From Spirometra erinaceieuropaei (lineage: Eukaryota; Platyhelminthes; Cestoda; Diphyllobothriidea; Diphyllobothriidae): 64,000 bases of DNA. The translations under genes and the position numbers were made by a program. This document shows positions 1 through 64,000 of this stretch, in pieces; the stretch's first letter is position 1; each line of letters begins with the position of its first letter. The DNA lies in the NCBI GenBank assembly GCA_902702965.1, contig CACRXP010000032.1, positions 1,523,347 to 1,587,346 on the forward strand. Direction: 5' to 3'. The notes beneath the pieces are model-generated. The model was not told the origin of the DNA. It worked only from the letters and a program-made list of their open reading frames with translations, and searched no databases.

Positions 1-2559
1 CAGCTCTATTGCACACTCCTTTGCGCATATGGATTTTGCTGAAAACTATTTTTTAAATGCAATTACACGGACCCTGTAAAATGCACGCATAAAGCACATT
101 GTAGTAGTTTCAATGCTCTTCCTACCCTAACAGAGATAAATTAACGTTGGCCTGCGGAGGCACGGGCATTAATTGACTCCTGATTCGCCTTAACATGGTC
201 CTCCTTAAAACGATATCCATGAATGCCTATCATGGCTGAATAATTTCATGGCTGAGAGATTATTTGGCCTTCCACACTTTGTTTGCCAGTCTAGAAAGCA
301 GGAATATTCAGCTCTTCCTAATGACTGCGTAGATGATTGAGGTCCTATTTTGCCCCTTTCCCTCTTTCAACCTCAAAAACATGAATGGAAATTACACATT
401 GTCTGTCTTTATGTGAAGCAGTCTGATGACTTGGTTATTGGGCCCCATGTTCAAAGTGGAATTAATTTCCAGCTTAGGTCATGCCTCATAAAGGTCACCG
501 GAAAAGGGACTTCCACCTGATACCCAGAAGTCAGTAGAATGCGCTCTTGGGCTGCATAACTGCCATTCCTGAATACTTCGGCATTATTATCAAAGGGTAT
601 CATAGTTTCGACACTTTGGTATTAGTCCGCTTTAAAGTCTCACTTTCTCTCTTTATATAGTAACGCCATTTTACTAAAAGTTGCAAACCTCATTATAACG
701 TTCTTCGTTTACCTTTATAATACGCTGATCAACACCCTGGTTTAGGGACGTATATATGCCTGCATTAAACTCCTGGTATCTTATTTTGCTTTTCAGTTAT
801 TTTCCAATTTGGCTTGAAAAGTATGGATTCATTTTAAACAATGCCCTCCAAATGGTCTTTTCTGCTGCCGATATTTTATGTGATTTTTAATTGATATCCT
901 GATATGGTAGACCTTTACAACAGTCAAACAATTTTGTGATCAAATTCTGGATAAATTTATTCATCAACTTTAGTCTTAAAAAATGGCTTCAAGTTTCGGC
1001 CGTCCCATGCGCAGTCTTTTAGTATGACAACGTTCCGTACTAGCTTTTCAGGCACAATACCTTGTCTCTAAAAAGACAATGACACAGAATTCAGTCTTAC
1101 CAGTGCTTGGGTCAACATGAAGTGAATTTTATGATTGAGACGTCACAACTTCCTGAACGTCAGAAATCGCAATTCCAGGACGTCCTAAATCGTCTGTCTA
1201 CAGTCTACAGAAAATTCGCACACACGCCCTTCCTTGCAGTTCGTGGCTTTTAACTTCCTCAGAAATTAGTCGTTAACTTTAAGTAGATTAGTTTGTCTGG
1301 GATTAGTTAACGTCCGTCGACTACTGCGAAACAGCCGCACAATATTGCTAAATTGCCAGCAGCCAGTCAGTGGCATACGCGTGGTTGGCACGATACACCA
1401 TACTAGCACCTGGACTATTAAGATTGATATATATATATACCAAAATCTTTATAAATCTTTATCTGTGCATCAAATCTTAAAAACAGATGCATTTACTCGA
1501 TACTCAACAGACTATAAAAATAAATATGTGCATGCTTTCTGTGCAACATCTTCGCATACATAGTATAACCGGTGGCTCACATAAAAGAACTGTATAATGT
1601 CGTCATACTTTGCTGAGCCTGGTGAACCGAACACCGAGATTCGGTCTTCAGTGAGTTATATTATGAATGCCGCCCAAAGTTTGATCAGGAGCTCATGATA
1701 GAATTTCTCTCGACGTCGCATGCTATACACAAATCACCTACTGAACTTGTAGACAATCGTGCAATCCCTGTGCTCAGGTTCGTACGCATACATCATACAA
1801 TTCGTGCATGAGGAAAAAACATCCGTATACGGATGGGTTCGCATCGAAATATTTCTATTCATTGTACCTTATTTACAGACAAAAATATAGACTTTGATCT
1901 ATGGAAGACATTACATGTCACATACGTTTGCATAGAGTTTAGACTGTTGTATCAGCAGTAAAAGACTGCGAGGGGAGAGACTTAAACTCCGTTGAAGTTG
2001 AGGTCGACGTCATTTAAGAAACAGTTTCCTCGCAAAATGTTTTCAGTGAAATTCTGCAGTGAAAACGACCGGACGCCATAAGGATTAGAACATAATTCAT
2101 TCAATGTCACTTTTGTCATCTCGGATTCGCGGACTTAAAATTCCTGAAGTGATATAGGCTTTCGGCATTCGTAACATTTACTCTAGTGTAAACGACAGTA
2201 TCATGAGACAAAACTGCGATTAGATTAAACATGAGTGTGGGGCTTCCATCCGGCGCCAACGAAAACGCTTTTAGTGTAGGCTGACACAAACGAATATCTA
2301 TGGAAAAATTCTTATTTGATAAGATTTTTCATGACGGCAGTGCTGGAAAGCGATAACACTAGCGATTTATGCAGCGTTATCTGAAGTTTAGCGTCCGTCC
2401 TCCGCATTACGCCATTATTTGAATTAAACTGAATAAACCCGCCCAGGATTAGAGACAGTTGTAACGTTGTTCACCTTCTATTACTCATTTGAAAGCAGTA
2501 CATGCGACTGTGGATACCAGCATGTGGTAAGTCCAAAGTGTCATAATCTTAGGCGATAG
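1..2559. other. No recognisable gene or repeat
   Basis: AT-rich sequence with frequent stops in all frames. I see no open frame with protein-like composition, no paired splice signals and no clear repeat shared with the rest of the window. Only short open stretches of about 60-70 codons occur, which is what chance gives at this base composition. Confidence 0.5.
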
Positions 2560-2879
2560 ACAGCAGAATCCCAATATCAATCAAGAGTGCAGATTATAAT
2601 TTAGGCAACTCTATTTCGTTATTTAGTATGTCAACGCCCAGAAAATCCGGTGCGCATTATCAACACCTCGAATAGGATAGAGTTTCTTCAGCTAAGTGTC
2701 TTGTCAAAAGTCAAACTGTTTTATCAAGTACTTAAGGGTTGCATTAACAATCTACCCTGCAACTGAAACCCGCAGGGCACACGCGTTGTTTTTAAGGACG
2801 AAGTTTTGTCGGCAGTCTAGCTTTTTATGAACATGTGCTTTTTACTTGCGGACGGACCGGTTAATATTTATGGAGGAAA

Positions 2880-4540
2880 AGCTCACTATGCAATCTGTAC
2901 ACTGTTAGGTAATTGCTTACATTGTTTGGGCCAAATAAATAAGATGAATGTTGGACGTTTTATGCTGATATGCGCTGCACCTTTCATAAAAATTAATATG
3001 GGCGAAAAAGGGTGACAAACTTTAAATAAAACACACAATTTAAGGACTTATATGGCATTTATTATTAAGTTTGCTGTACATATCATGGCTTACATATTAA
3101 TGAAAAAGTTAGTCCACATGTGATAAAGCCTTCATCAACCTATGGCAGAAAACCACGTTTTCCATGCTATACACGAAATTAAATGACCACATGCATATCC
3201 CCAAAACAAAGTTTCTGGTTGCGTTTTTTCGCCGGAGACCAATATCACATAGTCCTGATAATCAATACGTGTTGCTTACTGGTTTGCAAGATAACCACGC
3301 AGATAAACACAGAAAATAATTTGAAATTTTCCTAATTATAAATAAAGGGTGACAGACCCTCAACGTGAGTGAACAATGAGTGCCCAAGAGTAGGCAAATA
3401 TATACCTAACTTATTGAACGGCCAATCTTGAGTAAGGGTCTAATTTGCAGCAACGTCGTAAACTATGAATTTTATTATTCCAAAAGCCTCCTATATGGAC
3501 CTGAACTGTTCCACTGAGTACTTGGGATTTTCTTTAATGATTTATTCCTAACTTGTAAAGCGCAAAGCAAATATGTTGTAGACATTGCAGTTTAAAATAC
3601 CTCCAAATGTATGTAGCACTTAAAATCGTGTTTTACATACACATAGTCCGTGAATGCAACAATGTGTCGACCGTTAGATATAATTTTTATTTGTTAATCG
3701 GTCATTTGTGTTCATCGTGCAGTACGCGCAAGCTAAGTGTTTTTACATCCAACACGTTATAATATGGGCATTTCCCTAGTATCAGTTGCTAATAAGCCTT
3801 TCAGTTTTTTAAAAAAATTCATGTGTTCCAAAAAGCCCTACTTATTTGAATCGAAATACAAAAAATATGAGAGTTTTGTATGCAACATATTACACGATAA
3901 GTTACATATATCATTATCATCAATTGCGACGTAATTGGGCATCTGTAGAAACCCTCATTTGCCTATAGGCGAGACCCACGTTTTCCATACAATGCATGTT
4001 ATCGAATTACCAATGTATGTCCTCGAACCAATGTTACTGGTTGGATTACTTTGAGAAGGGCTGATATACTATGTTTGTTGTTCGCCGTATGCGCCAGTTG
4101 CTTGTTTTTATGATGAACACACAGCGATCAATCTTCATATTACGTGGCATTCATTTGCTTATTTTGTTAGCCTGCCTAGAAAAAATAATTGCGTGCGTTA
4201 CTTTGTTCCGTAAGTGTATTACTGAGCAAGAATTTAATTTCCAATGGCGGTCTATGTCAGTTCTAGTTTACAATCGGTATTAAATAGTTCAGCCATTTTG
4301 CTCAAAAATGCACGTTTTTAAAAATGATATGTTAGTTGAAGTGGTAGTGCAGCTCTGCCTATCCATTAAGTTTGTACTTTTTATTGTACATTGTAATTAG
4401 TAGAGCCACCTATGTGCTTATGTCCATTGAACATCGAGTGACCTTCGGAAGGCGGTTTCACGTTTTACTCCGTTCGTCGTTCTACGCGCTATGTCAAATT
4501 ATTTCTTGAAAATGGTCAGATGGTTTGGGATAACTGCGAG
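2880..4540 (+). repeat. Two tandem units of about 0.82 kb upstream of and across P1 exon 1
   Basis: A recognisable anchor (ccacgttttccat and its surroundings) occurs at 3153 and again at 3976, 823 bp apart, each preceded by a similar 'cctatggc/gcctatagg' stretch. Other anchors near 2888 and 3713 repeat with the same period. The second unit carries P1 exon 1. In the first unit the equivalent position has no usable start codon. The same organisation is found in the other duplication copy, so the tandem event is probably older than the large duplication. Confidence 0.55.
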
Positions 4541-5377
4541 ATTCCAACTTCATTCACTGCCTATCCACATGGCCTCTATAATACGTAGATTTACTTTTTA
4601 TATCTAGACAAATGTTGCGCATACTGAGCGCGAAAATAACAGCTTTTACTCTAATAAGAATGGTGATTGCAGAGGTCATGCGCCGAATATTTTGAATTTA
4701 AATGAGGACTTTAATTTCCTGCTTGTTAACGTTTATTTAAAGCATGTCCTAAAACAAACATTTATTTTAGAAACCAAAACGTGCCCTGATGATCAAGGCA
4801 ACTTCCATATTTCGAAGATAGCCGAGCATCTTATCAAACGCGTCTTGTATTTTGCTGTAGTGGGGGAAATTTTCGACTACCAGAACTGTTCGTACAACAT
4901 TACTCTGAAAGGCAAAACTTGGGTTACTTTTTGTTTTCAGTTGAAAAATTCAACTTGCAAAACCTATGATGAATACTTCTGCAAAACTGTTTGTGATAGT
5001 GCGCTGCTCTCAATAAATGGGGTAATTGCATTCCTTTGGTTTAAACGCACTACTAACTTTTAAAATATCACGAACCAATCTAGATTACTTAATTCTTTAG
5101 GAGGAACCTGATACATATGAATCAACAGATATTCCCATCTACGTAACTCTAAAGATTTCCAAATGGAATACAGGACTTTTTGGTCCAAACATTGTTGGAA
5201 TTTCGGAAGTTGATTTTCCGGATATATTATCACGCGTGACGTTGTCGCCATGGTCCTGTCCGGCCAATTATATTGGATTGACCTCAAATATTAATGCGAA
5301 AAAAAAACTACATGATACAAAATCCAATGTACGGCGAATCGGTTCATTGTGAAGTCGACCGAAAGTTTTTGGTGTAG
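4113..5377 (+). CDS. P1: unknown cysteine-rich secreted protein, three exons, frameshifted near the C-terminus
   Basis: Exons inferred as 4113-4209, 4675-5021 and 5101-5377. Exon 1 starts at an ATG conserved in P2 (MNTQRS) and encodes a hydrophobic signal peptide (HLLILLACLEK). It ends in phase 1 at a perfect GTAAGT. Exon 2 is 347 nt, ends in phase 0 at GTAATT, and carries motifs such as KTCP, HISKIAEHLIKRV, the sequons NCS and NIT, and STCK. The 79-nt second intron has an ACTACTAAC branch point and ends in TTCTTTAG. Exon 3 encodes a conserved KIS.WNT..FG.NIVGIS.VDFPDIL block. A run of nine A at 5299-5307 shifts the frame by one relative to P2 and P3, so translation stops at 5350 instead of the TAG at 5375. 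This is either real decay or a homopolymer assembly error. The exon pattern shared with P2 makes this a genuine gene. I recognise no family; secretion is inferred from the signal peptide and sequons. Confidence 0.7.
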
Positions 5378-6339
5378 GGTGGAAAAACATATTTTAGATT
5401 CTCATATATTTGTACGACATTTTGCGCGTAATCAACATATTTGGCAGTTTCGGTAAATAAACCGAAAGTAATTTTAGCTTTTGCGAATTCCTGAGACGAG
5501 TGTCCGCTAACTACGCCGTCATCTATAATGTCATAATACTGCGCAAAATTACACAGCCCTCAGCTGGCAGGAAATATGAATTATGCATTTGGGTTTAAAA
5601 CTAATCCTCGTGTTGCAAATTTATTAAAAACAGTATTGCCTATTTTGTAAATATCAACGTAGTATGCGATCGTTCCAAAAGCGCGATGGGGCATCGTTTT
5701 CAATAGGAACAGGAATTTTAAAATTCCTGAAGTGACAACCGGGTTAATCTTGTCAAATAAATAAAACGACTACTTACATTCAGCATGCTCGAAGTTTTTC
5801 CATATTCCAACTGAACTCCTAAAGGTTCGCATGGGTCTCCACATATGTTTACTCACATAGTCAAGAACAGCCAAAATGTCTATATTTATTTGAAAAAGGA
5901 CAAGAATAATCTTTTGCACATTCGGCGCCCTAGAAACAATAATACATTATGAAGGAAACTATCCTAAATTTTTTTAGGATTCAAGTTGCAGTAGGTCTGA
6001 AAACATTTTATGCTAGGTGTTTAGGAAATTTGCAGCTCACAGTTAACCTCAAAATGTACAGAGTACGATTACTGCAACTGAACAGACACTACGTTACGTT
6101 AATCGTTTGCCAAACAAATCCCTTGTTGTAATTTCATGAGACGTTTTTTACACTACCATTATTTTCATGTCCATCGCTTTGTAATGCCGTTGAAAAAAAA
6201 GTGGTTACGGAATTCGTAATCCCTCAAAAAAGACGGCATGTATACTTCGAAAGTGCTCATTTCTGATATAATCTTGAATAATACTGGCTTCCATCTATGG
6301 TACAGCACTTATCCATACGCGCAGGCCTTGTAACATAAA

Positions 6340-6600
6340 AAGGGATGTAAAGTGCGTAACCGATCTGATGCAATGTTGGCCTAACTACTGAAATTCGTTT
6401 TCGATTAGAAAGGATTACAAAGGTGGGGTTGTAATGTTGCTTATCAAACGAAATAATCCCGTAGTATTTCGGATTCGGTAGGGTGTCGGATTTTGGATGA
6501 ATTTTTTTCGACCTCATATGGAAACTACACTCCGTCAAAAATGACCACATAAGAAACATGTATTTTTCACATTGAATTGACAATTTGTTCTTTGGCTGAC
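6340..6600 (+). mobile_element. MITE arm fragment (TA-inserting foldback family)
   Basis: From about 6340 the sequence resembles the left arm of the element at 39080: a CTGATG-like box, 'aatgttggc', then 'gaaat.cgttttcgattag(g/a)aagg', followed by the conserved 'gtgtcgg' and 'aaaatgacca' positions. The opposite arm was not found, so this is a truncated copy. It is absent from the matching place of the 23.5-30.4 kb duplicate, so it arrived after the duplication. Confidence 0.5.
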
Positions 6601-7059
6601 TCTTGAATGCCAGTTGACGCACTAGGTTTTTCCGATTCATAGACATCTGTTGACGCAAAGCCGATCAATTTAACACAGAAGGATCTTAAATAGGACATAT
6701 TAGTCAAAAATGCTGCAGTTTGCATCAAGGACATTCGTTAGTAAAATTAACGATTTCGTTTGCTTCAAATGTGTGCTAGCTTACTGTAGAGACGACTTCA
6801 TAATCTTAATTCGGACTAAAGAAATGTAAAGCAGCTTAATATATCCTAGTTAAATGGGTTGAGTAATGTACAATTTATAAATATCCACATGTGAATGGAG
6901 AGGAACAAAAATGGCGGCTCAATTTCAACAGCCCGCCGAAATCTGCATTGTATTAAACTGATAACTGCTCAGAAAATTCCCTGCAATTGAGACACGCCAC
7001 ATGAAGTCATGATAAAAAACGAATAATGGATTAAAATAAGGATGTGATGGGCCGCTGCA

Positions 7060-8301
7060 TTGATAAGTAATTTGATTATCACCTCCGGGTTTGTGCATCA
7101 AATAAGCGGTACATACAGCATGTATTTAAAAGTTACTAGCAATTGCACAAACAGTGTAACTGTATAATATTTTCAGGAAACATTGCTCAGTAGGGAGAAC
7201 ACCGGTGTACATTCCCAAGTCTCTTAGATTTTTTTGCACAATTACTAAAATAGTCTATTCCAATTTAGGATTGGTGCACTGACTAACATTACAATTTTTA
7301 CAAAGAGAGCAAATTGCGTTAAAACAGTGTATTTTGACTTAACGCTAACATTTAATCACGTGGTAATCCAACCGCAAAATGCCACACATAACATATTCGG
7401 TCCCGAAATGTTTTTCTTATCTATGTCAACAAGGATGCTTTGATAACATTGTGATGTCCACCTTATGATGTCTCTTTCAGAGAGGAGCATGTCTGAAATG
7501 CAGATGCCACTTATTTTTTCGAAAACACCCGTCTGTGCATTATTGAAGACACGGACACAAAACGATTCTGCAAAAAAGAATGGCGTGCTCAACGAAAGTC
7601 TGCAGACGTCCCTGTAGAAAAAGTCATTATTGGCGTCCCTTCATAACATCTGCTTTATTTGTCACAACCTCCGATTAAAAAGCTACCAAATTTAAGTTAG
7701 TATCTAAACGAAGAATGTAGTCCACTACTCCAAACGCACTCTACCTGTTTTTCCCTGACAAGCTCTCTACTGAATATTACACCTTTCCCAGGAATGTATG
7801 TGCAACATCGAATGTGCACGGTTGAACATATTTGGTAACCTATAAGTGGTGATCTGATTGCTTGTGAGCGTGCATACGACGTTAATTGAGGTAATTTTCT
7901 CATTGGTGTTTTAAATTTTTACACACGCACAGATGGGCAGCGTGCACTTATTAACAAGTGCTCCCACCCCACGTGTATCCGAACGTTATAAGTCGAGGAG
8001 GAATTGAGGTAGATATAGCGCAATTGGGCTTTGCGACATGGGTTTTCGAAGCCTGCGACCACAAGGAAATTTGATGCTGATGTGTATATCTACGAATAAC
8101 TGTTTTTTTAGTAGTGTCGGTTAAAGTGTTGAACGTTATTTTACATAACTCCTTCAAATGCCCTGCAATGGCTTCATCCGTGGTGTTATCAATTAACCGA
8201 AATTTCATTTGCGGCAGTCCTGCGGCATTTGTCATGCCTGACAAGGAGGCTTCGCTTTCTGCCTCGTGAAGGTGCAGGCGGCAACTGAATAAGCAAATCA
8301 T
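7060..8301 (-). pseudogene. Decayed opposite-strand exons conserved between the two duplication copies
   Basis: Several minus-strand open stretches (8301-7951, 7903-7697, 7567-7356, about 7250-7060) align in the same frame with 29860-28830 in the duplicate. The clearest is 7567-7356, which follows a TTTTTTGCAG acceptor present in both copies and contains RWTSQCYQSILVDIDKKN here against RTSQRYQIILIDVDEDS there. The 7250-7060 stretch keeps MLYV..LI...NP.VI.KLLI.A in both copies but has stops here; the 7567-7356 stretch has stops in the other copy. Each copy being broken in different places suggests one old convergent gene downstream of P1/P2 that is dead in both. I cannot name the protein. The 116-codon 5' part (8301-7951) is only partly present in the duplicate. 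Confidence 0.35.
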
Positions 8302-8629
8302 TAAATTTGAATAAATGCCTTTGGGACAGGATTAAGCAGTTTTGACAATAACATTTCAATGTGTTCAAACTGAGCTGGCCGCATAGATATATTTACGGTG
8401 CATGCTGGTTTTAAAAATCATGAACTATATGTTCCCACGTTAAATACATCTTCCAAGCCATTCGGATATCATTCTTAAATACCTACCTTTTTCCCAATCT
8501 TCTGGGATCACGGGTGATATTACTGGGCAATATTATCATTCCCATTTCCATGGAATATGTCGTACGTGCAGTATTTTGAGTTCAGTGAATATAATAGGAT
8601 ATTTTATTGTGATAGGCAAAGGCTAATAT

Positions 8630-10339
8630 CTATACAAAATTCCGTTCACAGGAATTAATAGGAAAAACAATTTCTACAACCGGACGAACAACACCTCTGG
8701 ATTTTCTTATTATACCTTCTATCCAGAGCTTCTCTCCGGCTTTGTAGTTGCGAGCAAACACCTCCTCTCCCTCGCGAAAGTAATATTTTGTTTTTCGTGG
8801 AACTCGAGCTTCCGGTTGTAGGTACTGTAATCGCGTATCCGGCTGTCGTCCCAAAAACCGTTCGGCTGGTGTCTGGCCCCCAAGATCACTTTTTGGAGTT
8901 GTTCGATAGGCAAAGAGGAATGTGTTGAGATACTCCAGTTTAACACCAGTGTTCCACATCTTTTTCATCGCTCTCTTGAACGTGTCGACGAACCGTTCTG
9001 CCTGGCCATTTGATTGTGGATGGAATGGTGGTGACGTCACATGTCGAATTCCCCATTTCTGACACAGTTGTTGGAAGATTGATGACGTGAACTGAGGGCC
9101 GTTATCCGTCACAATCTCCGTCGGGATGCCGTATCTAGCTATTTGTTCTTCCGTCTTCCTTGCCGTGATATCAGCAGTAGCTGCCGAGACTTCGAAAACT
9201 TCTAGCCACTTGGACCATGCATCGACAACAATTAGAAACATTTGGTTGAAAAACGGACCCGCAAAGTCCATATGGACTCTACTCCAAGGTCTCGTTACCT
9301 CTGGCCATGGCACGGGCGGTACTTTCGGTGGGTTCTTAGCCTCACGTCCACACGGGCAGCAGCTTCGAACAAAAGATTCCACGTCGTTATCAATTCCCGG
9401 CCAATATACGTACTTGCGGGCCAGTTGTTTCATGCGGGTCATACCCTGATGTCCGGCGTGGAGCTTCCGCAAAACTTGTTGCTGATATCTGGCTGGGATC
9501 ACCACTTTACCATCGTACATTATGCAGTCTTCCGTGATATACAACTGTTCCTTTCTGTTCCTGAAAGGCTTTATGGATGGGTGTACTTTGTCGTCGCTGG
9601 GCCAACCGTTCCGAATAAACTCTTTCACCTGGCGCAAAAGTGGGTCTGCTGCAGTGGTGGCCCTGATGTGCTCGGCTGTGAGCGGCAACTGTCGGATGAC
9701 ACCTCTAAACTCGTCATCATCTTGCATTAGCGAACTGGCGACAACCACGTCTTCTTGATTTTCGTTGCTTGTTCTCAGTCGCGATAAAGCGTCCGGAGCT
9801 CCAAACTTCTGAGTAGGCACATATTGGATCTGAAAGTCATAGCTTTGAAGAATAGTACTCCAACGTTGTATTCTCCTAGCTACGTTCTGGGGAACACCAC
9901 GGTTAGTACCCAAAAGGAACTTCAGTGGCTGATGATCAGTGTGCAGTGTGAAGGGTCTGCCATAAATAAACAGGTGGAATCTCTGTACGGCGAAGATAAT
10001 GGCCAGTGCCTCCTTTTCAATCTGGCTATAATTCCGTTCTGCCTTCGTCAGTGACCTGGCGGCATGCATGATTGGCTGTACTCTCCCATCTGCGTCCTTC
10101 TGAAGGACCACTCCGCCTAAACCGTAATCAGAGGCGTCTGCCTGGACAATGGTTTCTTTGTCAGCCTCGAAGTGTGATAGCATAGTTGAGTCGCATATCT
10201 TTGTCTTTATGGCATCAAACGCGTTTTGACATTCTGGAGACCAAACAAACTCCACGCCCTTGCACAGAAGTCGGCTGAGTGGAGGTTTTAAACTGTGCAA
10301 CCCAGTGATGAACGGACCGTAGTAGCTGACCAACCCCAT
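8630..10339 (-). pseudogene. Gypsy pol fragment: RNase H and integrase
   Basis: An open frame of 569 codons. Near the N-terminus it has the RNase H/thumb start (SYYGPFITG), then the RNase H acidic motif QADASDYGLGG, the EKEALAI segment and TDHQPL. Around residues 290-330 is an integrase zinc finger of H..H...C..C type (HAGHQG ... SCCPC). The catalytic core shows MDFAGPF, VTDNGPQF and NGQAERFVDTFKR, so the D, D and E are all visible. A conserved post-integrase stretch ends the frame. It is in the same frame as the RT upstream but separated by TAG at 10354-10352, with the usual LQSF..L-type junction immediately after the stop. The enzymatic motifs look intact, so the nonsense change may be recent. 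The product would integrate element cDNA. Confidence 0.9.
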
Positions 10340-10351
10340 GAACGATTGCAG

Positions 10352-11107
10352 CTACTTCGTGTTCTTCGGCACTTTCATGTTCTGGAATGCCTTCACCCTC
10401 TCTGGGTCAGGGGCACGCCCATTCTCGTTGACTATGAACCCGAGATAGTGGATCTCCTTCCGCAAAAATTCACTTTTCTCCATATTGATCTTATGGCCGT
10501 AGTCGATCAGATTGTCCACAACCTGGTCCAGCCTTTGAGTCAGCTCTTCCTCTGAGCTACCGACAACCAAAATATCGTCCAGATATGCAATAGTCCCGGG
10601 AACATTCGTAAGCATCGCATCCATAATCTGCTTGAACACACTAGGCGCCGTTTTCACGCCGTAGTTTAGGCGAATGTATCTAAAGAGACCCTTATGCGTA
10701 TTTATGGTCAAAAGCTCCTGTGATTTCTCGTCCACCTCAATTTGCAAGTAAGCTTCGGATAGATCGATCCTTGCAAAGACTTTCCCTCCATTTAGAGTAG
10801 CAAAAATCTGCTCTAAGGTTGGCAGCGGGTAATGATAATCTTCTAGTGCGTCGTTCAGGCCCGTTGAATAATCCGCACATAATCGTATTTGTCCGTTGGG
10901 TTTCTTCACCGCCACGACTGGAGCAGCCCAAGCTGAATAATTGGTAGGATAGATTATGCCCTTTGTCTGTGGTCTTTCTAGTTCAGCTTCTACGGACGAC
11001 TGTACCGCAAACGGGACTCGTCGGCTCTGCTTGAAAGCTGGCTTTTTCTCCGGCTTCACTTTCAAACTTATCTTCGTTTTCGTACACCTGCCGGCCGCGT
11101 TCTCCAT
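10352..11107 (-). pseudogene. Gypsy pol fragment: reverse transcriptase
   Basis: A 251-codon open frame. It begins with a basic linker, then 'PVVAVKKPNGQIRLCADY', the motif A region 'ARIDLSEAYLQI', the motif B region 'APSVFKQIMD' and the catalytic box 'AYLDDILV', followed by 'NMEKSEF' and 'HYLGFIVNENG'. Its N-terminus overlaps the protease frame by about 40 nt in a different frame, and its C-terminus is cut by a TAG. The active-site aspartates are present. I treat the frame change as mutational decay, because the overlap has no obvious slippery heptamer and the copy is already broken by the stop; a programmed shift cannot be fully excluded. Confidence 0.88.
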
Positions 11108-12393
11108 GCGTTCATATACTTATTCTTCAGGACCTCCTCAGTAGTGTTGTGCACCGCGCTGCAAATTTCGTCAAAGGGACGGTTCCACAATCCCAGTTCG
11201 GAGATCGTCTTATTTCCGAGAAGATTGTTACGGGTCTTCGACACATAGGCATCTGCGAGGCAAGTCATGTTTCGAAAACTGACAGTCGCCTGGAAAACGC
11301 CTTCAAATTCCATACGCGTCTCGCTTGACGCCCACGCTATGATCTCTGATGGTCTCAGTTCTGGAGAACCGATGTCCTCCCATGTGCGCATGCTGATTAT
11401 GGTCAGATCAGAAGCCGTGTCTACTTGTAATGTGATCGGCTTTTCGTTAATCTTCACTGTCAGGTATTTCCGGTGTTCATAGTTGAGTACATGCGAATCG
11501 TCTTCTAAAACGACATGGCAATTCTTTCTTGGGCTAGTGTGCGCTGCTCTGCAATGTGAAGCTTTATGGCCAACACGGGAACATTTGTAGCACTTCCTAC
11601 TACGATAGGGACATTCACTCACGTAATGCCAGCCGCCGCACAGCCAACAAGCCATCTTTGGCTTCCGTGGAGAAACTCTATTTGGTTGTGGTTGTCTCGA
11701 TTTTGTGTCGAAAACGTAAACTGGCTGACTATTTGTGCTTCCAATAAGCGGGGTGTCTTGCTTGATATTTGTGATTCGGACACATTCCTCTGCCAGTTCC
11801 TGTACTGTCATATCGCCTTTCTGGTCTAGCTGGGCGAGTAAACGCGTGCGCACATCTGCATCTTCTGGCAACGTCAACGACTTAATGAAGAATAGTGCTT
11901 TAATCTGTGTGCTGGTGGCCTGTTCTAGCTCGGCTTGTTGGAAAGTATCATTAACTCGACCGGCCAAGTCAAAATAGTCTTCTTCAGGCTTACGTTCTAG
12001 CTTGAAACATTCATAACGTCGATTAAATAAAGACTTTGTAAAACAGAACAATGCTCTCAAATGCTTGACTGTGTCCTTAAACGAGACATCTGATGGTTTC
12101 TGAGGCAGAATGAACTTTACGTACCGCTCGTGTTCCCGCTGGGCCAGTTTTAGCAGAATGATTTCCACTTTCGTCTTGTCGTCCAGTTCTGCTCCCTTCT
12201 CTTCGAACAGTCCTTCGTACTTTCGAAACCAGGCTTCGAAATTCACGCCTCCCTCTGGATCGTAAACGAACTCGTTGATCCGTTGTTCGACCTGTTTCCT
12301 CTTGTTCTCTCTGGATGCCGGTCCCCAATTTCGTTGCATTTCCGTGAGTAATGTCATGAAGCTGGCCTGCTGGGCCTCCAGTATGTGCTTCAT
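11068..12393 (-). pseudogene. Gypsy gag with zinc knuckles plus retropepsin
   Basis: An open frame of 441 codons. The first 200 residues are a charged, helix-rich capsid-like segment typical of Metaviridae Gag (YDPEGGVNFEAWFRKYEGLF). Two zinc knuckles follow near residues 247-280: an unusual CX2CX3HX4C and a standard CX2CX4HX4C. The retropepsin begins near residue 310, with active-site DTASDLTIIS and the downstream hydrophobic-Gly box NNLLGNKTI. The frame ends in RPAGVRKRR after leaving the pol frame. Gag packages element RNA; the protease would process Gag-Pol. The first ATG lies about 40 bp after the primer-binding site, which supports the start choice. Confidence 0.88.
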
Positions 12394-12420
12394 TTGTTCT
12401 TCTGATATCCTTTTGCTGCA

Positions 12421-12432
12421 CCTGCGTCGCCA
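12421..12432 (-). promoter_or_regulatory. Probable primer-binding site of the Gypsy element
   Basis: On the minus strand the bases TGGCGACGCAGG begin two bases after the LTR end (...CATAACA). TGG at this position is the usual complement of a tRNA CCA tail. I cannot name the primer tRNA from sequence alone. Confidence 0.6.
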
Positions 12433-12434
12433 GT

Positions 12435-12861
12435 TGTTATGACCTGGCAGGAAGGTAGGACAGGAAGAGAGCCGGTTCGGAGGACAAGCACTTTATTGGA
12501 ACTTGCGAACAAGAGGGGGTTACAACTCGTAAGAACGTGTGCTATTTATTGGCTCACGTGCGTTCTGGAACATTCCGTCCAATGACGTGCCAGTCGTAGA
12601 GGGCGTTCTAGAATGTTCCTGTCCAGAGCGTGCTGGTCGCTGATTGGCCATCGCGTGCGCGATAACCCCGCCGCGGAAACGTCTGGAATGTTCGGCCATC
12701 CATTGATTGGGCCGCACACGTGAGCAAAGCCACCACGCGTGCTCGGCGCTGCAGTGCGCGCCGGTCGGTTGTCTAACTTCGCGCGTGACTCAGGTCGCCC
12801 ACTTGGTCCTTTAATTGGCGCCTTAGGCCGTGGATCTACGCCGTTTTCACACTCCATAGCA
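12435..12861 (-). repeat. Single 5' LTR of the Gypsy element
   Basis: Minus-strand reading starts TGCTATGG at 12861 and ends GGTCATAACA at 12435, giving near-inverted TG...CA termini and a length of about 427 bp. An AATAAA polyadenylation signal lies at 12497-12492, followed by GTGCTTGTCC and a CT-rich tail, as expected for an R/U5 region. The outer edge was placed where a SINE-like repeat shared with 36 kb and 56 kb takes over. No matching copy exists at the other end of the element. Confidence 0.6.
12492..12497 (-). terminator. LTR polyadenylation signal AATAAA
   Basis: AATAAA on the minus strand about 55 bp before the LTR/primer-site junction, followed by a GT/C-rich downstream element. 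The position fits the R region of the LTR. Confidence 0.5.
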
Positions 12862-13178
12862 GTCGGTAATAGTATTCTGCCTATATCATGCATCGCTGAG
12901 CGGCTGCTGTTTGGGCTCGGGAGAGAGCCCTAAGGCACAACGAAACGAGTGAGTTCCGTAACACGCCCAACGAGCGCTCCTCTACCATTGTGTATTCCCG
13001 ATCGCAACCGACAAGAAAATGCGTCCGTGTCTCAGTGGCTAGAGGAGTTAAACTTCTAACCGACAGATCGGGGAATCGAGCTACAGGGGTTCCAAACTTC
13101 AGGGCTGGGATAACTGGCTGACGACTGCTAGTAGGCCAGAAATGGCCATTCCAGTCTTCCTTGTCCTGTTGGTGATAC
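12862..13178 (+). mobile_element. SINE-like repeat copy S1 (right half), tRNA-related
   Basis: Shares with 36430-36740 a hairpin segment (GGGCTCG...GAGAGAGCCC, then GGAACGAGT-like palindromic bases), the 'gatcg' block, a tRNA-like A-box region (CAGTGGCTAGAGG), 'ataactggctgac.ac.gct' and a tail 'cttgtc.tgt.ggt.ata'. The left foldback arm found in the 36 kb copy is missing because the Gypsy LTR abuts at 12861. Probably Pol III derived and mobilised by a LINE. Confidence 0.55.
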
Positions 13179-16100
13179 TATTTTACATACACGTGGATAA
13201 GAATCGGAAAATGCAGAAAGCCAAAAGCCGCGACATTCTATCCACAATTTGTGACCTTTGGCATTATGCTCAGTCAACAACAAAATGACATTAGTAGAGC
13301 TAAGTGGTGAAAACGTGCGTTTAGATGTAAGAAAGAAAGAACGGTAATTGTAACTGTCAAACTGGAAGCCAAATGCCTTATATTGGAGCCTCTGTGTCAA
13401 GCATGCAGAAAGTTGAATAATAACCTTCAGGATTTAAAACAACTTCCTGTGGCGAACTTATTATATGTAAAATTAGAATAGGCCGAGATATCAGGTGCCC
13501 GCGTATAACGATCACGGGGACGATCAATTGATTGACTGTGTAATTTTAAGCCCTTTGCCCACCGTGACATGAATCAACGGAAATCAAGAATTCAGTTATA
13601 AATGTAGTTATAAACCGAGTCCGCGCACGACATGTTTTACATATATTTGGTATAAATCACTAAATAAACATAGGAGTAAGCCAAATCTCCTAGCATCGCA
13701 TCCCGTTTTAGTCAGATTGTTTTTGACCAATCAGTCGAGTTCGCTGTTTGTTCAGTAATCCACTCAAATTCACATTAAAAGGCTGATTAATTGGGCAAAA
13801 CATTTTCACAAAGTATATGACACTCGATATTTAATAATATAGAAATTGGATTTGAGGTGTCAATCACATAAACACTAGTGTCAAAGCGCTCGAATTAAAC
13901 CTCTTTATATCCCTAGTGTGCATTGATCTGGCTTCAACGTAATCGCAATATTGACTACTTAATAAATGCAGTATTCTGCGCTCGGTTGAGCTTTCATGAT
14001 TTTCCATACAGTGGTGTCGAGTTGCAAATGATAAGTAATCCATCTTAAGTTTCTGCACATTTTAGAAGTCAGGTAACGCATCCTAATACGCGTTTTCAAG
14101 CGTTCAATGTTTTTCAAAATTAGAAGAATGACAGATATTTTACGCATTATTTTTCAGACGCATCTTAATTCTTGTCCAAACAGTTGACAGTAATTTTTGA
14201 TTACGTTTCTAAAAGTCAAAATTGGTCCTTTTTACGTACAGAAAACAATGTAACTTACAATAATGGATGATCGAGCAAGACATTTTACTGCCAAACGACC
14301 TTAATAAACTAGGCAGCATGGGAGTGTTCATTAAGAATACAGGGCAACCCACTAGGTTTGAAAAAAATGAATAATGATTTTTGAATTTCTCACAGCTCAA
14401 TTTTTCCGAATGTCATTTAGCGTTGCTGCCGAAGCCCTGTCGTGGCCGAAGATGGACTTGTGGGCTAGTTAGCGGTTTTTTTTCAGCCGTTTATTGCACA
14501 GAGCATATAGCGACAAAACATGGTGTCATGGTAAACATTTTTTGGAAACTGTAAATATCAACCTATCTAGGCAAAACTAAAATGGGATATGACAAACATT
14601 TCGCAGACCAGAATTAAGGCAAATTACTTAAATTATGTGCCGGGACTTGCTTTACAATATTATGACACATTGTCTTTGCAAACCTCATCATTGATATACG
14701 ATATTCATTTATGAATTTTAAAATGCTTGAAATGTTTGCGACTTTATAGCATAGGCCATATACGGACACTTATTTCACTGCTCTTCTAGTTGTTTGGAAT
14801 GTGTAAATTGTTCTGCAGTCAATAAGTAGCTTTAAAGGGAACGTACAGATGACGAGATTTGTTAGGCGTTACAAAATAATTTACGCATTTGCAAAAAGCA
14901 CGACAACTGATTAAATTAAATGTCTGAGTCTTACATGTCCTGATGCAGCTATACAAGTACCTAGACGACAAGATCCATCATATACGGTTCTATCTACAAA
15001 ACGTCAAAGCCTCATCAACTCATAGGAAAAACTCGAAGCTTAACAAATCGTTTTTTGTTGCAACAGGTAAAAGCAGCCCGATGAAATTTAAAATTGCTTA
15101 CCTTGTTATCTTTTTTAAAGCGTTTTTTATAATGTAACTTTTGAAGGATTATTACATAGGTTGATCTAACATACTTATATTTAATAGTTTAAACTCTTAC
15201 GCTGACTTCTATAGTCTGCGTAAAATGCTACTTCGCTGATTGCTTATATATTCTTTAGGTTTAATATTTTTCAGTATTTCTCTAGTTAGCGCTTTCACAT
15301 GCAAATCTATGTTAACATTTTTGCAAAGTCCTTCAATGAGGAATCATCCAAGGTCTCTTTTTAGTTTTACAGCCGCGTCCAAAGGCCCTGTTACATGTTT
15401 GCCCGGTGAACTTTGGAACTCGTCCTTTTTTATGGACGTCTACTGTCCTTTATGGAGAACAACAATCTCTAGCTCAAAAACAAGGTCATAAGTATAGCAT
15501 ACTTTTTAACTCACATTTGGAGTCGCGTACACAGAATATAACGAAATACTATAGAAACTGAAAATAATTTACGCTGTTGCGGATTAAGTGGTGTTGTTTT
15601 TGAGTTCTTTTTTTAATGTCCAGGTTGGAGGTTTAACAAAAATAGCAAAAATAGATTTACATTCCTTCAGCGGTAAAAACCAAATATGGTTACACTGCAT
15701 TTCTAATGTTAACGCAAATGGAGATCTAAATGAATTAACGCGGGGGACGCAAGTGGTAGAGATAAGATAAATATTATGGTATTAAACATATTATAAACTC
15801 GGTTAGGACCGCTGCATCATCACATAAGAAATGTCATTAGAAAATGCCAAAACAATTAGACCATAAACGTAACTATTTTTTTAACTAGAGACAAAGCACA
15901 GTAAGCAGACAAGCGACAATCTATCATACAGCAACAATTGTAGCCCGTGTGGAAATTTCGTAGAAAATGTTAGGGCTTCAGACCTCGCAATTTGCGCGTA
16001 GATTAATTAATATTCAACTGCAGCATTTCCTATGTTAGGGCAAACTATCTACCGAACGAGTCAATAGGAGTTAAGTTCCATACAATCTTTACTAAGTCTA

Positions 16101-17128
16101 TGGGAATGGGCATTCGAGGTTTGAAATAAAGGGGTGTGATAGCTTTGTAGTGAGTTGCATTTCAATTATGTGTCCCTTGAAATCAAAGCGTTTTTCCGAA
16201 CGTAATTCGTTGCACTGCAGGTATCTTCCTGAATAATGTTGATAGCAAAAAATACCAAGTTTCCACTTCACGCAATTTAATGTAGCAGTAAACTGAGAAG
16301 AACGCATATTTTAACAAATTTATACTACAGGTTGTATGGTCTGACATTTAGTCAAATGTTTCGTTGAGATGCCTTTTTGGATAGGGGATATATCGTGTTA
16401 AAATACATTTATAATTTCACCGCCTATTAAGACCGAAGGGCACTGTACACATATGCAAATTTGTGGCAAACTTAACCTGAAACAACAGAATGAATTTGTA
16501 AGGCTGAAGATGTACTATCTCAGAAAATGCAAAATGGAATTTTTAAATGTGTTGAAATTTTAAAATTGTACTACAGCAGAGCTTTGCTAATAAAAAACTT
16601 GATACACAGTCCAAATGCATTAGACTCACAGCAAGATGACAGCTTTCGGATAAGTTTTTCTCGATTTCTAATAAAATTCAAAGCAATTACTTATAGAGGA
16701 TGAATTTTCAAATTGTTTGGCGGTGATTTAATCGATTTATACATATTTTTTCAAAGTATATACAGAACACTGTTATTTAGTCTGCCGATTGAGTTTTGAC
16801 TTAAGGATCTTTTCCCATATTTCACTTGAATTAGTGATTTTGACTTCCGAAGCTCCTAATTAGGCATTATAAAGCCGCATATTATCTACTCAAAAATATC
16901 GCATGTGTTTATTCAACAAAATGTCTTGTAAAATATACGATGTACTTCATATCCATGGCTAAATTGTATGAGCAATATATGATGCTTAGAAATGTATGTT
17001 TTTTTTTAATATAGGAAAATATGCCGCCTGTGGTTTAAGGATCCCTCGTGCAAGGAAAGTAAGAAAATGGGTACAACAATAATCGAACTTGGGAATGAAA
17101 GAATATTTTATCCAAAAATATGAGATTT
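13179..17128. other. No recognisable gene
   Basis: About 4 kb of AT-rich DNA. Short open stretches (for example 15240-15491, +) have no conserved motif, no duplicate elsewhere in the window and no convincing flanking splice sites. I see no repeat here that I can match to the families listed. Confidence 0.45.
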
Positions 17129-17162
17129 GAAGAAGAAGAAGAAGAAGAAGAAGAAGAAGAAG
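17129..17162 (+). repeat. (GAA)n microsatellite, about 11 units
   Basis: An uninterrupted GAA run of 34 nt flanked by unique sequence. Purine on one strand only; such tracts are prone to length change. Confidence 0.98.
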
Positions 17163-18485
17163 CAACGCGCTACCAAATCAGTGCAAGAAAAAATGTTTAC
17201 GCACATATTTTATAAAATATTTTAAAAATTTCCATGGGAAAACATACTACGTCAATATTCCACTTTTGCAGAGCTTGTATTTTGCAGACGGTCGTGGATG
17301 AAAACATTTTAAACTGGCTCCACGATAATAAATATAACCATCCTAAATACATTATCTCTTAACATGGAGATTATTTAACCTAATCATACTCCGCAGCATT
17401 CCCATACGACCGAATTTGTCTATCTATTCGTTTATGTGAAATTATGGAAGAATTCGAGTAGGCGTTGATTTAAACATTGTATGTCAAGTGTTTAATTTTC
17501 GGGTGGAAAGTAATTTAAAATAGATTTACCATTTTTGATAAGGCAGATCATGTGTCCCTGCATTCTGTGTGCTAAGGAGTGCAATAGATTTACGAATTAG
17601 CGAACTAAATTGCTCTTATATATTCGAAAAAATGCAAAATTGCATATTTAGCAATTTCGGTCTGTGTTCATTCACGCAATATGGCTTAACTGATTTGTCT
17701 TTCCAGATGAACGGTTAAAGTAATCTCTTGTTGGGTTGACCGTTTACTAGTTAGTTGGCCGTACACAAAGCAGATAAAACATACATTCTATTCCGTTACG
17801 CATTTTAAAGGCCGAAAATCGTACAAAGACATCCTTTTTCGTGTCTATTTCGGATTTGGATGTAAAATTCATGCTGATGGACAATGAACCCGGCTCATAG
17901 TTTTGCATTGAAGCAAATATTAAATGTCTAATAACAGCGCTTTAGGAGAAAAAGCCGACGGAATGACGTTTGCTGTTGTACGTGATCGTTGGCCGCAGTT
18001 ATCACCGACTAGGTTTACCTGTAGACGGGGTACCAATACTAATATGGTAAGGTGTATCATACTTGTTCTTTTTTAATTTCAAAATTACTCGCATGTTCAT
18101 ATCTATGGTTCCGTACCACCACAAAGACAATTTTAGTATGGTAATGGTCTCTTAAATAACTTGCCGCGTTGTTCAGAAAAACCGAAATCTGCCGTCTCAT
18201 ATTTCACAGATGTGTCGGCGTTAACTTTTTTGAGTACTTGCAATGCCCAGATGGGTCGCAGTGTGCAGATGGAGGTCAAATATGGGCAGAAAAAAAGCGA
18301 GCTAACATAAGTGACATGGTAAGATGCTCGTGTCTGAAAATTGGAGCAGATGTAATTGAAGCACGCAGGTTAAGAACTGTGGTGTTTGGCGGCTGCATAT
18401 AATGATTAATATATATTATTTAAGAATTATACTGATTGATGTCACATTTTAATGCAGTATATTTACTTGGGTCATAAAAAAAACA
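17163..18485. other. No recognisable gene
   Basis: AT-rich sequence. One 77-codon open stretch (18169-18402, +) has a cysteine-rich look but no homologue in the window and no splice context that I trust. Confidence 0.4.
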
Positions 18486-19110
18486 GGTAACAATTGGGAG
18501 ATGGCACCCAAACAATTCCGTTACCGATGAGAATATGCCGGAGGACTGCATGAGTGTTCGTCCACAGGCTGATGAAAGGAATAAAATAAGGGTATTTTAA
18601 TGAGGGCCGGCAAACTTTAAAAGCATACAATCCTAGACAGACGGTGTCATCAGCTAAGCAATTTCACAAAATGGCAACTCTCGTCGGGGCCAAGTGCGGC
18701 GATGTTTTCAATCACTTCCTCTGTGTTTATTGAACGTGCAGTTTTGAAAGCGAGGATATGAAGGCATAGGGTGATTAAAAGCACAACGTAGAACGTTTCC
18801 TTTAGCCAAATGCATTCCGCTTTCAATCCCCTATTTAAAAAAACAATTAAGCAGGGAATACGAGCTGGTTCGACTTCATATTATCTGCCTCATCAAGTAA
18901 ATCCGACACCGCTCACATTTTTGTTGCCATTAAGTGATGAGGTTAAACTTTATCGTTCGAAAAGCCATTTCTGAAAAACTTCTTAGTATTATTTATATTT
19001 ATCCACGCAATCGAAGGCCCCACCCGTAAAACCCCTATTACCACCTGTCCCGTAAGACAGGCTGCGTTGTTTGGGCGGAATTTTTTGGGTGCCATCTCCC
19101 AATTGTTACC
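18486..19110. mobile_element. Non-autonomous TIR element, 625 bp
   Basis: The first bases GGTAACAATTGGGAGATGG and the continuing GCACCCAAA are repeated in inverted orientation at the end (GGGTGCCATCTCCCAATTGTTACC), giving terminal inverted repeats of about 27 bp, extendable to about 35 bp with a mismatch or two. The interior has no transposase-like frame. No clear target duplication is visible in the flanks, so I cannot assign a superfamily. Confidence 0.75.
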
Positions 19111-21229
19111 AAGAGAGACATTTGAATATCGGATCAATCAGATGCGACATTAAACTGCCCGTACGCACGTGAACATATGGCCTGGTCGCTCTTAGTGATT
19201 ACAGCGTTAGGTTGACCGCAGATGTTAACTGCCCACTGAGGTTTTGGTATTCTAATTTATTAGTCTCCGATAAATTAACACTGCTTTACCGACGTCGAGA
19301 GGGGGAAGCGTTCATGTTTCATTGTGAAACCATTTGTTATTCGTACGCGCGGAAACATCACGAACAAAAAGTAACAAGCACAACTGCGTCAATGGGGACA
19401 AGTAAGGATGCACTGGACGCGTATATTGCCTAGCGCTCACGCACGTCCAGAACGAAACCAAAACCACTAGTCCCCTTCTTGTGCATTTCAAAATGAGGTT
19501 TGCACACGGACTGATCTGGAAAACTGACCGCTAGTATAGGCGCTAATGAAACGTTGACAAATGCTCAAGTAAGATGACACCGAAAACGGTGATATGAAAA
19601 GGAACCGTACAAAGCGTCAGTCCATAAGCTAAGAAAATATTAAAATGTTGCGACCGTCAATTATCCTTACATTTAGAACTCAAACTTATGTCAAACAGGA
19701 TGACTAACTCGGAGCTGCGCGAAGGTGTGGCGTTGCGATTAAAAAACCCTCACGCTAGGTTTTGAGTTTAATAATAACATGTCTGTCAAATATTTTGGTA
19801 GTGATGATTAGGTGAGTATTTTAATAAAAAAACCTACAACGACCGTGAAATGGGCTAAAGTTATCTAGAATAAAATTTTGATTTAGTTTTACATTTGTGA
19901 TCGACAGACTTTTTACGCCCCGTTAACCTTCTTTCTGAGGGATTTCTCCACGCTATTAAGATTCAACCCCGAAAACACAGGCTAGTAAATCCTACACCAA
20001 ACATTCCAATTTATCCTGTTTTGACATTGATTTTGTAATATATTATCCCTTTTTAAACAAAAATATTCCAAAGGATTGTATTTTAATCATATTTATTTAC
20101 AGGACTTATTACGCTGCATTTATTCTAACAATTTAGTAACGAATGACTAGGAAATTTTTATTCCTACTATTCGCCACTTTTTTTGAAAAATATGTGGTTT
20201 GTTTATTGAATAAGATCATTTTGTGATAAAACAATGATAACTATGTGACGATGGCATGCGAAAGTAATTTATTTAGCCCATTTGTGAAGGGCCTGACGAC
20301 GTCAGTGAATTCAAAGCTACGACAGCGAGAACAAGGCATGGGTGATGAAACGCATGATGTCCCTTGACGCTGAGCATCTCAGCTGCTTAGAACGTTGGTT
20401 TTACTCGAGTCATACACTCGTTGTCGTTTGTTTGTTTGTAATCGATGCCGCAATGTTTTTAAAATAGGGTAAAATAAATGATCATAACACTGATAATTTA
20501 AAACTGAAATGTTTACTATCTCTTTGTTTTGCCACACCAACAATCAATTATTGGTGTCTGAGATCCGTCTTTGTCCGCCAGGTCGGTATCCCATTTTAAT
20601 TAAAGACTTAAAACCTAAAAGACATACCATAATTTCGGTACGTTGGTGATAAATTTTGCATTTCCCCCTCATATTGAAACCTCTTTCACTGACAGTGGAA
20701 AACATATATATAATATTCTGCGTGTACATTTCGTATATTCTCTTGAACACCTTGGTCACGAGATTCTAAAATGCCTGTGAGCTATTTTTGGTTTTCTAGT
20801 TATGTTTTTCCACAAAATATGTGCTCATTTTAGACAGTGATATGTGATTGCCCCGTCTGCTACCGATGTGCTTTTTTGTTTTTCAGTTGACATCGCAATA
20901 CTACTGAACATTACAAAAGTCAGGCAATTTTCTAATGATATTCTCCACAATAGTGTCCATGCATTGCAGTATAAATAAATTGTTGCAAACTTCTGCCGCT
21001 CATTTGCGTCTAGGCTTTCGACATATCTCTTACTTCTCTTCAGAACTAAGTTTTCCATTGTCTTAAACAAAACCCACTTACTTTATCATTATTTACTTAT
21101 TTACATTGTGGTCTACACCGAAAGCGGCAGCAACGACAATAAAGTTGCACATATTGCATGCTCAGACCTTGTAAAACAGAGACTGGAGAAGATGAGGGAC
21201 GACTAGCTTATACGCATTACTTCAAAGAC
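19111..21229. other. No recognisable gene
   Basis: AT-rich DNA. A slightly more GC-rich patch at about 20280-20440 has a weak tRNA-like A-box look (CTCAGCTGCTTAGAACG) but no convincing B box. Confidence 0.4.
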
Positions 21230-23220
21230 GGTAGGGAAAAAAAGGTTTTCCTTATGGTCATTAAGTCAACCCGCGTCACTCAGACCAAAGGGAATTTATC
21301 AGTGCTGGAGATTGGATGACGTACACCTTCTCACAAAGACATAGCGGCTTCCTGAGTGCTATAAGGCTCATTCGCAGGGCGTCCTCAATTATCCGCTCAC
21401 AGTCTACCATGAAGCCGTCAACTAACTTCCTTTCATGCACAAGTGCAAAAAACTGGTTTGTCAGCTCATCCTCGTAGACACAATCAGATCTGTTTTGCAG
21501 CCGTCCGGTGTAAAAGCATCAGAGACCGTGCAATTGCAGTCGGCGTCTTAAATTTCTGCCGCCAGAACTTACACATGGCGTACCGCGTTTTCCCATCGAA
21601 GATGTCGCAAGAACACACGCATAAGGACTTCAAAAATGCCACCGTCATGTATAAATAAAAGCACAACTTGGGCTGACAACTGTTATTAACACACAGATAT
21701 TTCTCTGTCTCACTCAGTCGTCTGAGCATGTATCTGGATCGAGATTTACTCCCGGAAGCACAGATAAAATCATTGCGGACCGTCAACTGGAATAAAGATG
21801 CCATGAAACGATTACCAACCTCCATACCACCGTCGTTAGATTGACGAAGTCTTTCGACAGACCGAATACTGTGGATTTCGGGTAGGCATAAGTAAATTCA
21901 TATGTTCCTGGAAATTCTGAGGACTGACATGAGAACTGTCGACGAAAAATGCGGCTGTCGCTGATGCTATCACGATAACAAAAGGTTGATGCAGGAGTGT
22001 GCCCTCATTTCTACCCTACTCGACCTCATGTCCTACTCCATGTTGATTGACGCGTTTGACATCGACTACCGGACCAAGGGAAAGCTGCTTGACATCCGTC
22101 ACATATGAGCGTCTTCGTGAGTCCTTAATTTCGACAAATGACTGCGTGCTAAACTCCGCAACGATAGAGATCATACAGAGGCACGATTAATTACTAGCCA
22201 TCATCTTTGGCCTGATTGTCTGAATGCAGAAAATATAATTATGCACTTACTGCCCCCATGCATGAATCTCACCGGATCTCAAAGTAGTGCCATTGAGAAT
22301 AATCTCACAGTAGTGGGAAAATGCAATTACCTTTGAAATACAAGTTCAAGAATCTCTCAGCCCTAATACGAACAACCAAGTTGCATCTCCCAAAGCCAAC
22401 GAAACCTCAGACGGGTCACAACACTTCGCCTAGAATGGTTTTCAGCTTAAAGCTAACGATTTACCGCACTGTTGTCTGATAAAGCTCCTCGAGATGTGAA
22501 TACGTCCAACGTTTATGAGTTTTAAGCACGAAGATTCGACCATTTTTGACTCATAGAGCCGTAGAATAATAGCTGTGAAGAAGCAGAAAAGGATCTCCGA
22601 CAGTGAAATTCTGGAAATTACCTAACATCCTTTGTTTCCACGACATTCTAAAACAGATACACCTGCAACAAATGATCACATCGTGTGAATGGATGACAAG
22701 CACATGCCCAAGCGGCTATTTAACGGTGATGTGTCTAGAGGTGGTTCCGGAGAAGGCCTACAATGACGTCCTTAGAAGGACATCAAGATGAACTCTATAA
22801 CGCACCTGCAAATCAATCCGGGGACCAGGGGCGCAATGTTGCTGACAAAGGAGAAGCCATCTTTGGAGCTGACCGGCGATCCGTCATCAAGACAGATATT
22901 ACTGAACAATAATGCTTAAATAAGAAACACGTTGTCGTATCCCACTAGTAATCGGCCATTCTCAGCAAGGATGGGTGCTGTCAGAAATGTTTGATCCAAG
23001 AACGATTATACCACGACCAAACCGCTTTTCATTTTATCAGCATAGAGGACAGTTTTATCAAAAACTTTCTCGCCATTGCCCCCGCCAGTAGCAATCCGAC
23101 CTTCATTTTAATCTGTTCTTACATCGTCATACCTTTGTATTTCGCATGGGTCTGATCCATTGCTTACGAATCCGTCGGATGAACAACGGCAAACCAGCCA
23201 TCCAACTCCCCCCCCCCGGC
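21230..23220 (+). pseudogene. Heavily decayed non-LTR retrotransposon (LINE) ORF2
   Basis: No long frame survives, but three-frame reading recovers the family signature in order. Around 21815-21880 is NLHTTVVRLTKSFDR (HLYTTFVDLTKAFD in intact relatives). Around 21980-22110 is a 'VTNG-KQGC-LAPTLFS-AML'-like segment followed by SMLIDAF.IDYRTKGKLLDIR. Around 22685-22800 is a C-terminal segment WMTSTCP / MDDK.MPKRLFNGDV, then Q-INPG. At 23125-23185 is TFVFRMGLIHCLRIR, the degenerate terminal zinc-knuckle/basic tail. Catalytic residues are lost to stops and indels. This RTE/Jockey-like family is abundant in flatworm genomes; the endonuclease half is not recognisable. The 5' boundary is uncertain. 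Confidence 0.65.
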
Positions 23221-23859
23221 CCATATTCGCAGAACATTCAGACACCATATGGGTCTATTGGCCATTGGACAGCTGGGTACGTCATAACGACAACTTTAAA
23301 GATTTATGCTAGGTGATATAAAATCGAGGACCTGTCCTTTGCAGTGCGCTGTTATTTGGATAACTTGATGAAAACTGAACGAGATGGAAGACAGTCACAA
23401 CCTTAAGCCTAAAGAGTGTTATTTACCCCGAATGCGGCAGTTGAAAGCGGTATTCAGGACACAGGACTTTCGAAAACAGCAACTGGTAATTCACAAATTT
23501 CATAATCTTAAATAAAAGGCGGCAGAACTCTAACGTACAACAGGAGGGTATATCCTAATTTGTGCAGCTATATTTTCTAGTTATGTCAGTAGCCAGGAAC
23601 TACAACGAGTACTATCGTAAAATTAATAGGATAACGTTTAACATTCTGAAAGCGTCATATAAAAAGTCAAACTGCAACTATACTCTCAACTGCAACGCGT
23701 AAGGCATACAAGATATGTTACAGAACTCAACACTGTTAACATTATTTAGCCTTTTGTGAGCGTGTTATGCAAAGAGGTACTTCGTGAATGCAATAAGGAG
23801 CCGTCGACTCGAGGTGATTCTCACTTGCAAATAGAGTAGGAGTATTTATAGAGGAATAG

Positions 23860-25500
23860 CTCGTCATGCAATCTGCACATGCTTAGGCGACTGTGAACTT
23901 TGTGTAGGCCAAGCAAATAAGTCGCTTTTTAAGTTTTTTTGCTCGTTGTAGTTTTATTTGATGATGATATGCACAACAGTTCTAAAAGATATCATGTATT
24001 AAAAAGGTCGACGTATTTTGGGTGACACGCCAAAATATGGGGGTTTCATTAGGCATTAATTATTTTTAGTTAGATTTTGTTGCTAAAATTTTGATGACAG
24101 TGTTATTCGGCCTATGGTAAAGCCTTTAATTGTCTACAGGAGAAAACCGCGTTTTTCATATTATACACGGAAATACATGGGTAAAAGGAAACAAACAAAT
24201 AAGGAAACAATGTTAATGTTTGGGCTGTTCTGACAGAGGCGGATAAACTTTGATACTCAGTCGCAATGCTCGCCATCTGCTTTTTTAAGTTAAACACACA
24301 AAGAAAGTAAACAAATATCATAGATGTAAGCAAAGGGCTACAGGCGCCCAACATAAATCTGGAATGCATGTCTTAAGTAGGCAAGGATATTCCTAAATTT
24401 TTGAATCCAAACCCATTAGCTGGGGTCTAATTTGTCAAAGTATAAAGGACAATAAATGTTATCATTCCGAAAGTGTCATATATGAATTCGAACAGCCTTG
24501 CAGTGCTGATTCGTTCTTTAGCGGAAAGGCGCAAAGCATATACAAGTATTACTGGTTTAAGTATTTTTTAAAATATTCACCATTTAAAAAAATGGTTCTG
24601 CAGACATGTACTCCATAAATGCAACAAGTGTAATCGACACGGGAGGATTTTAACTTACGAGTCGATTATAAGTGTTTAAAACGAAAAAAATGTTCAGCCT
24701 GCAATTCATGCATGCTCACGAAATCCGCATTTTGCTCATGCTAAGAAAATAAATCATACCTGAAGAGTTTTAGGCATCCAGCACGTTAAAATAGTGCATT
24801 ACTGTAGTATTCGTTGTCGCCGATATGCGACGTAGCTTTTAAAAAATTAGTGTGCTTGTAAAAGGCTGAAATAGTTGAGACGAATAACAACAATATAAGG
24901 ATTTTATATGCATTGTATTACACAGTATGCCGCTTGTATCGTTAACATGCTAATAACATTATTTTTGAGCATGTGATGAAATCCTTATTAACCCATAAGG
25001 GAAACCCACGTTTTTCATGATGCGCATACAATTAAATTGCCAACGCATGTCATCGAAACAATCTTACTGGTAGGATTAATTTACTAGAGGTTGATATACT
25101 TTGTTTGTTATGTACAGTCTGCACCAGTGGCTGGTTTTTAGGATGAACACACAGCGATCAGTCTCGCTGCAGCGTGGCAGTCATTTGCTTACCTTGATAT
25201 TCTGCCTAGAAAAAAGTAGTGCCTGCTTTATTTTGTTCCGTAAGTATTTTAATCAACAGAACTTTAATTTTAAATGACGTTTCTGATTTGAAATCGATAT
25301 TTAAAAGTGACATAGTGGTCAAAGTAGTTCTGTAACCATCCCTATCCATTACGTATTTGCTTTTTGATGTACGCTGTGATTATAAGTAGACGTCTACCTG
25401 CTTTTACCCATTGAACATCGACTGAACTTCGGAATGCAGAGAGTTGGCTTTAAACTTCAGCTCGATCTTCGGTCCTATTATGGGGGCCACTAGTTATGCC
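23860..25500 (+). repeat. Two tandem units of about 0.85 kb around P2 exon 1, the first with a dead exon 1
   Basis: The anchor at 24147 (ccgcgtttttcat) recurs at 25006 (ccacgtttttcat), 859 bp apart. In the second unit the P2 start codon lies 137 bp after the anchor. In the first unit the aligned bases at 24290 read TTA AACACACA instead of ATG AACACACA, 143 bp after its anchor. The promoter/exon 1 unit was therefore duplicated and one start lost. Part of a third unit may lie at 23510-23860. Confidence 0.55.
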
Positions 25501-27262
25501 AAACACGGAAAGGTTCACATAAACCGGAAAATTGCACAATACGGACCCCGTTCACTGGAGAAGTGATGCAGGATCTATAAGTACATACAGGTATTCTTAT
25601 AATACCTAGACAAACATCACGCGAACTGAGGACGCAAGTAACAGCAATCATGAATGTTAGAAAAAAGAGCACTTCAATGCCTACGCTGACTGCAGAGACA
25701 ATACGCAGAATACAGTAGGTGGGCTAACAAATAAAATGTCAACGGAAATTCCGAAATGCGTTTTCGTTTCGAAAAAGTTTAATTAGGTTGGGTTGTAAAA
25801 TTGATCATCAAGCAGCATAATTCGAGAATAATTCAGTTACCTCCGGATGCCAGCTTTAGAACGACTTCGCCCCGTTTGCATGCAAAACTTATACTCTGTA
25901 TAAAATAACTACTTATGTAGCATGTATCTTTCTTGCTGATTTCCGATGTGCCTATATATTCAATTATATTTCATAGAAATCATATATAACAATATTCATT
26001 ATTTTACTCATTCGGTAGAAAATTGTGTTTTCTTCCGATTTTATACTTGGAGAAAGGGCATAATTCAGTTTTAAAAAAGTTTCTTATGAACCGCATATGG
26101 TCCTCTTTTAATAACATGGAGAAATTTATGGTTACAAGTACGCAGAATATAGATTACTTGCAGTTTGTAAGCCCTGAATGCCGGTGTAACGACAGATCGG
26201 GGAATTATAAATGTTCTTAAAAACTGAGTTATACCCGTTCCCCGAGTATAGAAGTGGAAGACAACGCAATTTTGAACCGAATGAGCAAAAGACTAAATAT
26301 TGCCATGTATGTTTTCTATGAAATATAATTGAATATTTAGGGGCATCGAAAACCAGTAAGAAAAATGTATGCTAATTAAGAAGCCATTTTATACAGAGTA
26401 TAGGTTTTGCATGCAAACGGAGAGAATTTAGTTCGAAAACTGACATCCGGAGATAACTGACTTATAACCAAATTATGCTGCCTGCTAATTAATTTTTACA
26501 ATCCTACCGAATTAATCTTTTCTAACCGAAAACGCATATCGGTAATTTCGGTTGACATTTTATGAGTGAATCCACCTACTGTATCGTACGTGTAAATGAG
26601 CACCTTCACTACCTGCTTGCTAACGTGCACTGTTGGCATGTTTCAAAACTAACACTTGTTTTAGAAAGCAAAATATGCCCTGGAGATCAAGGCGACTTTC
26701 ATATTTCTGAGATTGCCGAGCATCTCATCAAACGCGTCTCCTACTTTGCTGTGGTAGGTGAAATTGTGGACTACCAGAACTGTTCTTACAACATCACCTT
26801 GAAAGGTAGAATCTGGGTTAAGGTTTGTTTTCAAATGTCAAATTCGACTTGCAAAACGTGTGATACGTATTTCTGCAAAATTGTTTGTGATAAAGCCCTG
26901 ATTTCAATGAATGAGGTAATTGAATTCCCTATTGCGAGTGCATTACTAACTTTCTTTAGGAAGAAAAAAATTCATTTGCCCTAAGGCAGATTCCGCTTCA
27001 CGTAACCATCAAAATTTCCAACTGGAAGACGGAACGATATGGTTCAAATATTGTTGGAATTTCGAGAGTTAAGTTTCCTGATATACTGACCCTCGTCAGA
27101 GTGTCGCCATGGTCCAGTCCGGCCAGTTACCCTGGACTCACTTCAAGGAGAACCATGAAGCAAATCCACATGATTCAGAATCCAGTATACGGAAAGTCAG
27201 TTCATTGTGAAGTTGACCGGCAATTTTTAATGCAGAGTGGAAATCCATATTTTAAACCCTAA
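25143..27262 (+). CDS. P2: unknown cysteine-rich secreted protein, three exons, interrupted by a MITE in exon 2
   Basis: Exon 1 is 25143-25239 (97 nt, as in P1), with ATG, MNTQRS, a hydrophobic stretch (HLLTLIFCLEK) and a GTAAGT donor in phase 1. Exon 2 runs 25698-25712, is broken by an 869-bp MITE, and continues 26584-26915. Without the MITE and one TA it is 347 nt, equal to P1. The 44-nt second intron (26916-26959) has a TTACTAAC branch point and a TTTCTTTAG acceptor. Exon 3 is 26960-27262, 100 residues and TAA. Visible are ICPGDQG, HISEIAEHLIKRVSYFAVVGEI, the sequons NCS, NIT and NST, a cysteine-dense STCKTCDTYFCKIVCD, and SNIVGIS.VKFPDIL in exon 3. Predicted length without the insert is 248 residues. 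No other lesion is visible. A truncated product starting at an ATG in the MITE end (26562) is open but would lack the signal peptide. I recognise no family. Confidence 0.75.
25713..26581. mobile_element. Foldback MITE (copy a) inserted at a TA in P2 exon 2
   Basis: Starts CAGTAGGTGGGCTAAC and ends in the inverse ...CCACCTACTG. It is flanked by TA at 25711-25712 and 26582-26583. Inverted arms of roughly 400 bp include the boxes 'atgtcaac.gaaattcgaaatgcg', 'gca.cataatt' and 'cagttacct..ggatg'. No transposase frame. A TA target duplication with CAGT at the tips is what Tc1/mariner-type elements show. The empty site is preserved in P1. Confidence 0.9.
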
Positions 27263-27774
27263 AGTATTTGTATTTCTTTGGCGAGCAATATAGATTTGGC
27301 AGTCGGTCAATAAGCCAAAAGATGATAACCTTTTGCAATTTAATGAGGCACCCTTAGCCTGACTATATCGTCAACTAGGATATGATATTACTGCGCAAAT
27401 TTCAAACCCACTCACTAACCGGCAAAAACGAATTAATCAGCTGAGTTCAAAACTAGCCATTGTGTTCTAAAATTAGTCAAAACAGTATTACTTACTTTCT
27501 AAATACTAATTCGGTACGCGGGTGTTTTTAAAAACCGGGTGGGCACATGTTGAATAAGACTAAAATAACTGGGATTTTTAAATACTTAGAGTGACAGCCG
27601 TCTGTTATCCTACCAAAGAGATAGAACGACTACTTACACTCAACTTGTCTAATGTCTTCGTCCATATTCTACGAGAAATATTTAATGCTCAGACGACTCT
27701 CCGCATATTTCCACATATACAGCTAACATCAGCCGAAATGCTTACAGTTAAAGGCAAAACGACTAAAATACTTT

Positions 27775-28530
27775 GAAATTTCAAGTTGGCAAACACGTGT
27801 TTTCGGTAATTCTTCGTCAGGCCAATACAGTTACATAAAGAAATGCAGACGTACAAAATTAACAGTATTTATAGGTGTCGCAAGGGCTATTAAGTCATCA
27901 ACATTCATCTTCCCCACGCCGCTCGCATGACGAGGTCAGCGAGTTTTGGTAATTAAAACTAGGGGAGGGGGGTAAGAGAGTCTTTAAATGATGTTCTTGG
28001 AGTGATTACACGGAGTACTCATCAATGTAATTAGGGATGTGAGGCGGCATGTCCTCATCACTTGAGGTTCGCGTCCACCAGGGCAGAGAGAGCACTTGTT
28101 GCACGGTTTTCTGACAGCATAACAACAGATTCGTTAGCCGTATAGCCACTGCCTCGGCCGTTGCTAGTATCCATCGGCGTAGGCCTTCCGAAAAGCTTGT
28201 TGGTGTCTGATAGATAACCTGAAATGCTTTCCTGGCATCGACTTAGTGATCCGTACAAGAATAGAACACGAAATCGATCGGGTTTCATCTCCGTTTAGTA
28301 AGACGGGCATATGTTCACGCACCCTCTTTGCCAGACATCTCGTTGTATGGCCAATGTATCCGGCTCCACAGGAACAAGTGAATGAATAGATGCACATTTA
28401 TGTGGCCTCCAACGGTAGTCTGTCTTTACCTGCTTAGTGCAAATAGGCTTACACATGCAAGATTGATTGCATGGTAAAATGTTATTTACAGGCAAAGTAC
28501 ATGTACTGCGCGTCTTGCATCACAGGCTCA
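27775..28530 (-). mobile_element. Penelope-like element fragment (PLE family 1), GIY-YIG end
   Basis: On the minus strand a GIY-YIG-type start YSFTCSCGAGYIGHTT lies near 28390, followed by CLAKRVREHM. After a frameshift comes the downstream ESVVM region near 28110, then the 3' non-coding part and the terminal hammerhead-like motif. The same layout is seen at 38491-37767 and 54400-55035. The reverse transcriptase is absent (5' truncated). It interrupts the right duplication copy, whose match to the left copy resumes near 28535. Confidence 0.75.
27788..27823 (-). ncRNA. Hammerhead ribozyme motif at the PLE terminus
   Basis: Minus strand: stem I GGC/GCC, core CTGACGA (position 7 variable), short stem II ending in CC, GAA, then stem III AACA-CG-TGTT and a cleavable U before GCC. 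Stem III keeps four pairs although its loop differs from the 41.5 kb copy. Minimal hammerheads in Penelope-like elements are established; activity here is inferred. Confidence 0.6.
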
Positions 28531-28827
28531 TCAAAGACATTCAGAGAGCAAGATAAATTCTAAGCACGAGTTTCGGAAATAATATGATTGCTCGGTTTAA
28601 CTGCTTTTCAAAGAAAAACGTGGTTGATTTTAGGTCACGAAATTATCTTTACACTATAAGAAAATTTCATAGTTGAATAAATGTGTCTTCATACTTTAGA
28701 AATGCATGCTCTGAAGGGGTTGCAATAACTAAAAACAGTATTGAGAAGTCTGTATCTTATTGACGTGGCAACAGCCTAGACACATCACGGCGATTCAGAC
28801 AGACCGCGCGAAGATATCAGCAAAAGA

Positions 28828-29860
28828 CTAATCAGTCGTTAAAATTGACGAGTGATGGACAGACGCCTTGATGAGTAATTTGCTAATCACCACTGGGTTT
28901 TTCCAGCAAATTATCAGTACATACAGCATACGTTTCCAGGTCACCCAGCAGTTCCACAATAGGTTTAAATGACAGTTTTCTCCGATAAATGCTGAATTAT
29001 TCAAATTGCTAAGTAGGAGAAATACCGTCGCCCACTCTTCCGTCAATCTGTCCTTCTTTGCGATAAGAACGATACACAATTACTAAACTAGTTTCTTTGT
29101 TATTTGTTATGGTTTGGTACTATAAAGAACATTACACATTTGCGGAGATAGCGAATTGCCTTAGAACAGATTACGCTGGCCAAACGTTAGCTTTTAACTA
29201 TGTAATGAATCTGTCGCGATATGCCTTATTTGACATGACTGGTCCTAGAATGCTGTCCTCATCCACGTCAATGAGGATGATTTGATAACGCTGTGATGTC
29301 CTCACAAACCGTTTTCTCTCTATGAGAAGCATGCTTGATGTTTAGATCTATGTATTTTTCAAAAACCATATGACTTATGGAAAACAATCTTCAGGACGCG
29401 AGCTCAAAAGGGTTCTGCAAAAAAGATGGCATACGCAGCAAGCGTTTAAAATCGTCCTTGACGAAGGAATCATTATAAGTGTGCCATCATAACATCTGCA
29501 TTATTAATCACAAAAGTCTATCAAAAAACGACCAAATTTAAGTTATGATCTTAACGAGAAATGCAATCTTTTACTCCAAACGTACGCTAACTATTATTCC
29601 CTCACGTGCTTGCCACTGAACATTAAAACCTTTCTCGAGATGCATACGCAACGTCTAATTTAGACCACTTAACAGATCTTGTAACTTATAAATGGTGAAG
29701 TGATTTCATTATTCGTTCACTTGCCTTGCGATCAATTCATTGGCAATGTACACCAATTAACCGAAATTTCCTTTTGGTAGTCTCCCGGCATGGCTTAAAT
29801 GCCTGAAATGGAGGCACCGCTTTCTGCCTACGGAATGCTTAAATTAAGTGACAAACACTC
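28828..29860 (-). pseudogene. Opposite-strand decayed exons, right duplication copy
   Basis: Counterpart of 7060-8301. The stretch 29079-28828 is open for 83 codons and aligns with a stop-broken stretch at 7250-7060 (MLYVLIICWKNPVVISKLLIKAS). The stretch 29414-29198 follows a conserved TTTTTTGCAG acceptor but contains TGA and TAG codons where the left copy is open. About 200 bp of the 5'-most open stretch of the left copy are missing. Protein identity unknown. Confidence 0.3.
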
Positions 29861-30616
29861 TATACGCTTCAAAAGCAATAACATGTTTCATTTTAGATTT
29901 TCTGACAAATGACACTCTAGTTGCTGAGTATCGTGCAGATAGTGTAGGAATATATTTGCCTTCCCTAGGATAGAGATACACGCAGAAATTGAGTAAACAA
30001 TGCATCAAATCTGCACATATGCCTTCGAGACGGGATTAAGAAGAGAAATTTTCTTGAGGGAAGTGCAGCAGTTTTGATACTAACACTTTATTGTGTTCAA
30101 ATTAAGTTGGACACATAAATACATGCACGCTGCATGCTGGTTTTAAAAATCATGAACGATAAGCTCTCATGTTAAATAATCCCTACGAGCCACTCGGACG
30201 CCACGCATAAATATATACCCTCTCCCCAAATAGTTCGGATCACAGGAAATATACGTGGGCATACATCATCATTCCCATTGTCATGCGGTATGTTGTAACT
30301 GCGGTAATTTGATTTCAGTGAATTCATAGAGATATATAATTATAATAAACAATAGGCCAATAATTATGACTACTTTCATTTGGAAGGACTTTAAAAATGT
30401 TCGGTTTGTTAGGAAGAAATCAATTTCGTCGGTCTTAAGAACAGGGCCCGACCTAGCTGCTGAGAACACAAAGCAGCTTCAAAAATTTAGTCGGAAGACG
30501 GGCGCTGGGAGTCAGTGAATTCCAGTCCAGAAACACTGTATATTTTCATTGTCTGCATATAATGTTTACGTAATCAATACATAATTCAGGTAATGAAAAT
30601 ACCTCATCTCCCTAAT

Positions 30617-31608
30617 GAGAAATCGAGTATCGGCGTCATGAAATATCAACCGAAATTTCGAAATGCGTCCTTGTTTCGAAAAGATTAATTAAGTAGGTTT
30701 GTAAAACTAAAATCTTGCAGCACAACTCTATAATGATCCAGTTACCACAGGAAGTTGGCATTCAAATGAACCTATTTTTGATTGCATGCAAGAACTACGT
30801 TACGCAAAAAATGACTACATTTGTAGCATGCAATTTTCTCATTGATTTTTGATGCCCTTGAAAATTCAATTATATTTCATACAAAACGTGCATAAAAATA
30901 TTTATTTTTTACTTACTCGTTAGGAACCCACGATTTTTCCCATTTTTACTCGAAAGAAGAGTAAAATTTGGTTTCAAAACCTTTTCTAATTCCCGGATAA
31001 ATTTGAAATTGACGTTCTGTTACACTTGCATTCAAGGTTTTAAATCTACGAGTCGTATAATTTCTGTGTATGGAAAACCATGCATTTCTCTACGGTATTA
31101 AGAATAGACCATATGGGATTCATAACATTTGACCAGTGAATTTGAGGAATACTGTTAACTTTACAAGACACGTTCGCAAGTTCTGATACATGACGTTTTA
31201 TGAACGGCCATTTTACGCTGTTAAATATTTCACAATTAGGAATTTTTTGAGCCAGAATCATACCCTTCTTTAAAGTATAACTTTGGAAGAAGACGAATTT
31301 TCCACCGAATAAGTAAAATAATGAATACTTTTATGCATTTCTTTTAGGAAATAAAATTGAATTTTCTTGGGCATTGAAAATTAATGAAAAATGTGCATGA
31401 TACTTAAGTAGTCATTTTTGCATAGTATCGTTCTTGTATGCAGTCAAAAATAAGTTCATTCAAATGCCTATCCCCTGAGGTAACTGAATCGTTATAGAAT
31501 TATGCTGCAGGATGATTAGTTTTACAACCTCACTGAATTAAGCTTTTCAAAAAGAGAACGTGTTTCGAAATTTCCATTGACGTTTCATGAGTTAGCCTAC
31601 CTACTGTA
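30617..31608. mobile_element. Foldback MITE, copy b
   Basis: Inverted arms start near 'catgaaatatcaaccgaaatttcgaaatgcg' (30637) and end 'ttcgaaatttccattgacgtttcatgagttagcc' followed by TACCTACTGTA at 31598-31608. The right tip is intact; the left tip is diverged, so the left boundary is approximate. Same family as the copy in P2. Confidence 0.75.
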
Positions 31609-34600
31609 CGTTTGTTGTTGATTGGGGACTATGCCAGGTAAGGTAGATTAATTTGTATGCGCAGTCGTATAAGGCCCATAAATGATCACTTAGGGTCATA
31701 CCATTTCGAAAATGGTGATTTTACCCCATCAAGGTCATTATTTAATGCCTCATTATCCTGGATTAATGCTCATTTGGTTTTCCCTGCGAGCACACCTACA
31801 CAGGCGCCAATCTAAAATGATACAAATGTAACTATGGCCCATAAATGTTTGCGGAGTGTTTTGTGACGTCGGAATGTGCCAACCCTAACACAACACGGAT
31901 AAAATAAGATCAGGCACAATTTTATCATCGCCGAGAACGTCAGGTAGGAAATTCTCCACACTAGGGTCTTTGAATGTCGTACTGATGTCGGACAAGATGG
32001 CAAAGTTGCAAAGATTTCGAAAGGTTTATGCGACGAACCCGAATATCAGTTGACTAGGAAAATCCAATTCATTGCCGAGATCGTAAAATCTTTAAAGTGT
32101 TGTTTGAGCTTACTTTTTTTGTAACGCAAATGGGTAATTCAGAGATAATTGCTGCTCGAACCAGGTCAGCGGTTGGCAGAGAGCATGGCGATGCATGGCT
32201 CATACCCTTAAATCATCTTAAACATTTTACAACATCCTGAAGATGAGACATGAGCGCTGGGACAAGATCTATTGTCGCCCTTTTTCAGGACTGCTCACTG
32301 GGACTCCTCTCTTTACTTTTGTTGGCATTTTATACTCACAGATGCCGATTAAATATTGGAGCGCATCATTTTAAATGCTAAACAGATTACACCGACGCTT
32401 ACACCGTTTATGCTGATAGTTTATACCTAAAAACTGTCTGCACGTCACTTTCACATTTGCTGCCTATCGCAGTTGCAGGGAGGTTAGGTTTGGGGTTGTG
32501 TTGCCGTTGGTTTTAGTGTTAGGCTTGGGATTAAGCCTTCGTAAGTTGGCAATGGGAGTGAAGTACAAAATGGTTGGGTCTTGGCTTTAGGTTAGTAGGG
32601 AGGAATCGTTTCATTTGAGATTCAGTTCGAGGCCAGTACATGACGGCGGCTTTATATTCCCGTGTCTGAAGCACTCTACAAAGTAAGTACTATACTAGAT
32701 GTTTCAGAAACACGAACTGGTAATTAACATCAGAATGCGTGCACTGATATAGGAAGTGTTTGTGAATTATTTTTCGCCGTGTTTTATGTTAACGCAAACT
32801 GGTTCAGTGGTTGAAATTCAAAGGTAGCGAAATCTTCTCTATGTCTGCAAGTGTACCTGCGATAGATGTTCTCTTAATTGCTCCTGACTGTCATTTGCAT
32901 TTTTAAATTTCCAAATTCGCCGTCAGAGGTTTTGTTCTTAAAATATTCGCAGCTATACCCTTAGTTACCTCGAATTCTGTGGTTTATATGAAACACAGCT
33001 ATGGAGTTTACGTAAAATACAATGTCAGACCATAATTTTATTTTATGCACTTTGGATAATTTTATTTTATCTACGCCCCTTCTCAGCCTCGTTAAATAAG
33101 GGATTTCAAATCTGCACGAAACAGATGAAGCCACTTGCCTGCGTTCGCATATTTGAGTAAATTGGCAGTCACATTTCTTTCCAACATGCGAAATGATTTT
33201 GTTCAAACAGCACCACGCTTGAAGCATTCTGGCTTATACGCGCAATCCTTAATGCCACTCTCGATGATATAAACCAAGAGGTTAATTTATAACTAACTGT
33301 CATCGTAAAACCTGCCCCACACTGTAGGCATATATGCATAATTTTGCAGAATATTGAAATGTGTTTACACAATATTTTTCTCTGCATCCATAAATGTGTA
33401 AATATTATTGTGGACGTGTAAAAAAACCTACTACATGATGTTTCAAATATGCCGTTACTGGTGATACTTAATAATCCAAGAAAGAGCTATGTGCAGGATG
33501 TAGGATTATTTGCTAGACCTGTAATGCGTGTGCGTAGAAGCCGATTTCGGTGTAAATAAGGTTATATTGGTAAAATACAAGTAATAATGAAACACGTACC
33601 AAACTCAACAATGGATACTCTAGACGAAGAATTCCTTGTGACTGTTCGAGCAAAGCTAATGCCCAGCTCAAGACCGGAATACAAAACTAGTTAATTAAAT
33701 GAACGCCAATCATGCCCAAAAGATTATTAGAAAAAAGTGAAAACGGAATGTCAACAGGGGCCAAATGTAAAATGACTTACGAATAGGGCGTGAAGAATTC
33801 CAAACGCTGACTACGTGGATACAACACAGAACTTTTCACGTTTCAGTCTAATCGTTTCTATGCTCCATTTAAGTCGATATATCATCAAATGGATTTTTAG
33901 TATCCTTCTAATAAACATATTCATTAAGTTTCTAAAAGTGCCACCACGATAAAACTGATAAGACCAATTTGTCAGATTTAATATTAGCAAATTCACAGAG
34001 ATCTTTCATTTTTTGCATCATGCAACACTGAAAACATCAGCAGGCGTCATTGTCGAATTGAAATACTCACTTTTGACACTAACAGACCACCAATTGCTGG
34101 CAACTGTATCGAAAAATGAATTCCCTTGAATAAAACTCAACGAGAGGCAGATAACTAAAGAAAGGACAGGGGGTTGATAATAGATGCAAATAAGATTCGT
34201 GACACTTCGGCATTCAATCGCTCCAAAAATGATTTTTATCATTCGCTTTTTAAGCGTAGTGACAAGTGACTGATGTATTCTTCGAATATAAAGTTGATTG
34301 GCGGAATGGTAGGACTTGAAAAAGGCGGGATTTTAACGTGTTGGACAGCCAAAAAATCTGTAAAATAATTAGCTCCGTTAATGCCTTCAATAGGCTCCAC
34401 TGAACAAACTGATTTCAGTTGACCACAGCTGAACAGTTTTCTGCGTGTCACTGACAACAATAATGTTTATAAAATGACTTACATTGGTTTTAGCGTTCTC
34501 GTTTTTTGAGAAATCACGATAAAACTCGGTATGACTATATATTGGTGTTATCAATATTAGCAGGTTGACAAAAAAACCACTAGGGTAAGCTTTAACTGGT

Positions 34601-35289
34601 AAAATATTGACGAGCTTAAGTGCAGTCATATTAATAAGCCCTTTGGTGTAATAATAGGACGTTAATACTTTGCAAAGACCCAGCACGGATCCATATTAAC
34701 TTATTTGCTGAAGTCCAACGCTTCAAAAACCTTTCGCTCATCCACTGTCTTCCAATTCATATAACCGATATTTCCATCGGCCCCGTAAAACACCATGACA
34801 TCATTCTATGAATGGGGGCCGCAAATATGGACATATGATGAAGGCAAACTACTTCCGGAAAAAACGGTGTGGTCAGCATAAACCGCATGGCTGTTGGGTA
34901 AAATATATGCATGGATCGAGTATTAGTCCAAAATATTGTGCGATTAAAATTTCCCTTTCCCGGTCGAGATGCTTATTTGACTGTCTCTTGTTATACATTG
35001 GTGACTCTGCTGAGACTGTTTATGACATTATGAAGAAGCCTTAATAACAGCTTGAAAAGTCTTTTGGTTAGTCTTTCAGTGATGAGCGTTGGGCATTTAA
35101 TGTCAGCCCAAATAACATAGCCAATTGTTTCTTTCCGTGAGTGCACCAGACAAATGGACACTTTAACAACAAAATGCAGTTTAATAAGTCTACTGGAGTT
35201 GTAGGTAGGAAGTAAACGCCTTGTGTTTTTTTAGAAAATATGATACGCGCTGAGGGGTTGTTTGTACTAATAAATAAGACATGTAAAAA
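31609..35289. other. No recognisable gene
   Basis: Apart from a GT-rich patch, nothing identifiable. A minus-strand stretch near 31990-31890 reads TTFKDPSVENFLPDVLGDDKI before a stop, which looks protein-like but is too short to assign. The minus-strand open stretch 34686-34387 (99 codons) has no motif and no duplicate. Confidence 0.4.
32478..32620 (+). repeat. G/T-rich degenerate telomere-like stretch
   Basis: Repeated imperfect GGTTAGG, TTTGGGG, TTAGG and GGTTAG words on the plus strand, markedly unlike the AT-rich surroundings. No exact tandem period. Confidence 0.35.
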
Positions 35290-35950
35290 AAAGACGCGAT
35301 CGCTGGAACAAGAAATTGATTGGCTGACGTTTCGGATTCTCACTCGAACAGATCATCAGAGACAGTCACAGATAAGGGTAGTGGAGACACAAAGATTTCA
35401 GTACGTATAGTACGTACCTGCCGAGGGATCACACGCGTACAATAATTGACGGCTCTCGAGCACCACTGACAGAACCTGCGTGAGGCAATGATGGCTCGTT
35501 AGTCCGCATCCGAGACGTTAATTGCCACTACCTCACCATTCGTGTTCCAGGTTCTCATAAAAATTGCTCAACATTTCGGCTCGCTGTCACTGGGATTTTT
35601 GTTCGTCTGTTCTCTCCCTATGTAACTAAATCCCCTCCTCACTTATTGTCTCAACATCAAATTTGGTAACGGGAGGTCACTAAACGTTTTGCTGGATTAC
35701 GCACCTGATAGCCATGATTCAAACTGCTCGCGATTAAAGCGGCTGTTACCTCTTGCGAAATTTCGACATCTTGAAAGTTACAAATTACCGCGTCGCGTGG
35801 AATGAGCCGGCGCTGAGATGAAGCGTCTTTTCTCCTCCCCGCTGCTGCCAGCCCGGCTATCCGCGTCCAGAGGTGGAAGAAAACAATTAAATGGCCTTCC
35901 AGGATGATCGGGTTTGCGAAAAAGATTGCCGTGGCCAAAAAGAATTTGTC
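35290..35950 (-). mobile_element. Penelope-like element fragment (PLE family 2), 3' end
   Basis: Minus-strand frame near 35790-35660 (FQDVEISQEVTAALIASSLNHGYQ) aligns with the end of the GIY-YIG part of the other family 2 copies (F.DAEIL.R.....RELLESWF.GPQS). The downstream non-coding part ends in the same hammerhead-like motif and 'ttccagcgatcg' block as the 58.7 kb copy. Truncated and diverged. Confidence 0.5.
35322..35368 (-). ncRNA. Hammerhead-like motif, PLE family 2
   Basis: Minus strand CTGATGA ... CCGAAACGTC with a potential stem I between GTCT and AGCC. Stem II is partly degraded. Same layout as at 37284, 58727 and 63962. Confidence 0.4.
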
Positions 35951-36310
35951 GGGAAAAGCAACAAATACGATCTAATTACAGAACTTCAACGGCAACCACC
36001 CGAGAAAACACAAAAACAGTGGCGTATAGGTTTTATATCGGCGCTTTAAGACGCGTTGCAGTGAAAGAGATGGCACGATTACTGAATAACAATATATTCC
36101 ATGAGTTAACCAATGCATAGGCAGACGATATCAGAGACCGAATTAAACCGGCCCTAAATTTTGGCGAGCTCTTACGTAGGTAAAGGACGTCTCAGATGCC
36201 GTCAGCCGCCTTCTTGCTCCACTTAGATTTGAGGTTGCCCGCATGCTGGAAGCAACCATCAGGCACCAAGTCACGAGTCCGAAAAACCCACTGCTAATAC
36301 AGGAAATGTC

Positions 36311-36742
36311 TAATGGTAGAGGGGCGCTTACCGATCGTTCTTACGGAACCCACTCGTTCCGTTTTGCATCACGGGTTCACTCTCGAGCCCAACCATTAGC
36401 CGCACAGCGGCGCATGATATAGGTTGTGTGGTATTACCGTTATTACGCTGTGTGGCTGCTGGTTGGGCTCGAGAACGAGCCCGTTATGCACAACGGAACT
36501 CACTCGTTCCATAAGAACGATCGGTGAGAGCCTCTCTAGCATTGCATGTTCTCGATCGAAACTCACAGGACAACAGGCCCATGGCTGAGTGGTTAGAGGC
36601 GTCGGACATTAAATTAACCCGTTACAAGGTAGAACGTCAGGTGTTCCGCACTTCGGAATTGGGTATAACTGGCTGACAACGGCTAATAAACCAGAAATAG
36701 CCATTTAAGTCTCCCTTGACATTGTCGGTAATAACTTTTTGT
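36311..36742 (+). mobile_element. SINE-like element copy S2, with foldback 5' half and perfect target duplication
   Basis: Flanked by AGGAAATGTC at 36301-36310 and again at 36743-36752, a perfect 10-bp target duplication. The left part is a head-to-head foldback: about 36318-36412 is the inverse of about 36440-36535 (ACCGATCGTTCTTACGGAAC against its complement). After it comes a tRNA-related region with a good A box (TGGCTGAGTGGTTAGAGGCG near 36580-36600) and a tail ending CTTTTTGT. Removal of the insert plus one duplication restores the host PLE reading frame. Confidence 0.75.
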
Positions 36743-37283
36743 AGGAAATGTCCGGAGCCGTTTGCCATATCCGGCGCAGTTGTGGACATCACAATTACTT
36801 TCGAGAAAATAGATTACTTTGTATGCGAATGCTCGAGTAGTGTGGAGCAAAGGCGCAAGTTCTCAGTTAGCTGCTCATTCGACACGGACAATTTATAAGA
36901 TTCAAGAGACCGAAATTCTCGCAAGAGCCTTATCCGCGAGCTGCTCGAGTCATGGTTCTTCAGCCCGCAATCCATCAACAAGCGCAGTGACCTGCCCTTA
37001 TCAAATTCATCGCTAAGGCGTTCGCTTTGCAAGGGAATCCCTCATGTGGGTAGGGCGTGAACAAACAACAAGCCCAGTGACATAGAGCTAGGCTTTCGAG
37101 CGAACATCGAGTCAACATCCAACACGGATGATGAAATTGCTGTAATTAACAAACCATTATCGTATTAATTACGGTCCCCACGGCGATCGCAACAGCTGTT
37201 AATTATAGCACGCATGTGATCCCACCGCAGCTACGTGAAATAAATACTGTACTTTTGTGCCTACACTACCCATATCTGCGACT

Positions 37284-37328
37284 GTCTCTGATGATGGTTT
37301 CGAGTGAGAATCTGAAATGTCAGGCCAA
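37284..37328 (+). ncRNA. Hammerhead-like motif, PLE family 2
   Basis: GTCT-CTGATGA-(T)GGTTTC-loop-GAATCT-GAAA-TGTC-AGGC. Stem I can form four pairs (GTCT/AGGC, one G-U) and stem II about five or six. One extra U between CTGATGA and stem II, and a T for C after GAAA, make activity uncertain. Confidence 0.4.
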
Positions 37329-37766
37329 TAAACTAGGAGTTATGCTACCTCTTAACCATCTGCAGGGCGCTGGTATGGTAAAATTTACGAAAAAAATTAT
37401 TTTCTCGCCTGATGTTCACAATTCCATCTAGGTCCATATCGAACAATACAGCAACACCTTAAGTCAAGTTGAACGTACAAATCAAAACCCGAGGCTGGTC
37501 ACATGTAGATGTTGAAAAATGTGCTCTTGCAACGAGGTCACTTGCAAATTTCAACGCAAAAAACAAGGTCTTAAGAGATGATGCGTCGCAATCAATTTTT
37601 TAGAAAGTTAAATGTTCCGGAATTTCTGCGTCGCATACACCAGTCGGATGAATATATGAACAGCCATGAAAATAGTTCACCAACTTACGAAGAAGTGCAG
37701 CTGTCATACTGTAAAATGTTTATTTATTTCTGCGAAAATTCCCATATTACGATTGAAAAGTCAATT

Positions 37767-37801
37767 GGCGAACATATGTTTCGGTAATTCCTCATCAGGC
37801 C
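37767..37801 (-). ncRNA. Hammerhead ribozyme motif at the 3' terminus of PLE family 1
   Basis: Minus strand: GGC, CTGATGA, stem II GG-AATTA-CC, GAAACATATGTTC, GCC. Stem II has two clean pairs here. One A is missing after GAA relative to the 41.5 kb and 27.8 kb copies, which weakens stem III. Confidence 0.5.
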
Positions 37802-37920
37802 TGTACATTTACATGGGAAATGGTCAGTCTAATCGTCGACAGGGTATGAATATGTCTAGGGGCAGGGTTAAGCGGACTCCATGTTCCCACGCCACCCGCA
37901 TGACGGAGTCAGCGTATAAT

Positions 37921-38003
37921 GTTGAGTTGGGGTGGGGGGGGGGAAGGAGTTGGAGTGGGAGGGGGGAAGGGGTTGAAGTGGGAGGGGGAAGTAGAGGGGT
38001 TCC
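37921..38003 (+). repeat. G-rich purine tract in the PLE 3' region
   Basis: Runs of G (up to ten) with short GAA/GTT interruptions over about 80 bp; a shorter related tract lies at 27961-27975 in the same place of another PLE copy. Four or more G runs give quadruplex potential on the plus strand. Confidence 0.7.
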
Positions 38004-38065
38004 GATTAGATTGTAGGCGCTCTGAGTGCGTGTAACTGCTCTCCGTGCGTCGGGCCGGCGTGCGA

Positions 38066-38491
38066 TCACCGTCTGGAGTCCGGCCAGGACAAACAGACGG
38101 CTAGTGTCAGCGTCTTCTGACAACAGAGTGCTGGGTTCGCCAGCCGAATGGCCACTACTTCGGCTGTGGCTAGCACCCGTTTGCGCAGGCCTTTAGAGTA
38201 GTGTGCCGGTGCCCAGAAGATAACTTTAAAAGTTTCTTTAGCGTCGGTTTGATGGTTCGTATCGATTAGATGTGCGAAAATTGAACTCGAAATCGATCGA
38301 TGTTCACCTCTAGCTAGCCAGGCAGGCATGTGTTCGCGTATTCTCTTTTCCAGACACCCGGTTGTACGGCCAATATATCGCGCTCCACAGGAGCAGGCGA
38401 ATGAATAAAAACACATGAATGTGGCCTGTAACCGAAACCGGTCTTTGTCCCCCAACCGTTGTAGGGGGGAATATGCGAAGAATACGCGCAA
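38066..38491 (-). pseudogene. PLE family 1 GIY-YIG endonuclease domain
   Basis: A 141-codon open frame. Near residue 30 begins YSFACSCGARYIGRTTGCLEKRIREHMPAWL, containing a CxC pair and the GIY-YIG core in the form ARYIGRT with the following R and E. Downstream is SSSIFAHLIDTNHQTDAKETFKV, matching the mid-domain His and acidic segment, then KRVLATAEVVAIRLANP. In Penelope-like elements this domain nicks DNA at insertion. The copies at 28.3 kb (-) and 54.5 kb (+) align throughout. The upstream junction to RT is broken by frameshifts, so no full protein is encoded. Confidence 0.85.
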
Positions 38492-38735
38492 GTTCGCCGC
38501 CGTAAGGGCACTCGCGAGAGCTGTCCGGAGACGTCGTCCTCATTAATTCGCGTGCTGCGCCTCCTAGACAAGGCAGTCTTAGAAATAAGTCTTTCTTCTC
38601 CGCATTTGCAACGGAGGGTTTTTTGGCACGCTCTCTAATATTCCGGAGGATGATTAGCTCTGGATAGCCGTTTTCGCGGAGCGTGTTTTGCAGCTGCTGA
38701 AGTTCTGCTTCAACAGTTTCAGGAGAGCAGATGCG

Positions 38736-41043
38736 TCACCCTCTAGCCGTCAGTCCCTGGACTAAATTTCGTTTTTGATTTAAGGGAACAAAACTGTGAA
38801 AATAAATGTATTGTCTGTGTAGAAGGACATTGAGGAATGCGATCACGTTATTCGCCTCGGTCTCTGCGGTAAACATCAGAGATGGGTGGGCCCCGTTAGA
38901 CTTCTGAACTTGGCCATTGATGTCAGTGATATGACTCGTCAAGCAAAAGATATCGTCCACATGTCGACCGTAGAAGTCAAGGTCATTAATGGTATCTTTG
39001 AGAGTCGTTACCTCGATCTTGCCCACGAAGACATTTGCGTTAAACGGTCCAAGCGGTGAACCCGTTGTCACATCGTCTACAGTTCGTGACCTATCTCATG
39101 AAATGTTGGCTGAAATTCTGAAATGCGTTTTCGATTAGGAAGGATTACTTGGTCGCTGTTGTGATACTGATTATCGTAAGGCATACATATATAACAATTA
39201 AGACTTGGCAGGATGTCGGTTTTATAATGCACTTCTTTTCAATCTCCAGTAGAAAGCGTGTTCGGTAAAAAATGGCTACTTAAGTAGCATGCATTTTTCC
39301 TATTGATTCTCGATGGTCTTGGAAATTCAAATATATTTTATAGAAACCACAAACCAAAATATGCTTTCTTTTAGTCAATCAACAGAAAGGCACGTCTTCT
39401 TTATATTTTATATTTAGGGAAGAAGTATAATTGGGTTTTAAAAAAGTTTCTAATTATGAGACTTTTAAAGACCGCGATATGTCCATTCCAATAGCGTCGT
39501 ACCTGGCCGTTTACCACTGCTCCTCATGAAATGTACAACATGGGCCTCATCCATTGCAAAATTTTATGGACCCTGTATGATATCTCTTTGATGACATAGA
39601 AAAATATGGGATTTTCTTTACGCGGAACGGATGCACCTTGTAGAGTGTAATCACTAAGCGCTAATGCAACGAATGATCAGGCTCCAAATTTTTCGGTAAT
39701 TAGAAAACTTTTTTTAAAACCTAATTATACTCCTTTCTTAAGTATAAAATATAAAGAAGACGGGATTCTCTATTGATTGATTAAAAGAAAGCATATTTTT
39801 GTTTGTGGTTTCTATAAAATATATTTGAATTTCCAAGACCATCGAAAATCATTAGGAAAAATGCATGCTACTCAAGTAGTCATTTTTTACCGAGCACGAT
39901 TTCTACAGGAGATTAAAAAGAAGTGCATTTTAAAACTGACATCCTGCCGTGTCTAAAGTGTTACACGAAGATGCCTTATGATTATCAGTATCACAACCGC
40001 GACCAAGTAATCCTTCCTAATTGAAAACGCATTTCGGATTTTCAGCCAACATTTCATGAGATAGGTAACGCTCTGTATTTGTCTGTATAGCTGCCCGTTG
40101 CAGAGGAATTGGACATTCTGTGTGAATCGCGTAAGTAGTCCTTTTAGCGTCTCCACTGTCATGCCTATCGGGTAGTTTGTTTTCCTGATGAAGTCGACCA
40201 GGAAATCTATTGTGTCCACAGCGGGTACGTTGGTGAACAGTGATGATACATCTAACCAGAGCATTGTTTGTCCGTCCACGTTAATGTTCTTGATAGCCTC
40301 GACAATCTTAAAGGTGTCATTCAAACTCCGCGGATGCAGGCAATTTTGAAGCAGTTTTAACTTTTCTACCAGCCATTATGCTATTGCGTGATAGGGTGGA
40401 TTTCTCATGTCCAAGATTGGTCGTAGTGGTAGCCCGGGTTTGTGAATCTTGGGAACACCTTACATTCTGGGTATCGTCGTGCCCACAGGTTTTAGCCATT
40501 CAAACTCTCTGTCATACAGAAGTTCTTCCTTGTGGAGATCTTTGTGCACATTCATTAACTGCCTCTCGATTGTCTCGGTTCGATCCCTGTCTTTCTCGGA
40601 TTTTGAAAATTTTGTACGGTCCGATAAGATTTCTTCTAATTTCTTCACGTAATCCGTCTTATCCATCAGCACTATGCCTGAGCCCCTGTGGGGTCTGGTT
40701 AGTAAGATATTTTCATTTTCACGAAGCTTCCTGAGACTATCAAGATGGGCTCATGTTAGGGGACCTTTGTTCCTCAGACCATTTTTTAAATACTGTTCAC
40801 AGCAGTTTATCACAGTCGATTTAAGATAATCCACTTCTCTGGGTGGGGAGAGTTCTAGATCGTTAGTCTGGCTAATGAGACTCTCAAACTGGGTTTTGAG
40901 TTCAAGTTGCCTCTGCCTTTGCCGTGCAATAAAAACCTAGGACCAAGAGATATCACTTCTACGATAGATTTGTCAAGGCGTACTGAAAAATAATTAAGGA
41001 CGTACCGTTCCGGATTGTTCGGAAGGGTGGCCTGCGCTTTCAC
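38736..41043 (-). pseudogene. PLE family 1 reverse transcriptase, split by a MITE
   Basis: Pieces in order: 41043-40855 has an N-terminal motif (NYFSVRLDKSIVEVISLGPRF) typical of Penelope RTs; 40672-40460 has MDKTDYVKKLEEILSD and EFEWLKPVGTTIPRM; 40324-40080 has the motif A region WLDVSSLFTNVP; then a MITE; 39071-38736 has motif B TGSPLGPFNANVF and the catalytic box YGRHVDDIF. Stops and frame changes separate the first pieces. The MITE at 39080-40075 sits between motifs A and B exactly at a TA. The active-site residues survive. Confidence 0.85.
39080..40075. mobile_element. Foldback MITE, copy c (second subfamily), inserted in PLE reverse transcriptase
   Basis: Tips CAGTTCGTGACCTATCTCATG on the left and CAGAGCGTTACCTATCTCATG in inverse on the right, flanked by TA at 39078-39079 and 40076-40077. 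Arms of about 385 bp, centre of about 220 bp with no transposase-like frame. Removing the insert and one TA rejoins the RT frame (..QI then DDVTTGSP). The tip differs from copies a and d (ACCTATC against GGGCTAAC), so at least two subfamilies exist. Confidence 0.9.
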
Positions 41044-41046
41044 TGA

Positions 41047-41484
41047 CTAGATACTTCGTAGACGTTTCGTCCACCTGGCCTCGATTCTCTTATTTCTGAC
41101 ATTCTGCATATATTCTTCAAACTTCATTCTCTCGAGACTTTCGAGATTGTTGAGGGCTGCTGTTTTCTGGCATAGATTCCGTTGTAGTTCCTCAATTCTT
41201 GTACTAACTGTCTCCAAATGACTTTCTACATGTCGTCTTAGAGTGGTTGAGGTGAGTGAGATACGGCTTCTTCGTAAGGTTTTCCAGTAGTATCTCGGAT
41301 ATTTCTCACGATCAGTACATCCTGATATGAATTTCCTGGTCACATTTGCCTCCGCAAGTCTGGTGTCAAACTTCAGGAATCCATTAAGTTCCTTCAACAC
41401 CGAAGGATCTTTGGACTGTATCAGTTCTGCAAAACTTCCCATATAACGATTAAACCATTGAACGCATTTATACCCTGTCGACAA
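41047..41484 (-). pseudogene. PLE family 1 N-terminal region
   Basis: An open frame of 145 codons starting just inside the terminal repeat. The first half is hydrophobic/basic; the second half (RRHVESHLETVSTRIEELQRNLCQKTAALNNLESLERMKF) is a clear coiled coil. It stops at TAG and continues in the same frame into the Penelope RT N-terminus, so the stop is a nonsense mutation. Its position upstream of RT fits the N-terminal extension of Penelope proteins; role unknown. Confidence 0.6.
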
Positions 41485-41515
41485 TCAGACTGACCATTTC
41501 CCATGTAAATGTACA

Positions 41516-41551
41516 GGCCTGATGAGCAATTACCGAAAACATATGTTCGCC
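41516..41551 (+). ncRNA. Hammerhead ribozyme motif in the other PLE terminal repeat
   Basis: GGC-CTGATGA-GC-AATTA-CC-GAA-AACA-TA-TGTT-C-GCC. Stem I has three pairs, stem III four pairs with a two-base loop, and a C precedes the expected cleavage point. Stem II is weak in this copy but GG/CC in the inverted copy at 37.8 kb. It lies on the strand opposite to the PLE coding strand because the terminal repeats are inverted. Confidence 0.6.
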
Positions 41552-41563
41552 AATTGACTTTTT

Positions 41564-42878
41564 AATTTATTTATTTATTTTTATTTGTTTATTTTCATAT
41601 TTATGCGTGACGATCAGCTGAAACGACATTTTTCCTGTAAGTACATGTCTCGAGGAACCATACCTCACAATACCATCGGCTAGACTTTGTGGGCAGTTGA
41701 CGGTGTGGTGTGCGATCTTATGTCCTTCTTCAAGACTACTTTCAACGTCTGTCAGACATAAGGATTATTTTCGCGTAGCAGTGTATGATATTGTTAGTTA
41801 ATTTCTGTTGGATGGCCATATGCCGTCTTACGTAGGGTGGTAGGCTTACAAATGCTCACTACGTCAATGAAGTCCCTTTTAAAAATCATTTTTGGTTAAG
41901 ACAAATTTTTACATATTGCAAGCATAGCAGTCGTTCAGTCAATGTTCTATTCTAGGCAGTGTTTAAAATTTCCAACTAGATTACAGAAAGTTTTGGGTCA
42001 AATACAATCGGCCCTTTGGAAATTTACGTGCTAGGTTTTTATTTAACATTGGTGCTGCACAATAGAAAGGTGACGCTAAAACGTACAGTAGAAATATTTC
42101 AAGATGCGATGTACGACAGGTCGGTGCATTGCAGCATTGAGCAATGACCTCTGATATTAACACTAACCAAATCTTTCAAAGGTTTTCTGCGAAATATACA
42201 TGGAGCACGCACTTTGAGCATCAGTGTAGGAAAACAGTGAATTTCACTTTCTTATATTATAACGTGATGCTTAATTATTTTGTTGTCCGCGTCCTAAAAA
42301 CTGAATTGGCGCAGCAGGGAAGGGGAAATAATGTGACGGGAAATACTCTAAAATAAGATCTGCTCTCTGTTTACACCACCAGCTGCAACAGTTAAACATG
42401 TTTGGTCGCTGAGGAGAGCGGTTCATTCAGCCAGTGTCCTCTGGGCACTCATCAGTAATATGTTAATATTGCGTTCAATTTCCTGTCATCCTGAAATCAT
42501 TTTTTTGTGATCAGTTTTTAGAACTGTTCAGAAACTAATCATTTTTTACGTATGATTAAAACCTCATGATAGAATTCGACCGACGAATTGCCGCAATTAT
42601 TCAAAGTGATATATCAGGCAACTATTGTTTGCATTCGTTGTTGAATTAGTTACTCCGTTAACCAAACGGGTCTGTGGGCATCAAAACCTTTATTGGTAGG
42701 GACATTTTTTACGAATTGTTGGTTTCGAGTGTGATCTGCTCTACTTACAGCAACATAAACGCACGAGAAACGAAAATACTAATTATGTCTCCAAATACCT
42801 CCATGTCCTTTTCTGAGGATATATTTTAATTTTTAGTTTAAAACTTTGGACCCCAAAAGACTTAAACAATGATTTCAT
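41564..42878. other. No recognisable gene
   Basis: AT-rich DNA starting with a short (TTTA)-rich stretch at 41566-41595. A 70-codon plus-strand stretch at 42144 has no supporting feature. Confidence 0.4.
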
Positions 42879-44257
42879 AGGTTCGGTATGCGGGTTAACT
42901 CATGAAATGTCGTTCATTTTTCGGAAAAATTAATAAAGTAATGTTAGAAAAGTAATCATCTTGCAGCAGAATTCTACAATAAATCAGTTACCTCAGGATG
43001 TCATCTTTCAAATGTAGTTCTTTCCGGCTGCAGGCAAAAACTATGCTGTGTACAAGTGGCTGCTAAAGTAACATGCATTTTTTCATTGATTTTCTATTAC
43101 CCGTTTGCCTTTTAGGTTGAGAAGTACGTCTTCTTGCAATTTTATACTCAAAGTCGGAGTCTAATTCGGTTTTCAGAAGCTTATCTTATTCCCCAATAAT
43201 TTTTAACCCGACCTGCAGTTTCACTTGCATACAGTGCTTCCAAACTACAAGCGTATATTTTCCGCACACAGAAAACCATACGGTATTAGGAGGATAATAC
43301 ATGCGATTCATTAAATTTAACAGTAGATTAGAGACATATCATTGACGTTATCGGCCAAATTGATAAGTGCAGAGACATGTATTTTATGAAAAGACAATTC
43401 ACGATATTAAAAACTCTCACAATCAGAAATTTTCTCAAAACCCAATTATATCTTTTTTTCGAGTATGAAATTGCAAGAAGACGTAAATTGTAACCGAATA
43501 AAAAATAATGAATACTTTAGGGTAAGGTGATACCATGTTAAAAACACAGGTACTAGCCAAAAACCCATACACGCATGTGAATGCTGGAGGACCCACTGAC
43601 AAGCCGAAAACCTCGCATTTGCGCCATGCAGCGACAAAATATCGGCGAAACACGCGTGTGTGGGCTTTTGGCTTGTACCCGTGCTGTAAGCATGATATCG
43701 CCTTACCATAAATTATACTACTGGCTGCCTGTCGGTAGTTAAATAATATTACGCGGATATCCGCTGTGGCTGATTGACTTCGGCCTAAATAGTCATACAT
43801 AAAACTCTCGGTCCATGATTATAAACCTTGAATAAACTGATCTACTCCAAGTTGATAGATAATTAATGAGAAAAGTAAAGAGCGATAATTTCTAAATTAG
43901 AGTTACTTCCAGAAAACAGACGGAAAACGCTTGGAGACCCACTGGCGTGCCGAACCCCTAGCAGCTTTGCCATGCAGCGGCAGAATATCAGCAAAACACG
44001 CCTGTATGGTTTTTGGTTAGTACCTGTGACGTAAGTATGGTATAACCTTACCCTAAAGTATACTACTAGCTACCTGTCGGCAGTTAATGAATATTACACG
44101 GTTATCCGTTAACAGTTGGCATCCTGCGGTAACCGAATTTTCGTAGAATTAGGCTGCTTGATTATCAGCTTAACAAACATACTAAATTAATCTTTTCGGA
44201 TCAAAAACGCATTACGGCTTTTCGGCTGACATTTCATGAGTTAGCCCGCCTACTGTA
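42879..44257. mobile_element. Foldback MITE, copy d, disrupted by a second TIR repeat
   Basis: The left arm runs from about 42879 ('ggttaactcatgaaatgtc') to about 43505. The right arm resumes at about 44118 and ends GCCCGCCTACTG followed by TA at 44256-44257, the same tip as copy a. About 250 bp of the right arm are missing. The interior is occupied by an unrelated inverted/direct repeat structure. Confidence 0.65.
43514..44070. repeat. Second TIR repeat, partly duplicated, nested in MITE copy d
   Basis: Begins CTTTAGGGTAAGGTGATACC and ends with its inverse GGTATAACCTTACCCTAAAG, both next to TA. Inside, about 43525-43705 is itself palindromic (arms of about 54 bp, ending CGCCTTACC). A segment of roughly 165-210 bp (43600-43765) is repeated at 43945-44113, both copies including 'catgcagcg.ca.aatatc.gc.aaacacgc' and 'atactact.gct.cctgtcgg.agtta'. 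This suggests a short element whose right half was tandemly duplicated. Confidence 0.55.
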
Positions 44258-46819
44258 AATAGCAAAACATTGCAAGTATCGAGAGCATGTTATTTACACA
44301 TTTTGTGCACCTGAAGTTTCAACAGTATACAGAGCGAAGTAACCAGGGATTAGAAAGCTCGGCTACTGTTTAGATGCAACCATCTGTCCAACAACTGCCG
44401 GTTTTGCTTGGGTTTTTAAGAAAGTAATTGCAGATTGCGTTTTCGGTCTTTGTATCCTTGTCTTGATACTTTTGAACGCTTTTAGTTAAATGACATTTAA
44501 GTGTCTTTTTTGAATCCTTGATGTGGAAACGTCATCACTGGTATTCCGGTGCCTAGGGCTAAACGACGACGACGCAAATACACAAATAAAGAATACGCAA
44601 ATTTATTAGGGACTCATTGTAAGCCGCAAACAAAATGCCACTTCCTTACCCAAAAATTAAAGAAAAAACAATGCCGACAAGTGAGATGCTTAGTTAGGAT
44701 AAAGGTTGCGGCTGTATTTAGCAATATTAACTGAAACGTATGATTTTGCACTAAAACTTTAATTTTTTGGCAGGTTATGGCGGCAAACTAACGGATAACG
44801 AACCCCTTAGGTTCCATATGGTTGGTTTTTAAATCCATTCTTGCAGTCATAGGATTGACGCAGGCTTAGGTCTGTGTGTGAATGTGCAGATATTTGAGCA
44901 TGTTTGCCAAAAACACCCAGTGATTATATTCAATGTGAGCATAAGTAAAGCCAGACGAATCTACCGACACTTTTCCTAACTCCGCAAGTGGCTCAAAATC
45001 CACAGACGGCCAGCTTTAAGAATCAAACGAACAGATTAGATTCATTCGGTTTTGTTTGTGCCTATTCTTAGATTCTTTGTGTCACTTTAAGACTTCGATT
45101 TAAGCACTTACATGCATGCTCTATAGCAAAATTACAGTTGCAGTATATTACTATAAATCTGCTCCTGGATATTGTCTCAATTGCAACATAAGTATAGGAC
45201 AATGGTGTCATTATTAAACAGAAACATTTTCCTATCTTATGTCTTTTACTTTTTGTAAAATTTCGTTTATTTAATGTCATATTTCGAAAACACTAAATGG
45301 ATTCTAACCATCTATAATCAACTCTACCATTGTCACATAGTTTATCCTTAACATTCCCAATAATAGCTGCAGTCATTGATCTTTTATGTGGATTAAACTA
45401 TTTAGCAAGAATCCAGAATAACAAGTATGGTCGTGGAATTGGATTACGTTTACTCAGTTAATAATATATACTCGCAATGCCTATGATTAATAAATTATTT
45501 TGCATGTTGTGCATAATTATGCGCATGTTTACCAAACAATACTGTGTCAGGTGTGGCTATGCAGCTTCACATAAAAAACAAACCCCAATCGCCTTTGATA
45601 CGGGACCGGTGGTAAAAGGTGTTATACAGGTGGGAGCGGGAAACGCACGGGCAACGAGGTCAAGTATTTGTATGAGAAAGAAAAGCTATCAAGAGTGCGC
45701 CGTTGTACTTTGAATGGTTGAGCAATAGTTGCGCTAACCCCTAACCCTGACCCTAAACTATAACTTCTTTTCCTAAACCCTAAACCCTAACCTTTACCCC
45801 TAACTTCAGCCCCAACAGTATTGTGTCCATCAGGTGGGGCTACCAAACCACATGATGCCCAATACTTGTGCAATATATATCCATGCCGGCGAATCGAAAA
45901 GGCCACACAATTCGGGCTTTGTTCATCATATTAAAACATATTACTACCCATTTAAGAACAAGAACTTCCACCAGCTCAGGACAAAGCTAAGCCTACGCAT
46001 GCCTTCGTGATGGTTTACAATCTGCAGTAAATTCTACACTTGATCACATAGATTACAATCCAAAAGGACACCTGGATACAGTCTTCCGTATTTAATGCAA
46101 CGGTGTTGTCACAATGATTTTGGTGTCGCTCGTTGTGAACGGTCGAAGCCTGAAGCAAACGTCGTTTGAGTTTAGTTCTGGGTGTTACGTTTAGGCAGTA
46201 GCACCGCCTGCCCAATTTTATCGCGCATTTCCTTAGCCATAAAATTTAATAATGATTCCACATCGAAAACGATAATATAACAGCCAGCTTCCGTTCAAAG
46301 CAGCGTAAACTGATGTAAATATTTAGGTAAACCATTTAAATAAGATACTGTTATTTTGCGTAACATCCTAATGTTTGCCCGTCAGTGGTGCCCAACATCT
46401 ATAGCTGAACGTTAACAATTAGTCATAACAAGGAAGATGTAAATGGAATTTTACACCTATAATCGGTTTAGTTAAAATATGGTCCATTCACAGCCACCAA
46501 CATTAAAAACTTGGATTTGTCACGCAGAACATCACAGTAAACAGGTAGTTGACGATTCTCTTAGCTTTAAAACGGTCTTTGTATTAGTTTGTTTCTACAT
46601 CACAAGTCTAAGCAGTAACCTCAGACTCCTACACACGGAGTGATATGTCTAGTCCTTTCTCATCAAAGCACAAATTGTCCGGTTAGCTACGACATGATAA
46701 ATAGCCACCTGCGTCACCTCAAGCTATCTGCACATTTTAGCTTGGTTAAAATGATGTTTAATTTCGCCAACAAAGCGAAGGTACGAGTTTCATCGTAAAT
46801 GTTATGTTAGTTAAAGCAA
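44258..46819. other. No recognisable gene
   Basis: Contains only the telomere-like tract listed separately. Open stretches at 44549 and 45477 (+) are short, with no conserved motif. Confidence 0.4.
45733..45806 (+). repeat. Interstitial telomere-like CCCTAA tract
   Basis: Imperfect tandem words CTAACCCCTAACCCTGACCC, then CCTAAACCCTAAACCCTAACC, separated by a short interruption. CCCTAA/TTAGGG is the flatworm (and general metazoan) telomere unit. No subtelomeric context is visible. Confidence 0.75.
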
Positions 46820-47045
46820 TCAATGAGAAAAAGGCATGCCACTTAAATAGTAAATTTTACAAAGAGTATAGTTTTTGCATGCAACTGGAAAGAAATTTGT
46901 TTGACAGCGCGTCATCTGAGGTGATTGACTTATTACAGAATTAGTCTGTACGACGATTAGTTTTACAACTCTACCTAATACATCTTTCCGAAACGAAAAA
47001 AAATTTTGGAATTTCGGTTGACATTTCATGAGTTAGCCAACCTAA
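46820..47045. mobile_element. Solo right arm of a foldback MITE, copy e
   Basis: Matches the right arms of copies a and f: 'agagtatag.ttttgcatgcaa', 'catctgaggt.a.tgac', 'acgattagttttacaa', 'tttcggttgacatttcatgagttagcc', then a decayed tip. No left arm precedes it. Confidence 0.65.
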
Positions 47046-47192
47046 TTTAGTTATTTATTAACAATCAACCATAAAAAGATGAGAATTTGCATGCTTATAT
47101 TGGTTTTAGCTAAAATATAATCCATTCACGGCATAAGACAACGCCTTCTTGTCTGACCCGCGACCGCAAAATCGTTAAAAAACTCCGTCTTG

Positions 47193-47495
47193 TTATACAA
47201 CGCAAGTCCTTATCAAATGCCATGAAGATGCATTGGTCGCAAGTTGGTTAAGTGTGTTCGTGATACGCTCCCTCCACTGTACATGTACAACCGATACATT
47301 AATTTTGTCCGGTGACATGATGCCGACGTTTATATTGTTGAAAACAAGCTTTTTTAATTGAATCGTTGTTTCCCTTGACATTTCTTCAACAGTATTATAG
47401 AATTCTGCGACTGATACGACATTCGCCGCATCCAGTTGAATGAAATCAAGGACCACGTGTTGAGTCGCCAGTGCTCCGACAATGTGTTGTCTTGA
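47193..47495 (-). CDS. Candidate terminal coding exon of unknown gene
   Basis: Minus strand. A TTTCTTTTAG acceptor at 47505-47496 is followed without a stop by 100 codons and TAA. The translation has well-balanced composition and helical amphipathic patterns (HVVLDFIQLDAANVVSVAEFYNTV, TTIQLKKLVFNNINVGIMSP, WRERITNTLNQL), unlike the random open stretches in the window. I do not recognise it and did not find its upstream exons; candidate donors lie in 47520-47640. It could also be a long chance frame, though length at this AT content argues against that. Confidence 0.4.
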   Translation of the reverse strand, partial: SRQHIVGALATQHVVLDFIQLDAANVVSVAEFYNTVEEMSRETTIQLKKLVFNNINVGIMSPDKINVSVVHVQWRERITNTLNQLATNASSWHLIRTCVV

Positions 47496-47766
47496 CTAAA
47501 AGAAACGCGAGGTAACAGTAGCGTTTTACTCATCGCAGTAAAGTAACGTTCGAAGAGAGAAGGACGAATTTTAGTAGAAAAGGAGTACGTTAACGGTACT
47601 GGCGAGTATTATTGCCCTTTTTAATATAAGTATACCCAGAAGGACTTTAGGAAGATCACAGTCTGCATATTTGATCATAATACGATGAATGCCGCCAAAA
47701 TCTGTTTAAGATAACACTGGGCATTTACATTCAGTTCAGTGCCACAGATTTCTGCTGAAGGTGACA

Positions 47767-48760
47767 TTCATTAGATGTGCTAACTCATGAAATGTCAACC
47801 AAAATTTCGAAATCCGTTCTCGTTTCGAAAAGATAAATTAAGTAGTGTTGTAAGACTAATCATGATGCAGCATAAATCTATAATGATCCAGTTACCCCAG
47901 GGTGTCGGCTCTCTAAAAAACTTGTGCTCGGCTGAATGCAAGATCCATACTGTGCAAAAAATGACTACTTATGTAGTATGCAATTTTCTCATTGATTTTC
48001 GATGCCCTTGAAAATTCAATTATATTTCATGGAAAAATGCATAACAATATTCATTATTTTACCTATTCGGTAGATAATTACGTCTTTCAACTTCATACTA
48101 AAAGAAGAGTATAATTCGGTTTTAAAAAAGTTTTCTAATTCCCGAATAATTTTAAACCCGTCCTGCTGTTACACTTGCATTCCGGGTTTCAAAACTACAA
48201 TCTGTATATTTTCCGTGTACGGAAAACCATGCATTTCTCTACGGTGTTAAGAGGAGACCATATGAGGTTCATAAAATTAAGCAGTGGATTTGAGCAATAT
48301 TGTTAACTTCACAAGCCACATTCGTAAATGCAGATGCATGCCGTTTCATGAACGGCCATTTAACGGTATTAAAAAATCTCACAATTAGAAACTTTTTTGA
48401 AACCGAATTATACCCTTATTTTGAGTATAAAATTGGAAAAAGACGTAATGTTCTATGGAATAACCAAAAGAATGAATATTTTTATGCATGCTTTCCATAA
48501 ACTATAATTGAATTTTAAAGGGCATCGAAAATCAATCAGAAAATTGCATACTACCCAAGTAGTCATTTTTTGCAGAGTATGGATCTTGCATGCTGCCGAA
48601 AATAATTTTTTTCGAAAGCCGACACCCTGAGGTAACTGGATCATTATATATTTATGCTGCATCATGATTATTTTTACAACACTACTTAATTTATCTTTTC
48701 GAAACGAGAACGCATTTCGAAAATTTGGTTGACATTTCATGAGTAAGCACATCTAGTGTA
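47767..48760. mobile_element. Foldback MITE, copy f (full length)
   Basis: Arms start TAGATGTGCTAACTCATG at 47772 and end in the inverse with CTAGTGTA at 48760. Arms run at least 350 bp on each side; the centre (about 48130-48370) is unique. The two mirror-image open stretches at 47787 (+) and 48752 (-) are the same arm read twice and are not genes. About 994 bp, close to copies b and c. Confidence 0.85.
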
Positions 48761-51700
48761 TGTTTGCGCTTTTAATCGTTTCATAATTGGAAGACGACTG
48801 CTTGTATATATTGAGACTATTATCCACTAAGTTAATGAAAAATGTGTAAAAAGCGAGTTTATGAACTTTACTTTTTCTTATAAATAATATTAGACCGTGC
48901 AATCCTCTGCTAGCCGCCTTTAATAATATCACGCATGTTCATTGCTATTTATGTATGTCAGTAAAACTTCCATAAATTTACCCTATTTAGTTTAATATGA
49001 TTGCAGTAAACATTTTTACTGTCTGCCAACCCTTAGCGTTCAAGAGCCAAATAAGTTTCGAGAAGAAAGTTGCAATGTAACAAAATTTATATCGACTACT
49101 ACATTTCCCAAAGAAACCAATGCAAATTCTCTGCTTATTGAATAAAATAACATGCGTTTCTGAAGACCGAATGCGATCATTCTTTAGAAAGCACCCAGGT
49201 ATTTGAACTTATGCAGGTTTATAATTCTGTTAAGGACTGACAGTTGCGTGGTTTTCTCTTCGTTAACATTTAAAGATAGACCAAAATAGTAAGTATGCAA
49301 ATATATTAATGGCTGCTTACTGTAAGGGCGACTGTGATGTTAATGTAAGAGAACGTAAGATTGCATGCCAGCTTAGAGTCCAACCGTTCTCTGTCTACGC
49401 TAACTTTGAAGCACGTGTGTATTGTGGGATCAGTGGGAATGGTCATTTCAAATCTTCATATTATCTTCATATATGTTATCTTCATATTTGCTCTCCAAAC
49501 TAAATGAAGATATTCTGCGAAGTCCTTCTAGCAGAATTTCTCCCAGATCCACGATCCCTCGGTTACGCGGACAAGGACTGTCGTTTCTGCGAGGGACTTA
49601 AAATAATGTGCATTACAACATCGGGTGTTATTCACTGAGCACAGTCGCATGACAGGTAGGATTTATCTGCTCGTGTAGCGTGTTTCTTTCCAAATTAATA
49701 AGACCTTTCCCATAATGGTTATCAAAGCAGTGGACTTGACAACAATATGCATGCTTGAAAACTGACATCGGATTAGCCGAAGACTAGTATATGTTTACTT
49801 GTCGGACAGAACATTTAGCTATGTTACAAAAATATTGTCCCATAGAAATTATATATACCGCCGTTCCTTTAGCAGTTTATGATTGTGTCAAAACCCATAA
49901 GATAAAGTTCGGGCACGCAAATGTAGACGGCTAATTTAATCTCAAGATATTAATATGCGCAAATTTGTTTCTATCAAAATAACCTACTATGTTTGAGTCA
50001 TCAAGTAATTATTTGTCCAATGAAAATGCTATAGTCACTTGTACTCTAATCACCGCAGAAAAAAACAAAAAATATGCTTAGGTACACTATAGCTCCGGTC
50101 AGTCAAACTCACGCGAATCTGCAGTCAGCATGCAGGCCAAATGCAATCCTAAATTTTGGAGTAACACTAACATTCCTAACACCAGAATGCAGCTCATGGC
50201 AACAAGAATTAGACCTACGACTCCATGCAACAGGTTACTTTAACACGCAAACGACACTACCAAGAATCTTAGACGTACCAGCCAACCCTAGGTAGTTAAT
50301 ATACGCAAACGTTGGCTGTACGTATTCGCAAGAATCTGAAAAGAGATTTAAAATTCTGTTCACTTGCGAGTCGACCGGGTGGCCAATAGTATAAACTGAT
50401 AAGCACTCCATTTATAATATTCCCAATCGTTAGGCTTTAGGGTCGGTCAAATATTTCAATGTCGGGCATTCAGGTTTTCGTCACTACGCACTGTTCGATC
50501 GACTGCAATTTCTTTAGCGGGATGTCAAAATTAGCACTTGTCCACTTCAGGTTTTGTTATTCATTTCTGCGCACTTTACAGCCGTTGTCACTGGGCTGTG
50601 GTTGCGCAATTTAAAGTTGTGGACAGTAATAGCTAACAACTGATTTTTTCAATTTCCCTAGAGTGCAGTTTTTCTAAGGAGCCACGTTAAGCAACTTATG
50701 CCCTACTAAGCCCTCTTGTTGCAAAAGACATCATTTCAAGCATAAATTGTAACAGCTGTATGTACATAAAGAACCGTCATACCATTGAATCTGTATATCT
50801 TAAAAACCGTCTCATCAAGGGTTTCCTCTGCACTAATACGTTCACATTGACCGAAATGCGTCTCTTTGGAATGAATACACAAACAGTGTTCCTATCATTT
50901 TTTAATTTCCATCTGGTGTTTGAACACCAAAATAGTAGGTACCCGCATTATGTTTAACAGTAATTTATGTGTTTCAACTAATAACAACATATGCATTCGC
51001 ATAGGAAAATGCAGTCTCACAAATGCACAAACATAGCAATCCCATATCGCCCTGCACACAGCAGCATACTTTCAGCATGTGTTTTGTGCTTTGTTACGAT
51101 TAAAGTTCGCATTCGACGCAAGAAAAAAACCGACAATAGAAATTCTCAATTATTATGTTCATCATGAATCCTTTAACTCTATTCAATTAACTCGTGCTTC
51201 GAGTTCTATCATTTAAGTTGAATAGAGGAAATGTATTTATATATGTGAGTAACAGGTTTGTCAGACGTAGGGGGCTTAACTTGTACTGATTTATCCGACT
51301 AAAATGTGTTTATGGAAAAGTGGTTTTATTTTCATGTCAGCTAAATGCGACAGCTTTCCGTATTGATAAAAAATTAATTATACTGGCGACGACTAATGAA
51401 TATTTATTTCTGCATTACTATTGCTTTTATTTACAGTGTTCAGACGGTCTAATTCCTGTCCCTTCCGCAGTGTGGACTTGATAATTACTGCGTCTTTTAA
51501 GCTAAGGACTATTCCTCTGTATTGCGTCCCAGTCTTGCCCAGCGTTTACAACTTAAGCGGCCATCGTTTATGAATCAAACGCACATACCTTTATCATTTT
51601 GTATGACATTTCCATGACCCCTTTTTGATGCTTATCGCTGATAACCACGAGAGAAGGATATGTTTCTGATCTGCGCAAATCCTTTGCGTTTTATAGCATC

Positions 51701-54329
51701 AATCGCAAGAAATCGCCCGACTTCGGATTTCATTGTCATTTTACTGCAGTAAGGCTAAAAGCATGCATATATTCTGTGCTGGTGTTTTTTGAGCTTATAT
51801 CAAACGGCTGAGCCACCTGATAAACATGGGCGCGTTATAGTTTCTCAGGCATAATATCGGAATTGTGCTAATCAGATATGAAGCTGGTAACAGTAAAATT
51901 CCAATTTAGAGTCGTATGTGACCTCGCGAATGTTAAGAGTCTAGGGAGGCAGCAAACGTGCGTTCTGCGAGATCGTGGGTTGTCTGATGACCCCCTCACT
52001 CGTCCCAAATGTGTCGATGAAGGTAATTGTGTGGTTAATATACGAGACTTTGCAGTATCGATGTGAAAAGCAAGATGACGTCAAGTGAAACTATCCTCCA
52101 ACTTAATACGATTCTAAAAAGAATAATTTTTTCTGAAATCACTCGGCAAATAGCACCGTCGTCCGAGAAGGGTCCATCATGAAGTTCAGTTCCTGGAATA
52201 AACGTTTGCAAACATTATGTGGGTGTATATCAGAGTGGGATGACGGAGAATGAATAGCATATTGGTTGTTTTTATACGGCGTCTAAAATCGCTCTATATC
52301 TGCTTATGTAGGCATTATCATAAACCCGGGGACGATAATAATGACCGCATCCCTCCTTAGTCAATATAATCCTATGTTTACCATGGTTGGGATTGTTATA
52401 AGAATGGGTCATTGGGTTTTCAGGGTTGATCGCCTTGTAAACGGTTATCTCGCGTAAACGATGATTTGTGATAAATAGGTGGAGCTATTCGGGGCTGTGT
52501 TACACGCTGCAACAGGCAACAGTGTCTGGAAATTTATATCCACGTGAACCTGACTGGGTCCAATTTGCCCACTCTTGTTGCCAACTTCGTGCAGCATCGT
52601 GATATTAAAAAGATGCTGGAAATGCTGATCTGTGATAACTGGAAACTAAATACTCAGGTCAGGAGAAGCCACAGTGGGACACGCGGTCAGCGTCTCCTGT
52701 CGTAGCATCAACAAAACTCACGCAAGGCCATAAAGCCATACGTGCACGTGCTTGGATCTAATAACCCCCAGCAGAATATAAATAATTTAACTCGCATATT
52801 TTTGCAAAGTTCTGTAAACTTTTTGTAAACTTTTTTAGTAAACTTAAAATATGGTGTTTGTCTAGAAAGTCACACTACCCAATGTGACATCAGCTTTCTC
52901 TCCTAAATTTGGAAATGTTTTTTACTTTCAAAGACTACAATTCTGTGTCAAAACAAGGTGCTCCTACCTGAAAAACTGTAAACAGAAAACTACCTCGGTG
53001 CCAAAAAGTCATCCACCAATTAAAGGAAATGCGTATTTGGATCAATTTGGAAAATAAAAGCCAATATATAACCGATTTGAATTTGCGCAAGGTTGCTTGA
53101 ATGAAATGCGGAAGTTCTCATCAGAACTGCAATGGATAACCTTATATGCTATTGATTATAAGTATATATTGGGGCTTGAAAACTAGATGTGAATGGCTTT
53201 GTGATAAAGATGCTGCTCGCTTTGAACTCAAGTACATTGATGAGCAGAGGTTATATAAAGTCACTAGCATTTGTAGCATTGACGAGCATCAGAAACCATG
53301 GCACAGACTGTTTTATTTAGCTATATAATCCTGGACTTCTACCCAGATGATGATGATGCAAAATATATAAACATTGATTTTTGCCGCAATGATTGTAAGA
53401 CGTATGATCATAGTCAGTTTAAATTACACACTGCTCAGGGAATTAGGTGCCTGTGACTGGTACTTGAGACGCATTAGTCAAGGCGGGTTTTGTCTTAAAT
53501 AAATTCCCACCTAAAGAGAGAACAAAATCAGAAGACAGACCGTTACACGATAAAACCACGCTCTTCCCAATGAAAAACTAGCGTCTATCAATCCCAGCTT
53601 TCTTTGGGCATAGTTTTGGGGATGAACGCGTCCAAGTCACGCAGAAAACGGCTGATGGACGAGCGTCCACTTTTATATCACAGTGGCCCCAAATTTTAAA
53701 TCTATTTTTTTCGTTCGCCAGTGGATCCTCTCGAAGACAGTACAACAGTTGACAGTCCAATGTCCTCAAACGCCTGTATAGCGCATACCATAGGAGGCTA
53801 CAGGACGTTTCATGACACTTTGGTGAAGTCGTCTTTGTTGAACTCTGTAAAGGCTCACTTGAGGAGTGCCAAAATTAAGACATCTTCATCTAACAGGATG
53901 CCATCAAAGCTCAGCTGTGGGACGCAGACTTGAGAATGTGGGGCCGAAAACTGAAACCTATGTAACACAGCGATTACTTAAAGGTCTCCTGGAACGCGAC
54001 TTGCACTATTGGGGGTCGTAAAGGTAAAACGTTGTGCATTCATATGAGAAGGCTTCCGGGATTTCGCAGGGAGTTTTAGTCGACGTGAGTTTCACTAGAT
54101 TCCGCGGTAATGAAAAGATTTAACCGCATTGTAAATAACATGATCTCTTTCAAAAGTTCGGCATTAGCCTCACGATCGTTGATCGGAACCAATGTACTGT
54201 TATGCTATGGAGACGCTGAGAATCCGTCATCCTTATGGTTAACCGTAGTGCTGTCTTATTACATGATATGTTAACATTTCTACTTAAATATTCAGCTCAT
54301 GCTTTGAAAACCTAATTCTACTTCCGCCT
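48761..54329. other. No recognisable gene over 5.5 kb
   Basis: A short tandem TTATCTTCATAT repeat at 49459-49490 and TGTAAACTTTT-like repeats at 52814-52848 are the only structure seen. Frames at 53146-53328 and 53721-53933 (+) are protein-like in places but unsupported by splice sites, length or repetition. Confidence 0.4.
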
Positions 54330-54399
54330 TTTTGGTTTTCTCTAACTCAGCAAAACATCTGAAATCCAGTCAGTGCAAGTTCCCGGTCTTCAACTAGGC

Positions 54400-55035
54400 T
54401 GCCGTTACAGGCGACATCCACTTGTATTTATTCATGCACCTGCTCCTGTGGAGTGGAATATATTGGCCGTACAACGAGGCGTCTGAAAAAGGAAAATATC
54501 CAAACACACGCCTGCCTGGCTAGGTGAAGGTGAACATCGATCGATTTCGAGTTCAGTTTTCGCGCATCTCATCGATACGAACCACCAAGCCGACGCTAAA
54601 GAAGCTTTTAAAATTATCTACCGGGCACCGGCACACTACTCTAAAGGCCTGCGCAAACGGGTGCTAGCCACAGCCGAAGTAGTGGCCATTCGACTGGCGA
54701 ACCCAGCAATCTGTTGTCAGAAGACGCTGACACAAGCAGTCTGTCTGCCCTGGCCGACTACAGACGGTGATCGCACGCCGTCCAGACGCACGGAGAGCAG
54801 TCACACGCACTCACTGCGCTTACAATCTAACCGGAACCCCTCTACTTCCCACCCTCGCACCCCAACTCCATCGTTCTCAGCATGTTGACTCCGTCATGCG
54901 GGTGGCGTGGGAACGTGAAGTCCGATTAACCCTGCTTCCGAGACGCATTTCTAATCTGTCGACAATTATACTGATCATTTCCCATGTACATGTACTGGCC
55001 TGATGATGGATTACTGAAAACATATCATGTTTATT
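54400..55035 (+). pseudogene. Penelope-like element fragment (PLE family 1), GIY-YIG end
   Basis: Plus strand: CTCSCGV-type cysteine pair and EYIGRTTRRLKK at about 54435-54490, then the AHLIDTNHQADAKEAFKI segment and KRVLATAEVVAIRLANPAICCQKTLTQAV (54655-54745), nearly identical to 38.1 kb. Frameshifted between these pieces. It ends in the family terminal sequence with a decayed hammerhead motif. Reverse transcriptase absent, so 5' truncated as expected for target-primed insertion. Confidence 0.75.
54997..55032 (+). ncRNA. Decayed hammerhead ribozyme motif, PLE family 1
   Basis: GGC-CTGATGA ... GATTA-CT-GAAAACATATCATG: the core CTGATGA and GAA are kept, but stem III (AACA/TCAT) and the 3' stem I strand are mutated, so probably inactive. 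Confidence 0.4.
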
Positions 55036-56030
55036 TTATTCAGACAATGACCCCAGAGAGGTCACAAATAGGAATTCGGGGTTGGCTAATATTGGAGTAT
55101 ACCTTTGTGGCCTAGGTCTTGCAAAATAGGTTCACAACGATGACGTTTCCAAATGGTGTACTGATGTTGTCATTTAGACCTGAATGACCGGGAGAGGAGA
55201 CGAAGGGTGTTTATGGGTGTAATCTTTCGCGGATTTTCAGTTTCCGATATCCGCTGAAGCGTCTTCTATTCCGTTCCAGTACTAGTTGATGACGTTTCAT
55301 TCTTTCCGCTGCCAAGTAGTCCGACTTAGAGACGCACCCCTTTGGCAATGCTTCAGTCGGACATGAATCGTTTTTTGTTTGGAAATGCTACATTTCATAC
55401 TCCAAAGCTTCTGGTGAGTTACTCATAAGTTCATGTTATTTAGTTGTACGCTAGGCCTTTTTAGTCAATTTGATGTCCATAAGTAATCACTGTAATCAGC
55501 AAACGCATACGTGCATGGATGAATTTGAATTTTTACCATGAATGTGCACCTTCGACTACTGATCGAACATTTTCGAAGAAACCTGAAAAGTTGCTCCTTA
55601 GGATCACCAAATCCCCTTGATAACTAAATAGTCCATAGTTGTTCCATTCACAGGGTCTCCAGATCTTAATTCAGAACAGCTAAATTCTTGAGACTAATGT
55701 CTCACTGCTAATTTATTAGTAACATATCCCTTTGAATAAGTGTCCTTAGTCCGCAATTTCTCATGGTACTGGCTTAAAATTCTGGGTAAATTCATTGACA
55801 AATGGTGTCGTTTGAGCGTTTAAGATGAAGAAACACGCGCATAACAAATATTAGTCAATTAGTACACAATATGTTTCATAAATAGTCTGCCAATTTTAGG
55901 ATATAACGAGTAATCTTTTACGACAAAGATTACCAAATGTATAATGAACGTATATTTAGTTTTCGATAGATAAGGTAAGATCTCATCAAGGGTATTTTGT
56001 CTTTTTCATGGTGAAGCAAACTTTGGGCCT
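55036..56030. other. No recognisable gene
   Basis: Nothing identifiable; possible extension of PLE-related DNA at the left edge only. Confidence 0.35.
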
Positions 56031-56200
56031 TCCAATTCTCTTATACAACGTAACCTTGTCAATCGCCCTTGTCTTTGTCGGTAATAACATACTGCCTATA
56101 TCATGCGTCGCTGTGCGGCTGCTTTTTGGGTTCGAGAGAAAGCCCGTAAGAACCATCGGTGAGCGCTGCCTACCATCGTTACCTTACAAGGCAACCCTTT
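56031..56200 (+). mobile_element. SINE-like repeat copy S3 (partial)
   Basis: 56076-56180 'cggtaataacatactgcctatatcatgcgtcgctgtgcggctgct', the GGGTTCGAGAGAAAGCCC hairpin and 'accatcggtgagcgct' match S1 (12864 on) and the S2 arms. The preceding 'cttgtc..tttgtcggtaata' looks like the tail of another unit, so this may be a tail-to-head junction. The tRNA-like part is missing. Confidence 0.5.
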
Positions 56201-58189
56201 GGGTGAAAAGGGATTTTGGACAATAGTTGGATCGTCAAACTAATATAAATAATGTCTGTGTTGAGCTATTTCTGAATAAGTCGCCATACTTTTCGAAAGG
56301 TTGAACGTACTTCATAGTAATCGGTTAATCCAAGTAAATTGCAATTAAATATTCCTTTCTACCCGAAGATATCTTGACAGTGATGAAATCGAGCTAATAC
56401 GAAGCTTCACGCATCAGCTAAAATCCGCATGGCAGCCTTGCTTCTCAATCCGGCAGGTCTGTTGACCGTCATCGTCTTTGGACATTTAACTGGTACCATG
56501 TGCACTCATTTTTCTTCTGTCTCTATTGCACATTTATGCCCAGCGATTTTTTTTAACTTTCCGCCTGAATGGTTGTAGAGTCCTTCACCCGTCGTCATCG
56601 TACGCTACACATGCCAAGTTTTTATTCGGGTTTTTGGTAAATTTTGACTGCGTCGAAGACTTCCTCGTGGCGCCGTGGATTCGAATTGCACCCGATACAA
56701 CTGTCGAGTTATTTAAATTTGGGTCTAAGTCTGTGTTTCCTAATTTGCTAAAATGCCTACTGTTTGAGAGACCCTGGTAGCCGTCTGTGAGGTTCTAGAT
56801 TGATTACTTGGGAAATCTTGTTTGGGACGTCGGCTACCTATATCCATTTTGGTGAATTCTATACGCTGACGAAGTCGGAGCAAGGCCTTTTGATGCAAAA
56901 ACTACACGCATTCTCTTTTTTTACTGAGTCGCTGGCAATGTAAACACGGATTGCACAGACGGAAGGTGCAGTAAGGACTAGAAAATATTATCGTTCCAAG
57001 TCATAGCTGTTTATTCCCCCAAACACGAGAGTCACACCTTGGGCAAATGTCCTCAACAGCTACATTTACGCCCAATCTGTAGGTTGGTATAACTGGTTAG
57101 GCTGAAATCCATCACTATTTGCAAACAGTCATGATACACTTTGCACACTCTGCGGCTTCAGGGGAGATGCACGAGAATTTCGTTTGCATAGCTGTGTCTA
57201 AGCGTTCTCCGCACGCTTTTCAGTCATGTTTCTGTCAACTCCGACTAGTTCATTCCGTTCCTGTGCGCTGTCCATCCTGTCCTCCAGTAAATAATCGTAG
57301 TGTTCAGTAGATACCAGCTGAGCAGGAAGGCAGGCTCAAATCTGTGCGCGACAGATTTCTTTGTCTTCACAGCGAACGCATGTCAGGCTGGGCTTAGAAT
57401 ACTGACTTAAGATGCATCATATCAGAGTCCTGTCGACATTTGCCGTTTTACTGTTTGACTGTCAGCCTTTGTAGTTTAAAAAATCATTTGGATACATTTA
57501 CCACTAATACGCATGCCGATCTGTCTGTTGTCGCGCTGCCAAGCCAAAGGTCGGGGTTATATGTTATTGAAATCCTTATCGGGGATGATGCTCAAACTCA
57601 TAAAAGTCGTAGAAACCATCTTTCGAATTATATATCCTAATCCTAACAGCATGTCCTCATTGCCCTGTTTGGTCTGCCGATTCTTTTTATGGGACAGATG
57701 CTTATATATTTAGGCAGGCAGATTACCACTTCTGGTGGTCGTTGCTTTTTGCTGTGCCTAACTGTCGCTAAAAAGCACGCACTAAGGACGACGGCAAGCC
57801 GTAACAGCAAATCTTGACGATCAGACTTGTAAAATGCGTGGTTTAAAGAGTAAAAGAAAAAAGCAGCCACCTAAATTTTGCAAATGTCTAGTCTTATTTC
57901 ACTAACTGGTCCGAAAGATGGTCGTGGGCTGATGAAAGATGCCTCTATAGTGTGATTAAACTTTGCTTCATATTTAAAGTTTTCTGTATCGCTCTTGTCC
58001 GGAAGCGGAGCCTTTAATGAACTGCCCAATATGTGCTGGTTGTTTATACCTCCTCGTCTACACAAGTCTACGAGTCAGTCATCCTCGTGTGTACATTCTG
58101 TGTTGTGGTATCCTGTGAGAAAACCGTCAAGAATTACGCATAGTACAGTTTTGGGAGAACAGATTACCATTACGAGCATTGTTGATTTA
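56201..58189. other. No recognisable gene
   Basis: Several short plus-strand frames (56526, 57119, 57440) without motifs. 'ggtataactggttaggctg' at 57090 weakly resembles the SINE core. Possibly heavily decayed retroelement DNA. Confidence 0.35.
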
Positions 58190-58800
58190 TTCACGAGTGA
58201 TGAGATTTCAACAGTTAACTACATCAGAGAAACTGGAAGACTGCTCCGGACGCGAATTGATGAACACGCGGCAGCGGTGCGAGAAATGACGAAAACTCCC
58301 AGGTCGCGGCCCATTAGACGAGACCCGGCCACGCATTCAAGTTCGATGCGGCCGAAATTCTCGCGAGAGGGGATAATCGCGTGAGCCGCGAGTTGCTTGA
58401 ATCATCGTTCGCGGGACCTCAGTCTATCAACAAGTGCAACGACATCCCCGCTCCACATTCTGTGCTGGCCAAAGTAATTGACCATTCGGGAGCACGCAAG
58501 CCGGTGAGTCAGGTGGCCGAGCAATGATTACGCCAACATCCAACACGGGTGGTGAGATTTCAGCAATTAATAACTAGATTCCGGGCATAAAGCAATTAGA
58601 GCAACAGCGGACAACAATTGTTGATTCAGGGGAGAGCGGTTAAATACCATAGGTATGCAGTGGCATAGCGTCCGCATCCTATAAATACTGCAACTTTCTG
58701 TGCACGAATCACCCGTTTCTGTCGCTGTCTCTGATGGTGGGTTAAAATGAAAGCCCGAAACGTAAGGTGGATAAAACCCTTATTCCAGCGATCGCTCCGA
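58190..58800 (+). pseudogene. Penelope-like element fragment (PLE family 2), GIY-YIG end
   Basis: NYIRETGRLLRTRIDEHAAAVREM (58222-58290), then after a frame change FKFDAAEILARGDNRVSRELLES, then SINKCNDIPAPHSVL at 58430-58470. This is the family 2 GIY-YIG start and C-terminal tail. One internal TAG and a frameshift show decay. The 3' region carries the family's hammerhead-like motif and 'ttccagcgatcg' block. Confidence 0.7.
58727..58770 (+). ncRNA. Hammerhead-like motif, PLE family 2
   Basis: CTGATGG-T-GGGTT-loop-AGCCC-GAAAC-GTA-AGG. Stem II forms GGGTT/AGCCC (one G-U). The A9 position is G here, which would be expected to impair cleavage. Confidence 0.4.
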
Positions 58801-58810
58801 CTTCTTATCA

Positions 58811-61129
58811 AATAGTTCCTGGAACTCGCATCCTCGTTGCATCGGCAAATTTTGAGTGCGGACTCGATGTGAGCGAAGCCTATGTGGTGTCATTGCCTAG
58901 AGTTTCTAGCTTTCTATTTATAGCCCAAAAGCCTGGCATATGGCCAGATCTTCGGAAATTAATGAGCTGTTGCCTAACCACCAACTGACAAGAGGGGTTT
59001 GGTCACCCGGGTCCGAGAATCATTATGCTTCCTGGAGACCTTGCTAGAAATGGTTATTATACATTGTGGTTAACGTCTATTGTCTCCAAAATTACCAATC
59101 GAAATTCGCATAATTGGAGGTCCGTGAACAAGTACACAGAATTAAGGCCAAGGAAACGTAGGCAACCGAATATCTCGGAGACTCTGATATTTCTTTTGGT
59201 TTATTTCCAGTTTTTCGCGAAAATATAATTTAGGCCTTTAAGGTAGTTTTGTGTCTGTGTGCATTGTATTCCTCCCGTGTCATTTCCGTTGATAGAAAAA
59301 AGCTGATTTTTAAATTATGTATGAGTTTGTCATTTGTTCCTGAAGAGCATGGTCAAAATTTTTCGGCAATGATATTTCACCTTCAGATCAGACGCATAAT
59401 ATCCATTATTGCATTACTGCAGTGATAAATGACGAACGCGATAGATTAAAGTTAGAAAGTTACCGAAGGTACCGCATGTTCGTAGAGCGGATTTACCCGT
59501 AGCCAGAACTTACTTTACTATACGCGATCTTACTCATTAAACCTGATGAAGGTAATTGAGGCGATAATTGTAAGCAATTAAGATCCTCCGCGTTTGCATT
59601 ATTTACCTAGCCTATTTTAGAGGAAGTATTTTTTTAATGCACAATATGCGTGTCAATGCTAAATGTCGAAATTCTTACAAATTTTAGGAGGGATATACGT
59701 CAGCTTGGATTTCGTCAGGTTCCTTAGCTAGTAGCTAAGCTATACTAGGTTCGCCTAATCACACGTGCTCCCTACCTAATAAGCGAGTAATCTGAGCAGC
59801 GGAATTTCACCAAACGGAACTTTCAGCATTTGACGATAAATGTTTTCTCGCATAAATCACATAAACCACGCGTACGCAAGAAGATTATTTTTAGAAAACC
59901 AGACGATCTGTCCGATTCTAAAGTTGCATGTACAAAGTTCTGGGATATCATACCCTAAAGCGCAGTAAAAACGCCTTTTAGTGTGCGGTTGTTTACACTT
60001 GCAGATATTTTCCCGCTCTTTTGGAGATGCTCGATAACGTACGGCCAAGATACTTTTTTAAGCATACGGTATTATGCGCTTCGTTTGGTCTGGATTTGAG
60101 TGATTTAAAAACGGAAAGGGTGTAGGATGAACGGTTTTGATCGAGCCTAATCATTTAAGCGGCCACTAGGTTATGCATTTGCATCTTTAAAACGGACCCT
60201 AAAAAGGCTCCAAAAGGAATTCAAAGTGAGTTCTGTCATTTTTAGCAGATGAATTACCACTGATCTGCGATGAAGTGAAAAGCCGATCAGACTTCCTAAT
60301 TTTGTCTTTACTTAAGCTTAGAAAATGACAGTGCGCAGACAGTCGTCATTAAAACAAGTAGCCAAAGTGCGGTTTAAAAGACATTTTATTAACACATGAC
60401 TAATTGGTTTAATCGGTTTTTATTGACTTTCATTTTGATTGTGTTCATTTCTCAATGGTGAGACTTTTATCTGAATGAGTCTACATGTTTGACTCGAACG
60501 GTCATTAGTATTAAAAATAATGCTTCAGTACTTCCTACATTAGCAAATGCTCTCAATAGGTACCTTATTTTGAAAATATTGCTACACTCATGGGAGAGAA
60601 TCCTCAGTTATGCGCAAATGATTTAAAATGTCAAACATCGTGAAGCATTCACTGCTGTTCTATACGCGCTCCAGCGCTCTACGTATATACAAATGAACGT
60701 TTTCATGATATGCATACCGCATCTCAAACCATGTAGAAACGAAGAAATAAGGTAAAATTTTGCACAAAATGTTTGAATTATTGCTTAAACAGTAGACTGA
60801 TTGCTGGCAGTTAGACATAAAAATGCCCATATTTCTCGATAAAATATCAAAAACAGGAATTACTTACAAATTTCATCATTAATATATCACAGTAGCTTTC
60901 TTTTAGAAACGTATTCGCACTGTGAGAAAGTTTACAGGTATGAAAGTTCCTGTATAAAAAGCATCACAACAAATTCCCGATGAAATTTTAATAAATAAAT
61001 TCCGGTTTAATTTGCATAAAGTAAGAAGTATGAATTTTTTGTTATTAAAATATTCAGTTATTTTTAGCTAGTACACTGAACATTGGCGAGGTATGATGTA
61101 TCAAATCCAGCCGTCCAAGTGTATTAAAA
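58811..61129. other. No recognisable gene
   Basis: Downstream of P3. I looked for the opposite-strand conserved frames that follow P1 and P2 and did not find them here, so the P3 locus was not part of the large duplication or has diverged too far. Confidence 0.4.
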
Positions 61130-61885
61130 TTACAGGTAATTGTCTAGTTTCAATTCGAAAACCGAACGATTGATTTCACAATGAACTGAACCTCCGTATA
61201 ATCGATCCTGAGCCATGATATTTCGTCTGCCGTTTGTGTTTATGGAACCTCTGAGATAACTGGCCAAACACTACCGTGGCGAAAATGAAATATTTGATAA
61301 TAGTTCAGGAAAATCAATCTTAGAAATTCCAGCTATGTCTGAACCATACTGTTCTGTATTCCAATGCGAAATCTTCAGCGTTGTCTTGATTGGAACTTCT
61401 TTTATTTGAAACGGATTCGAGAAGTCCTAAAGATGTTGAGAGCTTGACTGGATATACAATATGTTACAAGTTATAACGATAATATTAACCGAAGCAGTAT
61501 TAGTCCATTGTATAAGGATACTATGATAATGAGACATGTAGATTACCCGATAGAATGAAATTGAAACTTGGTCACATATATTTTCGCAGACATATTCTTC
61601 ATATTTTTGTACGTTGAGTTCGCAATTGGGAAACATGATTTAACCCAAATCCTGCCTTGTAGAATGACATTGTATGAACACATATAGAGGTCCACAAGCT
61701 CGTCGGTCACAGTAAAGTGTGAAACGCGGTTCACTAGATATTTAACAATGTCCGTAATGCGAAATATCCCTTCATCCTTCGGACAGGTTTTACGTCCTAA
61801 AACCAGTGTTCGTTTTAGTAAGCGTTTGGTTAAAGCAATTAGGAAAATACGGAATGCTCGACTGTTTCGTATCTCTCCCTTTTAT
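61130..61885 (-). pseudogene. P3: third paralogue of the P1/P2 secreted family, broken
   Basis: Minus strand. Exon 2 is about 61885-61547: FLIALTKRLLKRTLVLGRKTCPKDEGIFRITD..KYLVNRVSHF aligns with P1/P2, then CSYNVILQGRIWVKSCF and NSTYK. A one-base shift near 61600 moves the frame to YEEYVCENICDQVSISFYR. The donor GTAATC and phase 0 match P1/P2. Exon 3 (61426-61130) follows TCTTTAG in phase 0: LKISHWNTEQYGSDIAGISKIDFPELL, a TAG at 61273-61271 where P2 has Ser, then SVHCEINRSVF and a TAA. The second intron is longer (about 120 nt). No convincing signal-peptide exon was found, although a GTAAGT lies at 62286-62281. Two lesions and high divergence make it a pseudogene. Confidence 0.65.
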
Positions 61886-63463
61886 ACGAGTTCCATTCCT
61901 TTTTGTGATTAAACACCCCTCATATTTGCTCATGTGTATCAAAAACAGACTGTTCTTCTTAGTGATCCTTCAGCACTTATATCTACACACCTGATAACTT
62001 GCAACTGTCCATTGTGACATTCGAAATCATGTGGCTTTGTCTCCTGCTGGTTTCTCGAGACTACACAGCCGCCCTTTTGAGAAGGAGGATATAAGTGTGA
62101 TGGAAATGTGGGCGACTGTACGACGTGTCCATTTTAAGATACAGTTAGACAAGTAAAAATGTGGTTGAACCTTCGTCTAGCAGAGTTTGAAACAAGAAAG
62201 AAAACATGATTATTCAGCCTACAGTCTCTAAAACATATATGCAGGCACGTGTCACTTTTAATAGAAAATAGTTTAAGTTCACTTACCAAAATAGAACACC
62301 CTATGCGTACTTCACACTGAATCTATTTTTCCATGCCTAATTATCACCTTAACTGCAGGTATTTTTTTTATTTAACTAGCAACATTTGAGCATCTGGAAA
62401 TTACGTTTATGTTTAAACGCCGCTATCGAAAAACAAACAAATAAGTATACGAAACAGGCTAGTATAGGATGCTGGTATGCCTCATTCCGAAATTGATGTG
62501 ACCGATGTTTCGTTTGCTGTTACGTATCTGTTTAAACCATCCAGATGAATTTCATAATAGATATTCTTATCTTGTGTGGACACCAGCTCATATTGGAAAG
62601 GCAACGTTTAGCGATTAATGAACTTACGGTTGAACGCAGTACACGCATTGCTCTCATAAATACACGCTAATAATATTAGCAAGTATCTGCAGACGGCAGA
62701 ATAGGATACGCAAGCCGACCTCTGCTTGGCCATCTGAAAAGCCATAAAATGACACGAATTTGAGGCAAAAACAAAATATGGGAGCCTAAGGCCGATAAAT
62801 CCTACAACACGATGACAAGGGACTATCCAATCACATTGCCTTAGGGATGGATTCATAGGTTACCTAACTGTACGTGTAATGCGCATAAACGTCTGTAGAT
62901 TTTCTCATATCGTAGATTTTCTCAATGCCGTTGCCGCTACTTTGAACTGAATAAGACAACCTTATAAATACTTCGACTTAAATTTTTTTTTCGGCAATGG
63001 ATCTCTTAGGGGGATTTTTTGCGTTCCTTTTGCTTGAGACCTGCAGCGCACAACCAGCAATCGCTTTTATTATAAACAAACGAATAACCGACCGTAGAAA
63101 CAATATAAAAGAAACTAAGTTCTAGTGTCTTGTATTTGGCCCTACTATTCAGATAGTTAAGCGCACTAAACATTTGCGTGTGGCATGCTCGGCGCGTGCA
63201 GTCCCCGTGATATGCACGTTTACTTTTAGAAGGTCAGTAAACTGAAAATTGACAGATATGTCCGGAGGACGACTATTTATTATTATCAGAGAAGAAAAGC
63301 TCCAAAACGCGAAGCATTTTTTCCAGTTCAGTTAAGGTTAAGTTATTAAGTACACATATCCCAAGTAATGTAACCGAAGTTCAGAGCGCTAATGAGACTT
63401 TAAACCAAAAACGTAAATTTCCTTCCTTTAACGCACGGTAAATGGCATTTTGTGTGGTAGATA
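61886..63463. other. No recognisable gene; possible missing P3 first exon
   Basis: A minus-strand GTAAGT at 62286-62281 follows TTCTATTTTG, as the P1/P2 donor follows TTTGTTCC, but no open signal-peptide frame precedes it. Otherwise unannotated. Confidence 0.3.
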
Positions 63464-63682
63464 TCACAATTCAGGAAAGGAATTAACAGCAGATTTAATA
63501 GCCTCCATAGCATGCCTTATTTCTGCAGAATTAGGTCCGTGTGCCTTACGCGTCAGGTAGTGATTCAGGGCGTCGAATGCCATTACCAGGTTTTTGATCA
63601 AATGGTACACTGACGCACCAGAGTTCTGCTTCTGAAGGGCATTTATTCCCACAAATAATACATTTCTCTTGAAAACTAGTTC
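63464..63682 (-). CDS. Candidate coding exon of unknown gene
   Basis: An open minus-strand stretch of 72 codons after an AG (CATAG) and ending in TGA. Composition is protein-like (HLIKNLVMAFDALNHYLTRK, SAEIRHAMEAIKSAVNSF, both amphipathic helices). No family recognised, no second copy in the window, and upstream exons were not identified. Could be the 3' exon of a gene or a chance frame. Confidence 0.25.
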   Translation of the reverse strand, partial: ELVFKRNVLFVGINALQKQNSGASVYHLIKNLVMAFDALNHYLTRKAHGPNSAEIRHAMEAIKSAVNSFPEL

Positions 63683-63961
63683 CTATGCATAGCATTGGGC
63701 TCAGTGGATTGTCGACCAACGATTTAACTCGTTCGCTTAATTGTAACTCTTATGAGACGCTTCATGTTCAATTACTGAGGATCATCACAGACAGATGTGC
63801 AAACCGCAAATGTAAATTTAAAATCTTACGTAAAACGCCTAGATGAGCAACGTTCTTGAGTTTTCCACAGCACAACCTGTGAGAGACTCGCATGGTTTCG
63901 GACCGCTGGGCACTGTCGGACTACAGGCACATTGAAGGCATCCATATACAAGAGCTTTCTT

Positions 63962-64000
63962 GGTCTTACGTTTCGGACTCCTGTTCAAACCTATCATCAG
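63962..64000 (-). ncRNA. Hammerhead-like motif at the edge of a PLE family 2 copy, cut by the window end
   Basis: Minus strand from the last base: CTGATGA-TAGG ... GTCC-GAAAC-GTA-AGACC. Same layout and spacing as the other family 2 motifs. The coding part would lie beyond the window, so only the terminus is seen. Confidence 0.4.

What the first reader, a model, noticed from the sequence alone, without database searches (positions are those of the whole stretch)
4113..5377. A previously unrecognised three-copy secreted protein family (P1, P2, P3)
Three loci share exon lengths (97 nt and 347 nt for exons 1 and 2 in P1 and P2), intron phases 1 and 0, splice signals, a signal peptide (P1, P2), N-glycosylation sequons and a cysteine-dense exon 2. 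I recognise no known domain. Family expansion with rapid decay is what one sees for parasite-secreted host-interface proteins, but that role is inference.
Basis: partly seen in the sequence, partly recalled or inferred. Interest (0 to 1): 0.75.

Follow-up and report, generated by a model that had tools for sequence, protein, structure and literature searches.

The report
Tapeworm secreted cysteine-rich protein family
A stretch of probable tapeworm DNA carries one intact and several decayed copies of a gene for a small, probably secreted, cysteine-rich protein of unknown fold; worm-specific secreted families are a known kind of thing, but this one matched nothing in the searches made here.

Summary
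Exon 2 is not 347 nt: the supported 3' splice site is a conserved TTTTAG 96 nt further on, giving 251 nt in P1 and P2 and 250 nt in P3. The 869-bp inverted-repeat element that would have split P2's "exon 2" then falls inside intron 1, and P2 is an open 216-codon gene: hydrophobic leader, 8 or 9 cysteines in the mature part depending on cleavage, 3 sequons. P1 changes frame at an A9 run in exon 3. A probable fourth copy (exon 3 only) lies at 41881-42144. dN/dS for P1-P2 is 0.31 over exons 2+3. P1 and P2 sit in an old duplicated block, not in a transposon. A neighbouring Gypsy reading frame is 87-91% identical to Spirometra erinaceieuropaei proteins over half its length, so the worm is probably Spirometra or a near relative. 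No Pfam, NCBIfam or PDB relative; the two protein-database searches found nothing but had limited reach. Best reading: a secreted glycoprotein family; its host-interface role is inference.

The parts
4113..4209 (+). P1 exon 1, leader-like N-terminus, phase 1 at its end
   Evidence: 97 nt then GTAAGT
4771..5021 (+). P1 exon 2 (251 nt; corrected 5' limit)
   Evidence: TTTTAG acceptor conserved in P1, P2, P3; third-position excess begins here
5101..5352 (+). P1 exon 3; frame departs from P2 around the A9 run 5299-5307, so the end differs from P2
25143..25239 (+). P2 exon 1, leader-like, phase 1
25713..26581 (+). inverted-repeat (foldback) element with TA on both sides, in P2 intron 1 under the corrected model
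   Evidence: self-complementary, 76%; ends CAGTAGGTGG and CCACCTACTG flanked by TA
26665..26915 (+). P2 exon 2 (251 nt)
   Evidence: 5'-most of 5 open in-phase acceptors; donor GTAATTG
26960..27262 (+). P2 exon 3 to stop
   Evidence: open 100 codons
62628..62733 (-).
   Evidence: ATG, hydrophobic stretch, GTAAGT
61547..61796 (-). P3 exon 2 (250 nt against 251 in P1/P2), frame broken near its end
61130..61426 (-). P3 exon 3 region, in-frame stop after 51 codons; 3' limit approximate
41881..42144 (+). P4, probable relic of exon 3 only, 2 in-frame stops
   Evidence: tblastn E 6e-5; local score 82 against a maximum of 45 in 60 shuffles; 2 stops; below the inclusion threshold in the profile search, E 0.029
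2506..8628 (+). duplicated block holding P1 (counterpart 23465-30362 holding P2)
   Evidence: chain of mostly collinear matches, 65-76% identity

Best explanation
A small gene family of a tapeworm (probably Spirometra or a near relative) encoding a secreted, disulphide-bonded, N-glycosylated protein of about 190 residues after removal of the leader. Three exons: leader; cysteine-rich part; second half with one cysteine shared by P2, P3 and P4. P2 is intact in the window; P1 is open up to a late frame change that may be real or a homopolymer error; P3 is dead and P4 is a probable relic. Shown here: homology, exon structure, purifying selection, sequence features. Inferred: transcription, secretion, disulphides, glycosylation. 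Further inferred: the product is released at the worm surface and works by binding an extracellular host partner, as excretory-secretory proteins do.
For: Splice signals and phases agree in the three main copies. dN/dS P1-P2 0.31 (bootstrap 0.19-0.50) over 144 codons of exons 2+3; P2-P3 0.19 (0.04-0.37) and P1-P3 0.41 (0.22-0.67) over 113 codons. P1-P2 identity is 79% in exon 1 and 203/252 in exon 2, against 67-71% in intron 1 and flanks. Of 8 phase-1 ATG-to-GTAAGT openings of 82-130 nt in the whole window, 7 end at the P1, P2 or P3 donor, the six most hydrophobic among them. P2 reads 216 codons without interruption; cysteines at 28, 37, 72, 87, 95, 98, 103, 107, 199 outside the hydrophobic core, sequons at 71, 75, 92. 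Gypsy reading frame 87 and 91% identical to two S. erinaceieuropaei proteins, each over about half the query.
Against: No transcript or peptide was tested. Exon 3 is only 70.5% identical between P1 and P2, no more than the flanks, and the 44 aligned columns of intron 2 are 77%. Exon 1 alone shows no significant constraint (w 0.75, 0.25-2.6), nor does exon 3 in P1-P3 (0.78, 0.39-1.7); synonymous divergence is high in the P3 comparisons (dS 1.95 for P2-P3). P2's leader is only moderately hydrophobic: 14% of 534 open ATG 30-mers in the window score higher. Two protein searches found no relative in a database that holds at least some Spirometra and Sparganum proteins. The structure models are too poor to use (mean pLDDT 37 and 41).
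Confidence: 0.6

Rival explanations
1. The copies are members of the plerocercoid-immunosuppressive factor (P-ISF) family or of one of the other expanded secreted orthogroups reported for Sparganum proliferum (OG0000083, OG0003096, OG0010117, OG0011363, OG0011373), and act on host macrophages.
For: Probably the same lineage, and the same sort of description: cysteine-rich, glycosylated, secretion signal, expanded family (PMC8166898 passages; features here).
Against: The protein search with P2's exon 2 reading frame gave 2 word-sharing candidates and none with E <= 0.01; the three-copy search gave 33 candidates and none with E <= 10. This is weak: only about 84 of the 130 query residues belong to the corrected exon, admitted lengths only up to about 192 aa, relatives at 35-45% identity share few exact words, and I did not verify that P-ISF is in the database.
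Confidence: 0.15
2. The whole set is a graveyard: all copies in the window are unexpressed pseudogenes, and P2 is open only because it died recently.
For: P3 is broken, P4 has stops, P1 departs in frame; an inverted-repeat element sits in P2's intron 1; no relative found among database proteins.
Against: P2 is open over 216 codons with conserved splice sites, and selection on the protein is seen in the P1-P2 comparison, although that cannot date the last functional moment.
Confidence: 0.25
3. A secreted protein with an internal role (reproductive gland, eggshell or tegument structure) rather than a host-facing one.
For: A secretion signal says nothing about the destination; no call here distinguishes the two.
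Against: Nothing specific; rapid turnover of copies is more usual for host-facing families (general knowledge, not tested).
Confidence: 0.25
4. The block is part of a dispersed transposable element.
For: The window is rich in repeats, and one foldback element lies inside P2's intron 1.
Against: P1 and P2 lie in one duplicated block; P3 shares the exons but not the flanks; introns and codon constraint are present.
Confidence: 0.03

Closest known systems
Plerocercoid-immunosuppressive factor (P-ISF) family of Spirometra erinaceieuropaei, orthogroup OG0000083 in Sparganum proliferum
   Same: Reported as a cysteine-rich glycoprotein of plerocercoid excretory-secretory products, from an expanded gene family (PMC8166898, passages read); the predicted features here are of that sort
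Other expanded secreted families of unknown function in Sparganum proliferum (OG0003096, OG0010117, OG0011363, OG0011373)
   Same: Lineage-expanded, predominantly with secretion signals, unknown function (PMC8166898, passages read)
   Different: Sequences not available here; membership untested

Membership tests
P-ISF family | Sequence homology to the cloned P-ISF | tested here: inconclusive
   No hit for P2's exon 2 reading frame at E <= 0.01, none for the three-copy alignment at E <= 10. The database holds at least some Spirometra and Sparganum proteins (5 such rows among the 120 listed), but P-ISF's presence was not verified and the sequence was not compared directly.
P-ISF family | Cysteine-rich glycoprotein with secretion signal | tested here: met
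   Predicted only: 8 or 9 cysteines in the mature part of P2, 3 sequons, hydrophobic leader. Not specific to the family.
P-ISF family | Present in plerocercoid excretory-secretory products; suppresses macrophage nitric oxide and cytokine expression | not testable with these tools
   Needs proteomics and assay. Features as reported in PMC8166898, passages.
Any Pfam, NCBIfam or solved-structure family | Profile match above the curated cut-off, or PDB sequence relative | tested here: not met
   Pfam: 0 families for spliced P2 at E <= 10; 2 of 5 exon pieces had one hit each, E 0.076 and 0.048, below cut-off. NCBIfam (bacterial and archaeal models): best E 0.1, far below cut-off. PDB best E 0.08, 0.97, 0.11, no hit; the chains have no evident connection.
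Dispersed transposable element | Common ends and many copies | tested here: inconclusive
   Within the window: three main copies and one probable relic, no common ends seen. Genome-wide search not answered.

The most novel reading that the evidence does not exclude
A diphyllobothriid-specific secreted protein family with its own, undescribed disulphide-bonded fold, missing from current Spirometra and Sparganum annotations, that acts on a host partner independently of P-ISF.
Probability: 0.2. Interest if true: 0.6.

Novelty: new member of a known kind. Interest (0 to 1): 0.38.

Why it matters
Spirometra larvae persist in host tissue (general knowledge), and expanded secreted families of unknown function are reported in a close relative (PMC8166898, passages). 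A corrected three-exon model with one open copy gives something definite to look for in RNA-seq and excretory-secretory proteomes. If confirmed, it would be a further such family and a target for structure determination.

Tried and rejected
Rejected after first adopting it myself (note): that P2's coding exon is interrupted by the foldback element; under the corrected acceptor it lies in intron 1. A first dN/dS run that still counted 26 upstream codons as coding gave 0.43 (0.30-0.64) for P1-P2; the corrected run gave 0.31 over exons 2+3 and 0.36 (0.23-0.53) with exon 1.

Led nowhere: structure prediction of the exon 2 and exon 3 pieces (mean pLDDT 37 and 41), so no fold search was made. Alignment A1, given to the predictor, the protein search, the PDB profile search and the contig scans, includes 26 upstream codons that I now regard as intronic; the query has about 23 codons upstream and 23 downstream (intron 2 and beyond) of the corrected exon; searches also used pieces with upstream codons. 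This weakens those negatives. Contig scans: 95 stretches in viral contigs and 34 in genome contigs matched a pattern, 0 encoded a relative, as expected for a worm gene. Paper searches: nothing that I could connect with this family; only the top of each listing was seen, only open-access papers are held, and sequences cannot be searched there. Papers: PMC8166898, passages; PMC13104597 and PMC4262225, passages, nothing on this family in the passages shown; other papers, search listings only.

dN/dS rows dropped: P3 after its frame break in exon 2 and after its stop in exon 3; exon 3 of P1 and P2 beyond codon 61, just before the first gap; P3 exon 1; P4 altogether.

Full report
What is there. P1 and P2 lie in a duplicated block (2506-8628 and 23465-30362). 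The flanks nearest the genes and the first part of intron 1 are 67-71% identical; the 44 aligned columns of intron 2 are 77%. P3 shares only the gene. A profile search of the six-frame window found no further exon 2 above its inclusion threshold. A fourth exon 3 at 41881-42144 scores E 6e-5 by tblastn with P2 and 82 against a maximum of 45 in 60 shuffles, but E 0.029 with the profile, so it is probable, not certain.

Corrected gene model. In P1 that needs the second AG of GCAGAG; it is 1 of 6 open in-phase acceptors there. In P2 it cannot be had from the sequence as it stands: none of the 5 open in-phase acceptors gives 347 nt, and the 5'-most gives 251 nt. That acceptor, TTTTAG, is conserved at the same place in P1, P2 and P3 and fits phase 1 with exon 1 in all three. 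Upstream of it P1-P2 differences fall 11/7/6 on the three codon positions, downstream 9/13/27 (Fisher p = 0.024 for the third-position share and 0.042 for identity). P3 resembles P1 and P2 upstream only over the last 15-30 bases before it. These p-values are modest, but the P2 enumeration and the three-way conservation agree. The 869-bp inverted-repeat element with TA on both sides (25713-26581) then lies in intron 1 of P2.

State of the copies. P2 is open over 216 codons. P1 is open over 199 codons but leaves the frame of P2 around an A9 run (5299-5307) in exon 3; whether this is real or an assembly error cannot be told. P4 has two stops.

Is it a gene? dN/dS by the Nei-Gojobori method is 0.31 (bootstrap 0.19-0.50) for P1-P2 over 144 codons of exons 2 and 3, 0.19 (0.04-0.37) for P2-P3 and 0.41 (0.22-0.67) for P1-P3 over 113 codons. 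Against this: synonymous divergence is high in the P3 comparisons (dS 1.95 for P2-P3), exon 3 of P1-P3 alone is 0.78 (0.39-1.7), exon 1 of P1-P2 alone is 0.75 (0.25-2.6), and exon 3 is no more alike between P1 and P2 (70.5%) than the flanks. Overall the proteins were under purifying selection after the duplications. Of 8 phase-1 ATG-to-GTAAGT openings of 82-130 nt in the window, 7 end at the P1, P2 or P3 donor; the eighth starts at 45211 on the minus strand.

What organism? The Gypsy-type reading frame at 8630-10351 (the element probably runs to about 12492) has its two best protein matches in Spirometra erinaceieuropaei, 87 and 91% identical over 54 and 51% of the query (best 120 of 1623 hits listed). 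Penelope elements make up about 10% of the Spirometra and Sparganum genomes (PMC8166898, passages), and the window has GIY-YIG-like reading frames that I recognise from memory as Penelope-like. Spirometra or a near relative is the likely source; this is inference.

What does it do? The P2 product has a hydrophobic leader (no signal-peptide predictor was run). From residue 29 on it has 188 residues, 8 cysteines and a calculated mass of 21.6 kDa without sugars; if the leader is cut at A27|C28, which I judge plausible by eye, it has 189 residues and 9 cysteines. It has 3 sequons. No Pfam, NCBIfam or PDB relative was found. Structure models of the two exon pieces were unusable. My best explanation is a secreted, disulphide-bonded glycoprotein acting outside the worm's cells, most likely on the host side; only the sequence features and the selection are shown, the rest is inferred.

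Comparison with the known. PMC8166898 (passages read) reports expanded families of secreted proteins of unknown function in Sparganum proliferum, one of which contains P-ISF, a cysteine-rich glycoprotein of plerocercoid secretions. The features here fit that description, but a description is not a membership test. The two protein searches for this family found nothing in a database that holds at least some Spirometra and Sparganum proteins (5 such rows among 120 listed). They used pieces of which part is now thought intronic, with length limits, and reach only relatives that share exact 5-residue words; so they speak, weakly, against close relatives and not against distant ones. The genome-wide search did not complete (8 of 8 tries).

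Verdict. A real protein-coding family with one intact copy, in a known kind of family.

Noticed in passing
25713-26581, 30636-31614, 39078-40077, 47764-48766: Several related inverted-repeat (foldback) elements, arms 76-88% complementary; the copy in P2 intron 1 is flanked by TA. Shorter related pieces near 42904-43097, 44114-44257 and 46818-47046.
   Followed up: partly
8630-12492: Gypsy-type element on the minus strand; its reading frame 8630-10351 is 87 and 91% identical to two Spirometra erinaceieuropaei proteins, each over about half the query.
   Followed up: partly
37774-38432 and 54404-55025: Two copies, 82% identical over 662 columns in opposite orientation, overlapping reading frames that look, from memory, like Penelope-like elements with a GIY-YIG part.
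   Followed up: no
8335-8628 and 30067-30362: Segment of the duplicated block at 75% identity, above the 67-71% of intron 1 and flanks near the genes, with a long perfectly conserved run; not obviously coding by eye.
   Followed up: partly
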